DNA from: Symbiodinium sp. CCMP2592
Lineage: Eukaryota; Sar; Dinophyceae; Suessiales; Symbiodiniaceae
Direction of reading: 5' to 3'
DNA: 64,000 bases
Assembly (NCBI GenBank): GCA_905221615.1
Contig: CAJNDT010004890.1
Coordinates: 998,599-1,062,598 of the forward strand
How positions within the stretch are numbered: the stretch's first letter is position 1; each line of letters opens with the position of its first letter. This document shows positions 1-64,000 of this stretch, piece after piece. The translations under genes were made by a program, and so were the position numbers. A model generated the notes under the pieces. It had not been told where the DNA came from and made no database searches. It saw only the letters and a list, made by a program, of their open reading frames with translations.

Positions 1-281
1 GTATAAGGGATCCCAGCACTAATCATCCTAAACCCATGTTCCAACTTTCGGGAGTTCACTATATATAGTAGGTATAGTAGGGATCCCATGGTGAAGGGCT
101 CATAGTAGGGGCCCTTAGATCCGGGATAAGGCCCTAGGATAGGGCTTCGGGTTTAGGGTGTGGGGTTTAGGGGTAGGGTTCAGGCGTTTAGGGCTTAGCG
201 TTGAAGAGGAATCCCTATAGATCCCTTTAAAGGGACCCTGAAAGGAACCTCCAAGCAGGGCCTCTTTGGACTTCCTTTCAC

Positions 282-314
282 CGGCGCCGACTCTTCCTTG
301 ATGTCGGCGGCGTA
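282..314 (-). CDS. Short exon-like segment
   Basis: AG, 11 codons (YAADIKEESAP), GTGAAAG; phase 0 to 0. It would belong to the next minus-strand gene, or to an exon of the same gene if 1146 is not its end. Very short, so modest confidence. Confidence 0.35.
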
Positions 315-437
315 CTCAAAATGATGGTTCACCTTGAGGGTTTAGTAAGGGTTGAGGGTTCAGGGTTAGGGAACTAAGTTACCGAAATCAGCTTAGGGTC
401 TGAGGTTTAGGGTTGAGGATTTAAGTGTTAAGGCTTG

Positions 438-572
438 CTTGGAGGGTCGGGGGACTTAGTAAGTAGGTAGTAAGAAGACTTAGAAGCACCCGAAAAGGGA
501 TCCCTACTTGGGGTTATTGCACTTAAAAGTCCCTAAAATCATCAGTTACTAAGTCCCCCGACCCTCCAGCGA
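438..572. repeat. Fold-back element, family B-like
   Basis: Ends GCTTGGAGGGTCGGGGGAC and its complement. Confidence 0.75.
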
Positions 573-797
573 GGGTTTAGAGTAGAGTTCCTGTTTCAAG
601 GGATCCTCAAAGCGGTCTATAAGGGATCTAGGGATCTATAGTAAGGTTCTAAATTAATTAGTTCACCCTGAGGGTTTAATAGTACGGGCCTTAATAACTA
701 GAATAGGGGTTCCCTTAAAGGGATCCCTGAAAGGGTTCTATAAGGGATCTAACAGGGCCTTAATAATTGGACGAGGGTTTTGGCGTACCATGGCTTA

Positions 798-798
<1 letters not shown>

Positions 799-835
<37 letters not shown>
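799..835. repeat. (AT)n microsatellite
   Basis: About 18 AT units. Confidence 0.95.
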
Positions 836-839
<4 letters not shown>

Positions 840-1145
840 ATAAGCAACCCTAAGAATATTATCGGTAATTATTTGCAATTATTTAGGCTTCTAGATTAGG
901 CTTTGGGGTTCGGGGCTTCACCTTTTGGCTTGTGTATCGTTGGGACCTAAGATGGGGGGATACGTCCCCTGATTCCTATGACAGAAATCCGAACTTTTAC
1001 TATGTAGGAACCGAGGATCGAGACAGGGGTTGGACATTCAGGGTTTGGGGTTTAGGGTTTAGGGTTTGGGGTGAAAGCGGGTTTGGGCTTTGACCTTCTT
1101 TAGCTGTACCAGGGGTCTGGAAGCTGTTTTGGAGGGGCTCAGGAC

Positions 1146-1233
1146 TTAGGATGTAGTTGGCTCAGGCTTTGCTCTTCTTCTTCGAGGGCGAGAGGTGGTG
1201 TTTATCCTGTCACTAAGATTCTGCATCTCTTTG
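1146..1233 (-). CDS. Possible terminal exon with basic C-terminus
   Basis: AG at 1235-1234, then C plus 28 codons (SKEMQNLSDRINTT...RPRRRRAKPEPTTS in part) and TAA. A basic Arg/Lys/Pro tail and an in-frame stop fit a last exon, perhaps of the SWIB gene. Its phase (needs two bases before) does not follow directly from exon C, so at least one exon would lie between. A weak candidate is 1510-1540. Confidence 0.45.
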
Positions 1234-1566
1234 CTGAGGTCTTATCTCACAGCTTGGTCTTCTGTGTGTGTGTGTGTGTGTGAGAGTTTGTGGGTGCGTG
1301 TTTGTTTCTGTTTGCCGTTCCGGCTCTGGGAGTGCCAAAGGATCCTCAGTACCTACCGTATCTAGAAGAAGCTAGGGCTTCTGCAATTTGGATATACCAG
1401 TATGGTCTCCCCCATCTAGAGACTTAAGACTCTCACTTAACTTAAGATATGTTGGGACTCTAGTGGTTCAGGGGTTCGTTAGTTTAGGAATGTCTAGGAC
1501 CTTTGCGGACATGCTTCGCTGGTGATCTTCCCTCTGGTGTGATGGTAAGGAGAGAGCCAGCCTAAC

Positions 1567-1672
1567 ATAGGGACCTCAGTAATTAGAATGTGGTTTTTGG
1601 GGCCATTGTACTATAATCATAATAAAGAACCCCCCAAAATGGTAGTGGTAATAATTTAGGCCCCTATTAGCC
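1567..1672. repeat. Fold-back element, family O
   Basis: Arms based on GGGGCCTTAATAATTAGAAT and complement. Further copies at 29268-29363, 45568-45680, 57462-57561 and 61631-61730. Confidence 0.75.
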
Positions 1673-1839
1673 GACCATTATTAACATACTCACAAACCCT
1701 GAACCTGGACCCCTGTCACATAACTTCACTAATTACAAGAGGAATGCCATCAAGACCAACTCCTGAACTGCACACCCCTTAGCCCTAAACTCCTTAACCC
1801 CTTAACCCCGAGCCCTTACTGTCCCATCTACGAGGACAC

Positions 1840-1897
1840 AGTCGCGTGCGTCGTCAACTGTAGCATTTGAGTCCTCTCCACGCCCAGAAGCTGCTGC
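1840..1897 (-). CDS. SWIB domain, exon C
   Basis: AG at 1899-1898, then G completing CTG (Leu) with exon B, then QQLLGVERTQMLQLTTHAT, then GTGTCC. This is the C-terminal part of the SWIB fold (cf. KALFGVERVxMFQLxKxLxxH). The phase fit (2 plus 1) with exon B supports the model. A second open frame across the island (DSLKAAASGRGEDSNATVDD) also looks protein-like but does not fit the domain. Confidence 0.82.
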
Positions 1898-2635
1898 CTT
1901 GAGGCTGTCACCAGTTCTTGAGGCGTTAGGGTTTTACGGTTCAAGGTTTGGGATTAGGCTTTTCTGACTTGGGTTCAAGCACAATCCAGGGCGTTGGGAG
2001 CTTAGGGTTCAAGATGCGTTAGGGTGACAAAATCTTTAACTTTAACCAGCCGACGGAACCGAAAGAGAGTAAGGATAAGTGGGTGGAAGATTCGGGTGCT
2101 GTAATTTCCCTAAGCCTAGACTGGTGCTTACTGTTTCCCTTCCTGAGTCTACCTCTCATGCTGTGAATACGGTTATGCATGTGTCCACTAGCATAATATT
2201 GCATTCAATTACGGACTGTTCGGTGATACTCCTTCTTCGTCTACCATACAACCACATCATACAGCCTCATTGTGTAATTCCTAGCATACTGTACCGGCTG
2301 GGATGCTCTAAATTGCACTCCTATTGTTAATTTTGCTAATATCTGAACCGAGCCTGCTGCATACACTTGTAGCCTTGTAGCTGACTCTTCATATTGCTTG
2401 CTCCCAGTAAGTCAACCGTTCAACATACCGGTCTAGTCTGCGCTAGAGTCGTACATGTAAACATATGCGGGTGTGGCCGTGAGGTGCGAGCCGAAGAACC
2501 TCTGTCAAGAGATGCTCCGCTGTAAACAAGCTCTTGCGAGAGAAGCCCGACACGGAATCCCTTTATCGTAGCAGCGCGGATTCGGGGGTTAGAGGCGGCT
2601 TTGGGAGTGTTCCCTTGAACGTGCAGCAGAGCTAC

Positions 2636-2691
2636 AGTTTTGCATCGCAGACGATCTCCTTCTTGTTGGATGGATCCAATAGATCGTTGTC
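2636..2691 (-). CDS. SWIB domain, exon B
   Basis: AG at 2693-2692, then DNDLLDPSNKKEIVCDAK plus CT of a split codon, then GTAGCTC. It continues exon A exactly: WAYAK joins DNDLLDPSNKK, matching the family's IKENNLQDPxNKREIICDEKL. A plus-strand frame across the same bases is a shadow. Confidence 0.85.
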
Positions 2692-3431
2692 CTCCACGGC
2701 TGGTGTGGACTACAGGTTTACAGCACACTAGAGATGAAGGCCTGGTTGCTCTCAGAAAGCTCATGTAGAAACTCTTTAAGCGCCCCTGCTCTCGGGTTCA
2801 GCCGAAAGGGTACTAAGTACCTAGATGGTAGAAAGTAGGTTTCTATGTATAGTAGAGACTACTATCATGGTTTGCACAAGTCTCCCCTGTATAGGTACTT
2901 AGGACCCGTCGGGAGGTGGTACTTAGACCCCTTGCAAGGGGTCTAGAGTCTAAGTCTTGCAACCCATGGGTCATAAAACCCAAACCAAGCTTCTTGACCG
3001 AACCTGCAGACTCCAAGCTGCAGGGTTGAGGGTTGGGTTTAGGGTTTAAGGTTCCAGTGGTATTGGGTTTAGGGATGTGGGTTTAGGGTTTCTGTGGTGT
3101 CCCAGCCACAAGTTGCTTCTGGAGCTGGGTTTGGGTTGGACAAGACACCCTGGACACAACCATAAACTCGAAAGCCTAAAATTTAAAACCCTGAACCCTA
3201 AACTTTCAACCCGACTTTTACAAACCCAAAAACCCAAAACCGTACACAACCTTAAACCCTAAACATCCCTAAACCGTACATGGCCTTGGCCCCAAACCCT
3301 CAAGCCTCAACCCTAAACCCCAACCCAAAGCCCTAAACCGTAGACCCTAAACACTGAGTCCTAAACCGCTTAAAGGAACCCTAAAGCCATATAGAAGCCC
3401 TAAAAGAACCCTTACAGGAACCCTTAACAGT

Positions 3432-3524
3432 TTAACAAGGATACCCAGTAACCTAGGAATAAAAGGGCTCCGGTTTTTGGCATTGGGTAAGTGTATAAGG
3501 AACCTACTGGGCATCCTAGTTAAC
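3432..3524. repeat. Fold-back element, family K
   Basis: Arms AAGGATACCCAGTA and TACTGGGCATCCTAGTT. Ends 12 nt past the GC donor of SWIB exon A. Confidence 0.75.
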
Positions 3525-3536
3525 GGAACCCCCAGC

Positions 3537-3611
3537 CTTGGCGTAGGCCCATATCTTTTTGATGACTTCTGGGCGCGAAAGGCGAGGCTCGCCAAGAAAG
3601 TCAGCCATCTC
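3537..3611 (-). CDS. SWIB domain, exon A
   Basis: 25 codons in phase 0: EMADFLGEPRLSRPEV, IKKIWAYAK. This is the first half of a SWIB/MDM2 fold (FLG-x-x-x-LSRPEVVKKLW-x-YIK in the family), found in chromatin-remodelling BAF60-type and UAF30-type proteins. The acceptor is AG at 3613-3612 and the donor is GC at 3536-3535, a class common in dinoflagellates. Fold-back elements lie about 8 nt upstream and 12 nt downstream, so the exon is sandwiched between them. Confidence 0.85.
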
Positions 3612-3619
3612 CTTGATTG

Positions 3620-3800
3620 GAGGGTCGGGGGGCTTAGTAAGACTTATTATCCACGGGAAAAAGCAGGGACCCTTAATAAGGACCCCTAGGTATATACCCT
3701 TAATATAGCTATTATATATCCATTATATGGTCCATTATGGGGTAGGGGTCCCCATTAAGGGTCCCTCCTTGTCCCCTTTGATAGTAAGACTTCTTAGTAC
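3620..3800. repeat. Fold-back element, family L, flanked by B-like arms
   Basis: Arms GCAGGGACCCTTAATAAGG and GGGTCCCTCCTTGTCCCC, starting 8 nt from the acceptor of SWIB exon A. A second copy is at 44281-44403. Confidence 0.75.
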
Positions 3801-4444
3801 CCTAACCGGGACCCTAATCGGGGTTATAAGTTGAGTCAGGGCTTCAAGGTTTAGGGTTTAAGGTTCAGGCGTTCATAAGGTTTGGGTTTGGATTTGAATG
3901 GATTTTGGGTCTGGGTCTAGAGTATAAGGCTTTCTTGTTTATATAGTTCGGGATTTCGGGCTTAATCTAACTGCTCTTCCCTCCTTCGATGCTTCTACTG
4001 GGCATGTCGGGATTAAGTTTACGGATTATAGGGTTTATACGGCTTTTGTGGGCTCTTGGTTAGGGGCTCTGTCGTGGGGATGCTTATGATTTAGAGTTCT
4101 CTTCCCCTAAACCCTACCTCAACCCTAAATCGAGTATGGCTTTCCCTTAGCCCTAAGCCCCAAACATCTTTAACTCTAGACCTCAACAGCAAGTCGGCAG
4201 GGCTCGATTACCCTGAATTTCCCAAAACCCTTATGGTACCCTTCAAAGGAACCCTTAAAGGAAGCTCTTAGAGTGAACCCCAGACTGTTGGAATCATGAC
4301 TTAGGGATGATCGATGCCAGGATTCCTATTCTACCGCACCTGAATGGTATGAGGATAATGATGTTCCAACTTTCTGGCTTCCGCTGTACAGGAACCCCAT
4401 ACTTGGGAGCAAGTCGACAGGGCGCTGGGGTAAGAGTGCGTGAC

Positions 4445-4488
4445 CGGTGGATGGCCTCCCTGCTTGAGTTCCGCCTCTTGGCCGTCAC
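4445..4488 (-). CDS. Exon-like segment just beyond the 3' LTR, probable SWIB-gene exon
   Basis: AG at 4490-4489, then GT and 14 codons (DGQEAELKQGGHPP), then GTCACG. It ends in phase 0, matching the phase-0 start of the SWIB exon at 3611. Another frame of the same island (VTAKRRNSSREAIHRS) is also open, so the frame rests on phase compatibility with its neighbours. Confidence 0.5.
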
Positions 4489-4691
4489 CTCGAGGTTTAG
4501 GTTTTAGGGTTAGGGCTTACTTGGAGATTCATGGGACATGGTCATTAACCCTGAGGGTCCATGTTCTCCTATAGTATATACATAGGCCCCAATGTAGTCC
4601 CTATATAGATACTTCGGGGTCAAAGCATACTCATATGGATACATGGACCCTTAGGGTAACAGAGGTTACATATAAGGTAAACTATACAGGC

Positions 4692-5139
4692 TGCGTGGGG
4701 AATTGATCTCGATTATGTTGCTGCTCTCCCCACCAGAGCTGTAATGAATATAGGTGTGGCTGGCTTGCACTCTCCACAGACTGGGACCCTGTCTCTCTCA
4801 CACTTCCACACGTGCAATCCTATGCAGGCAGAACCGGCGGCCGTTCCTTTTGCACTCGCTGCCGGCGGCGGTTCGTCTGTGCACGGGATAGCTCTGATTG
4901 CTCAGGATAGAAGACACATATAGCACTTAGCTATGGGCATTGACTTGAGCCAAACGTTGCGTGGGCGGTCACATAGAAAGGTAAGGAGAAGCGATGCGGT
5001 GTGCGTAGCACGTCCACAAGCTTACTCCTAGAGTCGAGGGACGCGTAGCGTGCCCCCTTCTCTTGCACTCTACACGGTCTTGCTCACAGCTCTTATAGTG
5101 ACACCTTAGAACTTGACAAGGCATCGCAGTCCGTTCGCA
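4692..5139 (-). repeat. 3' LTR
   Basis: This is the downstream partner of the 23988-24435 LTR, of identical length. Differences are scattered single bases, for example near 4702-4703, 4715, 4719, 4772, 4889, 4963, 4986, 5006 and 5040. The boundary at 5139/5140 is fixed by the run of six C on the plus strand, which is the polypurine tract of the element. Confidence 0.93.
4944..4954 (-). other. Dinoflagellate spliced-leader-like 11-mer in the 3' LTR
   Basis: This is the same 11-base match (TTTGGCTCAAG on the minus strand) at the equivalent LTR position as 24240-24250. I saw no other copy in the window. Confidence 0.45.
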
Positions 5140-5148
5140 CCCCCCATG
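5140..5148 (-). other. Polypurine tract
   Basis: Read on the minus strand this is CATGGGGGG immediately before the 3' LTR. A purine run touching the 3' LTR is the plus-strand primer site of LTR retroelements and confirms the orientation and the LTR edge. Confidence 0.8.
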
Positions 5149-5391
5149 AGTTGCGTCTCCGACGCTGCTCACCCGGAAGATGGCACGATAGGACAACAGA
5201 AAATGTTCCGCCGCAACGTTGACATTGAAAATCAGAGCTTTGTATCCCAATTAGAAACGTTGTGACACTCATCTACGTCAGTAACGATCCCCTGAAATGG
5301 CAAACGAATCAGGCGTCACCGAAGAAAGAAGCATTCGCGATGGCATTCCACGGGCGAAGCTCAGAGGTCACGAACTGAAAGATGATGTGGT
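5149..5391 (-). other. Untranslated interval between last ORF and polypurine tract
   Basis: About 240 bases with no convincing frame on either strand. It is the 3' untranslated part of the element's transcript before the LTR. Confidence 0.5.
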
Positions 5392-8300
5392 TCAAGCATT
5401 GTCTCGCCACCATCTTCGCGTTGACGTAGGATCGCGTTCCCAGGGCCGGAGGTTTTCCTCTGGATACTGTTCCCTTTGCTTTCCTTTGTCCTTGCCTTTG
5501 TTTCGGCCCTTACTGGCAATGTAGTCATGGTAGGTGTTGGTGTTCCAGCCTCCATGCTGCTCATTTCCAGTTCTCTCACGCCCTTTTGAAGGTCCCTTGG
5601 CCGAAGAAGCGCTTGCACGTTCCTCCGTAGTGACAGGCGTGTCCATGATGGAAGTACCACCTGGAGGGAGATACTCAGCGGCCGAGATGTGATGTAGGGC
5701 TTCCGTACGTTTGGTCGTCGGATTTTGCTGTCTCTCAGCCTTGGATCTGACCAATCTGTCCATGAAATGCGCAGGCATTTGCACATTGTGGTCCACCAGC
5801 AATCCAATGGTCTGGACTGAATGATCGGCATGAGTCAGCAGGATACCGACGGGGTCGATGTACAGGAAGTCCACCGGTCCAGTTGGCGTTGGTCGTAGCA
5901 CTGAGAATTGTTGGTGTCCTGTCACCATCGGAATCACCTCGCACAGGACGTTCAGGCAACAGAAGTGCATAGCCTTCACATCTTCATCCCTGTTGCTCTT
6001 CAAGTACGTAGTAGGGTTGAAGTTGTCCCTGCCAATTCCCATCATGTTGGCTCCCCGTGTAAGCAACGAAAGCATCTGATTCGTCCGGAAGCGCTTCAAA
6101 GTGTAAGTCCCGTTGGGATCGTACTGCTTGAGGTTCTCAGGCTCCTTGGCAAAGCGAATGATCTCCTCGTCAGTCACATCCCTGCTCAGACCCGTTTCTC
6201 TGTCCACTCCAGCCAAAGATCCCCACTTTCCGAGCACATCATAGCGTTGGCCAAGTGCGAAATTCTCCTTCATCTGGAACAACGGCATAGTCGCCCACTT
6301 CGCGAATCCTGACCAAGCCTTGTAGATGGTTCTGCACACCACGAATGCCATATACGAAAGAGCGGCCATGTTGGCGTCAATGCAATGGGTATTTCGCTTT
6401 CCTGGGTAGTAGGATGGCTGCATGGCGGTACGTGCGAGTTGTAGTTCAGGATCGATGTTCAAAGACTGGCCGGCGATGAGGACGGGACGTCGTTCCTGTG
6501 CAACTGCATCTGGTACTGCGTCATCAAAGTCCTCTCCTGGCTCTGTGTCCATTTCTTCATCAGGTTCCTGTTCTGGATCGTCCTCCGCGACGACAGATGG
6601 CTCTGGGATTTCCTCAGGTTCCGCAACGGTCTCTGTCTCCATGGCTTCCTGCTCCTCGACGGTCGCCTCAGGCACTGCTGCTGCCGCAGCTTCCATTGTC
6701 TGAGCAATGAAGTCACTGGGGATCTCCGTAGGAGTCTCCCGTTGTGGAGTACCTTGGTAGTATCCGCAAGAAACGAATTGTGACCAGCATGACGTGCATC
6801 GGGAGAAGCATGCTGGGACGATGTTGTAGCATGCCGGGCACACCCTCATTCTCCTTCCATCCCCGTCTCTGCGTAGGTCTTCGGGTCGCCAATTCTTGAT
6901 GACAAACTTGATCCCTTTGTCCATGTAGTGATGCCGAACCGTGTTCTCCCTGTGGGACTCCAGGACAGTCGTAAGGTCTCGAATGATCTGCTCCTTGCTG
7001 GTGTCGTGGGGTCCAGGAGGCATCTCGCAAAGCAATTCCATGATCTTGCTTGGTGTTCGGTATCTCTCGAATTCAGGGAGCAAAGGTGATGCATTGTAGT
7101 CCAACACCATCTCTTTCTCCAATCGTTCATCGTAGATCTTTTCCACCAGAGCGAAAGAGTGTGTATCTTGAGGATTCGGGACGCAAAACCATACCTCCTT
7201 GACGAACTGGAACGGTATCGTTCGGCCAACGATCATGATGCCGCTGTCTGTGATACGTCCATCTTCTCGTGCAAGGTCCTGCGAAGGGACATGGAGGACC
7301 GCCAGTGGCATGTGCTTGGCTTGTGGTCCATGTACCCGCATCTTGGTCGTCGCATTCCGGTGATCGAACGGTGCGAATACCCCCCAATAGCTGTGGAGTC
7401 TGCCGCCTTGGTTGCCTCGAAATTGGCGCCTATGGTCGAAGTCCCCGTCGGGGTCCTCCGAACCAGGCATGATGCCTTGCGTGACAATGGAATCCAGGTT
7501 GCGGCATGCCGTAGCGTGGAACGCGCCTCCAAGACGTTGCAAGAGGGTCATAGATGGAGATATTGCGAACCTGTTCTTGTCCAACTGAAGCAAATTGTTC
7601 TGGGGATCGGAGTGTGCAGAGTGACCACTCGTAGCCCGAACTGCCCATGGCTTCACCCAGCCGTTGCAAACGTTCAGGTACCTCTGGCTGTGCCGGCAAC
7701 GATCATTGTTCTGGATCTCTGTGATCTGGTCAGGAATCGATACCAACATGTTCGAGCCTGCGGATCCAAGAGTCTCCGTGCCGGGGTCCTTCACTCTCAC
7801 TCCCAGGAACTGCAGCCGAATCTTGGCCTTGTGGCGTCTCGTGGCTGCGAGCATGTTCCCTTGGAACAATAGCTGGAGTCTTTCATTGTACACTCTCTTC
7901 CTCTGTTGATCATCGGTCCTTGAGACCGCTTCTGTGATGCGTCTGCTGTCATGGGTCCATAGTTGCTCATGCCTCACCAAATCATCGATCAGCACCCACC
8001 CTCCTTCATCACATCGAATGACGCTGCTGAATGCCACTTGGCACCTGTTGTCAAGCCATTCCGAGCCTGGGCGCCTGGCGATTCTGTGACGCAGGTCAGA
8101 TTGAATGCATGATAGCGCCCAATCCGCGTTCCTTCTTCGATGATGGGTGATGTTGCGAAGGACAACTTCGTTCACGAGGTCCCATCGATTGTGGATGAAG
8201 CTTGCACCCTTGGTTGGGATCAGGTCGAGAATCCCGCATCGGATTGGCCTTCCGCCGCCGATGGATTCGTAGCCTGCATTGGTGTAGCCCTGAATAGTAT

Positions 8301-11061
8301 CATCATACTCAAAGCTAGGACGGTCTCCTCGTTGAGGTAGGCGTCGGTCGCGATGGTCCGAAAGCTGCTCAATGAGGTCCACCACCCGCTGACTGTTCTC
8401 TGGTCCCATGTCCTGCAGCGGCACACCACAAGCATCATGTAAGCCCCGACGGTTCTCCACATCCGTGCAGAGATTGTGTTTGTTCTCGTAACGGATCAAG
8501 ACCACATCACCCCGTACGGCATCGCCTCCGCGTCGCGGTCGGGCTTTGGCCTTGGGTCGTCGGTCCGAGGATGCAACACTCACATGGTCTGTGGTGTCAA
8601 CGTCCATTGGCTCAGCTTGTTGTGAAGGTATTCGACGTGGATATCGAAGAAGGCTTTCCTTGATGATCTGGATGCTTCGAAGTATCAGATCCCGGGTCGC
8701 AGCATTTTCCGTGCAATTGGACAGATGGTGTTGATCACTGCCACAAGCGATACAGAACGTGAGGCTATTGCTTCCGACCGACATTTCGCCCTGAGCAAGT
8801 ATTCCCACATAGTCCTGAAGCTGCGCGACAAATCCTTCACGAATCATCTGCCTGGGATCAGGGTCTCCTGCACCTTGTTCTTCTTCGGGTTGTGCATCCA
8901 CATCTACATCCTGTGCAGGTATTGGTGGAGCAACAGAGACCCCTGGATCGTCCGTGACGTTGTCAGCGGCCTGTGTCTCGTCGGTCCTTGCAATCTCTAC
9001 GGGGTAGATATCGCCATCGACGATCACTGTGAAGTCAATCACGAGGGCAGCGGACATGTTGTTGACGATCTCAGCGACTTGTTCATTCTTCTTGGGCGGT
9101 GTCCTCTTGCGCGGGGAGTCAACCGTGATCAGCTCGATAGCTTCGGCCGACGCGTAGCGGAAGAATGATCTTTCGCTCCCCCTCACGCACGCATTTGCCC
9201 CCTCAAGGCCACCCCAATTTGGAAAATGACTTGGGTGTCTCATTGCAATTGTAAGAAGCCCGAGTGCCAGCTCCATCGTGTCACCCAGGAGTTCCTCCTT
9301 GGGCAAGGCTGACCCCCTGTAGCATTCTTGGCGCTCCTCCGGAGTCAAAAGCATTCTCATGAAACCAGCATAAGCGCAGTTCCCGGCATCGTAGTAGCAG
9401 ATGTAGCATGTCTTGCCTTCGGAATCGTATCCTCTGTCCCATGCCAACTGTTTGGCCTTTCCCCATGCCGCGTACTCGATGGCCTGACTGGCTGTGATTC
9501 GGATACCACCGTAGTGAGAAACCGTCTTGCCAATGTCTTCGTAGACCACTTCCGCACAAGCTTTGAGGAACTCCTTGATGTCCATGCGAGGGTCCACAAA
9601 TTGAAGCCTCGGGTCATAAAGGTGCTTTGCGCAAGCCAAGGTGTACTTCTGGGACGCGACCAAGTCATTGAAGGAGCCGATTTGATGCTGCATCTTCAAG
9701 GCTGAAGTATGCGCGCACCCAATGCAGTGTCCAGGATACCCGTTTCCAGTCGGCTTGAAGAAGGCCTGTGCGTAGCACTCAGCCAACTTCATTTCGTCAC
9801 ATCCAGGGCAATAGAACGTTCTCCCTTTGACATAGCCGGTGTTCGGGGTCGCGTAGGTGTCGATCCGGAACCAGTAGTGCCTGTTGTCGTAATAGGCTTC
9901 GGGGACGGTCATGGCGATGTCAAAGTCCTGCCAGGTGACTGCGGACGATTCAGCGACCGTGTCACCCTGGGCATCCGACCTGATTCGTTGCTGTTGTTCT
10001 CCCGTGAACCATGTCTGCGAAATCTTGGTGGACGTCTTGACTTCACTCTTGTCCTCCCAAATCTCGACAAGCGACGGGTGAGCGACTGTGTCGGCGCGGA
10101 CAGTTTCATCCCATGAGCGGATTCTCGATGCCTCAACGAAGCACGTGGATACCATCTTCTCGCAGAACAGCTGCTTCTCATAGATAGCGTAGCCCAATTT
10201 GAACCTGACCCGAGAGTCCGGTGCTGGCACCTTTTCGGCTGACAGTGTATGCACGCCTGATGACGCATGCTTCATCTGGCTGTACATTCTTGACCAAAAC
10301 GAAGATCCATGAATCACCACGCATGCTCGGGCTCGCAACTCCAGTTCAATATACATTCCCAGCGCGTGGAAACCGTTGAACAGAGAAGCTTTGTGCTGAA
10401 GGTAGTTGCTAGCTGCTCCAACGAACCGTAAGTCGTGGTTGATGTTGACAATTGGAGGGCGCGTGGTACGCTTCCCTGCTGTGATGATAGGGTCAACGTA
10501 CGTCACCTTGAGCTGTCGTTGCAAGTCAGTACGGATCGCTGCTCCGTCTCCGACTTCACTCATCGGAAAAGACATGTTCTCGATGAGGATTGCCTGGAGA
10601 GACAGATGGTAATGCAGTGTGACGGTTGCAAGCTGCTCTTCAGTCAAGCCATCCAATGTCGCATTCACAGATTCCAACGATCCTTTTGTGACTTGGAAGT
10701 TGTAGTTGGCACCTGTGGTGATCGACGGGCTCACAATGTAGATCTCGCTCCACCCATGCATGCCGAGGTTCTCTCTCAACGTGTGCGTTGATCCCCTGGT
10801 CCTTGCAACCATGTCAAAGTCCTGGACGAGGATTGTGCATTGAGAGCGCATAGTCGCGGCATCAGGTTTGCCACCCATACCCAAACTATTGCGAAATCCG
10901 TTCAGCGTGTTCATGGTATTGATCCTTGCTTCTTCCGGAATGTCATCGTTGTCGACAAGATCGCGATCTGCCTCGATCATCACTGCCGAGGTAAGCATTG
11001 GAGGAGAAGGAAGATGCACGCATGATACCAATGCCAATGCATGGTACAGCCGTGAATACAT
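5392..11061 (-). CDS. Retroelement ORF with Tpt1/KptA-like RNA 2'-phosphotransferase domain
   Basis: An uninterrupted 1889-codon frame ending 252 nt before the 3' LTR. Seen in order: a large unknown N-terminal region with zinc-ribbon-like clusters (YCPGCDEMK...HCIGCAH, about 417-451; CYICYYDAGNC, 552-562); a CX2CX4HX4C zinc knuckle (CIACGSDQHHLSNC, 770-783); a Tpt1-like domain (about 975-1292); a further Cys cluster (CPACYNIVPACFSRCTSC, 1408-1425); an acidic linker (1455-1525); a conserved-looking C-terminal block (1526-1760); and a basic, disordered tail. Tpt1 landmarks are LRH (990-992), GGWVLIDDLV (1020-1029), TDDQQRKR (1049-1056), RATSGHS (1142-1148, cf. the family's RA-x-QGHS), FHATACRNLDSI (1181-1192, cf. 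the family's HGT) and RTIPFQFVKEVW (1280-1291). Known Tpt1 enzymes remove 2'-phosphates from spliced RNA with NAD+, and some ADP-ribosylate nucleic-acid ends. A role in the element's RNA or cDNA metabolism is inference. The ATG is uncertain; M22 (MLTSAVMIEADRDL) is an alternative. Confidence 0.85.
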   Translation of the reverse strand: MYSRLYHALALVSCVHLPSPPMLTSAVMIEADRDLVDNDDIPEEARINTMNTLNGFRNSLGMGGKPDAATMRSQCTILVQDFDMVARTRGSTHTLRENLGMHGWSEIYIVSPSITTGANYNFQVTKGSLESVNATLDGLTEEQLATVTLHYHLSLQAILIENMSFPMSEVGDGAAIRTDLQRQLKVTYVDPIITAGKRTTRPPIVNINHDLRFVGAASNYLQHKASLFNGFHALGMYIELELRARACVVIHGSSFWSRMYSQMKHASSGVHTLSAEKVPAPDSRVRFKLGYAIYEKQLFCEKMVSTCFVEASRIRSWDETVRADTVAHPSLVEIWEDKSEVKTSTKISQTWFTGEQQQRIRSDAQGDTVAESSAVTWQDFDIAMTVPEAYYDNRHYWFRIDTYATPNTGYVKGRTFYCPGCDEMKLAECYAQAFFKPTGNGYPGHCIGCAHTSALKMQHQIGSFNDLVASQKYTLACAKHLYDPRLQFVDPRMDIKEFLKACAEVVYEDIGKTVSHYGGIRITASQAIEYAAWGKAKQLAWDRGYDSEGKTCYICYYDAGNCAYAGFMRMLLTPEERQECYRGSALPKEELLGDTMELALGLLTIAMRHPSHFPNWGGLEGANACVRGSERSFFRYASAEAIELITVDSPRKRTPPKKNEQVAEIVNNMSAALVIDFTVIVDGDIYPVEIARTDETQAADNVTDDPGVSVAPPIPAQDVDVDAQPEEEQGAGDPDPRQMIREGFVAQLQDYVGILAQGEMSVGSNSLTFCIACGSDQHHLSNCTENAATRDLILRSIQIIKESLLRYPRRIPSQQAEPMDVDTTDHVSVASSDRRPKAKARPRRGGDAVRGDVVLIRYENKHNLCTDVENRRGLHDACGVPLQDMGPENSQRVVDLIEQLSDHRDRRLPQRGDRPSFEYDDTIQGYTNAGYESIGGGRPIRCGILDLIPTKGASFIHNRWDLVNEVVLRNITHHRRRNADWALSCIQSDLRHRIARRPGSEWLDNRCQVAFSSVIRCDEGGWVLIDDLVRHEQLWTHDSRRITEAVSRTDDQQRKRVYNERLQLLFQGNMLAATRRHKAKIRLQFLGVRVKDPGTETLGSAGSNMLVSIPDQITEIQNNDRCRHSQRYLNVCNGWVKPWAVRATSGHSAHSDPQNNLLQLDKNRFAISPSMTLLQRLGGAFHATACRNLDSIVTQGIMPGSEDPDGDFDHRRQFRGNQGGRLHSYWGVFAPFDHRNATTKMRVHGPQAKHMPLAVLHVPSQDLAREDGRITDSGIMIVGRTIPFQFVKEVWFCVPNPQDTHSFALVEKIYDERLEKEMVLDYNASPLLPEFERYRTPSKIMELLCEMPPGPHDTSKEQIIRDLTTVLESHRENTVRHHYMDKGIKFVIKNWRPEDLRRDGDGRRMRVCPACYNIVPACFSRCTSCWSQFVSCGYYQGTPQRETPTEIPSDFIAQTMEAAAAAVPEATVEEQEAMETETVAEPEEIPEPSVVAEDDPEQEPDEEMDTEPGEDFDDAVPDAVAQERRPVLIAGQSLNIDPELQLARTAMQPSYYPGKRNTHCIDANMAALSYMAFVVCRTIYKAWSGFAKWATMPLFQMKENFALGQRYDVLGKWGSLAGVDRETGLSRDVTDEEIIRFAKEPENLKQYDPNGTYTLKRFRTNQMLSLLTRGANMMGIGRDNFNPTTYLKSNRDEDVKAMHFCCLNVLCEVIPMVTGHQQFSVLRPTPTGPVDFLYIDPVGILLTHADHSVQTIGLLVDHNVQMPAHFMDRLVRSKAERQQNPTTKRTEALHHISAAEYLPPGGTSIMDTPVTTEERASASSAKGPSKGRERTGNEQHGGWNTNTYHDYIASKGRNKGKDKGKQREQYPEENLRPWERDPTSTRRWWRDNA
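7186..8139 (-). other. Tpt1/KptA-like domain within the 1889-codon ORF
   Basis: Residues about 975-1292. The order of conserved blocks follows cellular Tpt1: LRH helix, GW-V-x-IDDL wing, D-x-QR, A-T-x-GHS, H-x-T followed by a helix and G-x-x-P, a beta-rich tail with VLHVPSQDL, and IP-x-x-FVKEVW. An extra insertion of about 70 residues separates D-x-QR from the GHS block. The QGHS glutamine is Ser here and HGT is HAT, so catalysis cannot be assumed. Confidence 0.75.
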
Positions 11062-12895
11062 CCGTAAGCCACACCTTTGTACTCAGCTTCACGTAGACCT
11101 TCAGGTTGAGACCCTTGTCATCACTTTGTGAGACGGAACGAATCCTTGCCAAATAGGTCACCAGTCTTCTGACGTAATGCTGAATCGGCGTGGTCCCCAC
11201 GTCGTGGTTGGCCACAAACTTTGGCGTCTCATCAATGGTAGGTGGGTACTCGTCGTGATCACGGGTCGTCGTCAGCAAAATCGAACGACAGCCTTTCTCA
11301 TTGATGTTGACATAATGATACCAACTTTCCTGAGCGCCAGCGGGGATTGGAGCTTCCTCCCATGTCGGTTGCGATGGTTCCTCTTCCGGTTGCGAAGGCG
11401 GTTGTTGTGGAGGAGGTGCCGCAGAAGATGACGACGCCGATGCCGTTGCCTCGTCCGTCCTTGCCCTCTTTGGTCCGTGGCTAGGGGTGGCTCGAGGTCC
11501 GGCAGCGGATCCTTGCGATTGTTCCGGCGTTCTTCCATGCTCAGGGTGCACGATTCCTTCCGGTTCGAGGTTGCTTGCCGTAGGCATCGCAACTCTCCCC
11601 GTTGAGTATACCCAGCTAGGATGCCGTTGAAGGTTGGGCGGAAACAGGCCATCATCTTGCATAAGCGGACTTGGTGCCCTCATCTGTTGGAATTCCGCTT
11701 CCCATATGCCCAATGTGGCGCGTTTGGTAGAGCAGTCGACCACGTACCCAGATTCAACTCCGCATTGATTCCAGGTGTAGCCACGGAACGCATCCGGCAA
11801 TTGGAAACCGTTCTTGTCCTGAGCTGCACATACGGCATCCACATGGTACTTGAGGAAAGCATACGTGGTGTAGTCGGAATCGGGGAGCACGTCATTAGAC
11901 CATCGATAGTGCGGGAGTCCAGTTCGTGGATCGACCCATGATACATAGGAATGAAGCACGTAGAGACAAACACTGAACGCCTGGAGTGAGTTCATTGCAA
12001 AGGCGAGCGGATGTCCCATGCCTTGAGGCAATGTGCGCATCATTAAAGCCAGCTGGTGAACGTTGATTGGCGAAGCGCCATCGTTGCCCGCTGCACATTC
12101 CTGGTTGTAGGTCCGAAGCCCATACCCAGTGTGCTTTGCGAACATGTACATCAGCTTGCACACCCTACATAACGTAGGCTCTCCCAACAGGTCGGATTGG
12201 TCAGGTGCTCTGCCTGACATAGGCAACTTGTGGTAGTAGTCCCGATTCACCGTATACCATTGTTGAATTCTCGTGTCTGTCACGGCCTGGTAGGGCGTCT
12301 CCACGGAATTGATGAGAACGGCGAGATTGTAGTACACGTCCGCGCTGACGATGTTCCTGGTTGCAGTGTTCAAGTCGAACCGAACTTGTTTTCTTTCTTG
12401 TTCCAGTTCAACCACAGCCAACTTTGCATCATCACGGATCACTTCCTCATCCACCATAAATCTTGTGATGGCATGAAACTTCCCTCCGTAATCAGCAACA
12501 ACGTGCTTGAGACCTCCACCAAACTTGATGACCATGGCGAGAACCTCCCCATAAGGTTTATTCATGTACTCCTCCGGGGCGGCGAATAAGCAAGCCTTGA
12601 GGATTTCTCGAACTCGAATGGAAAGATCCCCTCCTGGCGACAGATTTGCACACGTGAACAGCAAGACCAAAGGAGGTGCTTTGAAAGCTGCCCATGTGCG
12701 AATGAGATCATTGTCGACCACTTTGTCTTTCGTAATCTTTGGTGGGAGCGAAACGCTCTGCGACGAGTCCTCAGAATACATCTGCAGAAACTTGTGGAAC
12801 TTCAGGAACGTTCGCATCATCCCACCAGAAGGGAAAACTTCTTCATGGTCCACTCCTTCGAAGGCCAGCTCGTAGGCATTGTAGCTTTCACCCAT
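10943..12895 (-). CDS. Retroelement ORF downstream of pol, unknown 650-residue protein
   Basis: A 650-codon frame starting ATGGGTGAAAGC 112 nt after the end of the 13007-13570 frame, still inside the element and on its coding strand. Residues 1-400 look globular, with Cys/His pairs (LCRVCKLMYMFAKHTGYG near 244-261). About 450-540 is a low-complexity Ser/Pro/Gln/Glu linker with PKRARTDEA, a possible nuclear signal. About 545-600 is folded again. The end overlaps the next ORF by 119 bases in a different register. Codons there fit this frame upstream and the 1889-codon frame downstream, so the two may once have been a single ORF. No known family; not a typical env, as I see no signal peptide or transmembrane helix. 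Confidence 0.75.
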   Translation of the reverse strand: MGESYNAYELAFEGVDHEEVFPSGGMMRTFLKFHKFLQMYSEDSSQSVSLPPKITKDKVVDNDLIRTWAAFKAPPLVLLFTCANLSPGGDLSIRVREILKACLFAAPEEYMNKPYGEVLAMVIKFGGGLKHVVADYGGKFHAITRFMVDEEVIRDDAKLAVVELEQERKQVRFDLNTATRNIVSADVYYNLAVLINSVETPYQAVTDTRIQQWYTVNRDYYHKLPMSGRAPDQSDLLGEPTLCRVCKLMYMFAKHTGYGLRTYNQECAAGNDGASPINVHQLALMMRTLPQGMGHPLAFAMNSLQAFSVCLYVLHSYVSWVDPRTGLPHYRWSNDVLPDSDYTTYAFLKYHVDAVCAAQDKNGFQLPDAFRGYTWNQCGVESGYVVDCSTKRATLGIWEAEFQQMRAPSPLMQDDGLFPPNLQRHPSWVYSTGRVAMPTASNLEPEGIVHPEHGRTPEQSQGSAAGPRATPSHGPKRARTDEATASASSSSAAPPPQQPPSQPEEEPSQPTWEEAPIPAGAQESWYHYVNINEKGCRSILLTTTRDHDEYPPTIDETPKFVANHDVGTTPIQHYVRRLVTYLARIRSVSQSDDKGLNLKVYVKLSTKVWLTDVFTAVPCIGIGIMRASSFSSNAYLGSDDRGRSRSCRQR

Positions 12896-13006
12896 GGCTC
12901 GGGATTCGGTCCTTCCTCCGTGAGAGAGAAGTACCCACCCCTATGCGACTTCACGGTTCCGGGTGCTCTGTAAGAGGCACCCTTCCCCGATCCGTCGGGT
13001 CAGACC

Positions 13007-13570
13007 TTAGTTGTTCCTTAGTCGGGGCTGTGTTATAGCCCCTTCATCAGCGTCCATACACTGACGTTGCTGCCATGCAATGTCCTCAGATTCATGTGCA
13101 ACATGACTGACACTGACATGAGCTCGAACAAGGCTGCGAACATTCCTCGCAATCGACCGCCATGACACATCAATGCGCTGCGACAAACTGCTCTTCGATT
13201 CATGGTCCAAGCAATCATCCATTCTCACCATCAAACGATCCGCTTCAGGCATGTTAGAGAACATGATCCTGCGTCCACCACCATCGCCACCAGCACCAAC
13301 ATGGTCATCAATCTTAACCTTCGTCACCTTGCCACTTGAAACAAGAGCATGCAACTCTGGCCAAGACCAACATGAACATGAAGAAGGCATGTCAAGCGAA
13401 AAATAGACGTCGGAAAATTCCGCACACTTCTTCAGCAGGCGTTTGAGAGATTTCAAGACACTTCTGAAAACCTTGTACTTCCCACCGGAACGTTTCTCAC
13501 CCCCCACGCAAGCCCCTTCACTACTTCCAGGACCAACACCTGATCGCAAAAGCGATGCCACGAATAGCAC
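13007..13570 (-). CDS. Possible continuation of the pol C-terminal extension in another frame
   Basis: This 187-codon minus-strand frame overlaps the last 118 bases of the pol frame and carries on beyond its stop. The middle (KVFRSVLKSLKRLLKKCAEF, then FSLDMPSSCSCWSWPELHAL) looks like folded protein, with basic helices and a Cys/Trp cluster. The final third is less convincing. It is either the true end of pol after a frameshift near 13570 or a shadow frame. No family recognised. Confidence 0.4.
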   Translation of the reverse strand: MLFVASLLRSGVGPGSSEGACVGGEKRSGGKYKVFRSVLKSLKRLLKKCAEFSDVYFSLDMPSSCSCWSWPELHALVSSGKVTKVKIDDHVGAGGDGGGRRIMFSNMPEADRLMVRMDDCLDHESKSSLSQRIDVSWRSIARNVRSLVRAHVSVSHVAHESEDIAWQQRQCMDADEGAITQPRLRNN

Positions 13571-16500
13571 AGGTGTGCGCAGGTCATTCCGGCACGATCC
13601 TTCATCGCACCGATAAGGCTGTCCTCATCGGCCTTAGAGCCAATCAGCTCCTTGCAAGTTATGCGAGCGCATCCCTTAGTGGACTTAGGCACGGCGTAGC
13701 CATTGCCCAAGCCACAGAGGTCAACAATCATGCGGTCAGGCTTTCGTCCACCAGCCTTCGACGGCATGGCTACCAATCTCCCATCGCCCGTTGCCTGAAA
13801 TTTCAAGGCTTTAAGCAATCTCCTGGAGATTTGGCTAGTCAACTCGCATTTATCAGATCGATCCTTAGCGTCCGAATCGGTCATGTGCAAATGTTTGGAC
13901 GAGCACACGTCAGACGACTTAGGATGCAACGCGACGTTTGCGGCAATGTACTCCCATTCATCCTTGCAGTAGCCGAGCTCAACGGCGGTTCCGGGAGATA
14001 CAGGATCCCGAAAGATATAACGTTGCCCGTGAGTGCATCCTTGGATCTTGATGCTCTTCCACATGGCATCTTCCTGAAGTCCCTTGTACTGCTTGGTTTC
14101 CTGAACTTGTACTCGAGGAGGTACTTCGATGATGATTTGGAACCCCCACGATGCCGCTCTGCGCGCAATTCTTTGGACGACCTCCCCCCATGGGTAGTCT
14201 GTCCGCAATTTGGCCCTTTCAGGGTTGTCAGCGATTTTCCGACTCAGCCACGAATTCTTGCCCAACACCCCTGCGCCAATGAAGATCACGGAGTTAGGGT
14301 TGTTTTTCCTTGCTTCCACCACATCGAAGAGGTAGGCACACATGGCGTCGTCAACTTCTCGCCCCATACTCAGAACATTTACTTGCAACCCAGGGTCGTA
14401 GTGAGAATCGGGAGCATGCTGCGCAATGCAGTCCTTGCCAGGAGCATACTCATTCCACCAGTTCTCCTCATCGACTCCTGCCAATGTCCACACCGTCACT
14501 GCGTTTGGAGCATCTTTGATAGTGATACGGTATTTCCAACGGCTGTAAGGATTTCTGTAAGTATGGACCAACCCTCCATGGTGGTCGAGGAATTGGATCA
14601 CCAGGCCCTCCTTGGGTTTGTTTTCGGCGAAGTTGACCACGTGAGGCACAATTGCTCCATCATATCCTTGATATTCCCTTTTCTGTTCAGCCGCATCATG
14701 CCATACATCCTCGTACACTGACGACCATTGGTCATAGCCGAATTGGGAGGCTTGACTTTTGGACTGGCCGTTGAAACAAAGAGGTAATGTAAAGCCCTGG
14801 TACCCCCCATGGATGGCACGCGCCAGTGTGACAACCACCGCTCGCCATTTGGCGGGCAGGGCGCGCACATAAGACTGGCCCAAAGGCGGTTCAGGAGGAG
14901 GCAAAAACGGCGGCGCAAGGACGTCCGCAATAGCGGCTGGGCGCAAATGCCCCCGTACCGGATGGTACTGAAACACAGCACGCTCCACATAGCGGTCGAA
15001 CTTGCCCGGTTGATCAAGGATAGCAGCACGGTCCTCCATTTGGTGCCACTGCCCTTCACGAAGAATCCAAGTCGACCGAAGGTAGCGACCAGGCGGCAAC
15101 GCGGAAGGCGGCCCCCGCAGCATGCGCGGGAACTTGACAACCAGGATGGGGTCCACACTGTCATGTTCTTGCAAGCCTTCCTTACTCGACAATCCAGCGC
15201 GATACAACACCTGAGGGAGGATCGGCGTCTGCGTGTAAGGAAAACAGGGCACTTCGCTCTTGAATGAGTAGTGCTGTTGACCCTTCTCATCCGTGCTCTG
15301 GGTATGAGTAGGGCGCATCAGATCCATAATCTCTTGGGAGCCAATGAGAGCCGGCGGAAAAATGTTGATGAGCTGACACGCATGTGTCCAGGACACAGAA
15401 TCCTTGAACGACTTGGTGTGTATGTCCGCTGACATCTTGGCAGTGACCTCATAGGCAAGAGAAACGTAACCTTCCTGAAAGATAGAATGCATCCATCCAA
15501 TGCAGATGCCGTGGGTACGTTCCAAATGACGCATAGTCGGATTCTTGCCCGTGCGAATCACCCCGATCATGGTCTGGTTGTCGTCGTAGAAGACGAAGTT
15601 GGGGTCTTGCCCCCCAAGCTGCTGCCACAACGTGATAGCAGGCAATCCAAGACGTGACATGGCAAAGTCGGCCGCGACAATCTCGGCCTCAGGTGTGGAA
15701 TGACTCAAGCACCCCTGCCTTTTGCTAAGTCCCGCCAAGGGAAATCTTGTGTGAGAACCTTGAATGTGCAAGTGAGCACCGGAGGTAGATTTCAAACTTT
15801 CTCCACAACCTGCATAGTCCGCATCTGCAAACAGCCCGATGGACGAGTCCTCCAAGGAGTTCCCGACCCATCCAATCATCATGTGATGTTTGGACTGGTG
15901 CACATAGGCCATGAGATGATGAAGAAGAGCATCCTCCTTCTTGGTCCATTTCGTGATCTTGCGTGCGAGATTGTTGATACTGCGCAGAAGATCAAAGCGG
16001 CAAATGCGCGCGGCATAAAGCAATTTCATGAGAATGCTTGCTGCCTGCGGAGCAAGTGCGCCGCGATTAGCCTCGTTGATCTCCTCTTCCTCTGGCGCCT
16101 TGGGAATAGGTGGAGGCGGAACAAGCCGACCGTCCTTATCAACAGGCATGGTGTGTCCACACCACGTGCATCGATGGCTTTTACCTGACTGTGCCGGAGC
16201 GCGAGCTGGGTGATTCTTAGTCTCCTCAGCCGGACTCGGCGATGGTACCGTCTTGAATTTTGTCGGATCGAACCCAGTCACGTCGCAGTACTTCTTGACT
16301 GTCATGTCCAGGTACGTCTCCATGTCGTAGGTAACGGTCTGCACCTTCGTTTTGTCATGCAACGTTGCCTCGCCCTTGGAGATGCGACAACCCAGATACA
16401 AACCTAGTGGCGTTTCTTCTTCCAATCGAAGTTCTTGGCGCAGCATGTCCCAACCCTTGGGCAGGTTCTCTTTGGGCCCTGCCATCTTGAGATCATCCAC

Positions 16501-16662
16501 GTAGATGACAAGTAAGAGCTTCATCTGCGGGTGGAAATACAATGATGGCCATTCGTCGCCAATCGGCTTGAATCCTACTTTCTGTACCGCGGTATGGCAA
16601 TGTTGTTCCCACATGGTTCCTGCATCAGGATGTCCATATAGAGCTTTGATCAAGCGACACAC
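13453..16662 (-). CDS. Copia RT (YVDD), RNase H and long C-terminal extension
   Basis: This is the continuation of pol. The frame is open a little upstream of the listed GTG (HKFRRPVCRLIKALYGHPDAG), so there is no real start here. The RT catalytic motif LLVIYVDDLKMAG is at residues 51-63. RNase H spans about 272-420 with FADADYAG, KSTSG, SKRQ and STPEAEIVA, the classic Ty1/copia block, and FYDDN around 358. After about residue 450 comes some 600 residues not expected in a standard copia pol. These include a Pro-rich stretch (about 586-594) and an alpha/beta-looking part (VIFIGAGVLGKNSW near 792-805, then GEVVQRIARRAASWGFQIII near 826-845). I cannot name that extension. The last about 40 codons may be in the wrong frame, because an overlapping frame (13007-13570) also looks protein-like. 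Confidence 0.88.
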   Translation of the reverse strand: MCRLIKALYGHPDAGTMWEQHCHTAVQKVGFKPIGDEWPSLYFHPQMKLLLVIYVDDLKMAGPKENLPKGWDMLRQELRLEEETPLGLYLGCRISKGEATLHDKTKVQTVTYDMETYLDMTVKKYCDVTGFDPTKFKTVPSPSPAEETKNHPARAPAQSGKSHRCTWCGHTMPVDKDGRLVPPPPIPKAPEEEEINEANRGALAPQAASILMKLLYAARICRFDLLRSINNLARKITKWTKKEDALLHHLMAYVHQSKHHMMIGWVGNSLEDSSIGLFADADYAGCGESLKSTSGAHLHIQGSHTRFPLAGLSKRQGCLSHSTPEAEIVAADFAMSRLGLPAITLWQQLGGQDPNFVFYDDNQTMIGVIRTGKNPTMRHLERTHGICIGWMHSIFQEGYVSLAYEVTAKMSADIHTKSFKDSVSWTHACQLINIFPPALIGSQEIMDLMRPTHTQSTDEKGQQHYSFKSEVPCFPYTQTPILPQVLYRAGLSSKEGLQEHDSVDPILVVKFPRMLRGPPSALPPGRYLRSTWILREGQWHQMEDRAAILDQPGKFDRYVERAVFQYHPVRGHLRPAAIADVLAPPFLPPPEPPLGQSYVRALPAKWRAVVVTLARAIHGGYQGFTLPLCFNGQSKSQASQFGYDQWSSVYEDVWHDAAEQKREYQGYDGAIVPHVVNFAENKPKEGLVIQFLDHHGGLVHTYRNPYSRWKYRITIKDAPNAVTVWTLAGVDEENWWNEYAPGKDCIAQHAPDSHYDPGLQVNVLSMGREVDDAMCAYLFDVVEARKNNPNSVIFIGAGVLGKNSWLSRKIADNPERAKLRTDYPWGEVVQRIARRAASWGFQIIIEVPPRVQVQETKQYKGLQEDAMWKSIKIQGCTHGQRYIFRDPVSPGTAVELGYCKDEWEYIAANVALHPKSSDVCSSKHLHMTDSDAKDRSDKCELTSQISRRLLKALKFQATGDGRLVAMPSKAGGRKPDRMIVDLCGLGNGYAVPKSTKGCARITCKELIGSKADEDSLIGAMKDRAGMTCAHLCYSWHRFCDQVLVLEVVKGLAWGVRNVPVGSTRFSEVS

Positions 16663-16960
16663 AGGTCTACGGAATTTATGCCTTTCGCAGATGGATGCCA
16701 GGCTTCATCAGGCAGTTCAACCCAACATGGAGTGCCCGATAGTCTCGCCTGAATGTATGCTTGGATAGCATCCGCCATCTGGACATCGTTGCCAGGAAGG
16801 CATCCGTAATAATCTGCCCACCGTGAGGCGTCAAACGTAGCCGGGGAATTCCCCAAATCCTGAAACAACGCGGCTTCCATATTTTGGTCTTTGACCTGAT
16901 CACCGAGTAGTACGCCTCGCCCTTTGAACTTCCTGGCAGGATCGTCCTCTTTGAGCTGAT
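16650..16960 (-). pseudogene. Displaced RT segment between two frameshifts
   Basis: This minus-strand frame carries the RT core missing from the neighbouring frames: NYQLKEDDPARKFKGRGVLL, then DQVKDQNMEAALFQDLGNSP, then ADAIQAYIQARLSG and WVELPDEAWHP. It lies one register from the upstream 2415-codon frame (junction near 16965, at a run of four A) and one register from the downstream frame (junction near 16685). Both shifts are equivalent to -1. Two separate shifts inside one catalytic domain look like decay or sequencing error rather than programmed frameshifting, because copia pol is normally uninterrupted here. Confidence 0.85.
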
Positions 16961-19900
16961 AGTTTTCTCATATATCAGTCCATGTACTCGCGCCATATGT
17001 ACTTTCTCACCTTTCTTCTTTGCCTCAGCGACGACGTCGTCATATTCACGCGTAGTTGAGAAATCAAACACCTCTTGGTCCCACAATCCCTTCCATTCTT
17101 TCATGAAAGCTTCCATGGCCTTGGGGTTGTTGACCATCTCCTTGCGTGTGACGGGTCGAGTGACCATGGCATTGAAGCATGATCCTCCTGCATGATTCTT
17201 TTCCCGATGTACGTTTCTGTGAGAAGTCGTACACGGCATAGACGGAATCCAGTTATCATCCATGACCATATGCGCCGGAACGGCCGGCACGACGTCTGCC
17301 AAGAATTGTTCTTGTGTGTATTGATCCACATAGGACTGTGCCCAGGACCATCCATCGTCGTCGTCAATGGACACGTTGAGTTGCAGATCAATTTCTTCAC
17401 ATGGAACAATCTTGGGAAAGATCATGTTGTCCAAAATCTTGGTGACTATCTTCTTTCCTATCACAGCCTTCTTCCGGTCCTTCTTGGCAACTCGAGCTTT
17501 GTCTCGCTTTTCTTTCTTGTACGCTGCCTTCTTCTCCGCTTCACTCATTTTCTTCCATGCTTCCGGAGAATAGGAATGGATAGGTCGCCGTGTAGGGAGA
17601 GTTCGTCGACCGTCGCTTCGGATCTTGTATGGGACTCCCCTTTTATCGATCTTGCAGGCTTCACCATCATCAGTGAGATATACAATGCCGTCCCCTTTCT
17701 TCCCCGTACTCCAATGTTCAATCTCCTCAGGAGCCAACTTCTTTTCTTTCAAAATCTTAATGATCTCTCCAGGTTCTTCGATGTCTCCTTCGGGGATGAG
17801 TCTACCGGTTGGACCGACTTCGCGGGGCGAGCGCCGATCTTTCCCGGTGACCTTTGGTTCAGAAGGAGGCGGTGCTGCACGTAGACCTAGCTCTTCGTCT
17901 AGTTCTTCGAGTCTTTTGTCTCCTATAGCATCAATAGCTTCATGTTCTGCTGACTTGAAAACTTCGCCAGACGGCTCCGTCTCTATGTCAGATGGATCTA
18001 TGTCCTGTAAGTCAGGATCTTCTCCGGGATCCGGTGGAGGAAGAAGACCATCTTGATCATCATCATCCCCGTTGCCACCATTTCCTCCAGGCGGACCGTC
18101 ATCCCCGTCATCGACGTCTTTTATCTCCTTGCCAGCGAGGTCAACGTTGCCCCTGAGTCCCTCAATGGTTGAGTTCATCCTCTCGTACTCGGCTTTCAGG
18201 GGAAATGTTATCTCCTCTGGGAAGTAGATAACTTCTGTCTCGTACGGTCTCATCAACTTCCTGGGAACAGATGCGTCCATCGACAAGTTCGCATTGGCAA
18301 ATTCCTTCATGTCCCACACGCGATACTTCTTGGACCACCCTTGACCAGCAGTGATGATGTATCCGGCAAAAATGCCTGGGATCCCCTTTGGATCGAACTT
18401 GTTGCCATATGTCTTCGGCCTTGTATCCGTCGGCTTGAAGAAGACCTTGGCCCCAAATGGTATGGCTTTTCCCTCGAAGTCCTTCCCAGTCATCCGTTTC
18501 CATGCTGAATCACCATCGCCCTCCACGTCTTCAATGTTGAGGTTCTGCATCACGCAATTCAGTGCAAAGGACCAGTATTGGGCGGGTAACCCGGCGTGTA
18601 GCATGGATGCTGCGACTGTGTTGATCACTTCTTGATTTGATCGTTCAGCGAGTGAATTGTTACTGGGTTTCCCTGGAAGGGAATGATCTATCACGATCTT
18701 CAACTGCGCCATAGCTGAATCGAACTCTGGTGCTTCATCACTATACGCCATATGAATCTTGCGTCTTCCCATTAGGCGTCTGATGGCCATGACGACCTCG
18801 TCAGTATTCCTTGAAGCCGTGGGAATCGCTGCGATCATTTTGGTGGCGATGTCTCTGATGACTAGAACTTCACGTGCTCCATCATCGAGTCCGATACCCG
18901 CTTCGGCGGCCTTGCGCATATCGAGGAAGTCGAACGTCACAAGATCCCCCCAGTGTTTGATCACACGTTGAAACGCACCTCGTTGTGTCCGCAAGTGCTT
19001 CATCTTCGCGCGTATGCACGATTCGCAATATGGATTGCGGTAGCGATGAGTACACAGATGTGCCAACGTCTTGGCTTCGGCTTTCAGTGTTCCGACTCTG
19101 GCCTTGCGGCTCGGCGCACCGTCGCCTTCCACATCAATGATCACCTCATCGTCACCGTCCAATGGAATTTCACCCACTCCTTTTCCTTCGTCGTCCGGAG
19201 GTCGTCCGGCCTCGGACTCTGGTACTTCTTCTATAGGAGGTTCTTGGGGTTCAGGGTCAGGAGGTCGTTCATGATCGTCACCTTCTTCTTCTGCTTCAAT
19301 TTCGCTCGGTGCAGCTTCAGCGGCAGCTGCGACACTGACGTCAACATCACCCGCGGTTAGCACACCCTTGAAGATTTCGGTGATCGCTTTGGCCTCCGGA
19401 TCATCATGAACCAGTGACTTGGAACTCCCGGCGCGAATGTACGGAATGTCACCGTTCACGAACAGAGATATTCTCTTGCCCTGCGGGTTGATCATGAATG
19501 GTTCCCTTCCGGGTGGCCACACAAACCCGTAGTTGAAGTTCATGCATCTTTTACCTATGGAAAGCACCGACGGTGTGTCATCCAACACATAAGCGTTGAT
19601 CGGTTCCTCGAACGACTCAGTCTGGAAGTTCGACACAAGATCGGTATCGGTGATCCCATTTGCTGTCTGAAATGATATGGGCTCTGGAGTCACGAGTGTC
19701 TCGAGACTGTGCTTCTCGATCTTCTTCTGAGATATGAGGTCATGGCCACACCCAGTGTCCATGAGAAACTTGATCTTCTTCTTGAGGATGACTGGTTGAA
19801 CCATGCATTTGAATACACCTTGATTGATGATCCGTTTGCTGTGCGCAGCATCGAGTTCACGCTCAACGATGGAATCCTCACCGTCATAGAAGGAAACTTC

Positions 19901-22900
19901 TTCCACTCGAGACGTTCCTGGGATTCGTACGAATGAAACTCGATCTCCGCATTGATCATCATCGTCGTCAACCATGTCTCTCATGATCTGTGCCCTCAAT
20001 CTCGCTTTGTGCTTAGCGAATTCCAAATTCACGGCGCGATCCTCATTGTTGACAAGCGCTTCCATGTCGACGTACTTCACCTTCCGCTCCTTGTCCTTCT
20101 TCGATCTTCTAGGACACGAAGAAATGAACTTCACGTCGTCGGCGAATGTCACGTTACGCTTGATCTCTTTTCGGGTCGACGTAGTCGGTCCCGAGGATTC
20201 GTCGTCAGTTGAACAATCCGAATCAGCGTCGCTGTCAACGGATGGACAATCTGACTCTTCCTCATCTTGTCTTGAAGATCGCTTCCATATAGCCGGGGCT
20301 GATGGATTCCACCTTCGGCACAATCTGATGGCGGGTGCCGCAGGGAGTGCCTTGGCCTTGGCATTCGGCTTCGCTGGAGCTGCCTTTGCTTCGGATTTGG
20401 CTTTAGCTTTTGCCTTTGGTTCCGGAGCTGGGGTAGCTGCTGCCTCATGCTTGAAAGGACAATTCTCTCTTGAGCACGAGCCTGTGTTCTTGAAAGAGTA
20501 GCATATCCTATTTCCTCCTCCTCCAGACGGACTTGGAGTTCTCGTCCTCGGCGTAAAGGGTCGCTCTGGAGTCTTCTTCGAGTGACTGAATGGGCACTTG
20601 TCACCATTTCGACACCCTGCATCTGTGAAATGGAACTTGCAGCGGATTTGCTTCTTGCTCTTGTCGCCTCTGTTGTCCGCTGACTCACTCCTCGTCTTCT
20701 TCTTGGGCTTTGGCTTGGTCTTCGCATGACTCTTCGCTTTGCTTTGAGGTAGTACAGGTGTTGCTTTATCCGGCTTGGTAGGCGAAGCTTTGACCTTTGC
20801 GGATGGAGCTGCGTTAGGCGTTGGTTTCTCAGGTACCTTGGCCGGTGCAGCGAGCAAATCCTTGCCCTCAAGCATCTGGCGCAAACCAATTTGGGTCTGA
20901 GTGAGATTTGATTGTTCTCGTCTCCGCATGATGGTACGGTCGATGATCTTCATCAGATTGTCGTACGATCGGTCTTCATGATTGTAGGGCAAGTGTTCGT
21001 AGTGCATGCCCAACTCCATCTTCATTGCGGGCGAGTCCTTGATCTTGCTGTACAAGCAATCACGGAGAGCTGTTTTGGATGGTATGTCTTCTGGCCTCAT
21101 CCGTCCCAGAACTTCCAACCACGTCTGCTTGAACGTATGAAGTTTGTTGTCGCCTTGGTACTGGAGCTTCACCAGATACTCGAGAGTGATGATCATGTCG
21201 AGACGATCGTGCGTTCGAAAACTTTCATACATCATCGCAATGATTTGTCGTCCTTTGATGATCTTCCCTTCGGGCCTGCTGATGTAATCGTTGGCCTTCC
21301 GGTTCACCTCCAGGTACAGATCAGCAGATTTGTCACCACCAGCGCGTAGCATTGCGACCATGGCGATCCCCAATTTGACGTCTACGCTCTTGAACTTCTT
21401 GTGTCCCGAATCGTTCAGTGCTTCGACATCAGGGAATGGATTGAACGCTGGTGCCAGCCATAACATCCAGTCCTCATGATTTGGGTCGGCTGATGCTCCT
21501 AAGACATTCGCCGTGCATACGGATCGCCAGTTGTTGAGGTGAGTGAGAGTAGGCCATGGAGGAACGGTCACTTTATCGGCCTCCCTCCTGGAAATTCTCA
21601 CCTCTGTGACTTCAGGATCTGCGTCTCCATCAGGATCACGCGCATGAGGGTCAGGATCCGGGTCAGGTTTGCCTCCACCGCTTCTCTTCTTATCATCATC
21701 GTCATCATCAGGCGGATCTGGAGGGTCATACCCCGTGCCGGCTCCTTCATCATGCTCTCCCTCTCCGTTCTCGTCGCCAGCTTCATCACCGTCATCGTCT
21801 CCATTGTCTTCCTGAATCGTTTCAGCAAATAATCTCCACTCATCACGATCAGCTCTGAGACGCTGTTCGGCTTTCTGGGCCTTGAGTACTTCGCTTCGCA
21901 GATCAGCAATCTTCTCTTCGTACCGTTCCGCGACCTCTTTCTCGATCTGACGCCTCCTTGCCTCATGGATGGAATCGTCATAGGCGACAGGGGCACCAAT
22001 GAGGTCGTTGCCCTTTGTAGATGCGATAATGCCGTCGATACCAACAGGTCTTGAGGAGCTGGCAGATGCTGTGGACTTCGATCCCAACATCCCGCGATCC
22101 TCCAAGAGTTCACGTAGCTGTCGATCACGCACGGCTGCCGCATCACTTTGCCCATGAAATCCGCTTGGTATGCCAAACAGAGTGGCTGCACTAGGCGTGG
22201 AACGCGCATGTGCTGGGCTGCTAATACCTGGCACGTAGTGCTCGGGCATTGCATCCGCCACGATTGGCGTTGAATAGGATTTATTCACCTCACCTTTGAT
22301 GCGGCCAGTGAAGAAGTTTCCACCGGTAAATGGAATTCCATCCATCGCAAGGTTCTTGTCCTTGTCCGATTCCGAGAATGCGAACTTCTCTTTGGCGACT
22401 GGACTAACTTGACTTGGGGACCGTATTTCAGGGGATCGTACCTCACCTCCTACGGAAAATGCAGGCACTACTTCCTTTCCTACGTGCTCCCAGCCAGACT
22501 CAGTAGTCCTCGAAGACATGGGCATGCTCGAAGGCCGTGTCACTCCGCCATGGTAGTTGGAGTTCCGTGCTGCCTCCAATTCGCTGCGTGTCCTCGCTTG
22601 AAGATCTTCTTGTGCTTTGAGTGTTTTCCTGAGTTCACTCAGCTCGTCGTGCAAGGTAGGCAATGCGCGCCTTGCATGATCTTCATTCTGATGAAGTCGG
22701 TCCTCTGCATCTTGCATCCTCCTCACAGCCATTTTGCGGTACTCTTCCTCTTCACCAAGACGTTCGCGAAGCCGAAGTCGTTCTTGATCAATGGCTGCGC
22801 TGTTCCCAGCTAGCCCTTGGATCTCGTTCACGGCCCGCAACTCCTGATTCTTGACCAAGTGGAATCGTTCCTGCATTGCTTGTAAGGCTTGTTCCGAACT

Positions 22901-23923
22901 TGCTGTGTTCGACCGGAGGAACAAGTTCTCTCTGGCTTGTTCATGAAGTTCATGAGTCAGATGCTCATACTCACGTGCCATAAGCTCACCATCGCCTTGC
23001 GCTCTTGCCTCCAACTGCACAAAGTTAGTGGCTGCTTCCGTGCGAAACACATGTAGCTGCTGAGCCAACTCCTCGGCAACGGCGTGTGCTTGACGTTGTT
23101 GAGCAGAGTTCTGTTCATCCATGCGAAACAAAGCTGCTTCATAGTCTCGCTTCATCTCCTGATTGACATTGTTGATGTGCCTCATGGCTAAGCATGCATG
23201 GTCACGTTGTCGTTCCAATTCTTCGATGCGAATCCCAGATCCTTCATCTTCTTGTTGCATCTCCTTGATCTTATCCATCAGGGTCTGGACAACTCCTTCG
23301 TACTCTTGCATCTGACTGCGATAGTACATCTGCTGCGCAAGGTTCGATGCTTCGAACTGTTGCGAAATCGTCAGTTCCTGATAGGCATTCGGACCATCGG
23401 CTATGGCTGGCGTGGTCACCGATGACGCATCACCACGTGCAGGAATAGTGTCCAGAGTCATATCCAGATCGTCAGCATCGCGTGGTTGATTGGTAACCAT
23501 CCGATTCCATGTCATGGACTTGTCACGCCCACGAGTAGCCGAAGTCCTTGATCGTGCTGAAGAGCTTCTCGAAGATGATGGTCTCGACTTCTTTTCCAAG
23601 GTCTTCACTCCCTTGTCCTTGGCCCTGGACGTAGTCCGAGGTGCCTGAAAACCAGACGCTTCGGCTCGTCGTTCTGGAGCCTTGCCCGTCCTCGAACCTG
23701 TGGATGTCGGACGCGAAGGCGTAGATGCTCTTGGTAGACTCTTTGCTTTCACCTTGGGAACTGCCTTTGCAATGGCAAGCGCAGAAGATTGACCTTTGTC
23801 ATCTTCCGTGGAGCTATCAACGGATTGCACCACTGTGTCATCAGCTGTTGACTCACCAACGGCTGGCGCTGCCACATCGGCACCGAAAGTCATTGTCGTA
23901 TCTTGGCTTGATCCCGAGTTCAT
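16676..23923 (-). CDS. Copia gag-protease-integrase-RT(N) polyprotein
   Basis: This 2415-codon frame starts 64 nt after the 5' LTR. Residues 1-170 are Ser/Arg/Ala-rich and disordered. Residues 180-460 are a long coiled coil. About 655-700 is a second helical segment followed by an acidic Asp/Glu/Gly tract. About 785-1010 is a capsid-like gag domain. Two CCCH zinc fingers (about 1095-1114 and 1141-1159) replace the usual CCHC knuckle, with Lys/Pro-rich linkers. The aspartic protease active site is FLMDTGCGHDLIS near 1387-1399. Integrase has an HHCC-like cluster (H1622, H1626, C1633, C1636) and catalytic acids near D1665, D1729 and E1760 in YSDEAPEF and NNSLAERSNQ. RT begins near 2265 (WKGLWDQEVFDF). 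After about residue 2320 the frame is wrong: the true RT continues in another frame, so the last 95 or so residues are an artefact of a frameshift near 16965. Virus-like particle formation, maturation and integration are inferred from the family. Confidence 0.92.
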   Translation of the reverse strand: MNSGSSQDTTMTFGADVAAPAVGESTADDTVVQSVDSSTEDDKGQSSALAIAKAVPKVKAKSLPRASTPSRPTSTGSRTGKAPERRAEASGFQAPRTTSRAKDKGVKTLEKKSRPSSSRSSSARSRTSATRGRDKSMTWNRMVTNQPRDADDLDMTLDTIPARGDASSVTTPAIADGPNAYQELTISQQFEASNLAQQMYYRSQMQEYEGVVQTLMDKIKEMQQEDEGSGIRIEELERQRDHACLAMRHINNVNQEMKRDYEAALFRMDEQNSAQQRQAHAVAEELAQQLHVFRTEAATNFVQLEARAQGDGELMAREYEHLTHELHEQARENLFLRSNTASSEQALQAMQERFHLVKNQELRAVNEIQGLAGNSAAIDQERLRLRERLGEEEEYRKMAVRRMQDAEDRLHQNEDHARRALPTLHDELSELRKTLKAQEDLQARTRSELEAARNSNYHGGVTRPSSMPMSSRTTESGWEHVGKEVVPAFSVGGEVRSPEIRSPSQVSPVAKEKFAFSESDKDKNLAMDGIPFTGGNFFTGRIKGEVNKSYSTPIVADAMPEHYVPGISSPAHARSTPSAATLFGIPSGFHGQSDAAAVRDRQLRELLEDRGMLGSKSTASASSSRPVGIDGIIASTKGNDLIGAPVAYDDSIHEARRRQIEKEVAERYEEKIADLRSEVLKAQKAEQRLRADRDEWRLFAETIQEDNGDDDGDEAGDENGEGEHDEGAGTGYDPPDPPDDDDDDKKRSGGGKPDPDPDPHARDPDGDADPEVTEVRISRREADKVTVPPWPTLTHLNNWRSVCTANVLGASADPNHEDWMLWLAPAFNPFPDVEALNDSGHKKFKSVDVKLGIAMVAMLRAGGDKSADLYLEVNRKANDYISRPEGKIIKGRQIIAMMYESFRTHDRLDMIITLEYLVKLQYQGDNKLHTFKQTWLEVLGRMRPEDIPSKTALRDCLYSKIKDSPAMKMELGMHYEHLPYNHEDRSYDNLMKIIDRTIMRRREQSNLTQTQIGLRQMLEGKDLLAAPAKVPEKPTPNAAPSAKVKASPTKPDKATPVLPQSKAKSHAKTKPKPKKKTRSESADNRGDKSKKQIRCKFHFTDAGCRNGDKCPFSHSKKTPERPFTPRTRTPSPSGGGGNRICYSFKNTGSCSRENCPFKHEAAATPAPEPKAKAKAKSEAKAAPAKPNAKAKALPAAPAIRLCRRWNPSAPAIWKRSSRQDEEESDCPSVDSDADSDCSTDDESSGPTTSTRKEIKRNVTFADDVKFISSCPRRSKKDKERKVKYVDMEALVNNEDRAVNLEFAKHKARLRAQIMRDMVDDDDDQCGDRVSFVRIPGTSRVEEVSFYDGEDSIVERELDAAHSKRIINQGVFKCMVQPVILKKKIKFLMDTGCGHDLISQKKIEKHSLETLVTPEPISFQTANGITDTDLVSNFQTESFEEPINAYVLDDTPSVLSIGKRCMNFNYGFVWPPGREPFMINPQGKRISLFVNGDIPYIRAGSSKSLVHDDPEAKAITEIFKGVLTAGDVDVSVAAAAEAAPSEIEAEEEGDDHERPPDPEPQEPPIEEVPESEAGRPPDDEGKGVGEIPLDGDDEVIIDVEGDGAPSRKARVGTLKAEAKTLAHLCTHRYRNPYCESCIRAKMKHLRTQRGAFQRVIKHWGDLVTFDFLDMRKAAEAGIGLDDGAREVLVIRDIATKMIAAIPTASRNTDEVVMAIRRLMGRRKIHMAYSDEAPEFDSAMAQLKIVIDHSLPGKPSNNSLAERSNQEVINTVAASMLHAGLPAQYWSFALNCVMQNLNIEDVEGDGDSAWKRMTGKDFEGKAIPFGAKVFFKPTDTRPKTYGNKFDPKGIPGIFAGYIITAGQGWSKKYRVWDMKEFANANLSMDASVPRKLMRPYETEVIYFPEEITFPLKAEYERMNSTIEGLRGNVDLAGKEIKDVDDGDDGPPGGNGGNGDDDDQDGLLPPPDPGEDPDLQDIDPSDIETEPSGEVFKSAEHEAIDAIGDKRLEELDEELGLRAAPPPSEPKVTGKDRRSPREVGPTGRLIPEGDIEEPGEIIKILKEKKLAPEEIEHWSTGKKGDGIVYLTDDGEACKIDKRGVPYKIRSDGRRTLPTRRPIHSYSPEAWKKMSEAEKKAAYKKEKRDKARVAKKDRKKAVIGKKIVTKILDNMIFPKIVPCEEIDLQLNVSIDDDDGWSWAQSYVDQYTQEQFLADVVPAVPAHMVMDDNWIPSMPCTTSHRNVHREKNHAGGSCFNAMVTRPVTRKEMVNNPKAMEAFMKEWKGLWDQEVFDFSTTREYDDVVAEAKKKGEKVHMARVHGLIYEKTISSKRTILPGSSKGEAYYSVIRSKTKIWKPRCFRIWGIPRLRLTPHGGQIITDAFLATMSRWRMLSKHTFRRDYRALHVGLNCLMKPGIHLRKA

Positions 23924-23968
23924 TGTGGTCGTAGTAGATCAAGTAGTCGTTGCTGCAGAAAGGCAGAG

Positions 23969-23987
23969 CCGCGTACGGCTGATAACC
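23969..23987 (-). other. Putative primer-binding site, possibly a half-tRNA type
   Basis: Directly after the 5' LTR the minus strand reads GGTTATCAGCC. It does not resemble the usual complement of a tRNA 3' end (TGG...). It matches the complement of a eukaryotic initiator tRNA-Met anticodon arm (GGTTATGAGCC, from memory) at 10 of 11 positions. Drosophila copia is primed by such an internal tRNA-Met fragment. The loop CTGATAA also resembles a tRNA-Ile(GAU) anticodon loop, so the tRNA is uncertain. Confidence 0.4.
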
Positions 23988-24435
23988 TGCGTGGGGTTTT
24001 GATCTCGATTGTGTCGCTGCTCTCCCCACCAGAGCTGTAATGAATATAGGTGTGGCTGGCTTGCACTCTCCACAGACCGGGACCCTGTCTCTCTCACACT
24101 TCCACACGTGCAATCCTATGCAGGCAGAACCGGCGGCCGTTCCTTTTGCACTCGCTGCCGGCGGCGGTTCGTCTGTGCACGGGGTAGCTCTGATTGCTCA
24201 GGATAGAAGACACATATAGCACTTAGCTATGGGCATTGACTTGAGCCAAACGTTGCGTCGGCGGTCACATAGAAAGGTAAGGAGAAGCGATACGGTGTGC
24301 GTAGCACGTCCGCAAGCTTACTCCTAGAGTCGAGGGACGCGTAGCGTGCCCCCTTCTCTTGCACTTTACACGGTCTTGCTCACAGCTCTTATAGTGACAC
24401 CTTAGAACTTGACAAGGCATCGCAGTCCGTTCGCA
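23988..24435 (-). repeat. 5' LTR
   Basis: This 448-bp repeat has TG...CA ends and pairs with 4692-5139. In element orientation it reads TGCGAACGG...CCCCACGCA. I count about ten substitutions and no indels against the other LTR. It should carry promoter and polyadenylation signals, but I see no standard TATA box, and dinoflagellates generally lack one. It contains the 11-base spliced-leader-like match described separately. Confidence 0.93.
24240..24250 (-). other. Dinoflagellate spliced-leader-like 11-mer in the 5' LTR
   Basis: The minus strand reads TTTGGCTCAAG, identical to the 3' half of the 22-nt dinoflagellate spliced leader. The bases upstream only weakly resemble the rest of the leader. 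The same 11-mer is at 4944-4954 in the other LTR. Relict spliced leaders are known in dinoflagellate genes that passed through mRNA and were reinserted. Confidence 0.45.
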
Positions 24436-24468
24436 TTTTTGAAATTTCGAGATGTCAAGAGCCTTAAC

Positions 24469-24528
24469 CCTGACGGACGGCGACCTTGCTAGGCACCAGA
24501 GGCCGCGTCAGGTCCAGCATCTCCTTTG
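24469..24528 (-). CDS. Exon-like segment upstream of the retroelement, probable SWIB-gene exon
   Basis: AG at 24530-24529, then 60 bases reading KEMLDLTRPLVPSKVAVRQ, then GTTAAG. It begins with two bases of a split codon and ends with one (G). The next minus-strand candidate across the retrotransposon (4488-4445) begins GT, giving GGT (Gly) and an open junction. It lies only 33 bp outside the 5' LTR. Confidence 0.55.
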
Positions 24529-25115
24529 CTGAGAGACCTGAGTCTCAGAATACACTAAACGGTTTAGGGTTTAGGGTTTAGTCTAGTCCCCAAAAGCCCT
24601 TCGACATCTTGAAACACCTAACACCCGAAACCCAACTCACTTTCTGATGCACCCTCACCCCTGAACCCGGCATACGCACCGTGCTCTGACAGACCCGGAG
24701 ATCGGAAAGTACGGCTTCGATAAGCAATTCTAAGTATAGTTACCTTATTTATAACCCTAGTTATATACTCAGTCCCATGATCCTCTAAGTTCTGAACCCT
24801 AAGCCCAGCTTCTGGGAAGGTCACTCAAGCTATGACGTGACGCTCTGCAAGTACAGGATCCGATTCAGAAGCCTGCGATTCAAACTTTGAGGGCTTTAGG
24901 ATCCCCAAACCACCACCGTAGGTCTCATCCTGGAGCCTCATACTATATCATACCATAATCATAATAGGGAACCCCCACAACAGTATCGGTAATTACTTAG
25001 TCCCCTTTTCTAAACCCGCAGAATACCCCTTCTAGTAATACTTATAGGCCCCGTTAAAAGGAACCTCCACAATAGTATAGGTAATTATTCAAGCCCCTAT
25101 ATAAGCCCAACACAC

Positions 25116-25195
25116 ATGGGAGCCGAGGTCGGCACTGGCAAAGCTCTGCGTTTCCGCGTCGTGCTGCGAGGCCTCTGCGAAGAACGCGTCGGCTT
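25116..25195 (-). CDS. Exon-like segment
   Basis: AG, AA plus 26 codons (ADAFFAEASQHDAETQSF, ASADLGSH), GTGTG. Strongly protein-like composition and an acidic helix. The antisense frame is also open, but its residues are less balanced. No family recognised. Confidence 0.5.
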
Positions 25196-25278
25196 CTCTT
25201 CTAGAGGGGTCTTAGTTTCGCACCGCAAGAAGGGTTGCATAAGGCTTCCTAAGGCTTTATATGGTTGATGGCGGCGAT

Positions 25279-25401
25279 ACTTGGAAGGGCAGGGGACTTA
25301 GTAAGTAGGTTATAAGTAGAGTTATAAGTACCCTAAATGGAGTTACCCCAATTATAACCCTACGTATCAACGACTTACTAAGTCCCTTGCCCCTCCAAGT
25401 A
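25279..25401. repeat. Fold-back element, family B
   Basis: Ends ACTTGGAAGGGCAGGGG and its complement. Related in design to family A (ACTTAGTAAG core). A second copy lacking its left end is at 25609-25725. Confidence 0.85.
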
Positions 25402-25439
25402 GGGTTGGAAAACTGAGCATCGGGGTGCAGTTCCCCTCT

Positions 25440-25560
25440 GGGCGCCTCGGAGCCCTCGAAGTGAAAAAGGGGGCTAAGGATCCGCGTCTGCTGGCTCCGT
25501 GTTTACTGGCTGCTTGCTTTAAGCCGCTTCGGCCCCCGGGATGAAACTGGACAACAATTT
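25440..25560 (-). CDS. Weak exon candidate
   Basis: Open minus-strand frame reading GRSGLKQAASKHGASRRG and SLAPFFTSRAPRRPEGN between fold-back elements. No clear splice pair was found, so this may be unique non-coding DNA. Confidence 0.25.
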
Positions 25561-25896
25561 TCCGAAAAAAACTACGCAAACAGAAAGTATGGCGTGGGAT
25601 TTGGGGTTTGAAGCTTAGTAAGTCGTTCATAAGTAAAGTCATAATTGGGGTAGCTCCATCTAAGGTACTAACAACTCTACTTATGACCTACTTACTAAGT
25701 CCCCTGCCCTTCCAAGTAGGTTTGTCATGCCCAGGCCCAGTAGGGGCTGCGAGCTGGGATCCATGTTCACATGTTCAGACAAGTGCATGGGCGATACGAC
25801 AGGGGGCGTCATATTAAGAACAAGGGCTTTTGGGGCTATCATGACATTAAGAACCCTGCGGAATCGTATTGGCAATCATTCGGACTTCTGTACTAC

Positions 25897-25944
25897 GCGT
25901 TTCGACCTCAAACCTGCAACTGCAAAGACTAAACGAGGACTCAG
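25897..25944 (-). CDS. Exon-like segment
   Basis: Acceptor CTGCAG, then 16 codons (LSPRLVFAVAGLRSKR), then GTAGTA; phase 0 to 0. Function unknown. Confidence 0.35.
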
Positions 25945-26439
25945 CTGCAGTTGCCGAGGAGGGAGGGGAATAGTCGACTCACTCTCGTAGTTCTTGGCTT
26001 GAAAATCACAATGCCAAGTTCGAAGACGAAGACCCAAAGTGCTTCAAAGCACAGCCGAAAGCCACTAAACCTAACATCCTAATTCCTGAGTCGTAAACCC
26101 TCAATCTATACCTTTCAGTCCTCATCCGAATACCCACAACCGTAGACCTCAATCGCTCAGATGCAGAAGCATAACCTGCTTAGGGAAGTTGGGTTCAGGA
26201 GTCAGGGTCTAGGGCTCTGAAGCTTACGATATAGAGTTGTATGTTTCCGAAAATTAGGCCCGACAGCACCCTGAATAGAAGGCTTTGGGGTTTAAGGTTT
26301 AGGGATTTGGGGTTGAGGCCTTAGGGCCGTTTAGGCAGACAACTTGGGATGGCAAGATCCGGTCGTAAGAAGACGCGAAAATGCCGCCACAGTGGGTTGC
26401 AATGCAAGGAGATTCCGGAGGCAAAATGCCTTTAGGGCC

Positions 26440-26530
26440 GTTCAGGGGTTTAGGGTTTAGGGTTTAGGGTGTCCGGGTTTAGGGTTTAGGGTTTAGGGGT
26501 TTACTGGTTTAGGGTTTAGGGTTTTGGGGC
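26440..26530 (+). repeat. TTTAGGG tract, interrupted
   Basis: Clusters of TTTAGGG separated by variant spacers. Confidence 0.85.
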
Positions 26531-26569
26531 CGTTTGGGGTTTACTGTAGGGCTTAGGCTTTAGAAGAAC

Positions 26570-26668
26570 GTCCAACAGTGACTCATAGCTCTCTGAAGTT
26601 CTGCTGCCCAAGATGCTGCTGGCAGCTCCTCCCTTGAAGCGCTCTGAGTCTGTCGAAGGTCCTGGTGT
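26570..26668 (-). CDS. Exon-like segment
   Basis: AG at 26670-26669, 33 codons in phase 0 (TPGPSTDSERFKGGAASS, ILGSRTSESYESLLD), GTTCTTC. A second frame (MADTRTFDRLRALQGRSCQQ) is also open but ends in TGA. The 5' splice-site side lies 14 nt from an A-family fold-back (26683-26805). Confidence 0.5.
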
Positions 26669-26682
26669 CTGCCATCCAGTCT

Positions 26683-26805
26683 ACTTGGAGAATCATGGGA
26701 CTTAGTAAGTAAGGTTATAAGTTATAAGTACCTTAATTGGGGTTATAAGTAGAGATACCCAAAATTATAACCCTATAATTACTTAGCCCAATGATCCTTT
26801 AAGTA
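26683..26805. repeat. Fold-back element, family A
   Basis: Inverted repeat with ends ACTTGGAG...CTTTAAGTA and stem containing CATGGGACTTAGTAAG. Lies 14 nt upstream of the exon at 26668. Confidence 0.85.
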
Positions 26806-26965
26806 GACCCTAAACCCTAAACCCCATAGATCCCTTTAAGGAACCCTATAGATCCCTTTTATGACCCTAGTTACTAAGACCAATGATCCTTTAAGTAGGG
26901 TTCAAGGCTGGGTTCCCCCTTTAGCGACAGGTGAGGCTTCCTTGTGTGGCAGGTTAGGTTCCCAG

Positions 26966-27069
26966 CGAGCCCAATACCCCTTAATTAAGGAATATAGCTT
27001 AAATCATAATATGAAGCCCTACATTATTTTAAGCCATATTCCTTAATTAAGGGGTATTGGGCTCTCTGG
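26966..27069. repeat. Fold-back element, family C
   Basis: Ends GAGCCCAATACCCCTTAATT and its complement, centre TATGAAGCCC. Confidence 0.85.
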
Positions 27070-27277
27070 GTTCAGGGTTGAGGGTTTAGTGTCTAGCGAG
27101 GGTGTGCGATTTAGAGTGATTTAGAGTTCTAGCGCAGGGTTTCTGGCTTGGCGTAAAGACGAACTCGAAAGTCAGGTGCTTAAGAAGACAACGGCCCTTA
27201 GACTCTTGCAAAGCCTAAACCTGTTCGAGTTTAGGGCTCGTAGGGCTAAGGCTGAAACCTGCTACCCTAAAACCCTA

Positions 27278-27392
27278 CTTGGAGGATCGTGGGACTTAGT
27301 AAGTAAGGCTATAAGTATCTCAATTGGGGTTATAATTAGCTATAAGTAGAGTTACCCTAATTGTAACCCCAGTTACTAAGTCCCATGATAGC
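27278..27392. repeat. Fold-back element, family A
   Basis: Same stem; right end altered to CATGATAGCC. Confidence 0.8.
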
Positions 27393-27436
27393 CTGGAAAC
27401 CCGAGAGTCCGAAACCCTGCGAACCAAAACCCCTAC

Positions 27437-27543
27437 CGAACCCCTAAACCCTAAACCCTAAACCCTAAACCCTAAACCCTAAACCCTAAACCCTAAACCC
27501 TAAACCCTAAACCCTAAACCCTAAACCCTAAACCCTAAACCCC
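27437..27543 (-). repeat. Telomere-type (CCCTAAA)n array
   Basis: About 15 near-perfect tandem CCCTAAA units, the longest uninterrupted run in the window. TTTAGGG is the telomere repeat of plants and dinoflagellates; here it is interstitial. Confidence 0.95.
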
Positions 27544-27721
27544 TTAACCTTACACCTGAAACCTTAGACATTCGAGCCTCCAAGCTCTAAGCCATAAACC
27601 CTAAAGACCCTAAAATCTAAACCCTAAACCCTAAACCTCAAACCCTAAACTAAGCCATAAACCCTAAAGAGCCAAAAATCTAAACCCTAAACCCTAAACC
27701 CCAAACCCTAAACTCTGTAAC

Positions 27722-27789
27722 CCTGGAGTTCTGAAGGATCTCCTGCCCGGGCTGCAGGCTCGGATGGCCTTGAGCCACTGAGAGCGGTA
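27722..27789 (-). CDS. Exon-like segment
   Basis: AG, 22 codons (YRSQWLKAIRACSPGRRSFR, TP) plus GG, then GTTACAG. Amphipathic N-terminal helix. No family recognised. Confidence 0.45.
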
Positions 27790-28330
27790 CTCGGGTTGAG
27801 GATCCTCAAAGGGGGTCTATAAGCGATCCTTAAAAGGGGTCTGTAAGTGATCCTTAAAAGGGGTCTCAAAGGGATCCTTAAAAGGGGTCTATAAGATCCT
27901 AAAAAGGGGTCTATATATGGTCACGCGCTCCGCGGCCCCCCCCCCCCCCTCCCCCCCCAAAGGTCAATGGTCCGGATATAGGGTGGGCCCCCCCCTCCCC
28001 TGTGGTGTGGGGTGTGGGGTTCCTCTTCCCCCTGTGGGTGGTTGTGGGGTTTTGGGGTTTAGGGTTTAGCTTAAGCTTGTGAGTTTTGGGTTTACGGTTA
28101 CAAGGTATAAGGCTTCGAGTCGACAAGGGCTTAGGGAGGATTTGCGGTGTATGCTCTGCTTTAGGCTTAGGGCCTGCAGTTATAAGTACAAGCTAAGGCT
28201 AAGGTTGCTCAAAACGGGGGCACGCGCTGCGTTATAGGGTTTACGGCTTGTTTGCGAAGGGCTTGCGCGTGAGCCGTGGCCGCCAGCACCACCCCACCAT
28301 CAACAGCCCCCAACCCCTTTCCGCACACGC

Positions 28331-28387
28331 CAGGCCCCCCCCCCCCCCACCCCTATCAGACCATACCATTGGGGGGGGGGGGGGGCT
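28331..28387. repeat. C-run/G-run hairpin
   Basis: A run of about 13 C followed, after an AT-richer spacer, by a run of about 16 G. It could form a G/C hairpin or a G-quadruplex. Similar C runs occur at 27937-27960. Confidence 0.85.
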
Positions 28388-28657
28388 GGGAACGCCAGAC
28401 GCCTGACCATATATAAGGGATCCTTAAAAGGGGTCTATAAGGGATCTATTTTCCGATTCTATATTAGGGGCCCTAATAATTACCTACGCTATGTTGTTCA
28501 GCGTTTTAGGTTTCGGGTCGAGGGTTTAGGGTAGAGGGTCTTGGAGTCTTGGGTTTAGAGCTCAGGGCGCTTGGGTTTAGAGCTCAGGGGCGCGAAGGGT
28601 TTGGGGTCTAAGGTTCAGGATTTGTGCTGAAGGGTTTGGGATTTTGGTGGTCTGGAT

Positions 28658-28763
28658 TTGGGAGTTTCCGAAAATAGGGGGCCCTGATGTAGTAGCCTAG
28701 ATACTAGGATCCTTATTATAAGGACCCCAAAATAAGGTACCCCCAATTTTCGGAAACTCCCAT
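28658..28763. repeat. Fold-back element, family H
   Basis: Arms GGGAGTTTCCGAAAATAGGG and its complement. Confidence 0.85.
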
Positions 28764-28878
28764 TTGGGGACCAGGATTGAGGGCTTCAGGGGTGGGGAGC
28801 TGAGGTCCAGAGGCTAAAAAGCTAAGCCTCACCAACCCGTCATCCCGAAACTCCCACTCCCTGAAACCCCAACACGCT

Positions 28879-28984
28879 ACAGGGAACTCCAGAAAGTTGG
28901 AATATGGTTTCAGGGTAGGATAGCCTATAATTTACCATAAAGGGCTTAGGATAATCATATTCCAACTTTCTGGCTTTTACTTTA
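28879..28984. repeat. Fold-back element, family E
   Basis: Arms AGAAAGTTGGAATATG and CATATTCCAACTTTCTGG. Confidence 0.85.
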
Positions 28985-29055
28985 AGCCAAGCTACACCGG
29001 CTCCACCCCCCGAAACCACCTTCAAATCTCCATGTAAAACCCTCAACCTTATAAG

Positions 29056-29150
29056 CTGCCCCCACCCTGTTAAATAGTGACTATAAGGATTAGATTAGGG
29101 CCCCCTATTATATTCCTATTATACCACTATTGCACGGTACGGGGCCCCTT
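29056..29150. repeat. Fold-back element, family P
   Basis: Arms CCCCCACCCTGT and ACGGTACGGGGCC, slightly decayed. Confidence 0.75.
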
Positions 29151-29267
29151 CTAACGACAGCCCGACACAACCACTGACCTTCAAACTCTCAATCCTAGAA
29201 GCAGCCTGACGCCTTGAAACCCCGAATCCCTGAGACCGTAAAGCCCTAAACCTTCATGCCAAGTACT

Positions 29268-29363
29268 GTAGGTAATAAATAGAATAGGGTTTTTGGGCCC
29301 ATTATACTATACTCATAATAAGGAACCTCCAAAATTGTAGAGGTAATTATTAAGGCCCCTATA
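29268..29363. repeat. Fold-back element, family O
   Basis: Loop TTATACTATACTCATAAT as in the other copies. Confidence 0.75.
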
Positions 29364-29427
29364 TGGCTTCGTTTAAGGATCCCTTTGAGGCTCTTTTAAG
29401 GGTCCCTTTGAGGGCTCTCTAAGGGTT

Positions 29428-29575
29428 TAGGGTTTTGGTAATTCATACTCAAAATATGGTTGACGATATAAATCCTGCATTACCCATAACAAGGAATATA
29501 CCATAATCCCCATAGTTTAGGGTCCTTAAGGTAATGCAGGATTTATATCATCAACCGTAGTATAGGTCATTCATA
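29428..29575. repeat. Fold-back element, family M
   Basis: Arms GATATAAATCCTGCATTACC and complement. A second copy is nested in an O-family element at 56512-56630. Confidence 0.85.
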
Positions 29576-29610
29576 CTAAACCTTCAGCAAATCACTCCAA
29601 GGCCTGATAC

Positions 29611-29658
29611 GTGCTGCCACCAGTCGTTGAAGGTCGGGATGGGGCAGGCCCGAAGATC
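29611..29658 (-). CDS. Exon-like segment
   Basis: AG, 16 codons (DLRACPIPTFNDWWQH), GTATCAG; phase 0 to 0. The Trp/Cys/Pro content is typical of folded protein. Function unknown. Confidence 0.5.
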
Positions 29659-29697
29659 CTAGTGAGATGAAGCAAGGGGGTTTCGGTTTCAGGTTTC

Positions 29698-29880
29698 GGG
29701 ATTCGGGTTTAGGGTTTAGGGGTTAGGGTTTAGGGTTTAGGGTTTAGGGGTTAGGGTTTAGGGTTTAGGGTTTAGGGTTTAGAGTTTAGGGTTTCGGGTT
29801 TAGGGGTTTAGGGTTTAGGGTTTAGGGTTGAGGGGTTGAGGGGTTCAGGGTTTAAGGCTTAGAGTTTAGGGTTATGGCAT
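29698..29880 (+). repeat. Interrupted TTTAGGG array
   Basis: Tandem TTTAGGG with single-base variants (TTAGGGG, TTGAGGGG). Confidence 0.9.
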
Positions 29881-30083
29881 AGGGTTTCGGGTTGAGTTGC
29901 GGTTTAGATTAGATGTCCCTATTGGTTGGCACGATGGGTTAGGGTTTCGGGGGCCTGCCTGAAATTTATGGCAAAGGGATGAAGAGTCAAGGGTCTAAGG
30001 ACTCGGGATTGTGATTTGAGGGTGTGGTGGCATCCTTCGCAGCAGCAGTTGCAGCACCAGCAGCAGCAAACTCCAAATCCTAC

Positions 30084-30117
30084 ATTATAGGCAATGCGCA
30101 GATCGAACTTGTCGGCC
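30084..30117 (-). CDS. Very short exon candidate
   Basis: AG, G plus 11 codons (ADKFDLRIAYN), GTAGGA. A neighbouring open stretch just upstream (about 30185-30120, VHLTDKQQSDEKKTMRGPQI) could be part of the same or an adjoining exon. Confidence 0.35.
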
Positions 30118-30241
30118 CTTTGAGATTTGGGGTCCCCGCATTGTCTTTTTTTCGTCGGATTGCTGCTTGTCCGTAAGGTGCACGCTCAAATTCTCATGCA
30201 GAAGACAGCGGGGGCATCAGCATCTTCACTGTTACCTGGAT

Positions 30242-30340
30242 TTTCATGGGTAGCTAGAAGTGGGGTTATAATAGGATTACTATGGTTATAACCTATAATC
30301 GGGGACTGCTAACCCCACCTATAACTACCCATGAACCTCC
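30242..30340. repeat. Fold-back element, family I
   Basis: Arms TTTTCATGGGTAGCTA and TAACTACCCATGAACC. Confidence 0.8.
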
Positions 30341-30690
30341 AAGTAGGGCCCCTGAACCCTATACCCTTATAGAACCCCTATAGTTCCCTTGGGACCCTTA
30401 CAGGAACCCTTATAATTACCCATGAACCTCCAAGTACTACTTAGGAAAGCCGACAAACCCACAGAAAGCACCTGAATTCTGCAACCTCGAGCCCCTCACC
30501 CTCCTCCGCCCTCGGCAGACGACGCTAAACCCTAAACCCGACGCAGTTTAGGGTTTAGGGTTTACGGTCTGGGGGTTTAGAGTTTAGGGTCTGAGGGTTT
30601 AGGGTTTAGGGGTTTAGGGTCTAGGGGTTTAGGCTTTAAGGTTTGTATAGGCTTCAATGTCTAGGGTAATCTAAACCGGACACCCTGAAC

Positions 30691-30767
30691 CCGCGCCTGG
30701 CTGTTCTTGAACTTTCCTGGGGCGAGCCCCAAGAGGTCTCCCTCCCAGGAGTGCCAAAGCACGCGAC
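30691..30767 (-). CDS. Exon-like segment
   Basis: Acceptor AAAAG, GT plus 25 codons (RVLWHSWEGDLLGLAPGK, FKNSQAR), donor GTTCAG. One of the clearer islands by composition. No family named. Confidence 0.5.
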
Positions 30768-31309
30768 CTTTTAGGCAGGAAGCAGGACATTATTACGATG
30801 AGTCTACACAGCTTTGGGTAGCCATGTTCAGATGCGAAAAGGAAGATTCTGTATTCTGCGGAGTATGGGCTTAGGATGTCAGGATTCCATCGCATGGGTT
30901 ACACAAGTGGAGCTAAGGGTTCAGCGGTCCGAATGACGGCTAGCGCCACTAGATTGATTGCGTTCTCATTCTCACTCTCTCATCAAAAAAACACCTGCAT
31001 AAAAATGTCTACAAGCACTATGCTAGCATCGGGAGCGCAAAAAAGTGTTCGAGTAAACATCTTAAAAATGCAGCATTGGGGATGGAATGGGATTGGCACC
31101 AAGGGATTAGGGTTTAGGGGATTACTCTCGGCATTCAAGCAGAAAGGGTTATGGTTGTTGTTCTTGTTTTTTTTTGGAGGGGGGAGGGTTTAGGGTTTAG
31201 AGCAACACTTTACACATCATGCCCACACACACAAATATCCAAAGTTAACCTCCGCACGCCAGGCCACAACCCCAAACCACATCCCAAAGATCCCATAATA
31301 CCCTAAACC

Positions 31310-31402
31310 TGGACCCTAAGGAACCTACCTTTTTAGGGCTCCCTAATAGGAGTTGTTTATATAGGTCCCTAAAAAGGTAGGTTACTTGGGGTTAAGGTAA
31401 AC
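31310..31402. repeat. Fold-back element, family J
   Basis: Arms AGGAACCTACCTTTTTAGGG and complement. A second copy is at 37031-37124. Confidence 0.85.
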
Positions 31403-31793
31403 CTTAAACACCCTAAGCCCAAAACCCAAAGCCCAAGTGACAAACTTGGCTCCCTGCATCCTGAACACCTAACGAGCTTGAGGGACTTGTTACGAATCTA
31501 GTGAATATGTGTACACGCGTATATGTTTCCGTATCTTTGTACTTACATATGTATATACTGGTAGTTATGATTATGTTAGCTTTCTATATAGATATTTATC
31601 TACTTATGCTATACTGCATGGTAATAGCCGTATTATACCATGGTAGGTAATGTGTCAAACTGTACAAGGTATGAAAAATAATCATGGCTGAGCGTTTCCG
31701 CTCATATGGGCTCGGGTTGTGTTGAACCCTACGCCCGACTACACCCCAAAGCCTGAAACCTAAACCCAGAACCCAAAGACCGCCACTCCAAAC

Positions 31794-31885
31794 CCTCGCG
31801 CAGAGATCTGGGTTCCAGGGCCAGGAAGTGCACGATGGTGCATGGCGATGAGCAAACAATCCTGACCTTGTCTGCGGTCTGAGTG
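31794..31885 (-). CDS. Exon-like segment
   Basis: Acceptor CTGAAG, 30 codons (HSDRRQGQDCLLIAMHHRAL, PGPGTQISAR) plus GG, donor GTTTGG. Function unknown. Confidence 0.5.
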
Positions 31886-32192
31886 CTTCAGGTATAAGTT
31901 TAGGGCTTTGGGCTCGCGGTTTCTGAACCTTCCCAGCGCCAAGCACCGAACCTCACACTAGAGGCTACCCCCTAAACCCCAAAAGGGTGGTTGTCAAAAT
32001 TAAGGTTCCTTTTTGAGTCCTTAATATAGTACGGCACCTAATATTTTAGGGTGCTCCAAAACCCTAAACCCTAAACTCTAAACCCTAATCCCTAAACCCA
32101 AAACCCTAAACCCTAAACCCTAAACCGAAAAACCCAGTGTAGCATTTCTAGCCTCTAGAGCTGAGGATCCCAGGAAAAGCCTTCACCACAAC

Positions 32193-32287
32193 GTTTAGGG
32201 TTTAGGGTTTAGGGTTTTAGGGTTTAGGGTTTAGGGTTTAGGGTTTAGGGTTTGAGGGTTTAGGGTTTAGGGTTTAGGGTTTAGGGC
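32193..32287 (+). repeat. TTTAGGG array
   Basis: About 12 TTTAGGG units with two variants. Confidence 0.9.
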
Positions 32288-32318
32288 CTAGTCTAGCCGA
32301 AACTCATAGGATTTTGAG

Positions 32319-32439
32319 CTTACAGTAGAAGCCCAAAAGTTGGAAACCCCATAGCCTCAATCCTTAAGAGTAATGTATAGGGAATCCCAGCACTATGCGG
32401 CCTTAATCCGGTTTCCAACTTTATGGGGTCTACTGTAGT
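32319..32439. repeat. Fold-back element, family E-like
   Basis: Arms AGTTGGAAACCCCAT and GGTTTCCAACTTTATGG. The same subtype is inverted at 37753-37866. Confidence 0.8.
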
Positions 32440-32564
32440 GTATCGGCTTCAAGCTTCGACAAGTCTAGAAAGGCCGTCGAAACGCTTCTCACATATTTCA
32501 CGTAACCAGGTCCTAAAGATAAACCCTAAATCTCAAACCCTAAACTCGACAGCAGCCCGGCAAC

Positions 32565-32611
32565 CCTGAAGCAGAAATTTCATCTCGAAGCCCGCGGCGT
32601 TCCACATGACC
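32565..32611 (-). CDS. Exon-like segment
   Basis: Acceptor TATAG, G plus 15 codons (VMWNAAGFEMKFLLQ) plus G, donor GTTGCC. Compact hydrophobic/aromatic composition. Function unknown. Confidence 0.45.
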
Positions 32612-32674
32612 CTATAGCATTAAGAAACACCTCTACAACCCTTAAAGCAACCCTAAAGCCCAGGGACGCTCCAC

Positions 32675-32710
32675 ATACCGCAGGTTCACGAAGTACTCTC
32701 TGCAGCTGGC
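32675..32710 (-). CDS. Short exon-like segment
   Basis: AG, 12 codons (ASCREYFVNLRY), GTGGAG; phase 0 to 0. Lies 63 bp upstream (minus strand) of the 32611-32565 candidate. Confidence 0.4.
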
Positions 32711-33424
32711 CTGATGTAGGGGCCTTAAACAACCGATAGAATAGGGTTTTAGACAGAGGCTATTTCGGGGTGGTTAGAATGGCATATGAGGTTTTACGAC
32801 GTCAGGCTTTTGTGAGTTTCGGGTTTGCGGGGTGGGTAGGGTTTGGGTTTTGGGGGATCAGGGATCAGGATTTAGTGTACCTTTTTCGAGCGCCCATTTT
32901 TTAAGATAGCACATCCTAACCATAAAACTAGGTATCCCCAAAAAGGGGTAGGGTACGAGCCTCTAGGTAGGGTTTGGGGCTTTTGGGGGTTAAATTGGGG
33001 TTGAAGGTTTAGGTTTTTGGGCTTCGCTTCAGGGCAGAGGGTTTAGAGCAGCTGTAGATGGATAGAACCCCAGCAGCAGAAAAAGTTCGGTGGTGTCGGC
33101 ACGAGCTCCACAACGCTAGGCTTTACAACCCTATTCCCTGAACCCCAAACCCTAAACTCCACAACGCTGGGCTTTACAACCCTGTTCCCTGAACCTCAAA
33201 CCCTAAAACCCAAAGCCCTCAACACTAAACCCTAAACTCCTAAAACCCTGAAACTTTAAGTTTGAAACTCCCCAGCCTTAAAGCCCGGGCTTTTCTGTAA
33301 ACCATGAATGCCCGAAACTGCGTGCTGGTCTTAGAGGCTACAGTTTACGCTAGTTTAAGTGGTGATGCTTAGGTTCTACGGGCTCAGGGGTTCAGGGTGT
33401 CGGGTTTAGGGTCTTGGGGGCTAC

Positions 33425-33507
33425 CGGGGGGGTCTTCTCCAGCTCCCTGCCTCCAAGAGCGTTTGGCACAGCAGGGCGGCGGGAATCTTCTCGTGCAGCA
33501 GGCGGTC
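33425..33507 (-). CDS. Exon-like segment, helical
   Basis: Acceptor TTAG, 27 codons (DRLLHEKIPAALLCQTLLEA, GSWRRPP) plus CG, donor GTAGCC. The pattern D-R-L-x-E-x-x-P-x-x-L-x-x-x-x-L-L-E-A resembles the exons at 49106 and 47160, suggesting a repeated helical unit. Confidence 0.5.
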
Positions 33508-33867
33508 CTAACAGGATCGGCAAGGTAGAGGCTCCGCGGGCTGTATTAGGGCCAGAGTGGTCGGTATATTCTACTACACTTACACAGACTAGGGTCCTTT
33601 GTATGGGAAAGCAATGTCAGCCAAAGGCCGTCGCATGTTGAATTCGTGGATTTCATGTATCCCACCTTCTCCTCTGATAGACATTAAACTGGACGGGGTT
33701 CCCCACGACTTGAGGTCCATAGACAACGCAGGGCCCTACTAGTTCGAAAAAAGTACTAGGGCATATCAGCTATCATTTTAGTTGAAGGAGCCGTGGGGAG
33801 GAAATGGTAGTTGCAACAAAAACTCTAGCTTATATCCCCAAACCCTACCCGAGGTCGAATGACTAAG

Positions 33868-33988
33868 TTACAACTAGGATGGAAGAAAAAGGGCTCCCTT
33901 TTTGGCATTGGGTAACTTTATAAGGAACCTAGGACTACAAAAAGGGAATATGGGTACTACTGGGCATCCTAGTTAAAGGAACCCTATC
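33868..33988. repeat. Fold-back element, family K
   Basis: Similar arms with AAAAAGGGCTCCCTTTTTGG and a longer loop. Confidence 0.75.
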
Positions 33989-34047
33989 TGGGCGCATGGA
34001 CCCTTCTAGATCCCTTATAGATCCCTTTAAAGGAACCCTTATGAAAG

Positions 34048-34216
34048 GAACCCTAAACCCTAAACTCCTAAACCCTAAACCCTAAACCCTAAACTCCTAA
34101 ACCCCTAGACCCCAAACCCCTAAACCCCTGAACCCTAAACCCGAAACCCTAAACTCCTAAACCCCTAAACCCCAAACCCCTAAACCCCTAAACCCCTAAA
34201 CCCTAAACCCTAAAAC
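34048..34216 (-). repeat. CCCTAAA-type tract, interrupted
   Basis: CCCTAAA and CCCCTAAA units over about 170 bp. Confidence 0.85.
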
Positions 34217-34250
34217 CCGAAAAACCTAAACAACCCTATCCTAGACAGGG

Positions 34251-34310
34251 TCACCCAAAATGGTCCTTGAGATCCCACTGACGCTCCGGCTGCGCTTCAT
34301 GCAAGAGCTG
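34251..34310 (-). CDS. Exon-like segment with in-frame stop
   Basis: Acceptor TTTCAG, then QLLHEAQPERQWDLKDHFG and TGA. Either a terminal exon or an internal exon with an unrecognised donor before the stop. Starts CAGCTC like the exon at 49106. Confidence 0.4.
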   Translation of the reverse strand, partial: QLLHEAQPERQWDLKDHFG

Positions 34311-34648
34311 CTGAAACTCCTAGGGTTTAGGGTTTAGGGTCTAGGGTTTAGGGTTTAGGGAAACTTCGGGCTTGGCTCCTGTTTTACTTTTTCCTAGTTG
34401 CTGAGTTCTTAAGCCCCAAAAAGTGTACACTTGCAGTTTTATAGTAGGTAATATTATCCCCAAAAGCGTAAAGTGCATCCACTCCGCTATCAAGTTTTAG
34501 TGTTTAGGGTTGAGGGTTTCAGATTTGGGTTTAGTTTGGGTTCGGGGTTTGGGCTTTAGGTTTCTTCTGTCTGTTAAGGGCTTGCGGTTTCACATGCCTT
34601 CGCAGCAGATGCCAAATCTAAATCCCTGCACCCTACACCCAACCACAC

Positions 34649-34800
34649 CGAAGTGCACTCTGTCTTCCTTGATGACACTACGTTGCGTGCGACTGTCCCA
34701 TAGAGCAGTGCGCCTGGAGGATCAACATCCGCTCGATCTCCACAACCGACATGCCTTGTTACCAGGGCACTGTGAAGGTATCGCTCCAGTTCGGGCCCCC
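34649..34800 (-). CDS. Longer exon candidate
   Basis: Open minus-strand frame GPELERYLHSALVTRHVGCG, DRADVDPPGALLYGTVARN, VVSSRKTECTS, then GTGTGG. The acceptor is uncertain. A plus-strand frame also spans it but is poorer in composition. Confidence 0.4.
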
Positions 34801-34828
34801 ACACTCCAAAAGGCGATTGATGATTCTT

Positions 34829-34951
34829 TCTTAAAGGGTCATGGGGCTTAGTAACTATAGGGGTATAATTATTGTTACTCTACTTATAACTACTTATAAC
34901 CCCAAGTAAGGTACTTATAACCTTGCTTACTAAGTCCCATGATCCTCCAAG
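34829..34951. repeat. Fold-back element, family A
   Basis: Inverted orientation; stem ACTTAGTAAC and GTTACTAAGTCCCATGATCC. Confidence 0.8.
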
Positions 34952-35502
34952 TTGGAGACATCGCTCAGCCTGGAATCCGAAATCTCCGAACCCCGCCTTT
35001 GCAAGCGACCCCAACAAACCTGAAGAGGCAATACAGATTCATCATGCAGATACAAAGATGCTGCGGGTTCGGGACCCTAAGGCGTGCGCTTGAGAACTCA
35101 TGCGAAGATGGGGGATCCTATTCTTCGGGGATCCATTTCGCATCCTACCAATTAATAGCTACTTCGTATTATTCTCAGGAACTCCCATGTAGCTTTCGTC
35201 CGGAATGACATCGGCCAAAACAAGTAGCCATCGTCAAGCATGCTGGCAGTCTTCGTCAGCTACTGGACTGTAGCGATCGCAGCATGAGGCATACCAAGGT
35301 GTTCAACAAAGACTAGACTTTGCCGTGCTGCGTGCTAATCTAGACAACTTCATCTCATTTACAATACCATATGTTGTCAGACCCATACTACGGAAGACCA
35401 GCGTAGCTCTGGCAGGCTATGCTGTATGCTTTGGTACGACTTCGAACCCTAAACCCTAAACCGTTCCGACCCATCCAGCCGAAAAAAGCCTAGGCCTACA
35501 TC

Positions 35503-35688
35503 TCAAAACATCGACGCATGGCTCCCTGAGCCCAAGCCCCAGGACCCTTTGACACACGCACCGAAGTCCCCTTTCAAAAGGATACCTAGGTTCTCTCTAT
35601 CATACGGGCACCACTTTCTCTTTTTATCCATCTTCAAAAGCAAAACCATCCCCCTTGCACAACATGCAAGGTATGGTCTATCGGACAA
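35503..35688 (-). CDS. Weak ORF or exon candidate
   Basis: 61-codon minus-strand frame containing CARGMVLLLKMDKKRKWCPY and DRENLGILLKGDFGACVKGS. Composition is protein-like, but codon use is more AT-rich than in the other islands. No clear splice sites. Confidence 0.3.
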   Translation of the reverse strand: MSDRPYLACCARGMVLLLKMDKKRKWCPYDRENLGILLKGDFGACVKGSWGLGSGSHASMF

Positions 35689-35849
35689 CCTAGCCTATGA
35701 GACGTCTTCTGTGTAGCAGAAGAAGCCAGGTTTTGCTTGACTCCTTCCTAAACCCTCACCCAGACTACTCAATATGGTTAGGGGGTTGGGGGGTCAACGC
35801 ATTTCTTAAGCTTTCGAGCTGCCAGTTCAACAAGCCTCCGAGCCCTAAA

Positions 35850-35951
35850 GGGAACTCCAGAAAGTTGGAATATGTTTTCATGGTAGGATACCCTATAATT
35901 TACCATAGAAGGGTTAGGATAATCATATTCCAACTTTCTGGCTTTTACCTT
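35850..35951. repeat. Fold-back element, family E
   Basis: Full copy, 18 nt from the donor of the exon at 35969. Confidence 0.85.
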
Positions 35952-35968
35952 GAACCCCTGAGTCGCAC

Positions 35969-36025
35969 CTGGCAGGAACTTGTAGATTCGATTTCCTCGG
36001 CTGCTGGGGGTGGCTTGGCCCGATG
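35969..36025 (-). CDS. Exon-like segment sandwiched by fold-back elements
   Basis: Acceptor CTTTAG, 19 codons (HRAKPPPAAEEIESTSSCQ), donor GTGCGA; phase 0 to 0. An A-family fold-back ends 7 nt from the acceptor side (36032) and an E-family fold-back ends 18 nt from the donor side (35951). Confidence 0.5.
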
Positions 36026-36031
36026 CTAAAG

Positions 36032-36188
36032 TACTTGGAGGATCATGGGACTTAGCAAGTAAGGTTATAAGTACCTTACTTGGGGTTATAAGTAGTTATA
36101 AGTAGAGTTACCCTAATTATAATCCTAGCTATAAGTAGAGTTACCCTAATTATAATCCTAGTTACTAAGTCCCATGATCCTTTAAGTA
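36032..36188. repeat. Fold-back element, family A, internal duplication
   Basis: A 36-base internal segment (agttaccctaattataatcc) is duplicated. Ends 7 nt from the acceptor of the exon at 36025. Confidence 0.85.
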
Positions 36189-36304
36189 CTCGCCCAAACT
36201 TAGGATTTAGAGTTTAAGCCCTCCCTCCTCCCCTACCCGACTGCCCCGAGGCTCGAATCATCAGAGTCAGGGTCCCAAGGCCACTAACGCACATGCGAGC
36301 TCTT

Positions 36305-36494
36305 CCCAGAGAGCCCAATACCCCGTAATTAAGGAATATATGTAGGGTTCCTTTAAGGGATCTATAGGGGATCTATAGGATTAAGGGTCTAGGGGATTCT
36401 AATACCCCTTAATGAAGGAATATAGCTTAAACCATAATATGAAGCCCTATATAATTTAAGCCATGTTCCTTAATTAAGGGGTATTGGGCTCTCG
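36305..36494. repeat. Fold-back element, family C with duplicated left arm
   Basis: Two left arms (36305 and 36398) and one right arm, separated by a reiterated ATAGGGGATC segment. Confidence 0.8.
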
Positions 36495-36592
36495 GGTTCG
36501 CTAGTAGGTCATTGCTGTGTATCGCTGTGGCAAAAAATCCAACACCTAGGCAAACGATAGATATGTGATATGTGCGGCTAGCTAGGAGCTTC

Positions 36593-36697
36593 CTAAATCA
36601 GGCGTCCTGACGAAAAGCAGCAAACAGCAGGATCCTTGCTATACTGCTCCCCTGCTTTGGAACACCTGATTTGAGAAAGCCTACAGACACCCAACGT
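36593..36697 (-). CDS. Possible terminal exon
   Basis: Strong acceptor (TGTTTTGCAG), then 34 codons (TLGVCRLSQIRCSKAGEQ, YSKDPAVCCFSSGRLI) and TAG. Could end a gene or be cut by an unseen donor. Confidence 0.35.
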   Translation of the reverse strand, partial: TLGVCRLSQIRCSKAGEQYSKDPAVCCFSSGRLI

Positions 36698-36756
36698 CTG
36701 CAAAACAGGATTTGAAGGACGAGTACTTCATAGTCAGGCCCCAAGTACGCACTCAC

Positions 36757-36810
36757 GGAAGCCCTGATATTGAGCATACCTGGGAACGATCTTGCGGCAT
36801 CCCCAAAACA
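36757..36810 (-). CDS. Exon-like segment with canonical GTGAGT donor
   Basis: Pyrimidine-rich acceptor CATCCCCACAG, 54 bases open in all three frames (one reads FWGCRKIVPRYAQYQGF), donor GTGAGTGCG. The splice signals are good but the frame cannot be chosen. Confidence 0.4.
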
Positions 36811-37030
36811 CTGTGGGGATGCAGACCCTAAGCAGCCAAGCGGATCAACCTTGAGACCATCAGTTGTGATTTAGGGTGATGGGCTGGGATTGAACGACTG
36901 CTGATTTGATAGGATTTGGGGCCCGGTTTCGGTATGAGGGTGGCTCGATTGATAACGAGATGGGCACTCCAAGATTAGGCTTCGACGAGGGATTCGCCCG
37001 GAAGCAGCCGTTGACGGCACCCGTAAAGGA

Positions 37031-37124
37031 GCTACCTGGACCCTAAGGAACCTACCTTTTTCGGGCTCCCTAATATGATTTCTTTATATAGGCCCCTAAA
37101 AAGGTAGGTTACTTGGGGTTAAGG
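37031..37124. repeat. Fold-back element, family J
   Basis: Near-identical to 31310-31402. A fragment is at 42482-42545. Confidence 0.85.
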
Positions 37125-37224
37125 AAGCCCCTATAGATCCTGCACAGGAACCCTGACCCAAAACAGAGCCATACACCCTAAAAATAAGTTCTTTGAAGGA
37201 ACCCTTAAACGAGCCCTAAATTCC

Positions 37225-37380
37225 CACCCAGGCCTGCTTAGGCCGCACGGCCCAGCCCCCTGGCCCCCCTGGCCCCCCTGGCCCCCCCTGGCCTCCCCTC
37301 GCCCTCGCTGGCCCTTGCCCCGCGACCCTGGCCAGTCTGTGCAGCTCTCCCGCCCACTGCAGCCTTACAGACAGACCAGC
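37225..37380 (-). CDS. Gly/Pro-rich coding candidate with GGCC minisatellite
   Basis: Minus-strand frame LQWAGELHRLARVAGQGP, then ARARGGQGGPGGPGGPGG. The tandem 9-10-base unit (cccctggcc on the plus strand, 37247-37300) encodes Gly-Gly-Pro repeats. Either a low-complexity exon or a GC minisatellite. Confidence 0.3.
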
Positions 37381-37752
37381 CCTAAACGGCAACATTTTGG
37401 GTGGTAGCCTGTGTACTCTCACAGCGGGTGGGAAAAGGTCAGGAACCAATGTGTAATTGTTTGGTGGTGGAATCACATTCGAACGCTAGACGTAGATATG
37501 CCGCCCCCCCACACCCCTGGGAGTGTTGGGGCGCCATCCTACATAGAAAATACTGCCGCTGCGGAGCGAGACACCCTAAACCCTAAACCTTAAACCCTCA
37601 ACCCTAAACCCTAAACCCTGAAACCCTAAACCCTAAAATCCTAAACCCTAAACCAGCGCAGCAACTGCAAGCTGCAACCTGGCCACGGAAGGCAGACCTT
37701 TCGGCTGGGTCCATCTGTACTCTCCTGGGACAATTTGTAGGGTTTAGGGTTC

Positions 37753-37866
37753 AGTAAACCCCATAAAATTGGAAACCTGATTAAGGCCGAATAGTGCTGG
37801 GATTCCCTATACATTACTCTTAAGGGTTGAGGCTATTGGGTTTCCAACTTTCGGGCTTCTACTATA
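37753..37866. repeat. Fold-back element, family E-like
   Basis: Reverse orientation of the 32319 copy. Confidence 0.8.
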
Positions 37867-37869
37867 CAC

Positions 37870-38760
37870 TTCCTTTCATGTCTCCTTCTGGGATCCTTCA
37901 ATTGAGTTCAATGGGCTTTCAACGTTTAGGGTTTAGGGGATTACAGTTTATGCTTGCTAGGGTTCGGTGAGATCTTAACGGCTTTTGCAGGTTTCTATAC
38001 AGTACGGGTCTTCATCTATCCTTTTGATTCTAAGGTTTCCATAGGGATCGATAAAGCTGTATACAGACGCGACAGTGCTGAGGGGTCATGTAGGGCTTGA
38101 GGGGTTCGAGTTCCGGGTTCATTTGGGGCTGTAGGGTCTGGGGCTTAGGGCTTGAGTATTGTTGATTTTTGCAAGTACCGTAAAAGACTGTTTCTGCCGA
38201 GTACCATATTGTAACATGCAGCGTCTTAGAACATCCCGTAACATGTTATACTACAATGTGACAACAAATTTAGTCGAATATGCAACATCCTACACCCCCA
38301 AACCCCTGTACTCTAAATGCCAAACCAATGCGCTTGGATCGTGCTGCCTGCAAACTCATAACAGTAATAACTTTGCGGGGGTTACTATTTTAATCATGAA
38401 TCATTGGTAGCAGCAACCATAACATCATTCGGTGTACGCAGTTTATCGGCGAGAACACTATGTGCAATGATAAGCACCGCCGTCTGCATCAGTCTTCACA
38501 AGTATGCCGGACGTGGGCACGTGGACGCTTAGGGCAAACGACCGCGATCTACACGCGAAGTCCTAAACCCTAAACCCCTCATCCTTAACCCAAGACCCAA
38601 ACTCTAAACCCCTGACCTTTACCCCTAAATTCCTAAGCCTCAAACCCTAAACCCCTAACCCTAAACCTCAACCCCGAAACCCCTAACCCTAACCCGTAAA
38701 CCCTAACCCCTATAAACCCGAACCCCTAAACCCTAAACCCCTTACCCCGAAACCCCTACA
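37870..38760. other. Stretch with no convincing gene
   Basis: Contains TTTAGGG fragments, an AT-richer part (38155-38410) with a chance-looking plus-strand ORF, and a possible minus-strand open stretch at 38460-38535 (VHVPTSGILVKTDADGGAYH) ending in TAG. Nothing firm. Confidence 0.4.
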
Positions 38761-38868
38761 CAGAGAGCCCAATACCCATTAATTAAGGAATATAGCTCAA
38801 ATCACAATATAAAGCCCTATATAATCTAAGCCACATTCCTTAGTTAAGGGGTATTGGGCTCTCTGGGT
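38761..38868. repeat. Fold-back element, family C
   Basis: Full copy beyond the donor of the exon at 38901. Confidence 0.85.
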
Positions 38869-38900
38869 ACACCCTACGCCAGAATCCGCATTTGAGCCAC

Positions 38901-38958
38901 GGGTCCTCGGAAAGTCGCTGCGGTTGATCCCAGGCGCACTAAGGTGCGACAGGATCTG
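38901..38958 (-). CDS. Exon-like segment
   Basis: AG, 19 codons (QILSHLSAPGINRSDFPRT) plus C, donor GTGGCTC. A C-family fold-back (38761-38868) lies 33 nt beyond the donor. Confidence 0.45.
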
Positions 38959-39330
38959 CTCTAACCTGTGGATTAGGGTTTGGGGCTTAGGGCTTAAGAG
39001 CCTAAGCTTTAGGGTTTCGGGCTTAGAGTCTAGGGCTTTGAGTCGAGAGTTTAGAGTTTAAGGTTTAGGGTTCAGGGAGCTCAATGATTAGCAGAGCTTC
39101 TGGGTTTCATAAGGATTACTACAAGGCTGAATCAGGATAACTAAGCGTTTCTGATTTCCTTGTTAGGACTTTTGGCGGTTTAGGGATTGGGGGCTCAAGG
39201 ATTGAAAGAGCTGAAGGCCCTTGTTGAGGGCGCAACAAGGTTCTGTAGGGGTTCAGGGATTCTGATGTAGGGTCCGATGTTCAGGGTGCTCCGGTCCTTC
39301 AGGGATTTCGGGATGTTTGTGGCTCACTGC

Positions 39331-40060
39331 TTAAGCAGTTTTAGTCGCATGGTTTAAGTTTAGGGTTTTTTTGAGCTCCTTTCTGAGCTTCAAAAGCTTG
39401 AAACACCTAAGTTTTGCGTGGTTTTCGTTAACAAGACGATGTTTCTGAGCTTGTTCCATATCTTTGTCTTGTTTTTTGATTACGTCTTTCGACAAATACC
39501 ATGCGTTCCGTCTTTTATTGTTGATGATTGTTGGGATTCGTTGCGAAGCTTTTGTCTGGAAAGCCTCAAAAACTCCAAGTTTTTGCATGGTTGACGTTTC
39601 AAAAGGGAAGCAACAGGAAGCGGCAACAAGGGCTTCGCAGAGCAACCGGCAGCGTTTGAGAAGTAACACAACAAAACGAACAGAAGACACAAGCCGCATT
39701 CGCATGGACGTCATCACCCCCCACCCCCCATCCCCGCCACCCCCGCACAGAGTTGAAAGCAAATGCAAGTCTAAGCTGGCATGTGCAGAAAGTCGAAAGT
39801 CGGCAAAAATACCGCAAAAAACCGATGCGAAATGTGACACACACACACAGAGGCAAACACAGAAAAAACGATGGAAATGGAGCGCTGAGCATGTGCTTGT
39901 ACAGTGCAGCCCGCCGGCTGTTGCATTTTTTGCCCTAAAACACCGCAAAAACCGATGCGAAAACAAAAAGCAAGTTCGATTCCGGGTGAGCAAAGTCCCA
40001 AAACTCGAGTTTCAGCACATGCCAGCAAAGAAATCGCGCCACCACGTGCGGTGGCAGACG
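39331..40060. other. Unique segment with overlapping ORFs on both strands
   Basis: Carries a 220-codon minus-strand frame (39331-39993) and the start of a 304-codon plus-strand frame that runs into the ACT microsatellite. Internal repetition is visible: ccgcaaaaaccgatgcgaaa near 39818 and 39942. Composition is biased (His/Cys/Val or Lys/Arg/Thr) and no family fits. I regard both frames as probably non-coding. Confidence 0.35.
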
Positions 40061-40075
40061 CACGTGCTGCCAACA

Positions 40076-40084
40076 ACAACAACA

Positions 40085-40129
<45 letters not shown>

Positions 40130-40252
40130 GCTACTACTACTGCTACTACTACGACTACGACTACTACTACTCCTGCTGCTGCTGCTGCTACTGCTGCTGC
40201 TACTGCTACTGCTACTGCTGCTACTACTACTACTACTACCACTACTACGATG
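40076..40252 (+). repeat. ACT/GCT trinucleotide microsatellite
   Basis: Imperfect (ACT)n with interspersed GCT units, about 170 bp. It encodes poly-Thr/Ala, poly-Tyr/Cys or poly-Val depending on frame, which explains the long ORFs here. Confidence 0.9.
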
Positions 40253-40464
40253 GCCTATGGCCCATGGCCGATGGCCTATCGCTACTGTTGTCGATACTTC
40301 TGCTGTTCCGAGAAGTTCTTACTGGCCAAACTTACCACTACCGGTAACCAACTATTGCTGTCGTGTATGTTAACTTAGCTATTCACTGCTGCAGCCTGAA
40401 ATCCTGAAACCCTGAACAGTTCAAGACCATGAAGCCCCAAACCCCTAAATCCAAAGCCCTATGC

Positions 40465-40539
40465 CCCGGAGCCCCCATAAGCCATCCCAGTAGCTCCAGC
40501 ATCACCGACTTGCCCCCAGACAGCCGATCTCCCGCATGT
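40465..40539 (-). CDS. Exon candidate with LSGGKS
   Basis: Acceptor CTGCAG, then a frame reading HAGDRLSGGKSVMLELLG, WLMGAPGH. The LSGGKS string resembles a nucleotide-binding signature but sits outside any recognisable ATPase context, so I do not assign one. Another frame (EVLRPGELQTCGRSAVWGQV) is also open. Confidence 0.3.
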
Positions 40540-40870
40540 CTGCAGCTCACCCGGTCGTAGTACCTCGGTTTGATGGATGCTTATATACCCTAAACCCCAA
40601 ACACATGAGCCCTAAAACTCCAAACCCCTAAACCCTGACGATAGCGCTTTTGGCGCAAAGCACTGGGGAAATGTGGGGCTGTTAGACGTCTTCGGACCCA
40701 AATGCAAACTAATTACTCCAAACCCTAAGCCCTGCACGCTGAACCCTAAACCCTAAATCCCAGGAACATCAGAAATGGCAGGGATCCGATGGCCGAAGCC
40801 CGACATGCTTCACTCCGAGGTTTGGGTTGAAGCTTGCGGACTAGGACTTCCTTAGGTTTAGGGATAGGCC

Positions 40871-40986
40871 ACTTGGAGGATCATGGGACTTAGTAAGTAA
40901 GGTTATAAGTACCTTAATTGAGGTTATAAGTAGTTATATTACCCCAATTATAACCCCAGTTACTAAGTCCCATGATCCTTTAAGTA
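40871..40986. repeat. Fold-back element, family A
   Basis: Near-perfect copy in the intron after the exon at 41102-41020. Confidence 0.85.
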
Positions 40987-41019
40987 GGTCTTGGGTGTCG
41001 CCACGGGGGGTTGTCTTAC

Positions 41020-41102
41020 TGCCCAGATGCGGGATCACATACTCGTCCCCTGTGTCGCTCGACACTGCCCCGACCCCCGGTGGCGGGCCCATTCCTGAGC
41101 TG
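41020..41102 (-). CDS. Exon-like segment with GTAAGA donor
   Basis: AG, C plus 27 codons (SSGMGPPPGVGAVSSDTG, DEYVIPHLG) plus A, then GTAAGAC. An A-family fold-back fills much of the following intron (40871-40986). Confidence 0.5.
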
Positions 41103-41184
41103 CTATAAGGTTTAGAGTTTAGGGCTTGTCTGTAGAATTTGGGTTCCATGTGGATAGACAGACGGGCAGATGCACACACGCACA

Positions 41185-41207
41185 GAGAGAGAGAGAGAGA
41201 GAGAGAA
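41185..41207 (+). repeat. (AG)n microsatellite
   Basis: Eleven AG units. Confidence 0.9.
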
Positions 41208-41309
41208 AGACAAACACTCCTACTTACAGAAATGCACAGCGACAACTATATATCTATCTACCTGTCTATCTGTAGTTAAACTCTCTGTACACATATACAC
41301 ACGCTGATG

Positions 41310-41445
41310 CTAATGAAGGCGATGCTGCCAAGACGCCTGGAATGTAAGGCTTCTCTTCGACGTGGCCTTGGGCGGCAGCCTCTTCCTCGCAAGCGATGTG
41401 GTGAGCGACGACAAGTACATCATCATCATCGTCATTATTTAGAAG
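41310..41445 (-). CDS. Exon-like segment, Asp/His/Glu-rich
   Basis: AG, then LLNNDDDDDVLVVAHHIACE, EEAAAQGHVEEKPYIPGVLA. The donor is uncertain, within about 41310-41330. Phase-compatible (0) with the exon at 41683-41585. The 139-nt intron between them is almost wholly a P-family fold-back. Confidence 0.5.
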
Positions 41446-41449
41446 CTGA

Positions 41450-41553
41450 CCCACCCTGTAGTAGTGACTAGACTATAAGGATTATATTAGGGTCCTATTA
41501 TATATTCCTGTTATATTCCTATTATACCACTATTACAGGGTGGGGGCCCCTTC
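41450..41553. repeat. Fold-back element, family P
   Basis: Arms ACCCACCCTGTAGTAGTGAC and its near-complement. Fills the 139-nt intron 41446-41584. A second copy is at 29056-29150. Confidence 0.85.
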
Positions 41554-41584
41554 TCAGTCATTGTCATCATAACATCATCTTGAC

Positions 41585-41683
41585 CTTGGTACCCATCGTA
41601 CTCATCTTATCGGCAGTCAGATCCATAGCCATCGCTGTCCTGGTGGCTGTCACATCTCGCGCCGCCTCTGCTACTGCTCCAGC
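41585..41683 (-). CDS. Exon-like segment
   Basis: Acceptor TTTGAAG, 33 codons (AGAVAEAARDVTATRTAM, AMDLTADKMSTMGTK), donor GTCAAG; phase 0 to 0. Joins 41445 through a 139-nt intron. Confidence 0.55.
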
Positions 41684-41708
41684 CTTCAAAGCTCCTCAAC
41701 CCTCATAC

Positions 41709-41796
41709 TTACCTTGGGTTAGTAGTGAATGGAGGAATGGGGTACTATTATATCTACTGTTACTACCATTCTTCCATTCCCTACTAACCAAAGGTA
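41709..41796. repeat. Fold-back element, family G
   Basis: Ends CTTACCTTGGGTTAGTAG and its complement, 24-nt spacing to the exon at 41683. Confidence 0.85.
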
Positions 41797-42547
41797 AGTA
41801 TGGCCCGATCAAACCCCATGCTCAAACAACTGAACCTACAAGCTTCAATCGACTAGAACCGTTGCGAAGCCCTTCTTGGCTCTGAAACCCTTCAAGAACC
41901 CGTACTGAAGACTTAACACTTAACCCTAAACCCTACAGTTTTGCACTTTGAGTCCTTCAAGACCATGTCGATGAGGCTTCCCTGAGGCTCCACGTCCTTC
42001 ACTGCAGAAAGCAAAGGGCGTAGATTTCGGGTGGTGTTGGTTGTTGTAGGACTTTATCAGGGGTGGGTTAAAGGCTTTTGTACGTTTGCATTAAGGGCTC
42101 TATGGAGCCTTATACACCGGTGGCAAACAGATTCTTTCAACTTCTCCCCAAAGATTCCTTCAACCTGCCCCAGCGGATTCGCTAAACCCCAAACCCTCAA
42201 ACCCTAAACCCTAAACAGTAGCCGAAGGAACCGGAGTTGAAAGAATATTCGTATTCTGTAAAAAAAACGCCAGCAGTTGACAACTCGGGCTTAGACCAGT
42301 TTTATACGGTTTCACACAAGTTTCACGGTAATTTTGTATATTTTGTTATAATGCAATGGGGCCTTTTTGTATGCTTTAGGCTTTAGGGTTCAAAAATCTC
42401 GAAGATCAGAGCTTCGGGCTTAGGATGCAAGGGCTAGGAATCTCAAACTCCTGACATACTCTAAACCCTACCTGTGGCCGAAAAGACCTACCTTTTTGGG
42501 GTTCCTTATTATGGTTTCTATATATAGTTCTTTAAAAAGGGTGTAGG

Positions 42548-42658
42548 GACCTAAGAGTAACCTAGGAATAAAAAGGGTGCCCTTTTTGGTTTAAAGGGAA
42601 TTATAAGGGAACCTGAACCCTAAAAAAGGGAATAAGGGCCTACTCTGGGTCCTAGTGA
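42548..42658. repeat. Fold-back element, family K
   Basis: Nearly identical to 63608-63726. Confidence 0.8.
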
Positions 42659-42800
42659 CATACTCTAAACCCTACACCCTGAACCCTTAACCCTATAAAC
42701 CCTGAACCCTAATCCCCAAACCCTAAACCAACTCCTGAGGTAATTACAGTCAGTTCAGGGGTTCGCAGTTATGGTCTTAGTGCTCTGGATCTGAAACCCC

Positions 42801-42915
42801 TACTTAAAGGATCATGGGACTTAGCAACTGGGGTTATAATACTTATTACCCCAATTAAGGTACTTATAACCTTACTGATAACCTTACTTACTAAGTCCCA
42901 TGATCCTCCAAGTAA
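42801..42915. repeat. Fold-back element, family A
   Basis: Ends ACTTAAAGG and CCTCCAAGTA. Confidence 0.85.
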
Positions 42916-43007
42916 TTAAAACCCCAAACCCTAAACCCTAAACCCCAAACCCTTGAACCCAAAGCCTGAGCCCTTCAACCGAAACCCTGAACCTCAGGTT
43001 GCAGGGC

Positions 43008-43172
43008 TTACTTGGAGGTTCATGGGTAGTTATAAGTGGGCTTATAAGTCCCTGCATAGGAGTTATAACTATAATTACCCTACCCTAAACCCTAAACCCT
43101 AAACCCTAAACCCTAAACCCTGAACCCTAAACCCTAAACCCGACTTATAACTACCCATGAACCTGCAAGTAG
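43008..43172. repeat. Fold-back element, family I, with telomere-type insert
   Basis: Arms ACTTGGAGGTTCATGGGTAG and complement; the loop contains the CCCTAAA tract at 43084-43142. Confidence 0.85.
43084..43142 (-). repeat. CCCTAAA tract inside a fold-back element
   Basis: About eight units occupying the centre of the I-family inverted repeat at 43008-43172, in place of its normal loop and inner stem. Confidence 0.85.
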
Positions 43173-43201
43173 GGCCTTGGGGATTAGGGGTTTCGTTGCG
43201 T

Positions 43202-43250
43202 CGGGTTTAGGGTTTAGGGTTTAGGGTTTAGGGTTTAGGGTTTAGGGTAA
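43202..43250 (+). repeat. TTTAGGG array
   Basis: Six to seven perfect units. Confidence 0.9.
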
Positions 43251-43652
43251 CCTGGACATCGGTTTTGAGTTTGGGGCTTGAGTTTAGGGAAAGATGTCTT
43301 CACATGAGCCCTAGCAAACTCAAGCTCTCAAGCTGCAAATCCGCAACCTCTGAATCTTAGAAGGCTTCTCATAAACAAAACCCGTAGCCTCCAAAGCCCA
43401 CAAACCCAGAGCAAACTACTCCAGTTTGCAAAGCCTATACAAGCCTACACCCCAAGATCCCCTTTAACACAAAACTCCCAAGAATCCTGGAGCACCTAAG
43501 ACCGCGAACCCCTCAACCTCAAACCAAACCGGGTTCTTCTTAACGAACTAAAGTTGATTTACCATAATGAAGAAACCTAGCTATTTACCATAGATCTCCA
43601 TTGTGGTAACGTAAACTAACGAAAAGCATCAAAATAACACCACCAAAGTTGC

Positions 43653-43703
43653 CTGCTCGTCCTCCCGCGGAGCGTCCCTGCCCAGCAGGAGGAGGTCACT
43701 GGC
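43653..43703 (-). CDS. Exon-like segment with GC donor
   Basis: AG, 17 codons (ASDLLLLGRDAPREDEQ), donor GCAACT; phase 0 to 0. Function unknown. Confidence 0.45.
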
Positions 43704-43989
43704 CTGCACCCCAGGATTAAATTTCATAGTGTTATTATTGCTGTTGTTATTATTTGTTATGGTTACTTGTCAGTTATTGTTATTATTGTGGCTGTTGATA
43801 CGATTGTTATTACTAGGAATAGATTATCGTTGCTATTGTTATGGTTATTGCTGTTCTTATGGTCATTGCCATTATTGAGGATATTGTTGTTCTAATTTTT
43901 ACTCTAGATTAATGGTGCCCTGCAACTCCAACCTGGTTGAGAATCGTAAACTTTAGATCCTCATTCCTCAAACCCTAAACCTTAAACAC

Positions 43990-44107
43990 CTATAGTAGAA
44001 GCCAGAAAGTTGGAACATGACTATCCTGATGCCCTTAGGGTAAAGTATAAGGAAGCCTAGCACTGATCCTCCTAAAGCCATGTTCCAACTTTCTGGCTTC
44101 TACTGTA
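43990..44107. repeat. Fold-back element, family E-like
   Basis: Arms GTAGAAGCCAGAAAGTTGG and its complement. Confidence 0.85.
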
Positions 44108-44280
44108 AACTAACTCCTGAACCCCTAAACTTGCCCTCAACTCCTGAACTCAACCGTTAAATTCCTAAACCCTGAACGCTCAAGCCCCAAACCCTAAACC
44201 CTACACTCCTAAACTAAAACCTACACTTGCCCTAAACTCCTTTTCTGAACTCCAAACTGCCTTAAACCCTAGACTCAAAG

Positions 44281-44403
44281 GGGAAAAGGAGGGACCCTTA
44301 ATGGGGACCCCTACCACAAAATGGGCTATATAATGGGTATATAATGGCTATATTAGGGGTATATACCTAGGGGTCCTCATTAAGGGTCCCTCCTTTTACC
44401 CTT
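44281..44403. repeat. Fold-back element, family L
   Basis: Arms AGGAGGGACCCTTAATGGGG and complement. Confidence 0.8.
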
Positions 44404-44457
44404 GGATAGACGACCAAACCCCCAAGCCGTAAACCCTACGCTCCTTAACCAAACCCT

Positions 44458-44571
44458 GCTTGGAGGCTCATGGGCAGCTCTAAGTGGGGTTATACGTCCC
44501 CTAATAGAGAATACAACCATAGTTATCCTACTTATAAGCCTAGTTAGAACTACCCATGAACCTGTAAGTAC
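44458..44571. repeat. Fold-back element, family I
   Basis: Decayed left arm, intact right arm; 20 nt from the donor side of the exon at 44591. Confidence 0.8.
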
Positions 44572-44590
44572 ACGCCCCAGCCGTCGGCAC

Positions 44591-44644
44591 CTCGTCCAGG
44601 AAGGAGCTCATCGTCTGGAAGTCCTTCTTCGCAGAGTCCATCAC
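44591..44644 (-). CDS. Exon-like segment
   Basis: AG, 18 codons (VMDSAKKDFQTMSSFLDE), donor GTGCCG (or a later one extending to VPTAG). An I-family fold-back ends 20 nt from the donor. Confidence 0.5.
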
Positions 44645-44884
44645 CTGGCTTTCGGGGGTTTCTGATGCCTCGTGTTCGGGGCCTTGTTTGGGGCTTTAGG
44701 GATGTTTCAGGGCTTGGAATTTTAGGGTGTATTTAAACAAAGTTAATAGCATAATGAAGTGTAGGATTTAAGGAGGTTTGGTCGGTGGGGTGGTGGTGCT
44801 GCTTGAGGTTGTCAGGGTAGCTTGGGTCATCCGTTTCAGGCGGATTGTGGCTTGAGGTTGTCTATGGCTGTAGATGAGAGCTTT

Positions 44885-45225
44885 CATCATGATTATCATC
44901 CTTATTAACCTCACTATTACTGTTACAACTAGTACTATTATTGTTATTGTTGTTGTAATTATTGGTATTAAAGCAGTATTGTTACCAGCACTGAAGGCTC
45001 CAGATCCCAAACAACGCCCTGTTCCCACTTGCATTATGGCTATTGTTATAATTAATGAATTAATGGTGCTATTAGTATGATAGTTATTATATACCATTAT
45101 CATGGCTGAGGGCTCTATTATTAGTAGTACTATTGTTCTGATTATTAATATTATCAGTACTATTATCATTATTACGATTATTAAAATGATTAGTACTATT
45201 ATTATCATTCTTATTATGGCTGCGG
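44885..45225 (+). repeat. TTATTA-type low-complexity block
   Basis: Degenerate TTATTA/ATTGTT repeats giving Ile/Asn-rich ORFs on both strands. A similar block lies at 43725-43900. Confidence 0.8.
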
Positions 45226-45241
45226 GCTCTGGATCTGCCAC

Positions 45242-45309
45242 TTCGCCCTCTGTTCCCGCCTGCTCGGGGGTCCGCTTCTTCTTCCCTGCCAGAACCTCCG
45301 GCGCATCGC
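45242..45309 (-). CDS. Gene P exon, charged segment
   Basis: AG, GC plus codons (DAPEVLAGKKKRTPEQAG, TEGE). Its phase fits the exon at 45546-45443 (T plus GC gives Cys). The donor is GTGGCA, or the frame extends to ...VADPEPA. The region below (44870-45230) is a TTATTA-rich low-complexity stretch. Confidence 0.5.
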
Positions 45310-45442
45310 CTCGGAGGTTGTGGTTGACCTGCCATCATCATCATCGCCGTTTGTCGTCATAATTTTCATGAGTGAACCCCTTAACTACTTCAAAAAACCA
45401 TGCAAAACCACTTCCCCCGATCCCCAATGCTGAAAGACCCAC

Positions 45443-45546
45443 AGATCGGCTCAGCTTTATTGTCCGCCACCTGCTCGCAGAGACAGTAGAGAAGAAAGGG
45501 CACGTCATGGTGCGAGGAGTCCACTGCCGCAACCATGCGATCGTAC
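45443..45546 (-). CDS. Gene P exon, helical segment
   Basis: Acceptor TTAAG, G plus 34 codons (YDRMVAAVDSSHHDVPFLLY, CLCEQVADNKAEPI) plus T, donor GTGGGTC. Begins with the single base needed by the preceding exon (45855-45815, ending GG). The VPFLLYCLCEQV string is reminiscent, from memory, of a segment in SPAG17/PF6 ciliary central-apparatus proteins; this is only a suggestion. Confidence 0.6.
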
Positions 45547-45567
45547 CTTAACTTGTGTTCAAACCCC

Positions 45568-45680
45568 CTTAATGCAGGGGCCTCAATAATTTGAATAGGG
45601 TTTTGGGGCCGTTATACTCTAGTTACAATAAGGAACCCCACAATACTGGAGGTAATTATTTAGGACTCTATACTAATCAC
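45568..45680. repeat. Fold-back element, family O
   Basis: Full copy with minor decay. Confidence 0.75.
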
Positions 45681-45814
45681 CAGAATCAGAGAAAGGTTTT
45701 GGGGCATAGTGTACTATTTACAAACAGGAGGCCTGCTGAAGAATGTTGCTAGTTATTCGGATCCCTCTATGACCTCTGCTGAACCTGAAAAGCTTCAGAG
45801 CATTCCAAGAGCAC

Positions 45815-45855
45815 CCAAGGTACAGGTCTGTCGGCACGGGCGGGTTGTCATGCTC
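45815..45855 (-). CDS. Gene P exon
   Basis: AG, 13 codons (EHDNPPVPTDLYL) plus GG, donor GTGCTC. An alternative acceptor nine bases upstream (45864) adds PTQ. Splices in phase to 45546. Confidence 0.5.
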
Positions 45856-45936
45856 CTGAGTCGGCTTTACAGACAGATCCGTATGCGGATAAGGCCTTGG
45901 AGTTATATAAAGCGTAGGGTGCCGTTGTTTCGGTCT

Positions 45937-46059
45937 ACTTGGAAGGGCGGGGGACTTAGTAAGTAGGTTATAGATAGAGTTATATGTACCCTAAATGGAG
46001 TTACCCCAATTATAACCCTACTTATGAACGACTTACTAAGTCCCCTGCCCTTCCAAGTA
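45937..46059. repeat. Fold-back element, family B
   Basis: Occupies the intron after the exon at 46171-46077, starting 17 nt from its donor. Confidence 0.85.
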
Positions 46060-46076
46060 GGGCTTTCTGGACGTAC

Positions 46077-46171
46077 CCCCTGCCTCCTCTCTCGCAGGCA
46101 GATCGGGAATGCAGATGCGCTGCTCAGGGAGGGCAGTACACCAGTCCTTGTAGGCGGCCTCGACAGGGACC
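46077..46171 (-). CDS. Gene P exon
   Basis: AG, G plus 31 codons (VPVEAAYKDWCTALPEQR, ICIPDLPAREEAG) plus G, donor GTACGT. The first G completes CAG (Gln) with the upstream exon ending CA at 46248, across a 76-nt intron with GTGAGT...AG borders. The plus strand of the same island is also open (IGNADALLREGSTPVLVG) and even has a fair acceptor, but its neighbours do not chain. Confidence 0.6.
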
Positions 46172-46247
46172 CTTCGGGTGTTTCCGGTTCGGAGTTCGTT
46201 TTTTGAAGGTTTCTGGCGTAGGGCTGGCTTCTAAGGCAAGTACTCAC

Positions 46248-46403
46248 TGCCGGGTCTTTCCACGGACCCTATCAGTCTGGACAGTCTCTCGAAAATGGCT
46301 CAAAGAAATGCGGGGTGTTGGAATACATTCCACGGTCCAAGGGTGCAGAGGCATGAGCTCGAATAAGCTTTTGGGGACGTTGACGTTGAACCAAAATGTG
46401 GGG
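46248..46403 (-). CDS. Gene P exon with canonical GTGAGT donor
   Basis: Frame PTFWFNVNVPKSLFELMP, LHPWTVECIPTPRISLSHFR, ETVQTDRVRGKTR plus CA, donor GTGAGT. The acceptor is probably AATAAAG at 46405-46404. The same frame is open further upstream to 46560 except for one TAA at 46406-46408. Confidence 0.6.
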
Positions 46404-46505
46404 CTTTATTGATTAAACCTTGAGTGATTGTTAGTTACCGTGTACTTAGGGATAGGGATTACAATGTGATACGGCTCCTGATGATTCGTGGTCAGAATAC
46501 TGCCC

Positions 46506-46560
46506 TGAAAATCTGAAACCCAGAGCCCTGCAACCTGTGCCTTGACTACAACAGGCTCTA
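46506..46560 (-). CDS. Gene P exon candidate
   Basis: Acceptor CTAGAG, then PVVVKAQVAGLWVSDFQG, continuing open as ILTTNHQEPYHIVIPIPK up to the TAA at 46408. It could be the upstream part of one exon with 46248-46403 or a separate exon. Confidence 0.4.
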
Positions 46561-46999
46561 GGGATTGGGGTTTAGGGTTTGGGGTTTAGTCTTCGGGACA
46601 CTTCAACCAAGAACTGCCAAAAAAATACCTCCGGTTTAGGGCTCAGGATGTGTTCTGGATGCGAGGCGACTTGCACTGAGGTTCCCGAAGCACAAAAGAA
46701 GAAAGCTAACAACCAACCCCCCCCTTTCGAAACAACAGGCACAGGGCACACACACACACACACACAACTCCCTGCTTCTTAGGAACGGGGGATTGAATGG
46801 ATCCCTATAGTAGTCCCTATATAATCCCCAGAAATACTCGCCAGCATCCCTTCCCCCATTCCTCGCTAGGCACCAGGGAAACAATCCCCTACACCCGAGA
46901 AACCCCCTAAACCCTGAACCCTGAACCATCAGCCCTAAACCCCAAAAATCCCCAAACCCTGGACCCTGAACCCTCAACCCTCAACCCTAAACCGCCAAA

Positions 47000-47048
47000 C
47001 CCTAAACCCTGAACCCTAAACCCCTAAACCCTCAACCCTAAACCCTGA
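47000..47048 (-). repeat. CCCTAAA tract
   Basis: Short run of CCCTAAA and variant units next to the exon at 47160-47075. Confidence 0.8.
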
Positions 47049-47074
47049 CACAAACCCGCCTTCTGCTGTGACAC

Positions 47075-47160
47075 GTTTCCCAGGGCCTCGAGGATCGCGG
47101 CTCGAGCTTGAGCCGCGAAGTCCGGCGCCTCCTCCTTTGCAAGGCGCTCCATCGGATCAT
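47075..47160 (-). CDS. Gene P exon, helical
   Basis: AG, AT plus 28 codons (DPMERLAKEEAPDFAAQA, RAAILEALGN), donor GTGTCA. The leading AT completes GAT (Asp) with the G that ends the exon at 48680. Helical pattern similar to the exon at 49106. Confidence 0.6.
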
Positions 47161-47197
47161 CTTCGAGCATTTATGGGGTCTGACGATGCTACTGATG

Positions 47198-47221
47198 AGG
47201 AGGAGGAGGAGGAGGAGGAGG
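47198..47221 (+). repeat. (GAG)n microsatellite
   Basis: Eight GAG units next to an exon acceptor. Confidence 0.9.
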
Positions 47222-47334
47222 GGTCGCCATCGTCGTCGTAAAAGTAGGAGCAGTATTTAGGATTTCGGGTTTAGGATTTGAGGGTTTAAGGGTTTAGGGT
47301 TTTAGGGGTGGTCAATCAGCAAAGAAGGGAGCGA

Positions 47335-47395
47335 GAGCAGGAGCAGGGCGAGCCATGGGCTTCCCCGGGGCTTGTAACTGCCGGAAGGGTGAAAG
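47335..47395 (-). CDS. Weak exon candidate
   Basis: Acceptor CCGGCAG, then LQAPGKPMARPAPALAPFF and a TGA, or another frame rich in Leu. Because the flanking exons chain without it, it is probably not used or is unrelated. Confidence 0.2.
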
Positions 47396-47407
47396 AGCCC
47401 TGTTCTT

Positions 47408-47495
47408 ACCTTGGGCTAGTGGGGAATGGAGGAATGGGGTACACCATAACTACTATTACTAACCATTCTTCCATTCCCTACTAACCAAAGGTAAG
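47408..47495. repeat. Fold-back element, family G
   Basis: Same ends and stem as 41709-41796. Confidence 0.85.
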
Positions 47496-47519
47496 TGCTA
47501 AGGAAGGATCGCAGCATCT

Positions 47520-47591
47520 GGGGGTTTCCGAAAGTTGGGGGCTATTTAGGGTACTATATTAGGGTCCCCCTATTTTTGGAAACCCCCATTT
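47520..47591. repeat. Fold-back element, family H, short
   Basis: Arms GGGGGTTTCCGAAAGTTGG and complement, shorter loop. Confidence 0.8.
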
Positions 47592-47618
47592 GGAGCTGAA
47601 GCCGAGTCATCCCTGCCC

Positions 47619-47780
47619 AGAGACTCCAATATCCGCTAATTAAGGAATATTCCTTAAATCATATTAGGGATCCTACTATAATTTAAGGCATATTCCTATT
47701 TAAGGGATTCCTTAAATCATATTAGGGATCCTACTATAAGTTAAGGCATGTTCCTTAATTAAGGGATCTTGGAGTCTCTG
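47619..47780. repeat. Fold-back element, family D (C-related) with extra arm
   Basis: Ends CAGAGACTCCAATATCC and GATCTTGGAGTCTCTGGG, with one arm duplicated. Confidence 0.8.
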
Positions 47781-47940
47781 GGTGTGAGACTGTTTCAAAG
47801 AGCCCCGAGGCGAGAAAGACTCAAAAAACCCTACACCCTACTCGGAGGGGCAGGGGACTTAGTAAGGGATCTAAAGGGCTCCTTAAAGGGATCTATAGGG
47901 TTCCTGTTAAAGGGATCTACGGGGTGTAGGGTTTAGGGTC

Positions 47941-48064
47941 TACTTGAAGGGGCAGGGGACTTAGTAAGTCGTTCATAAGTAGGGTTTTAATTGGGGTAAC
48001 TCCATTTAGGGTACTTATAACTCTACTTATAACCTACTTACTAAGTCCCCTGCCCTTCCAAGTA
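47941..48064. repeat. Fold-back element, family B
   Basis: Full copy; a left fragment is at 47840-47870. Confidence 0.85.
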
Positions 48065-48086
48065 AGCCCTCAAGCTTAAACCGAAG

Positions 48087-48192
48087 TGGGTAGTTGTCAA
48101 AATTATGGTCCCCTGTTGGGGTGCCCTAAATATTAGGTGCCGTATTATATCAAGGACCCAAAAAGGGACCCGCATTTTGACAACCACCCAAG
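48087..48192. repeat. Fold-back element, family F
   Basis: Arms GGTAGTTGTCAAAATTATGG and ATTTTGACAACCACCC. A decayed copy is at 31983-32056. Confidence 0.8.
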
Positions 48193-48540
48193 TCAAAAGA
48201 CTAATAACTAATATCCAACGCTGAACGCGATGAGACCTTCATAGAACCCTACACGTCGACAACCCTAAACTGGCAGGTCGGGGGAAGCTTGCCCGAAGAA
48301 ACCCTCCATCCCCAAATGCTAGACTGAACCGTCAGACAGGCCCTTGTTTCTTTTACGGTTCAGGGTTTGGTTTAGGGTTTAGGGTTTAGGGAACCCTACA
48401 AGCACCCCTTTCGGAGCCTTACAAAGCCCTTCGAAAGCAGCAAAACAAAACACAACCCTGACAGAACCCATAAGACACGTCGTGAGCAACCCTTAATCCG
48501 ACAAAGCCTTTTTGAACAACCCTGAGAGAAAAGTCTTATC

Positions 48541-48645
48541 ACCCTAAACCCTAAGCCCCTAAACCCTAAACCCTATACCCAAAAACCCTAAACCCTAAAC
48601 CCCAAAACCCTAAACCCTAACCCCTAAACCCGCAAGCCCGCAAAC
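48541..48645 (-). repeat. CCCTAAA tract, interrupted
   Basis: About ten units with CCCCTAAA variants. Confidence 0.8.
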
Positions 48646-48679
48646 CCCCAAAAGGACCCTTACAAAGCTCTTTCAGAAC

Positions 48680-48761
48680 CCTTGGCCTGCTCGATGGGTT
48701 GCGCCCACAGGTGGCAGTTCGGAACTTCTGTGACAGCGGCAGATAAGAAGGGGCTGTCATC
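48680..48761 (-). CDS. Gene P exon
   Basis: AG, 27 codons (DDSPFLSAAVTEVPNCHL, WAQPIEQAK) plus G, donor GTTCTG. Joins 47160 in phase to give ...EQAKDDPMERL.... Confidence 0.6.
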
Positions 48762-49043
48762 CTCCAGGGAAGCCAGGGTGTAGGGCGTGGGGGCTTTGGG
48801 GTGTAGGGGCTTCGGTTGGGGTTTTGGAGTTTATTATGCCTTCCAATTTTCGGTTTGAGGGTTCAGCGTTTTCGGCAAAACCATTCCCCCCCCTCCCCCC
48901 AACTCCAGCCATCATTGCATCTAGCCTGGAGCTTCCCCAAGCCCAGAACCCAGGACCGACTCAGAAACACCGAAGTCCATACCGAGAAACCCAACGTCCA
49001 GAACCCAAAACCCCTAAACTCCATAAACCCTCGGCTCTTTCAC

Positions 49044-49106
49044 CTCGGCGCCGAGGATGCGGTTCCGTAGCTCCTGCAGAATTTCCGGAGCCCCCTTCCT
49101 GAGCTG
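49044..49106 (-). CDS. Gene P exon, helical
   Basis: Acceptor GTGAG, 21 codons (QLRKGAPEILQELRNRIL, GAE), donor GTGAAA; phase 0 to 0. Confidence 0.55.
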
Positions 49107-49369
49107 CTCACGAAAGCGTTTTCAGATCAATAAAAGGGTCTGAAGTATGGTTGGTTTCTGCGACTTATTTGTCCTATAGTGGCCTGAATCATGCCGGTGT
49201 GATCCCTTTGGCCCCCCCTAGTATCATGATACTAGAACAAGCCCAAAGACCGTATTGACGCACTGAAGATTCCGGCAGATAACTAAGACACCGCCAGCAC
49301 CCACAAGGTTGACGCCAGGAAGCAACATCAAGCATCTGATTTCGAACGAAACCGTAAAGCTTCCAGAAC

Positions 49370-49447
49370 CGATTCTAAAATCGCCCCATGCTGCGTCCGC
49401 GTGATTCGCCAGGTGCCGCCAGTCTCATCCGGCTCGTCTGCCTTACT
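49370..49447 (-). CDS. Gene P exon
   Basis: AG, 26 codons (SKADEPDETGGTWRITRT, QHGAILES), donor GTTCTG; phase 0 to 0. Confidence 0.55.
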
Positions 49448-49871
49448 CTCTCCTGCGGTTTAGGGTTTAGGGTTTAGGGTTTTGGGTTCAGGGTTTAGGG
49501 TTTAGAGAGGTTTTGCGTAAAGCATGTCGGTGTTTGGCTGTTGGGACTTGATGTCGAGCAGCACTGAGGGCTTTTGAGGCTTCCGGGATTCAGCTTTCAG
49601 TTTTTGAGGCGGTTTTACGTGTTCTCGTGCTTCAAGCTGTAGCTGGCTACACACCCTAAACCTACTTGTCGGATATCATGGAGAACTAAAGGTTAACCTT
49701 TTTGGTTATATAGGGATTATATAGGGACTATACTTCCCAAAAAAAGTTAAAGGTTGCCTACTCTACTACTAGGTAAACCCCAAAGTGCAGGCATGGCTAA
49801 AGACCCTCGGGACGGCACGTCTGCCCGCCCGTCGGTCCGTCTGTCTAACTGTCTAACCGTCTCTTCTTCTC

Positions 49872-50138
49872 TCAGGCATATGGGGCGAGGAAGGCCCCCC
49901 CGGCGCTAAGATGTAACGGGCTTTCAACGGGTGTGAGAATATGATGGCTTATTGACCGAAAGGCAGAGTTTCTTATATTGGATATGTTAGTTCGGTCATC
50001 CCCCATATTTTGAAGACATGTTAATTTGTTCACTTTGTTGCAATTCCCCTTCCTGCCCATTCGAGTAATGGCGTAGGGGGAGATTGGGAATTCAGTACGA
50101 TGACAATTGTATGCAGGGGAAGTGTCTGTTTGTAACAT
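49872..50138 (-). CDS. Unusual AT-richer ORF, 88 codons
   Basis: Minus-strand ATG frame (MLQTDTSPAYNCHRTEFPIS ... NSAFRSISHHILTPVE ...). Base composition is more AT-rich than the exon islands. It has no splice-site pair and no recognised family. Could be an insertion of foreign or organellar DNA, or chance. Confidence 0.25.
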   Translation of the reverse strand: MLQTDTSPAYNCHRTEFPISPYAITRMGRKGNCNKVNKLTCLQNMGDDRTNISNIRNSAFRSISHHILTPVESPLHLSAGGAFLAPYA

Positions 50139-50231
50139 CAGCTACGAATCACAGTGGACATCTCCTTGATTATTGCCCCCTACGAAGAGAACTTGCTATC
50201 TCCGGAGTGTCTTACAGTAAGTAGATGAGAC

Positions 50232-50300
50232 ATCGTCGTGTTCCGTTGCCCCGGGTTTTTGCACGAAAAGGCGAGGGTCGAGGCTACATCCGCATCCGAA
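50232..50300 (-). CDS. Gene P exon
   Basis: Acceptor CTTTCAG, 23 codons (FGCGCSLDPRLFVQKPGA, TEHDD), donor GTCTCA; phase 0 to 0. Confidence 0.55.
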
Positions 50301-50327
50301 CTGAAAGTCTGAGAGGAACCATACTCT

Positions 50328-50419
50328 CTATCCTATCTCTCTCTCTGTCTCTCTCTCTCTGTCCTACTTGCTCACACTAACTACCTACCTACGTCGCCGT
50401 GTGTCCGTCCGTCCGTCCG

Positions 50420-50450
<31 letters not shown>

Positions 50451-50452
50451 TT
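50328..50452 (+). repeat. CT-rich microsatellite cluster
   Basis: Runs of CT, CTGT and CCGT tetranucleotides. Confidence 0.85.
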
Positions 50453-50534
50453 CCTGGTCCTTCCTGGCTTCAAGCAACTTAGGCTTGGGAGCTTGGAGAG
50501 GCTAGGCTTTTAGGCTTCGGGGTTAGGGTTTTGG

Positions 50535-50695
50535 CATTCCTGAAACTAGTGCAAAACCGTAGGCTATACGGTAATACACAATAGTCTCCTCGTTAGGATT
50601 TACTTCTATTCTGGTATCATAGCTTACGGCTTCCAGAAGAAGATGGCGGGCCAAGCTCCTACGAAGTAACCTCCTTCTTTTGCACGTCTGCGAAG
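50535..50695 (-). CDS. Exon candidate with AT-richer codons
   Basis: Minus-strand frame KRRRLLRRSLARHLLLEA, VSYDTRIEVNPNEETIVYYR, IAYGFALVSG. Protein-like with alternating beta character, but codon use differs from the neighbouring islands and no splice pair was fixed. Confidence 0.35.
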
Positions 50696-50948
50696 CGGGT
50701 GTATTGGTATGAGGACTTCTGTGTATGTAGGTATGTGTGTGTATGGGCATATATATATATATATATAGGTGTAGTATTTACTAGATATATCCTAACATAC
50801 TCGCGAGGACCCAAGAAGAGCCGAATCCTGTAAATTCGGGCCTCCTGTCACCTGTCAAAGCCCTAACCGATAACATAGAAGCTGAAACCCTAAACCTGAG
50901 CCTAAACCCTACCCGAAATTCTGAAACCCTGAACCCATTTCTCTACAC

Positions 50949-51048
50949 GCCCTGGCTCCTGCCAGATGGACGGAGATCCAGGCGTCAGCCATGGTGAGCA
51001 GTCCCTCCGATGCTAATTCCTCCAGCTCCTCAGCCGTGGAGGGATAAC
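50949..51048 (-). CDS. Gene P exon
   Basis: Acceptor GGCAG, GT plus about 32 codons (YPSTAEELEELASEGLLT, MADAWISVHLAGAR), donor GTGTAG. Helical and acidic. Confidence 0.5.
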
Positions 51049-51116
51049 CTGCCAGCAAGCATGAAGTCGGGATCTGTCTGCAACTGCATACATACGTGAT
51101 TGTGTGCATCTCTCTA

Positions 51117-51455
51117 CATACATACATACATACATACATACATACATACATACATACCTATGTAGGTATGTGCGTATAGGTAGGTAGGTTGGTTGGTATT
51201 TAATTAGGTGAGTGAGTGGGGGAGTGAGTGCGCAGGTATGTATGTACAGCTGCTTGTATGTATAGATACAAAAACTCTGCGCGTGTATATATATATATAT
51301 ATCCACACATATGTACATTGCTGGTTGATTGATTGGCTGATTGGTTGATAGGTTGATTGGTTGATCGATCGATCGATCGAATGATTTGATTGATTGACTG
51401 AATGATTGATTGCTTGATTGATTGGTTGATTGATTGATTGAGATGTGCATGTATG

Positions 51456-51487
<32 letters not shown>
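51117..51487. repeat. Compound tetranucleotide/AT microsatellite block
   Basis: (CATA)n at 51117-51157, GGTA/GAGT units, (AT)n near 51286-51302, GATT/GATC units 51322-51445, (AT)n 51461-51488. The long ORF across 51013-51450 is a product of these repeats plus a real exon at 51048-50949. Confidence 0.9.
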
Positions 51488-51492
<5 letters not shown>

Positions 51493-51783
51493 AGATATGT
51501 GTGTGTATAGTTATTTAATATTCGTTGCTGCTTGTTTTGTCCATCTGTTGGTTTACGCTTTCATACTTGCATAGACGTTATTCATTTCTCTTTCTGAACG
51601 TATCTATTCATAACTACATGTTCATCTACGTTTATATACTCCTATGATGTGCCGGACACGCCTGGTGATAGCATAGAATCAAATCTCCCAAACACCCCCC
51701 GAACCCTAAACCATACTAACTAAAACCCGAAACCCTAAAACTAAACCTCTAAAACCTAAAACCTAAAGACCCACATTTGTCAC

Positions 51784-51858
51784 ATCGGGAGTAGGCCTGT
51801 CACTAGGATCGTCAGATCCGGCGCATTCGGGGAGGAGACGATGCTCATCGACTTGGAC
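51784..51858 (-). CDS. Gene P exon
   Basis: Acceptor GGAGAG, 25 codons (VQVDEHRLLPECAGSDDP, SDRPTPD), donor GTGACA; phase 0 to 0. Confidence 0.5.
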
Positions 51859-51913
51859 CTCTCCTGATTTGGGGTTTGAGGCTCAAGGGCTCAAAGGTTT
51901 AGGGGCTCCTGGT

Positions 51914-52036
51914 ACTTAAAGGATCATGGGACTTAGTAACTAGGGTTATGATTAGGGTAACTCTCCTTATAACTACTTATAACTGAAATTCAGGTACTTA
52001 AAACCTTACTTACTAAGTCCCATGATCCTCCAAGTG
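51914..52036. repeat. Fold-back element, family A
   Basis: Ends ACTTAAAGG and CCTCCAAGT. Confidence 0.85.
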
Positions 52037-52399
52037 GAAGGGTTCCATTCAGGGTTCAATCCTGGAAGATCCCCTGGCTTAGAGGGTGTAGGGTTTAGGT
52101 TTCAGGGTTTAGGTTCATGGTTTAGGGTGCAGGGTTTAGGGTTTAGGGTGGCTTCTATTATTCGAAAAAGGACGCAGTTAGCACAAACACAAACACGGAA
52201 CAGAGAGTTGAGCTCAATACAGAGGTCTGAGTGGTCAGTCAGCAATGTTTTCCCTTGATAGTCCCAGTGTAAGTGTGCTACTCGTATGAAACACCCCATA
52301 ACCCGTCCTAATTCTAAGGCCCCTAGAGTAACCAATCCGGAAGCCTCATGGAAGCACTATAAAGGCCCCTGTAGAGCCCTTCTAAAGCCCTCATACAAC

Positions 52400-52470
52400 T
52401 GGGAAGGCCCCTCCAGATTGACTTTTGCTCCTGCTCCGCCTCCACATCTGCTTCCGTTTTCTCTCCGGGC
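52400..52470 (-). CDS. Gene P exon, charged
   Basis: Acceptor CTGAG, G plus codons (PGEKTEADVEAEQEQKSI, WRGLP), donor GTTGTA. Acidic/Gln-rich helix. Confidence 0.5.
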
Positions 52471-52629
52471 CTCAGAGTGGCTCGGGAAGGCATTAGGCTT
52501 AAGCTAAGGGTTAAATTAAACTTTTAAGAAGGTTGTTGGAGGGTTTAGAGTCTAGAGGTTTGAAGCCTCGGGTTTGAGTTAATGGTTTAGATTGTTTCGG
52601 TTTTGAGACTTAAGTCTTAAGATTCGGGG

Positions 52630-52700
52630 TTCAGGGCGTGGGGGCATGACTAGCTATTCTGGAAGGGTATCTTCGTTCATTGCGGTCCTTTGCAGGCACA
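52630..52700 (-). CDS. Weak exon candidate
   Basis: Open minus-strand frame SESGVPAKDRNERRYPSR, IASHAP. Splice sites not fixed. Confidence 0.3.
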
Positions 52701-52754
52701 CCTGACTCAGAAGCCCCCATAAACCGTAAACCCTAAAACCCTACGAAGTATAAC

Positions 52755-52810
52755 CGCCCGGGATCCTTGCAGCGGGAGCTCTGGGTATAGAGTGAAATCT
52801 GGGCTTGCAT
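52755..52810 (-). CDS. Exon-like segment
   Basis: AG, 18 codons (MQAQISLYTQSSRCKDPG) plus CG, donor GTTATA. Confidence 0.4.
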
Positions 52811-52974
52811 CTCTCTTTCGGGGCTTGGGGTTCGGGTTTAGGGGCTGAGGGTTTAGGGTTTAGAGAGGTCTTGCGTGGTAAGTAAGTACCTTAGTTGTAG
52901 TTATAAGTAGAGTTACCCTAATTACAACCCTAGTTACTAAGTCCCATGATCCTTTAAGTAAGCCTGTAAACCAC

Positions 52975-53040
52975 TGAAGGTTGTTGGTTTGGCGGATCTG
53001 AGGGCTTCGGGGCTGAGGCATGCACTGTGGCCAGGAATCC
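52975..53040 (-). CDS. Weak exon candidate
   Basis: Acceptor GCGCAG, 7 nt inside an A-family fold-back edge (53048), then FLATVHASAPKPSDPPNQ in one frame; other frames are also open. The donor is unclear. Confidence 0.3.
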
Positions 53041-53046
53041 TGCGCA

Positions 53047-53170
53047 TACTTGGAGGATCATGGGACTTAGTAAGTAAAGTTATAAGTACTTTACTCGGAG
53101 CTGTAAGTAGTTATAAGTAGAGTTACCCTAATTATAACCCTAGTTACTAAAGTCCCATGATCCTTTAAGC
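53047..53170. repeat. Fold-back element, family A
   Basis: Full copy. A left-truncated half copy lies just before it at 52878-52960. Confidence 0.85.
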
Positions 53171-53207
53171 ATATCCCGGAACCCTTAACTTTAAACCCCG
53201 CGATTAC

Positions 53208-53281
53208 GATGCCGGAATAACCGGCAGTGGCGAAGATCCGAGACTGCGTTACAGCGTGGGAGGGGCATCTCTGGACGAACC
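53208..53281 (-). CDS. Exon-like segment
   Basis: Acceptor TTCAAG, GG plus 24 codons (FVQRCPSHAVTQSRIFAT, AGYSGI), donor GTAATC. Confidence 0.5.
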
Positions 53282-53358
53282 CTTGAAGTGAAGCAATCCG
53301 GAAGTTAAACCCTAAACCCGCACAACCCTTGTAGAAGCCTTATGACACCTCACAGAAC

Positions 53359-53448
53359 AGTCGGCTCTGGCCCAAGCGACAACGCGAGGCGCCTGGCAGC
53401 ATTCACCTTCTTGCGGCGGAGGCATGCGGCTTCAGCCTCGGTTGAGCA
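53359..53448 (-). CDS. Gene P exon
   Basis: Acceptor TTCAG, 30 codons (CSTEAEAACLRRKKVNAA, RRLALSLGPEPT), donor GTTCTG; phase 0 to 0. Phase-compatible with 54588-54517. Confidence 0.55.
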
Positions 53449-53594
53449 CTGAATGCTGAATCCACGAGGCCCTAGAGTTGTGAGGCTTGCGGTTTAGAGC
53501 TCAGGGCTCCGGGTTTAGGGTTCTGGAGGTTTGAAGCTTCGCGACTTGGTGGATAGGATTGAGGTCTAAAGCCCCGCGGGCCTTGGCTTTCAAG

Positions 53595-53900
53595 GATCAT
53601 GGTGATGATGATGGTAACAAAAACACGATGATGCAGCTGATGCTGGGGAGGGTGATCACAAGGAGGATGGAAGTGGCAGTGTTGATGAAGATGCCACCGA
53701 CCATGTTGCTGACCACACTGATGATGGTGACGGTGATGACAACGGTGGTGGCGACGATGATAATCACAATGACGAGTGGAACGAGGATGACGAGGATGAA
53801 CCCTCTGTTGATAGTGACGTGATGAGGATGATACTCTTACTGATGAAGGTGATGACGATGGTCATGATGATGGTGGTGATGGTCATAAGCATCATATCAA
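53595..53900 (+). repeat. GATGAT-type low-complexity block
   Basis: Degenerate GAT/GTG/ATG trinucleotides. The Met/Thr-rich ORF 53559-53822 is a by-product. Confidence 0.8.
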
Positions 53901-54405
53901 AGACTATGCAGAGACAGCGAAAACAATGCTGATGGAAAGGATAACAGTAGCGATGACAACCGCAGCAACAATGCCACCAGCAAGCAACATTTACGACTAC
54001 AGCAGTGGCAACTACAGTTCAAACACAGTGGCATAGCCAAAAGCATAGACAAAATAGCGCAATCATCCTGATCGCAGGAACCACGATGAGTTCGGCGATG
54101 ATGATCAGATGAATTGGGGCTTGAATACGAATTTCTCCAAAAGGAATAAACACATGTACACTCTGAACCCCAAACGAAACCCGTGAATTAAGAGACCCTC
54201 AGACAACCGTTCAGCCCTCAACGACCCTTCAAAAACCTATGAAACAATGAGGGCCCTTTAGAAGCCCTTCAAAGCCGTAAACCCTGAACCTTCGAACAAC
54301 CCTGATGGGAGGCCAAGGGGGTTTAAGATTCTTGGGGTAGGCATTCCTTACTATAAGCCCTATTATGGGAACCCTAATCCTAATAACCCTGAAAAGGCCC
54401 TTAAA

Positions 54406-54508
54406 GTAAAGGCCAGAAAGTTGGAATATGATTATCCTAAACCCTTAATGGTAAATTATAGGATATCCTACCCTGAAACCATATTCCAACTTCTGGAGTT
54501 CCCTGTAA
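54406..54508. repeat. Fold-back element, family E
   Basis: Inverted copy ending 8 nt past the donor of the exon at 54517. Confidence 0.85.
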
Positions 54509-54516
54509 CAATGCAC

Positions 54517-54588
54517 ATCCATCTCGGCCTCGACCTTGCGCCGGAGCCCCGCGGCCAAGGTCCCGCCCTCTGCAAGAGGCTCTAGATC
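54517..54588 (-). CDS. Gene P exon between two E-family fold-backs
   Basis: Acceptor CCGAG, 24 codons (DLEPLAEGGTLAAGLRRK, VEAEMD), donor GTGCAT; phase 0 to 0. One E-family fold-back ends 8 nt past the donor (54508) and another starts about 50 nt before the acceptor (54638). Confidence 0.55.
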
Positions 54589-54637
54589 CTCGGGGAGTGG
54601 TTTAGGAAGCTCAGGGCCTCGGCTTCAGTTTAGGGTT

Positions 54638-54746
54638 TACAGGGAACTCCAGAAAGTTGGAATATGGTTTCAGGGTAGGATACCCTATAATTTCCCATAG
54701 AAGGCTTAGGATAATCATATTCCAACTTTCTGGCTTTTACTTTAGG
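54638..54746. repeat. Fold-back element, family E
   Basis: Direct copy on the other side of the same exon. Confidence 0.85.
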
Positions 54747-54816
54747 GTTTAGGAAGTTTGCGGCTCAGGCTTCAGTTTAGGGTTTAGGGCTTAGGGTTTA
54801 GCTCTTAGTTTACGGC

Positions 54817-54872
54817 CTGCCGTGATGGGCGCAGAAGCGAAAGTATCCCGGTCGTGTCGAGTGCATCGCGCA
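54817..54872 (-). CDS. Exon-like segment with GC donor
   Basis: Acceptor CTACAG, TG plus 18 codons (RDALDTTGILSLLRPSRQ), donor GCCGTA. Confidence 0.45.
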
Positions 54873-54999
54873 CTGTAGCCCTATACCCGAAGCCTAATTA
54901 AACCCTAAACCCTATACTCTAACCCTAATTAAACCCTAAACCCTAATTAAACCCTAAATCCTAAACCCTAAACCCTACACCCTAAATCCTATATCCAGC

Positions 55000-55054
55000 C
55001 TGACTTTGGAAGGCTTTTCCTTCCTTCTCTTCCCGCAAAGCCAACTCTCCGGTA
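55000..55054 (-). CDS. Exon-like segment with GC donor
   Basis: Acceptor CCTAG, T plus 18 codons (TGELALREEKEGKAFQSQ), donor GCTGGA. A C-family fold-back (55067-55174) ends 12 nt from the acceptor. Confidence 0.5.
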
Positions 55055-55066
55055 CTAGGCACATTC

Positions 55067-55174
55067 CCAGAGAGCCCAATACCCCTTAATTAAGCAACAT
55101 GGCTTAGATCATATAGGGCTTCATATTATGATTTACGCCATATTCCTTAATTAAGGGGTTTTGGGCTCTCTGGA
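55067..55174. repeat. Fold-back element, family C
   Basis: Full copy, inverted loop, 12 nt from the acceptor of the exon at 55054. Confidence 0.85.
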
Positions 55175-55189
55175 TTCTCTCCGCCGGAA

Positions 55190-55250
55190 ATGGGCGCATC
55201 AAAGGCACACGGTGAGAGGTTGTGGTAGCTTTTGTTGCTTTCGAAAATCA
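55190..55250 (-). CDS. Weak exon candidate
   Basis: Open frame SYHNLSPCAFDAPISGGE after AAAAG; alternatives are open. No clear donor before the fold-back at 55174. Confidence 0.25.
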
Positions 55251-55305
55251 TCTACAAGAAACACAACACAGAACATCGAGCCCTAAACCATGAACCCTAA
55301 GCCCT

Positions 55306-55428
55306 ACTTGGAAGGGCAGGGGACTTAGTAAGTCGTTCATAAGTAGGGTTATAATTGGGGTAACTCCATTTAGGGTACTTATAACTCTACTTATAACCTA
55401 CTTACTAAGTCCCCTGCCCTTCCAAGTA
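55306..55428. repeat. Fold-back element, family B
   Basis: Near-perfect copy. Confidence 0.85.
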
Positions 55429-55592
55429 AATCCTAAACCCTAAACCCCCAAAGTCTAAACCCTAAACCATTATTTTTTCGCCTTTCTCCGGGCAGCTGGC
55501 CAAATCAAACCTAGGTATCTAAGGACTCATATATTAAGGCTTTTGGGCCCAAAGACCACACAAAAAGGAGGCTTTTGTGCTATTTTGATCCC

Positions 55593-55715
55593 TACTTAGA
55601 GGATCATGGGACTTAGCAACTAGGGTTATAATAGGGTAACTCTACTTATAGCTACTTATAACCCCAATTAAGGTACTTATAACCTTAGTTACTAAGTCCC
55701 ATGATCCTTCAAGTA
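55593..55715. repeat. Fold-back element, family A
   Basis: Full copy. Confidence 0.85.
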
Positions 55716-56061
55716 GGGTAGGTCGGCTTTGGCGGGGGCGGGCTGACGCACTGCGATCGAAGTCGGAAGAAGTTGAGGGTTGAGGCTGAGGGTTCCTTTA
55801 AAGGGGTCCTTTAAAGGGCCAGTAACAGGGATCTGTAAGGGTACTATTTTGCAAGGGCCTTAATAATTAGTGTTGGCAGGTATTTAAGCCTCTATAGTAG
55901 AAGGGCGAGGACAATTCTTATAAGGAACCCCAACTCAGATACCTAGCCTTCTGAGACTCCCAAAGCTCCCGAAACCCTCAACGCTACACCTTCCACCCCA
56001 AACCCTACACCCTTAAACCTTAAACCCTAAACCCTCAACCCTAAACCTTAAACCCCCAAGC

Positions 56062-56153
56062 AGATTCCCATCTCTCCTTATAACTTCGAAGGAAAGCCCG
56101 GATGTCCTCGCGCGTGGCCAGGCTAATGGGACCCGGCAGCTCACCAGGCTCAG
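56062..56153 (-). CDS. Exon-like segment with GC donor
   Basis: Acceptor TAAAG, CT plus 30 codons (EPGELPGPISLATREDIR, AFLRSYKERWES), donor GCTTGG. Helical second half. Confidence 0.5.
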
Positions 56154-56169
56154 CTTTATACCTGCTTTT

Positions 56170-56310
56170 CAGGGTTTAGGGGTTAGGGTTTAGGGTTGAG
56201 GGCTAGGGGTTTAGGGTTTAGGGGTTAGGGTTTAGGGTTGAGGGCTAGGGGTTTAGGGTTTAGGGTTTGGGGTTTAGGGCCTAGGGCTGGGGGTTTTGGG
56301 GTTTAGGGTT
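56170..56310 (+). repeat. TTTAGGG-derived tandem
   Basis: A longer unit built from TTTAGGG (ggggttagggtttagggttg...ctag) is repeated two to three times. Confidence 0.8.
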
Positions 56311-56511
56311 TTTTTTGTTTAATGCAATGGCCCTTTCTCCGGTTTAGGGGTTTAGGGTTTAGGGTTTTAATATGGGGGCCTTAATAATTAGAATAGGGTT
56401 CCTTTTAAAGGGGCCCTTTAAACTTTAAAGGGTGCTATTGTATAGGGGCCTTCATAATCAGAAAAAGGTTTCGGCGCCCTTTATACTATATTTATAATAA
56501 GGAACTCCACA

Positions 56512-56630
56512 CTACGGCTGATGATATAAATCCTGCATTGCCCATAATAAGGAAGATACCATAGTTCCCATAGTTTAGGGTCCTTAAGGTAATGCAGGAT
56601 GTATATCATCAACAGTAGTATAGGTAGTTT
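56512..56630. repeat. Fold-back element, family M nested in family O
   Basis: The O-family arms (56440-56510 and 56630-56645) surround this M copy, showing successive insertion. Confidence 0.75.
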
Positions 56631-57094
56631 GTTGAGGCCCCTAATTATGGTAAGTTCAGGTCTAGGGTTGTCGGCGCGGGGTTGAGGGTGGGGCATAGGG
56701 TTTGGGGTTTAGGGTTGAGGATCTCGGGCTGAGGGCGTGGGGTTTTGAGTTTGGAGTTTTAAGGGTTGGGCTCTGGTCTGTTTGAGGGCTTCGGGTTTAA
56801 GGTTTAGGGTTTAAGGGTTTAGAGTTAAGGGTGTTGGGCTTCGGATTACGTACCTTGATGCCCGTATGCATGTACAGAAGGGGGAGAAAACAATCAAAAG
56901 CAAACAACCTAAACCGCAATCCCAGAACTCTGCTCCCAAATCCCAACCCTACGCCCTGAGTAAAACCTTGCTCGGTAAAGCCCCACCCAACCCATTCGCT
57001 CCCCCCCCGAACCCTAAACCCTTATAATACCATAATACTATATTACTATAATACTATACTACCATAGTACCATAATACTAGACTATAATACCAT

Positions 57095-57212
57095 AATTTG
57101 GGTATGGCCCCCATACAGTAACAGTCTATAATAGGGCTACTATTAAGGGCCCTATATATCTATATTATGAGTGTTATCCAACTGTTACTGGGTGGGGGCC
57201 GTACCCAAACCA
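57095..57212. repeat. Fold-back element, family N
   Basis: Arms GGGTATGGCCCCCATACAGT and near-complement. It splits a CCATAATACTATA tandem into two halves (57020-57090 and 57210-57280). Confidence 0.8.
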
Positions 57213-57461
57213 TAATACTATATCACCATAATACTATACTACCATAGTACCATAATACTAGACTATAATACCATAATACTCTAACATAATCCTCGACCCT
57301 GAACCCTGACTACTAAGCCCCAAACTTCTGAAATCCCCCTACCCTGGAAGCCCGGGGCCCTAAACTCCCTAATCTGGGGGGCCTTAAGAATTAGAATAGT
57401 GTTCCTTTAAAAGGAATCCTTTAAAGGGCTAGTATAAGGGATCTATGAGGGTACTATTATA

Positions 57462-57561
57462 TAGGGGCCTTAATAATTAGCATAGTGTTTGGGGGCCCTT
57501 TATAATATATCTATAGTAAGGAACCTCCACACTCGGTGTGGGTAATTATTAAGGCCCCTAT
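57462..57561. repeat. Fold-back element, family O
   Basis: Full copy. Confidence 0.75.
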
Positions 57562-58080
57562 ACACCTTCAAGGTTTGCGCTCCTACAAGCAGATATTGGT
57601 CTATGGGCCCTGACAAGGGAGACCGATAATCTCTAAACCCCAGGAGTTACGTTTTTAGGGTTTAGGGCTTGGGGTTTAAACCTTTGCAAGCCTAAAGAAA
57701 TTAAACCCTAAAGCCCCAAACCTTCATAGACCCGATCTTTAAAAAAACCTTTTTGGAAGCCCAATAGGGCCCACCTGCCCCAAAACAACCAATAAAAACC
57801 CTGGAGACAAACTATAAACACCCGAGCAACACCCCTAAACGCCTGAAGCCTATAACACGTTTAAGGAGAACGAGCAACACCTCTAAATGCCCAAAGCCGT
57901 AAACCCTAAACCCATTGGTGCAATCCACTGCAAACCCTCAACCTCTAACTGCCCGCAGCCCTCAACGCTGCCCGTTCTGCTCTCTGTATAATCAGGAACC
58001 CCAAACTAGTGTAGGCAAGTACTAAGGCCCCTATAGTAAATGCCCCGAAGCTCAACACCCTTAACCCTAAACCCTAAACC
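57560..58080. other. Stretch with no convincing gene
   Basis: CCCTAAA-derived and A-rich sequence. Short open pieces but no splice pair with protein-like content. Confidence 0.4.
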
Positions 58081-58168
58081 CCTGACCCTAAACCCTCAAC
58101 CCTAAACCCTCAACCCTAAACCCTAAACCCTTAACCCTGAACCCTAAACCCGAAGCCCTCAAACAGAC

Positions 58169-58246
58169 CAGAGCCCGCCTGGCGAACGCGTCGACGGGAT
58201 CGAAATCTTTCAACTCTGGATCCTCTCCATCGGCTGCCGGGATCTC
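58169..58246 (-). CDS. Gene P exon 2 candidate
   Basis: Acceptor GCCGAG, 26 codons (EIPAADGEDPELKDFDPV, DAFARRAL), donor GTCTGT; phase 0 to 0. It follows the phase-0 end of the ATG exon at 59107. The pyrimidine tract is weak, and an alternative acceptor lies 24 bases further in. Confidence 0.5.
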
Positions 58247-58331
58247 CTCGGCAGCCAATAGAAACGTAGAATTAAAACAAGAAGAAAGACAACAAAATAC
58301 CAATAATAACAATAAAAATAGGAAAAACAGC

Positions 58332-58366
<35 letters not shown>

Positions 58367-58788
58367 AAATGCATACATATACATCCATGTACATATTATG
58401 TTCTGTTCTACTGCAGTACTGTACTACACTGGACTATACTATATTATATTCTTTTCGAGTCTATTCTACTCGGGTAGCTTTTACTGGCTTATATTCGGCG
58501 GCTGTCTTTTCATTATACTAGAATGCTCCGGATAATGCTAGGCAATTGTTGATGATATTCTGTTGTTCCGTTGTATTACATTCTACCGTGTGCATGTATG
58601 AGTGCTTGCTTGTACATATGTAACAGGAGGAGAGGAGAGAAGCGAGAGAACAAGAAAGAGATAGAGGAGAGAATGAAAGAGGGAGAACGAGACAGGCTGT
58701 ACTTAGCTATTGCCAGCTACCTGCCGCCATCTTCGTGCCGTTACTCGCACACACGTCCATTCAGTCGCGGTTGCGTGTCTTACTTACC

Positions 58789-58873
58789 GCTGGTTAGTAG
58801 GGAATGGAAGAATGGTAGTAGTAGTTATTATAGTTATACCCCATTCCTCCATTCCCTACTAACCAACGGTAAG
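58789..58873. repeat. Fold-back element, family G
   Basis: Inverted loop orientation. Confidence 0.85.
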
Positions 58874-58894
58874 CTTAGGGCCATTGTCTGGAGT

Positions 58895-58965
58895 TCTTGG
58901 GCTCTGCCAGGATAACGGGGAATCGGGGGCTTCTTGGTTGCCATGTCGTTCCCTACTACTGGTAA
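58895..58965 (-). CDS. Possible additional exon near the gene P start
   Basis: Between a G-family fold-back and an AG at 58969-58968. One frame has an ATG (MATKKPPIPRYPGRAQELQ), another reads GTTWQPRSPRFPVILAEP. The frame cannot be chosen from sequence alone. Confidence 0.3.
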
Positions 58966-59106
58966 GAACACACGATCAAAAGAGAGTACGACCTGTCATG
59001 GTGGTATCACTAGTACTAATGGCTTTTTTGTAGTAGCCGCAACTGATAATAATCGTCAGAAGTTACAACCTCTGGTGTTTCTTGAGCTCTGGGCGCTCTG
59101 TCAAAC

Positions 59107-59259
59107 CCAAGCTTCGAGCGAGAAGATGTGGCTGAAGAGGTGCGCGATGACGAAGGTAAAGGGTGGATCCGGCAGATCCGGAGAACCTTCCGGCAGCTCT
59201 ACCAGCTCCTCCTCCTGCGGGAGGGCCGTAGCCGGTGTGGCATTCTTCTTCGGGGCCAT
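59107..59259 (-). CDS. Gene P first coding exon (ATG)
   Basis: 51 codons from ATG: MAPKKNATPATALPQEEELV, ELPEGSPDLPDPPFTFVI, AHLFSHIFSLEAW, then donor GTTTGA; phase 0. A basic MAPKK start followed by an acidic, Pro-rich segment and a hydrophobic helix looks like a genuine N-terminus. It starts 343 nt beyond the stop of the upstream minus-strand gene, the head-to-tail arrangement common in dinoflagellates. SPAG17/PF6-like identity is only a suggestion, from this start plus the 45546-45443 exon. Confidence 0.55.
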
Positions 59260-59601
59260 TTCTGCAAGTCACGCAGCGTCAGACAACCACTTTTTGAATG
59301 CCTGACGTGAGACAGGCTGTCTTAGCCCGTCTCGGAAAGGCTTCCACGAAGCTCTAACTAAAACTACAAGTAGCTACATGCTGCAAACGCCACCCTTCTG
59401 AGCCACGGCCGGCAGGGTGTTTTGTTCAGCAGTTATGCGACAAAAAGGACACAACATGATTCACTGAAACTCACATCCATGTGAATTGGGAGAAACTGCG
59501 CGGATCCTCACATTGCCGGAGCTGTCACAGAATTGCATTTATCGACACCAGCGACGACGCTGACGCCGCCGCCGGCGACGACGACTGCTGTGCTCCTACA
59601 C

Positions 59602-59746
59602 CTACTGCTGGATCTCCGCTGTAGCACGTGCCGCATGGCCCCACTCGGCAAAGAAATGCAGGGACAGTGGAGGCACCACATTCGAGGACTCCGCCTGCAT
59701 CAGACCTTGCGGCTGCAGATCCAGAAGCCAGCGGTTTATGCAGGCA
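59602..59746 (-). CDS. Terminal exon of an upstream minus-strand gene
   Basis: Acceptor CCTACAG, T plus codons ACINRWLLDLQPQGLMQA, ESSNVVPPLSLHFFAEWG, HAARATAEIQQ and TAG. Alternative frames on both strands are shorter or more biased. The first T completes TTT with the exon at 60545. Confidence 0.55.
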
Positions 59747-59822
59747 CTGTAGGACGTTAGTGCAGTTTGAAGGGTGTAGGGCCTGTGTGGGCAAGGGGGT
59801 TCGGGGACTGGGTGTATGGTTC

Positions 59823-59946
59823 TACTTACAGGATCATGGGACTTAGTAACTAGGGTTGCAACTAGGGTACCTCTACTTGTAACTACTTATATCCCCAACT
59901 AAGGTACTTATACCCTTACATACTAAGTCCCATGATCCTCCAAGTA
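59823..59946. repeat. Fold-back element, family A
   Basis: Full copy upstream (minus strand) of the terminal exon at 59746. Confidence 0.85.
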
Positions 59947-60099
59947 ACATCAGACCAAGCTTGTATGTGCGCAAGAATTCTAGTGCGCAGGGTCTGTTTT
60001 GGTTTCGGGCCAGGCATGGGTCCACGAAACGCTTAATGATTTCTCAGGACACCTCACGTAACATCCAAACCCTGCACCCTTCACCCTCGATCCCAAACC

Positions 60100-60220
60100 C
60101 TGCTTGGAGGATCATGGGACTTAGTAAGGTTACAAGTACCTAAATTGGGGTTATAAGTAGGTATAAGTAGAATTACCGTAATTATAACCCTGGTTACTAA
60201 GTCCCATGATCCTTTAAGTA
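60100..60220. repeat. Fold-back element, family A
   Basis: Full copy; a fragment of another is at 60292-60318. Confidence 0.85.
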
Positions 60221-60544
60221 AGCCCTAAACCCTAAACCCCATATATAGATCCCTTTAAGGAACCCTATAGATCCCTTTAAGGAACCCTATAGACCTAAGT
60301 CCCATGATCCTTTAAGTGAGGTGCAGGGTTCAGGACCCTCAACCCTGAAGTTCCCCAAAGCTCCCAGAAGCTGAACTGGAAACCCCAGACCCTGCAGCCC
60401 TAAACCCTAAACCCCTAAACCCTGAACCCCTAAAAGCCCTAAAACCCTAAACCCCTAAACCTCTACACCCCTAAACTCTAAACCCTAAAAGCCCTAAACC
60501 CCTAAACCTCTAAACTTCCAAAAGCCCAAACCCTGACCCCAGAC

Positions 60545-60590
60545 AAGTCCGATGCTTTGTCTGCCGCGAGGATGCCCCGTTGGATGAGCG
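60545..60590 (-). CDS. Penultimate exon of the same gene
   Basis: Acceptor CCGGAG, CG plus codons LIQRGILAADKASD plus TT, donor GTCTGG. Joins 59746 in phase. An A-family fold-back begins about 16 nt from the acceptor (60608). Confidence 0.45.
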
Positions 60591-60607
60591 CTCCGGTTCA
60601 CCTCCGC

Positions 60608-60729
60608 ACTTAAAGGATCATGGGACTTAGTAACTAGGGTTATAATTGCGGTAACTCTGCTTATAACTACTTATAACCCCAGTTAAGAGACTTATAACCT
60701 TACATACTAAGTCCCATGATCCTCCAAGT
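60608..60729. repeat. Fold-back element, family A
   Basis: Full copy ending about 16 nt from the exon at 60590. Confidence 0.85.
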
Positions 60730-60755
60730 ACTCTGCTTTGGGGTGGTCTGCTTCC

Positions 60756-60861
60756 CAGAGACTCCAATGTCCCGCAATTAAGGAAAATACCTTAAAATAT
60801 AGAAGGATTCCTAATATAATTTAAGGTATATTCCTTAATTCAGGGACATTGGAGTCTCTGG
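60756..60861. repeat. Fold-back element, family D
   Basis: Ends CCCAGAGACTCCAATGTCCC and its complement. Confidence 0.85.
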
Positions 60862-61125
60862 GTTTGGGGTGGTTTGAAGCCGGCTTCTAGGACGTAGGGC
60901 ATAGGGTTTAGGGAGGTCTTTGTAAAGGTTCATACGGCGAGCCACAGCTACTATTACCCCCAAATATAGAAACCCTGGAACATTCTCCTCCGTTTTACAA
61001 ACACCCGAATCCCCAAACCCCAAACCCAAAGTCCTGAGCCCTAAATCATCAACCGAAAGTCATCCCCCCTAAACCGTAATCATTTCTAACCGTTTCAAAG
61101 GAGCTAGGGGTCGGAAGCATTACCA

Positions 61126-61246
61126 ATATCTTGGATACTGCCCCCATGCACTAACAGTCTATGATAGGGCTACTATTAAGGGCCTAATATATCTATATTA
61201 TGAATATTATCCAACTGTTGCTGAGTGGGGGGCAGTATCCAACCAA
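61126..61246. repeat. Fold-back element, family N
   Basis: Arms TTGGATACTGCCCCCATGCA and complement. Confidence 0.8.
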
Positions 61247-61290
61247 TATCCTTCCTGAGAGCTCCTTGACAAAACTATGACAAATAATAT

Positions 61291-61397
61291 GGGAGTTTCC
61301 GAAAATTGGGTGTGCCTTATTTTAGGGGTCCCTATAATAAGGATCCTACTATTTAGGGTACTATTTTAGGGTCACCCATTTTCGGAAACTCCCATAT
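61291..61397. repeat. Fold-back element, family H
   Basis: Full copy. Confidence 0.85.
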
Positions 61398-61529
61398 ACC
61401 GCACAACTGCAAAACGTTATTCTAATTACTTGCGCCCGTGTGTCACATCCTGAAAACCCTGATAAACCCTTTAAGCAGAACATAGAGCCGTTACCAGAAC
61501 CAACTCTCTAGCTGCTACGGTCACTTTAA

Positions 61530-61613
61530 GAGGGGAAAGCCTCGTGGAGGGATCGGAGCATCCAGTGGTGCAGGTCGCTCGCAACCTGCTGGGACGGCCG
61601 GGTGCAGCGCAGG
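61530..61613 (-). CDS. Exon-like island, strand ambiguous
   Basis: Minus strand: acceptor TTCTAG then ALRCTRPSQQVASDLHHW, MLRSLHE and a GC. Plus strand: GESLVEGSEHPVVQVARN, LLGRPGAAQ. Both look coding. Minus is preferred only because the other exons are minus. Confidence 0.35.
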
Positions 61614-61630
61614 GCCTAGAATCCTAGAAT

Positions 61631-61730
61631 ATAGGGGCCTTAATAATTAGAATAGGGATTTGGGGCCACTATACTATAAATATAATGAGGAACCCCAAAG
61701 ATAGTATAGTCAATTATTTTGGCCCCTATC
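61631..61730. repeat. Fold-back element, family O
   Basis: Full copy adjacent to the exon-like island at 61530-61613. Confidence 0.75.
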
Positions 61731-61800
61731 TTATAGTACCGTTGTAGATCCCGGTTAGTAGCCCCTTATAGACCCCTTGGGCAGACCCTGCAAATTGTAC

Positions 61801-62022
61801 TCAATGCAAAGAGAAGAGAACAGAGCATAATCGTAAATACAAAAAGCCAGACGACAAGCCGTCAGAAATTGTTATTGTGTTAACCATACACGGCAGTTGT
61901 TGCTTAACGATGAACTTCTTGAGAATTGTCTTTTGGTATTCCGCAAGCAGGATAATGAGGTCATAATTGCAATTCCTATGAACAATGAAGTGAAGGATAT
62001 CGGCAGTAAGCAACCAGAGCAC
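61801..62022 (-). CDS. AT-rich ORF, 73 codons
   Basis: Frame MLWLLTADILHFIVHRNCNY ... with Ile/Leu/Phe-rich codons in an AT-rich unique stretch (about 61790-62110). No family recognised. Composition unlike the exon islands. Confidence 0.2.
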   Translation of the reverse strand: MLWLLTADILHFIVHRNCNYDLIILLAEYQKTILKKFIVKQQLPCMVNTITISDGLSSGFLYLRLCSVLFSLH

Positions 62023-62145
62023 CGGAGCAAACCAGCGAAAACAGTTCGGTCGCTAAAGTCTATCGGATAATGCATTCATAAGTATAATATGAGCATACTT
62101 TATAGGAGGCATTATACGTATATTATGACTACAGTTAAAATCGAT

Positions 62146-62452
62146 GAAGGAACCCTTGCCCGTTTTGTGTGAGATTACCACCTTAGGGAATATGGATGGG
62201 ATAATTGGTTATTCTTATATGGGTCTTGCTAATGGGGTAGTCGTGTGATATTTGGGGGAAGTGTTAGGGAGTATAGGAATAATCCTCTTATATGGATGAG
62301 GTAATGGGTTATTCCTATACTGGTATTGGTACTGGGGGTGTAGTGATGACATTTTGGGTGGGGTGCAGGGTGGAGTATATGAATAATCTTCTAATTGGTG
62401 GGTTAGTGGTATTCTGGTGGTATTATCACTCAAAACGGGCAAGGGTTCTGCT
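62146..62452. repeat. Large AT-rich fold-back element
   Basis: Arms AACCCTTGCCCGTTTTG (62151) and CAAAACGGGCAAGGGTT, with internal reiterations of GGTTATTCTTATATGGG. Longer than the other families. Confidence 0.8.
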
Positions 62453-62454
62453 AA

Positions 62455-63260
62455 CTTTTTTATAAGGTTGAGGACTCCGGGCGGTCGCGTGAAAGGTTAG
62501 AGTTTAGGGAGGTTTAGGGTGTAGACCTTGCACGTTTTAGGATTTAGGGTTCGGGGGCTTATGGCCAGGGGTTGGGACGAGGGTTTATGGCACAGGGAAG
62601 TTCAGGGTATGGGGTGTAGGGTTTAGGGTTTAGGATGTAGGGTTCAAAGTTTCGGGTTTTGCAGAATCCTCCAAATTTCAGTGGGGTTGGATGATGTAGA
62701 ATCGGCCCGAAACCTTTAAGGTTTCCTCTAAGGGGTTCTACAAGGGTTACTCGACGGATCTGTAAGGGGGTTTAGAATGCATAGGACATCCAACAATCAA
62801 ATCTCAAAGCCTGAGACTTAGACCCTGAAACCCTGAACTCCGAACACTAACACCCTAGATCCTGATCCGTAATTAAACCTCGAGCCTAACCCGAGGACTT
62901 TCAGATGCCGAAGTAAACCCCAAACTCCAAACCCAAAACCCTAAACCCCAAACCATAAACCCTAAACCCAAAACGCCTCCTCACTGCGAGCTGCGCGGGA
63001 TTCCGCTTGCTTCAGCTGCGCCTGACTTTGGGTTTAGAGCTCAGGGTTTAGGGTTTTAGGGGTTTAGGGCTTTAGGGGTTTAGGGTTTCAGCGGTTCAGG
63101 GCTTCAGTTGTTTAGGGGTTCAGGGTTTTAGTTGTTTAGGGGTTTAGGGTTTTTGGAGTTTAGGGGTTTAGGGCTTTTGGTCTTTAGGGCTTTAGGGCTT
63201 TAGGGTTTTAGGGGTTCAGGGGTTTATGGTTTTAGGGGTTTTAGGGGTTTAGGGCTTAGG
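62455..63260. other. Stretch with no convincing gene
   Basis: TTTAGGG variants and decayed repeat only. Confidence 0.5.
63040..63260 (+). repeat. Degenerate TTTAGGG tract
   Basis: Variants such as gtttaggggtttagggcttt over about 220 bp. Confidence 0.8.
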
Positions 63261-63263
63261 ACT

Positions 63264-63371
63264 TACTTGGAGGTTCACGGGTAAGTTTTAAGTAGGATAA
63301 CTATGGTCATAATATAACCTTTATTAGGGGACTTATAACCCTACTTATATCTACCCATGAACCTCCAAGGA
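63264..63371. repeat. Fold-back element, family I
   Basis: Full copy. Confidence 0.85.
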
Positions 63372-63435
63372 GGGTTTTGGGGTTTAGGGTTTAGGGTTTA
63401 GGGAACCCTAAACCCTAAACCCTAAACCCTAAACC

Positions 63436-63545
63436 GTACTACAGGAAGGTGACTTTTACGCCAGGACCTCGGGTTTCGGCTCATAGTCTGGGGCCGCTAT
63501 GGATCACCATTTCATGTACTAGACCCAAGCATTGCTTTCACTTGC
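63436..63545 (+). CDS. Plus-strand exon candidate
   Basis: Frame KVTFTPGPRVSAHSLGPL, WITISCTRPKHCFHLR is open on the plus strand, while the minus-strand frames are broken by stops. No clear splice pair. Confidence 0.25.
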
Positions 63546-63607
63546 GGGGGTTTAGGGGTCTTTTAAAGGCTACTATAAGGGTTCCTTTAAGGGATCTATA
63601 GGGGTTT

Positions 63608-63726
63608 AGGGTTTAGGGACCCAAGAGTAAACTAGGAATAAAAAGGGTGCCCTTTTTGGTTTAAAGGGGCTTATAAGGGAACCTGAACCCTAAAAAAGGG
63701 AATAAGGGCCTACTCTAGGTCCTAGT
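63608..63726. repeat. Fold-back element, family K
   Basis: Nearly identical to 42548-42658. Confidence 0.8.
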
Positions 63727-63771
63727 GTATGACCTGTCGCTTCAGGATTTCGGCCTGACATAGGCAGCAGA

Positions 63772-63907
63772 GGGTTTAGGGTTTAGGATGTAGGGTTTAG
63801 GGTTTAGGGTGTAGGGTGTAGGGTTTAGGGTGTAGGGTTTAGGGTTTAGGGTGTAGGGTTTAGGGTTTAGGGTGTAGGGTTTAGGGTTTAGGGTGTAGGG
63901 TTTAGGG
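63772..63907 (+). repeat. TTTAGGG/TGTAGGG array
   Basis: Tandem of about 19 units alternating TTTAGGG and TGTAGGG, a higher-order repeat. Confidence 0.9.
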
Positions 63908-63915
63908 CGCCAAAG

Positions 63916-63969
63916 CGTTCCTGCGAAGAGGCGGCATCGTGGCATCGCATCTTTGCCAGGGCACAGCAG
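63916..63969 (+). CDS. Exon-like segment at the window edge
   Basis: Plus strand: AG, 18 codons (RSCEEAASWHRIFARAQQ), GTGGAC; phase 0 to 0. The minus strand of the same island is also open (GPRVTSTCCALAKMRCHD), so strand is uncertain. Confidence 0.35.
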
Positions 63970-64000
63970 GTGGACGTCACGCGGGGCCCCTGTTCAGCAG

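Follow-up and report, generated by a model that had tools for sequence, protein, structure and literature searches.

Tpt1 is known as a tRNA-splicing enzyme. The removal of 2'-phosphates is its established reaction in excerpts of PMC6333775 and PMC9458441, the latter of which describes the role of Tpt1 as open where tRNA splicing leaves no 2'-phosphate. In CthTpt1, a solved enzyme treated in part of PMC6333775, a tetrad is formed by Arg18, His19, Arg68 and Arg121, of which the Arg-His pair contacts the junction phosphates. His101 and Thr103 of the HGT motif hold the NAD adenosine and touch its 2'-OH, and the Gly between them makes its contact through the main-chain carbonyl and water (PMC6333775).

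Two groups of retroelements are the closest described relatives or counterparts of the locus reported here. The first comprises half-tRNA-primed elements of the Ty1/copia class: Ty5 is primed by an initiator tRNA that RNase P cuts in the anticodon loop, and Drosophila copia also uses a half-tRNA (PMC5371799, in excerpt). The second comprises SymbioLINE-Dnmt and SymbioDIRS-Dnmt3, Symbiodinium retrotransposons with cytosine methyltransferases, which are dinoflagellate retroelements carrying an acquired nucleic-acid-modifying enzyme with its active site kept; in the same excerpted source, Symbiodinium copia elements are without cytosine methyltransferases (PMC5890265). In open-licence PMC, no report of a retrotransposon with a Tpt1/KptA-type domain was found among the matches listed, and the word 'phosphotransferase' is absent from the main text of PMC5890265 and from PMC11453091.

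We analysed a stretch of 64,000 nucleotides from Symbiodinium sp. CCMP2592, referred to here as the window, in which the minus strand holds a Ty1/copia-type LTR retrotransposon with a third large ORF (ORF3) after pol. With a probability of roughly 0.58, we propose that this ORF supplies a catalytically competent Tpt1-type enzyme that would act on RNA (or cDNA) ends in the replication of the element. As far as open-licence PMC reaches, the locus would then represent a known class of element with an accessory enzyme unreported in such elements. It differs from SymbioLINE-Dnmt and SymbioDIRS-Dnmt3, which, as excerpted, are LINE and DIRS elements that carry DNA methyltransferases. The features of the window are collected in Table 1.

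Table 1. Coordinates of the retrotransposon, its third ORF, the putative active-site residues and the telomere-type arrays in the window
Feature	Position	Strand	Basis or remark
Whole copia-type LTR element, 19,744 bp	4692..24435	minus	LTR pair and internal ORFs
5' LTR, TG...CA, 448 bp	23988..24435	minus	439/449 identical to 3' LTR
Likely primer-binding site GGTTATCAGCC, abuts 5' LTR	23977..23987	minus	complement resembles initiator methionine tRNA anticodon arm, 10/11
gag-pol ORF, 2415 codons: CCCH zinc fingers, aspartyl protease, integrase core, SH3	16676..23923	minus	Pfam
Rest of pol: RVT_2 reverse transcriptase, RNase H motifs, then extension of several hundred residues	13453..16662	minus	
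ORF3 N-terminal part, 650 codons, no known domain	10943..12895	minus	70% identical to P0001 1-608
ORF3 main part, 1889 codons, single open frame	5392..11061	minus	77% identical to P0001 608-2490
Four-cysteine zinc-type site, CxxC...CxxC	9703..9810	minus	conserved in relatives
Zinc knuckle CX2CX4HX4C, ahead of Tpt1-like domain	8713..8754	minus	last C not kept in all relatives
Tpt1/KptA-like domain, residues ~960-1300 of 1889-codon part	7162..8184	minus	ends approximate
Tetrad residues R991 (51/51) and H992 (48/51), in DLRH	8086..8091	minus	12/12 alignments reaching them
R1082 (50/52), in KIRLQF, likely third tetrad residue	7816..7818	minus	6/12 alignments reaching it
RATSGHS motif, R1142 39/39	7618..7638	minus	aligned to IRAxxGHS in 14/14
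HAT for HGT of Tpt1: H1182 42/43, T1184 42/43	7510..7518	minus	14/14 alignments
R1221 (39/39), in GRLHSY, likely fourth tetrad residue	7399..7401	minus	8/8 MAFFT runs
R1242 (35/35), invariant arginine in KMRV	7336..7338	minus	no sure Tpt1 counterpart by alignment
Four-cysteine zinc-type site, after Tpt1-like domain	6787..6840	minus	conserved in relatives
Polypurine tract ATGGGGGG, abuts 3' LTR	5140..5147	minus	sequence reading
3' LTR, TG...CA, 448 bp	4692..5139	minus	pairs with 5' LTR
Telomere-type arrays 1	26446-26529, 27442-27713, 29692-29893, 32193-32286, 34049-34231	both orientations	
Telomere-type arrays 2	37573-37654, 46905-47046, 48541-48631, 56171-56311	both orientations	
Telomere-type arrays 3	58057-58164, 60398-60540, 63044-63254, 63771-63907	both orientations	

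The paired TG...CA LTRs, the internal ORFs and the polypurine run together define the element, and its Ty1/copia type follows from them. As in Ty1/copia, protease and integrase core precede RVT_2 and RNase H; both were detected upstream of RVT_2 below the Pfam cut-off, the sole match above cut-off in the gag-pol ORF being zf-CCCH, with protease, integrase core and retroviral SH3 weak. RVT_2 scores 31.5 bits in the window, just under its cut-off of 31.6, and 35.9 bits in the collinear predicted protein P0005, against which pol of the window copy has two frame changes between 16686 and 16967. The LTR pair, RVT_2 and the order of the ORFs agree with the original prediction, made from the sequence of the window, that a Tpt1-like domain lies between pol and the 3' LTR of a copia element. 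The element departs from Ty1/copia in its size of 19.7 kb, in the extension after RNase H and in a third ORF of about 2500 codons with a Tpt1-like domain. The sequences flanking the element, which is preceded by CAAAAA and followed by GCCTG, show no target-site duplication. Such a duplication marks a clean insertion rather than membership of the family, and recombination between copies can lead to its loss.

Two further observations concern the gag-pol region. CCHC knuckles are common in gag; in this element the CCHC knuckle is found in ORF3 and CCCH fingers in gag-pol, where there are two CCCH-type matches, the best at 20576-20653 on the minus strand (25.5 bits, cut-off 20.5). The continuation of pol past RNase H (13783-15300, minus; e.g. 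GAGVLG, WGEVVQRIA, IIEVPP) is conserved in P0005 and in a second relative, P0006, and gave no noteworthy match in Pfam, PHROGs or PDB profiles.

The likely primer-binding site resembles a tRNA anticodon arm, a likeness shared with the half-tRNA-primed Drosophila copia and Ty5. The 10/11 match was scored against the anticodon arm of E. coli metZ, a yardstick that may not match the tRNA of the host, and the odd base is the first base of the anticodon. Eukaryotic initiator tRNAs generally share this anticodon arm. Of 127,978 positions on the two strands of the window, the site is the sole one to match with at most one mismatch, the anticodon arm having been chosen as the comparison after the primer site had been seen; longer matches are worse, with two mismatches over 12 nt and three over 14 nt. 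By analogy with Ty5 and copia, reverse transcription of the element is probably primed by a cut tRNA half. The window holds no tRNA gene detectable by ARAGORN and no Rfam family at gathering score.

The 1889-codon protein named in the original prediction is present as an open frame, and it is the larger part of ORF3 rather than the whole. P0001, a related predicted protein of 2490 residues, spans both the 650- and the 1889-codon ORFs, and comparison with it places a frame switch at 11066/11067; ORF3 is therefore most likely one large ORF after pol that is broken once in this copy, in which pol is broken too. Outside the Tpt1-like domain, no noteworthy match was returned for the rest of ORF3 by PDB profiles, nor did PHROGs return one for P0001 or the pol ORF, and a profile of the whole of ORF3 (alignment A4) matched no Tpt1 chains in the PDB at E <= 1.

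A search with the 1889-codon ORF returned seven relatives and a search with the alignment 60 more, so that 67 other predicted proteins, many of them partial, match all or part of the Tpt1-like domain; a frame confined to a single copy is thereby ruled out. Neither of the outcomes that the original prediction named as refuting it was obtained, since a significant profile hit is also present. The alignment search, which requires shared five-residue words, gave its weakest relative at E 1.9e-13 and then no match up to 0.01, and therefore reached no intermediate cellular Tpt1. All relatives that carry an organism name are from Symbiodinium, and in the relatives the domain keeps a collinear place in the ORF, at 38-76% identity. 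P0005 and P0006, gene models of Symbiodinium sp. KB8, run from copia pol into the Tpt1 domain in the order of the window. P0005 matches from a point behind the integrase core; P0006 begins to match at RNase H and itself stops inside the domain. This collinearity ties the domain to copia pol outside the window copy. The linkage of the domain to pol is seen in the window and in two gene models, many of the other hits being partial. When the part of ORF3 before the domain was used as the query, seven proteins were found, of which P0001, P0003, P0004, P0006 and P0069 contain sequence of the Tpt1 domain, and P0070 matches over a short stretch only. P0068, also from Symbiodinium and related to ORF3, shows no Tpt1 region at the expected place and represents either an ORF3 lacking the domain or a gene model in which that part is missing. 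In viral_contigs, 19 pattern matches were obtained and none was confirmed as a relative.

As a separate observation, P0070 of Symbiodinium microadriaticum combines a precomputed ankyrin-repeat domain (PF12796) with short ORF3-like stretches that match the window at 9052-9543 (45%) and 9751-10161 (30%); these may stem from a captured fragment or from fusion in the gene model.

The identity of the domain as Tpt1/KptA-like, predicted for 7186..8139 (residues 974-1292, inside the domain as delimited here), is supported by profiles, conservation and predicted fold. At E <= 1 the 1889-codon ORF matches a single Pfam family, PF01885 (PTS_2-RNA), over residues 1014-1199, with an E-value of 5.8e-6 and 26.9 bits against a cut-off of 26; the 416-residue domain alone reaches 31.9 bits against the same cut-off, and all seven rows of alignment A1 match the family at E <= 1. 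Full-length P0001 has no Pfam match at E <= 1; its domain alone does match. Alignment of A1 with four canonical Tpt1s by hhalign gave an E-value of 3.9e-7, the significant match being limited to the NAD lobe (KptA residues 79-164), and the rerun score of 53.8 was reached in none of 100 column shuffles (24.5 or less), which rules out a chance motif match. In a search of the seven-row alignment profile against the PDB, Tpt1 ranked first with an E-value of only 0.02, and the assignment is therefore based on the hhalign result and the predicted fold.

For the fold, a first structure model from seven rows (pLDDT 45.8) was set aside and a model from a deeper alignment was used. This model predicts a winged-helix RNA lobe and an ADP-ribosyltransferase lobe, and its matches over both lobes are all Tpt1, with Foldseek E-values of 3.4e-3 and worse and an rmsd of 5.5-9.7 Å along the two lobes. 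With the DarT DNA ADP-ribosyltransferases only model residues 210-375 align, and the RNA lobe does not. Against the NCBIfam equivalog for RNA 2'-phosphotransferase, NF002014, the domain scores 13.2 bits (cut-off 239), and it is therefore filed as a divergent member of PF01885, not as an equivalog. A phmmer search of the domain against the PDB gave only kinase chains at E ~0.3, which were taken as chance, and an artefact of gene prediction alone is ruled out by the single open frame of 1889 codons in the window.

Like Tpt1/KptA/TRPT1, the domain has a two-lobe fold by prediction, the same order of the LRH, GWV and RAxxGHS blocks and of the His and Thr of HGT, and a likely R-H-R-R tetrad. It differs in that HGT is replaced by HAT, about 90 additional residues separate LRH from RAxxGHS, the region around GRLH is longer, and the whole lies within a retroelement ORF of about 2500 residues, whereas Tpt1 is a protein of about 200. 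Of the motifs listed in the original prediction, DDQQR does not belong to Tpt1, and the list lacked the arginines that probably fill tetrad positions three and four. As to whether activity is possible, the first two tetrad residues, like the His and Thr of HGT, can be placed securely and are conserved; in HAT, Ala replaces Gly in 43/43 proteins.

We took R991, H992, R1082, R1221, H1182 and T1184 as the putative counterparts of the tetrad and of the His and Thr of HGT, and checked their placement in 14 alignments that combine the family with four Tpt1 sequences (8 by MAFFT, 6 by hhalign). Residues were counted in the window protein and its 67 relatives, over only those proteins that cover each position and with the kinship of the sequences left uncorrected. 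H992 is replaced in 3/51 proteins. At the third tetrad position the alignments disagree, with R1123 in 4/12 and I1113 in 2/12; R1123 is arginine in only 27/46 proteins and R1082 is absent in 2/52. R1221 takes the fourth position in 8 of 13 alignments overall, whereas all five hhalign runs reaching the site assign it to E1202 and match H1223 to the His of RxxVH. Position 1202 is Ser in 19/42 proteins and Glu in 3/42, and H1223 is replaced in 3/39. Since R1123 and position 1202 are variable, R1082 and R1221 are the better candidates, a choice that itself uses their conservation, and they are the likely third and fourth tetrad residues although the alignment methods disagree. The by-eye placing of R1242 as the counterpart of CthTpt1 Arg139 was backed by none of the alignments; in all 13 that reach it, Arg139 falls on the variable positions 1247-1249, without a conserved counterpart, and R1242 was therefore left out of the conservation test, which covers six positions.

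The four assigned tetrad positions are covered by 20 of the 68 proteins and are all kept in 19, the exception having a gap at R1082; all six positions are likewise covered by 20 proteins and intact in 17. On average the commonest residue has a share of 0.976 at these six positions and of 0.656 across the domain; among 100,000 randomly drawn six-position sets, 3 attain 0.976. When the firmly aligned four are taken alone, the mean is 0.974 (reached by 58/100,000), and with R1123 and E1202 substituted the six average 0.822 (3,898/100,000).

From this conservation we infer that the domain is active and serves the element's own replication. The N-terminal RNA lobe would receive the phosphate of an RNA junction or terminus in an Arg-His pocket and the C-terminal ADP-ribosyltransferase lobe would bind NAD+, while the zinc-type sites on either side of the domain could hold nucleic acid. 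A terminal or junction phosphate would be moved to NAD+, with release of ADP-ribose cyclic phosphate and nicotinamide; alternatively within the same explanation, a 5' phosphate would be ADP-ribosylated. Points against this explanation are HAT in place of HGT, the lack of a Tpt1 region in P0068 and the lack of a conserved counterpart of Arg139, together with the Foldseek E-values and large rmsd, the restriction of the hhalign match to the NAD lobe, the split alignments at the third and fourth tetrad positions, the low equivalog score, the replacements in some relatives, and the odd base in a primer site scored against an E. coli tRNA.

The favoured substrate would be the 3' end of the cut initiator tRNA implied by the primer site, where a cut leaving a 2' (or 3') phosphate would have to be cleaned before extension by reverse transcriptase. 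An end-healing activity, reportedly of the kind in Munir 2019, would suit a tRNA half on which a cyclizing nuclease has left a phosphate. That the domain uses NAD+ to strip such a phosphate from the primer is a tentative and, in our estimate, rather improbable refinement of the main reading. Against it, an RNase P-type cut, as in Ty5, would leave a 3'-OH in no need of healing. If true, it would explain a clean 3' end for half-tRNA-primed elements, and NAD+ supply would gate transposition. More broadly, a mobile element that keeps a Tpt1 would represent a second, selfish and testable use of the enzyme, and would extend the range of functions taken up by retroelements to RNA repair or nucleic-acid ADP-ribosylation.

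The main rival to RNA-end healing is that an active enzyme caps 5'-monophosphate RNA or cDNA with ADP-ribose and shields it from host exonucleases or sensors. In vitro, human TRPT1 attaches ADP-ribose to 5'-phosphate RNA, and cells that overexpress it show raised RNA ADP-ribosylation (PMC9458441, in excerpt), and PDB titles include TkoKptA with DNA and NAD+ and a complex with 5'-p-ADPR-DNA. R991 and H992, the putative counterparts of the junction-phosphate contacts, are however kept, and pure 5' capping may not need them; we regard this reading as unlikely. To the same low degree we credit a fold retained for RNA binding only, as a non-catalytic structural part of an accessory protein. The flanking zinc-type sites, the change of HGT to HAT, the extra residues between the two motif blocks, the want of a conserved counterpart of Arg139 by alignment and the divergence from solved Tpt1s would all suit it, but the high conservation of the catalytic and NAD positions, including H1182 and T1184, argues for catalysis.

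Barely behind these, and likewise doubtful, is the removal of 2'-phosphates after host tRNA-ligase-type joining of element RNA, or the erasure of a host 2'-phosphate mark. It has in its favour that this is the established reaction of Tpt1, but nothing found in the window points to splicing or ligation, and elements of this kind are not known to us to undergo either. A captured host gene fragment drifting as a passenger with no role in the element, to which the frameshifts in pol and ORF3 of the window copy and the missing region in P0068 might point, is very improbable given a domain that is collinear across divergent relatives with its assigned tetrad kept.

Outside the element, interstitial arrays of TTTAGGG/CCCTAAA, a telomere repeat of the plant type, are numerous in the window and occur in both orientations. 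An inverted repeat of 105 nt, with arms 90% complementary and 231 nt apart (25278-25382 and 25614-25718), sits about 0.8 kb outside the 5' LTR, and part of it recurs with 82% identity at 438-498, past the other end of the element.
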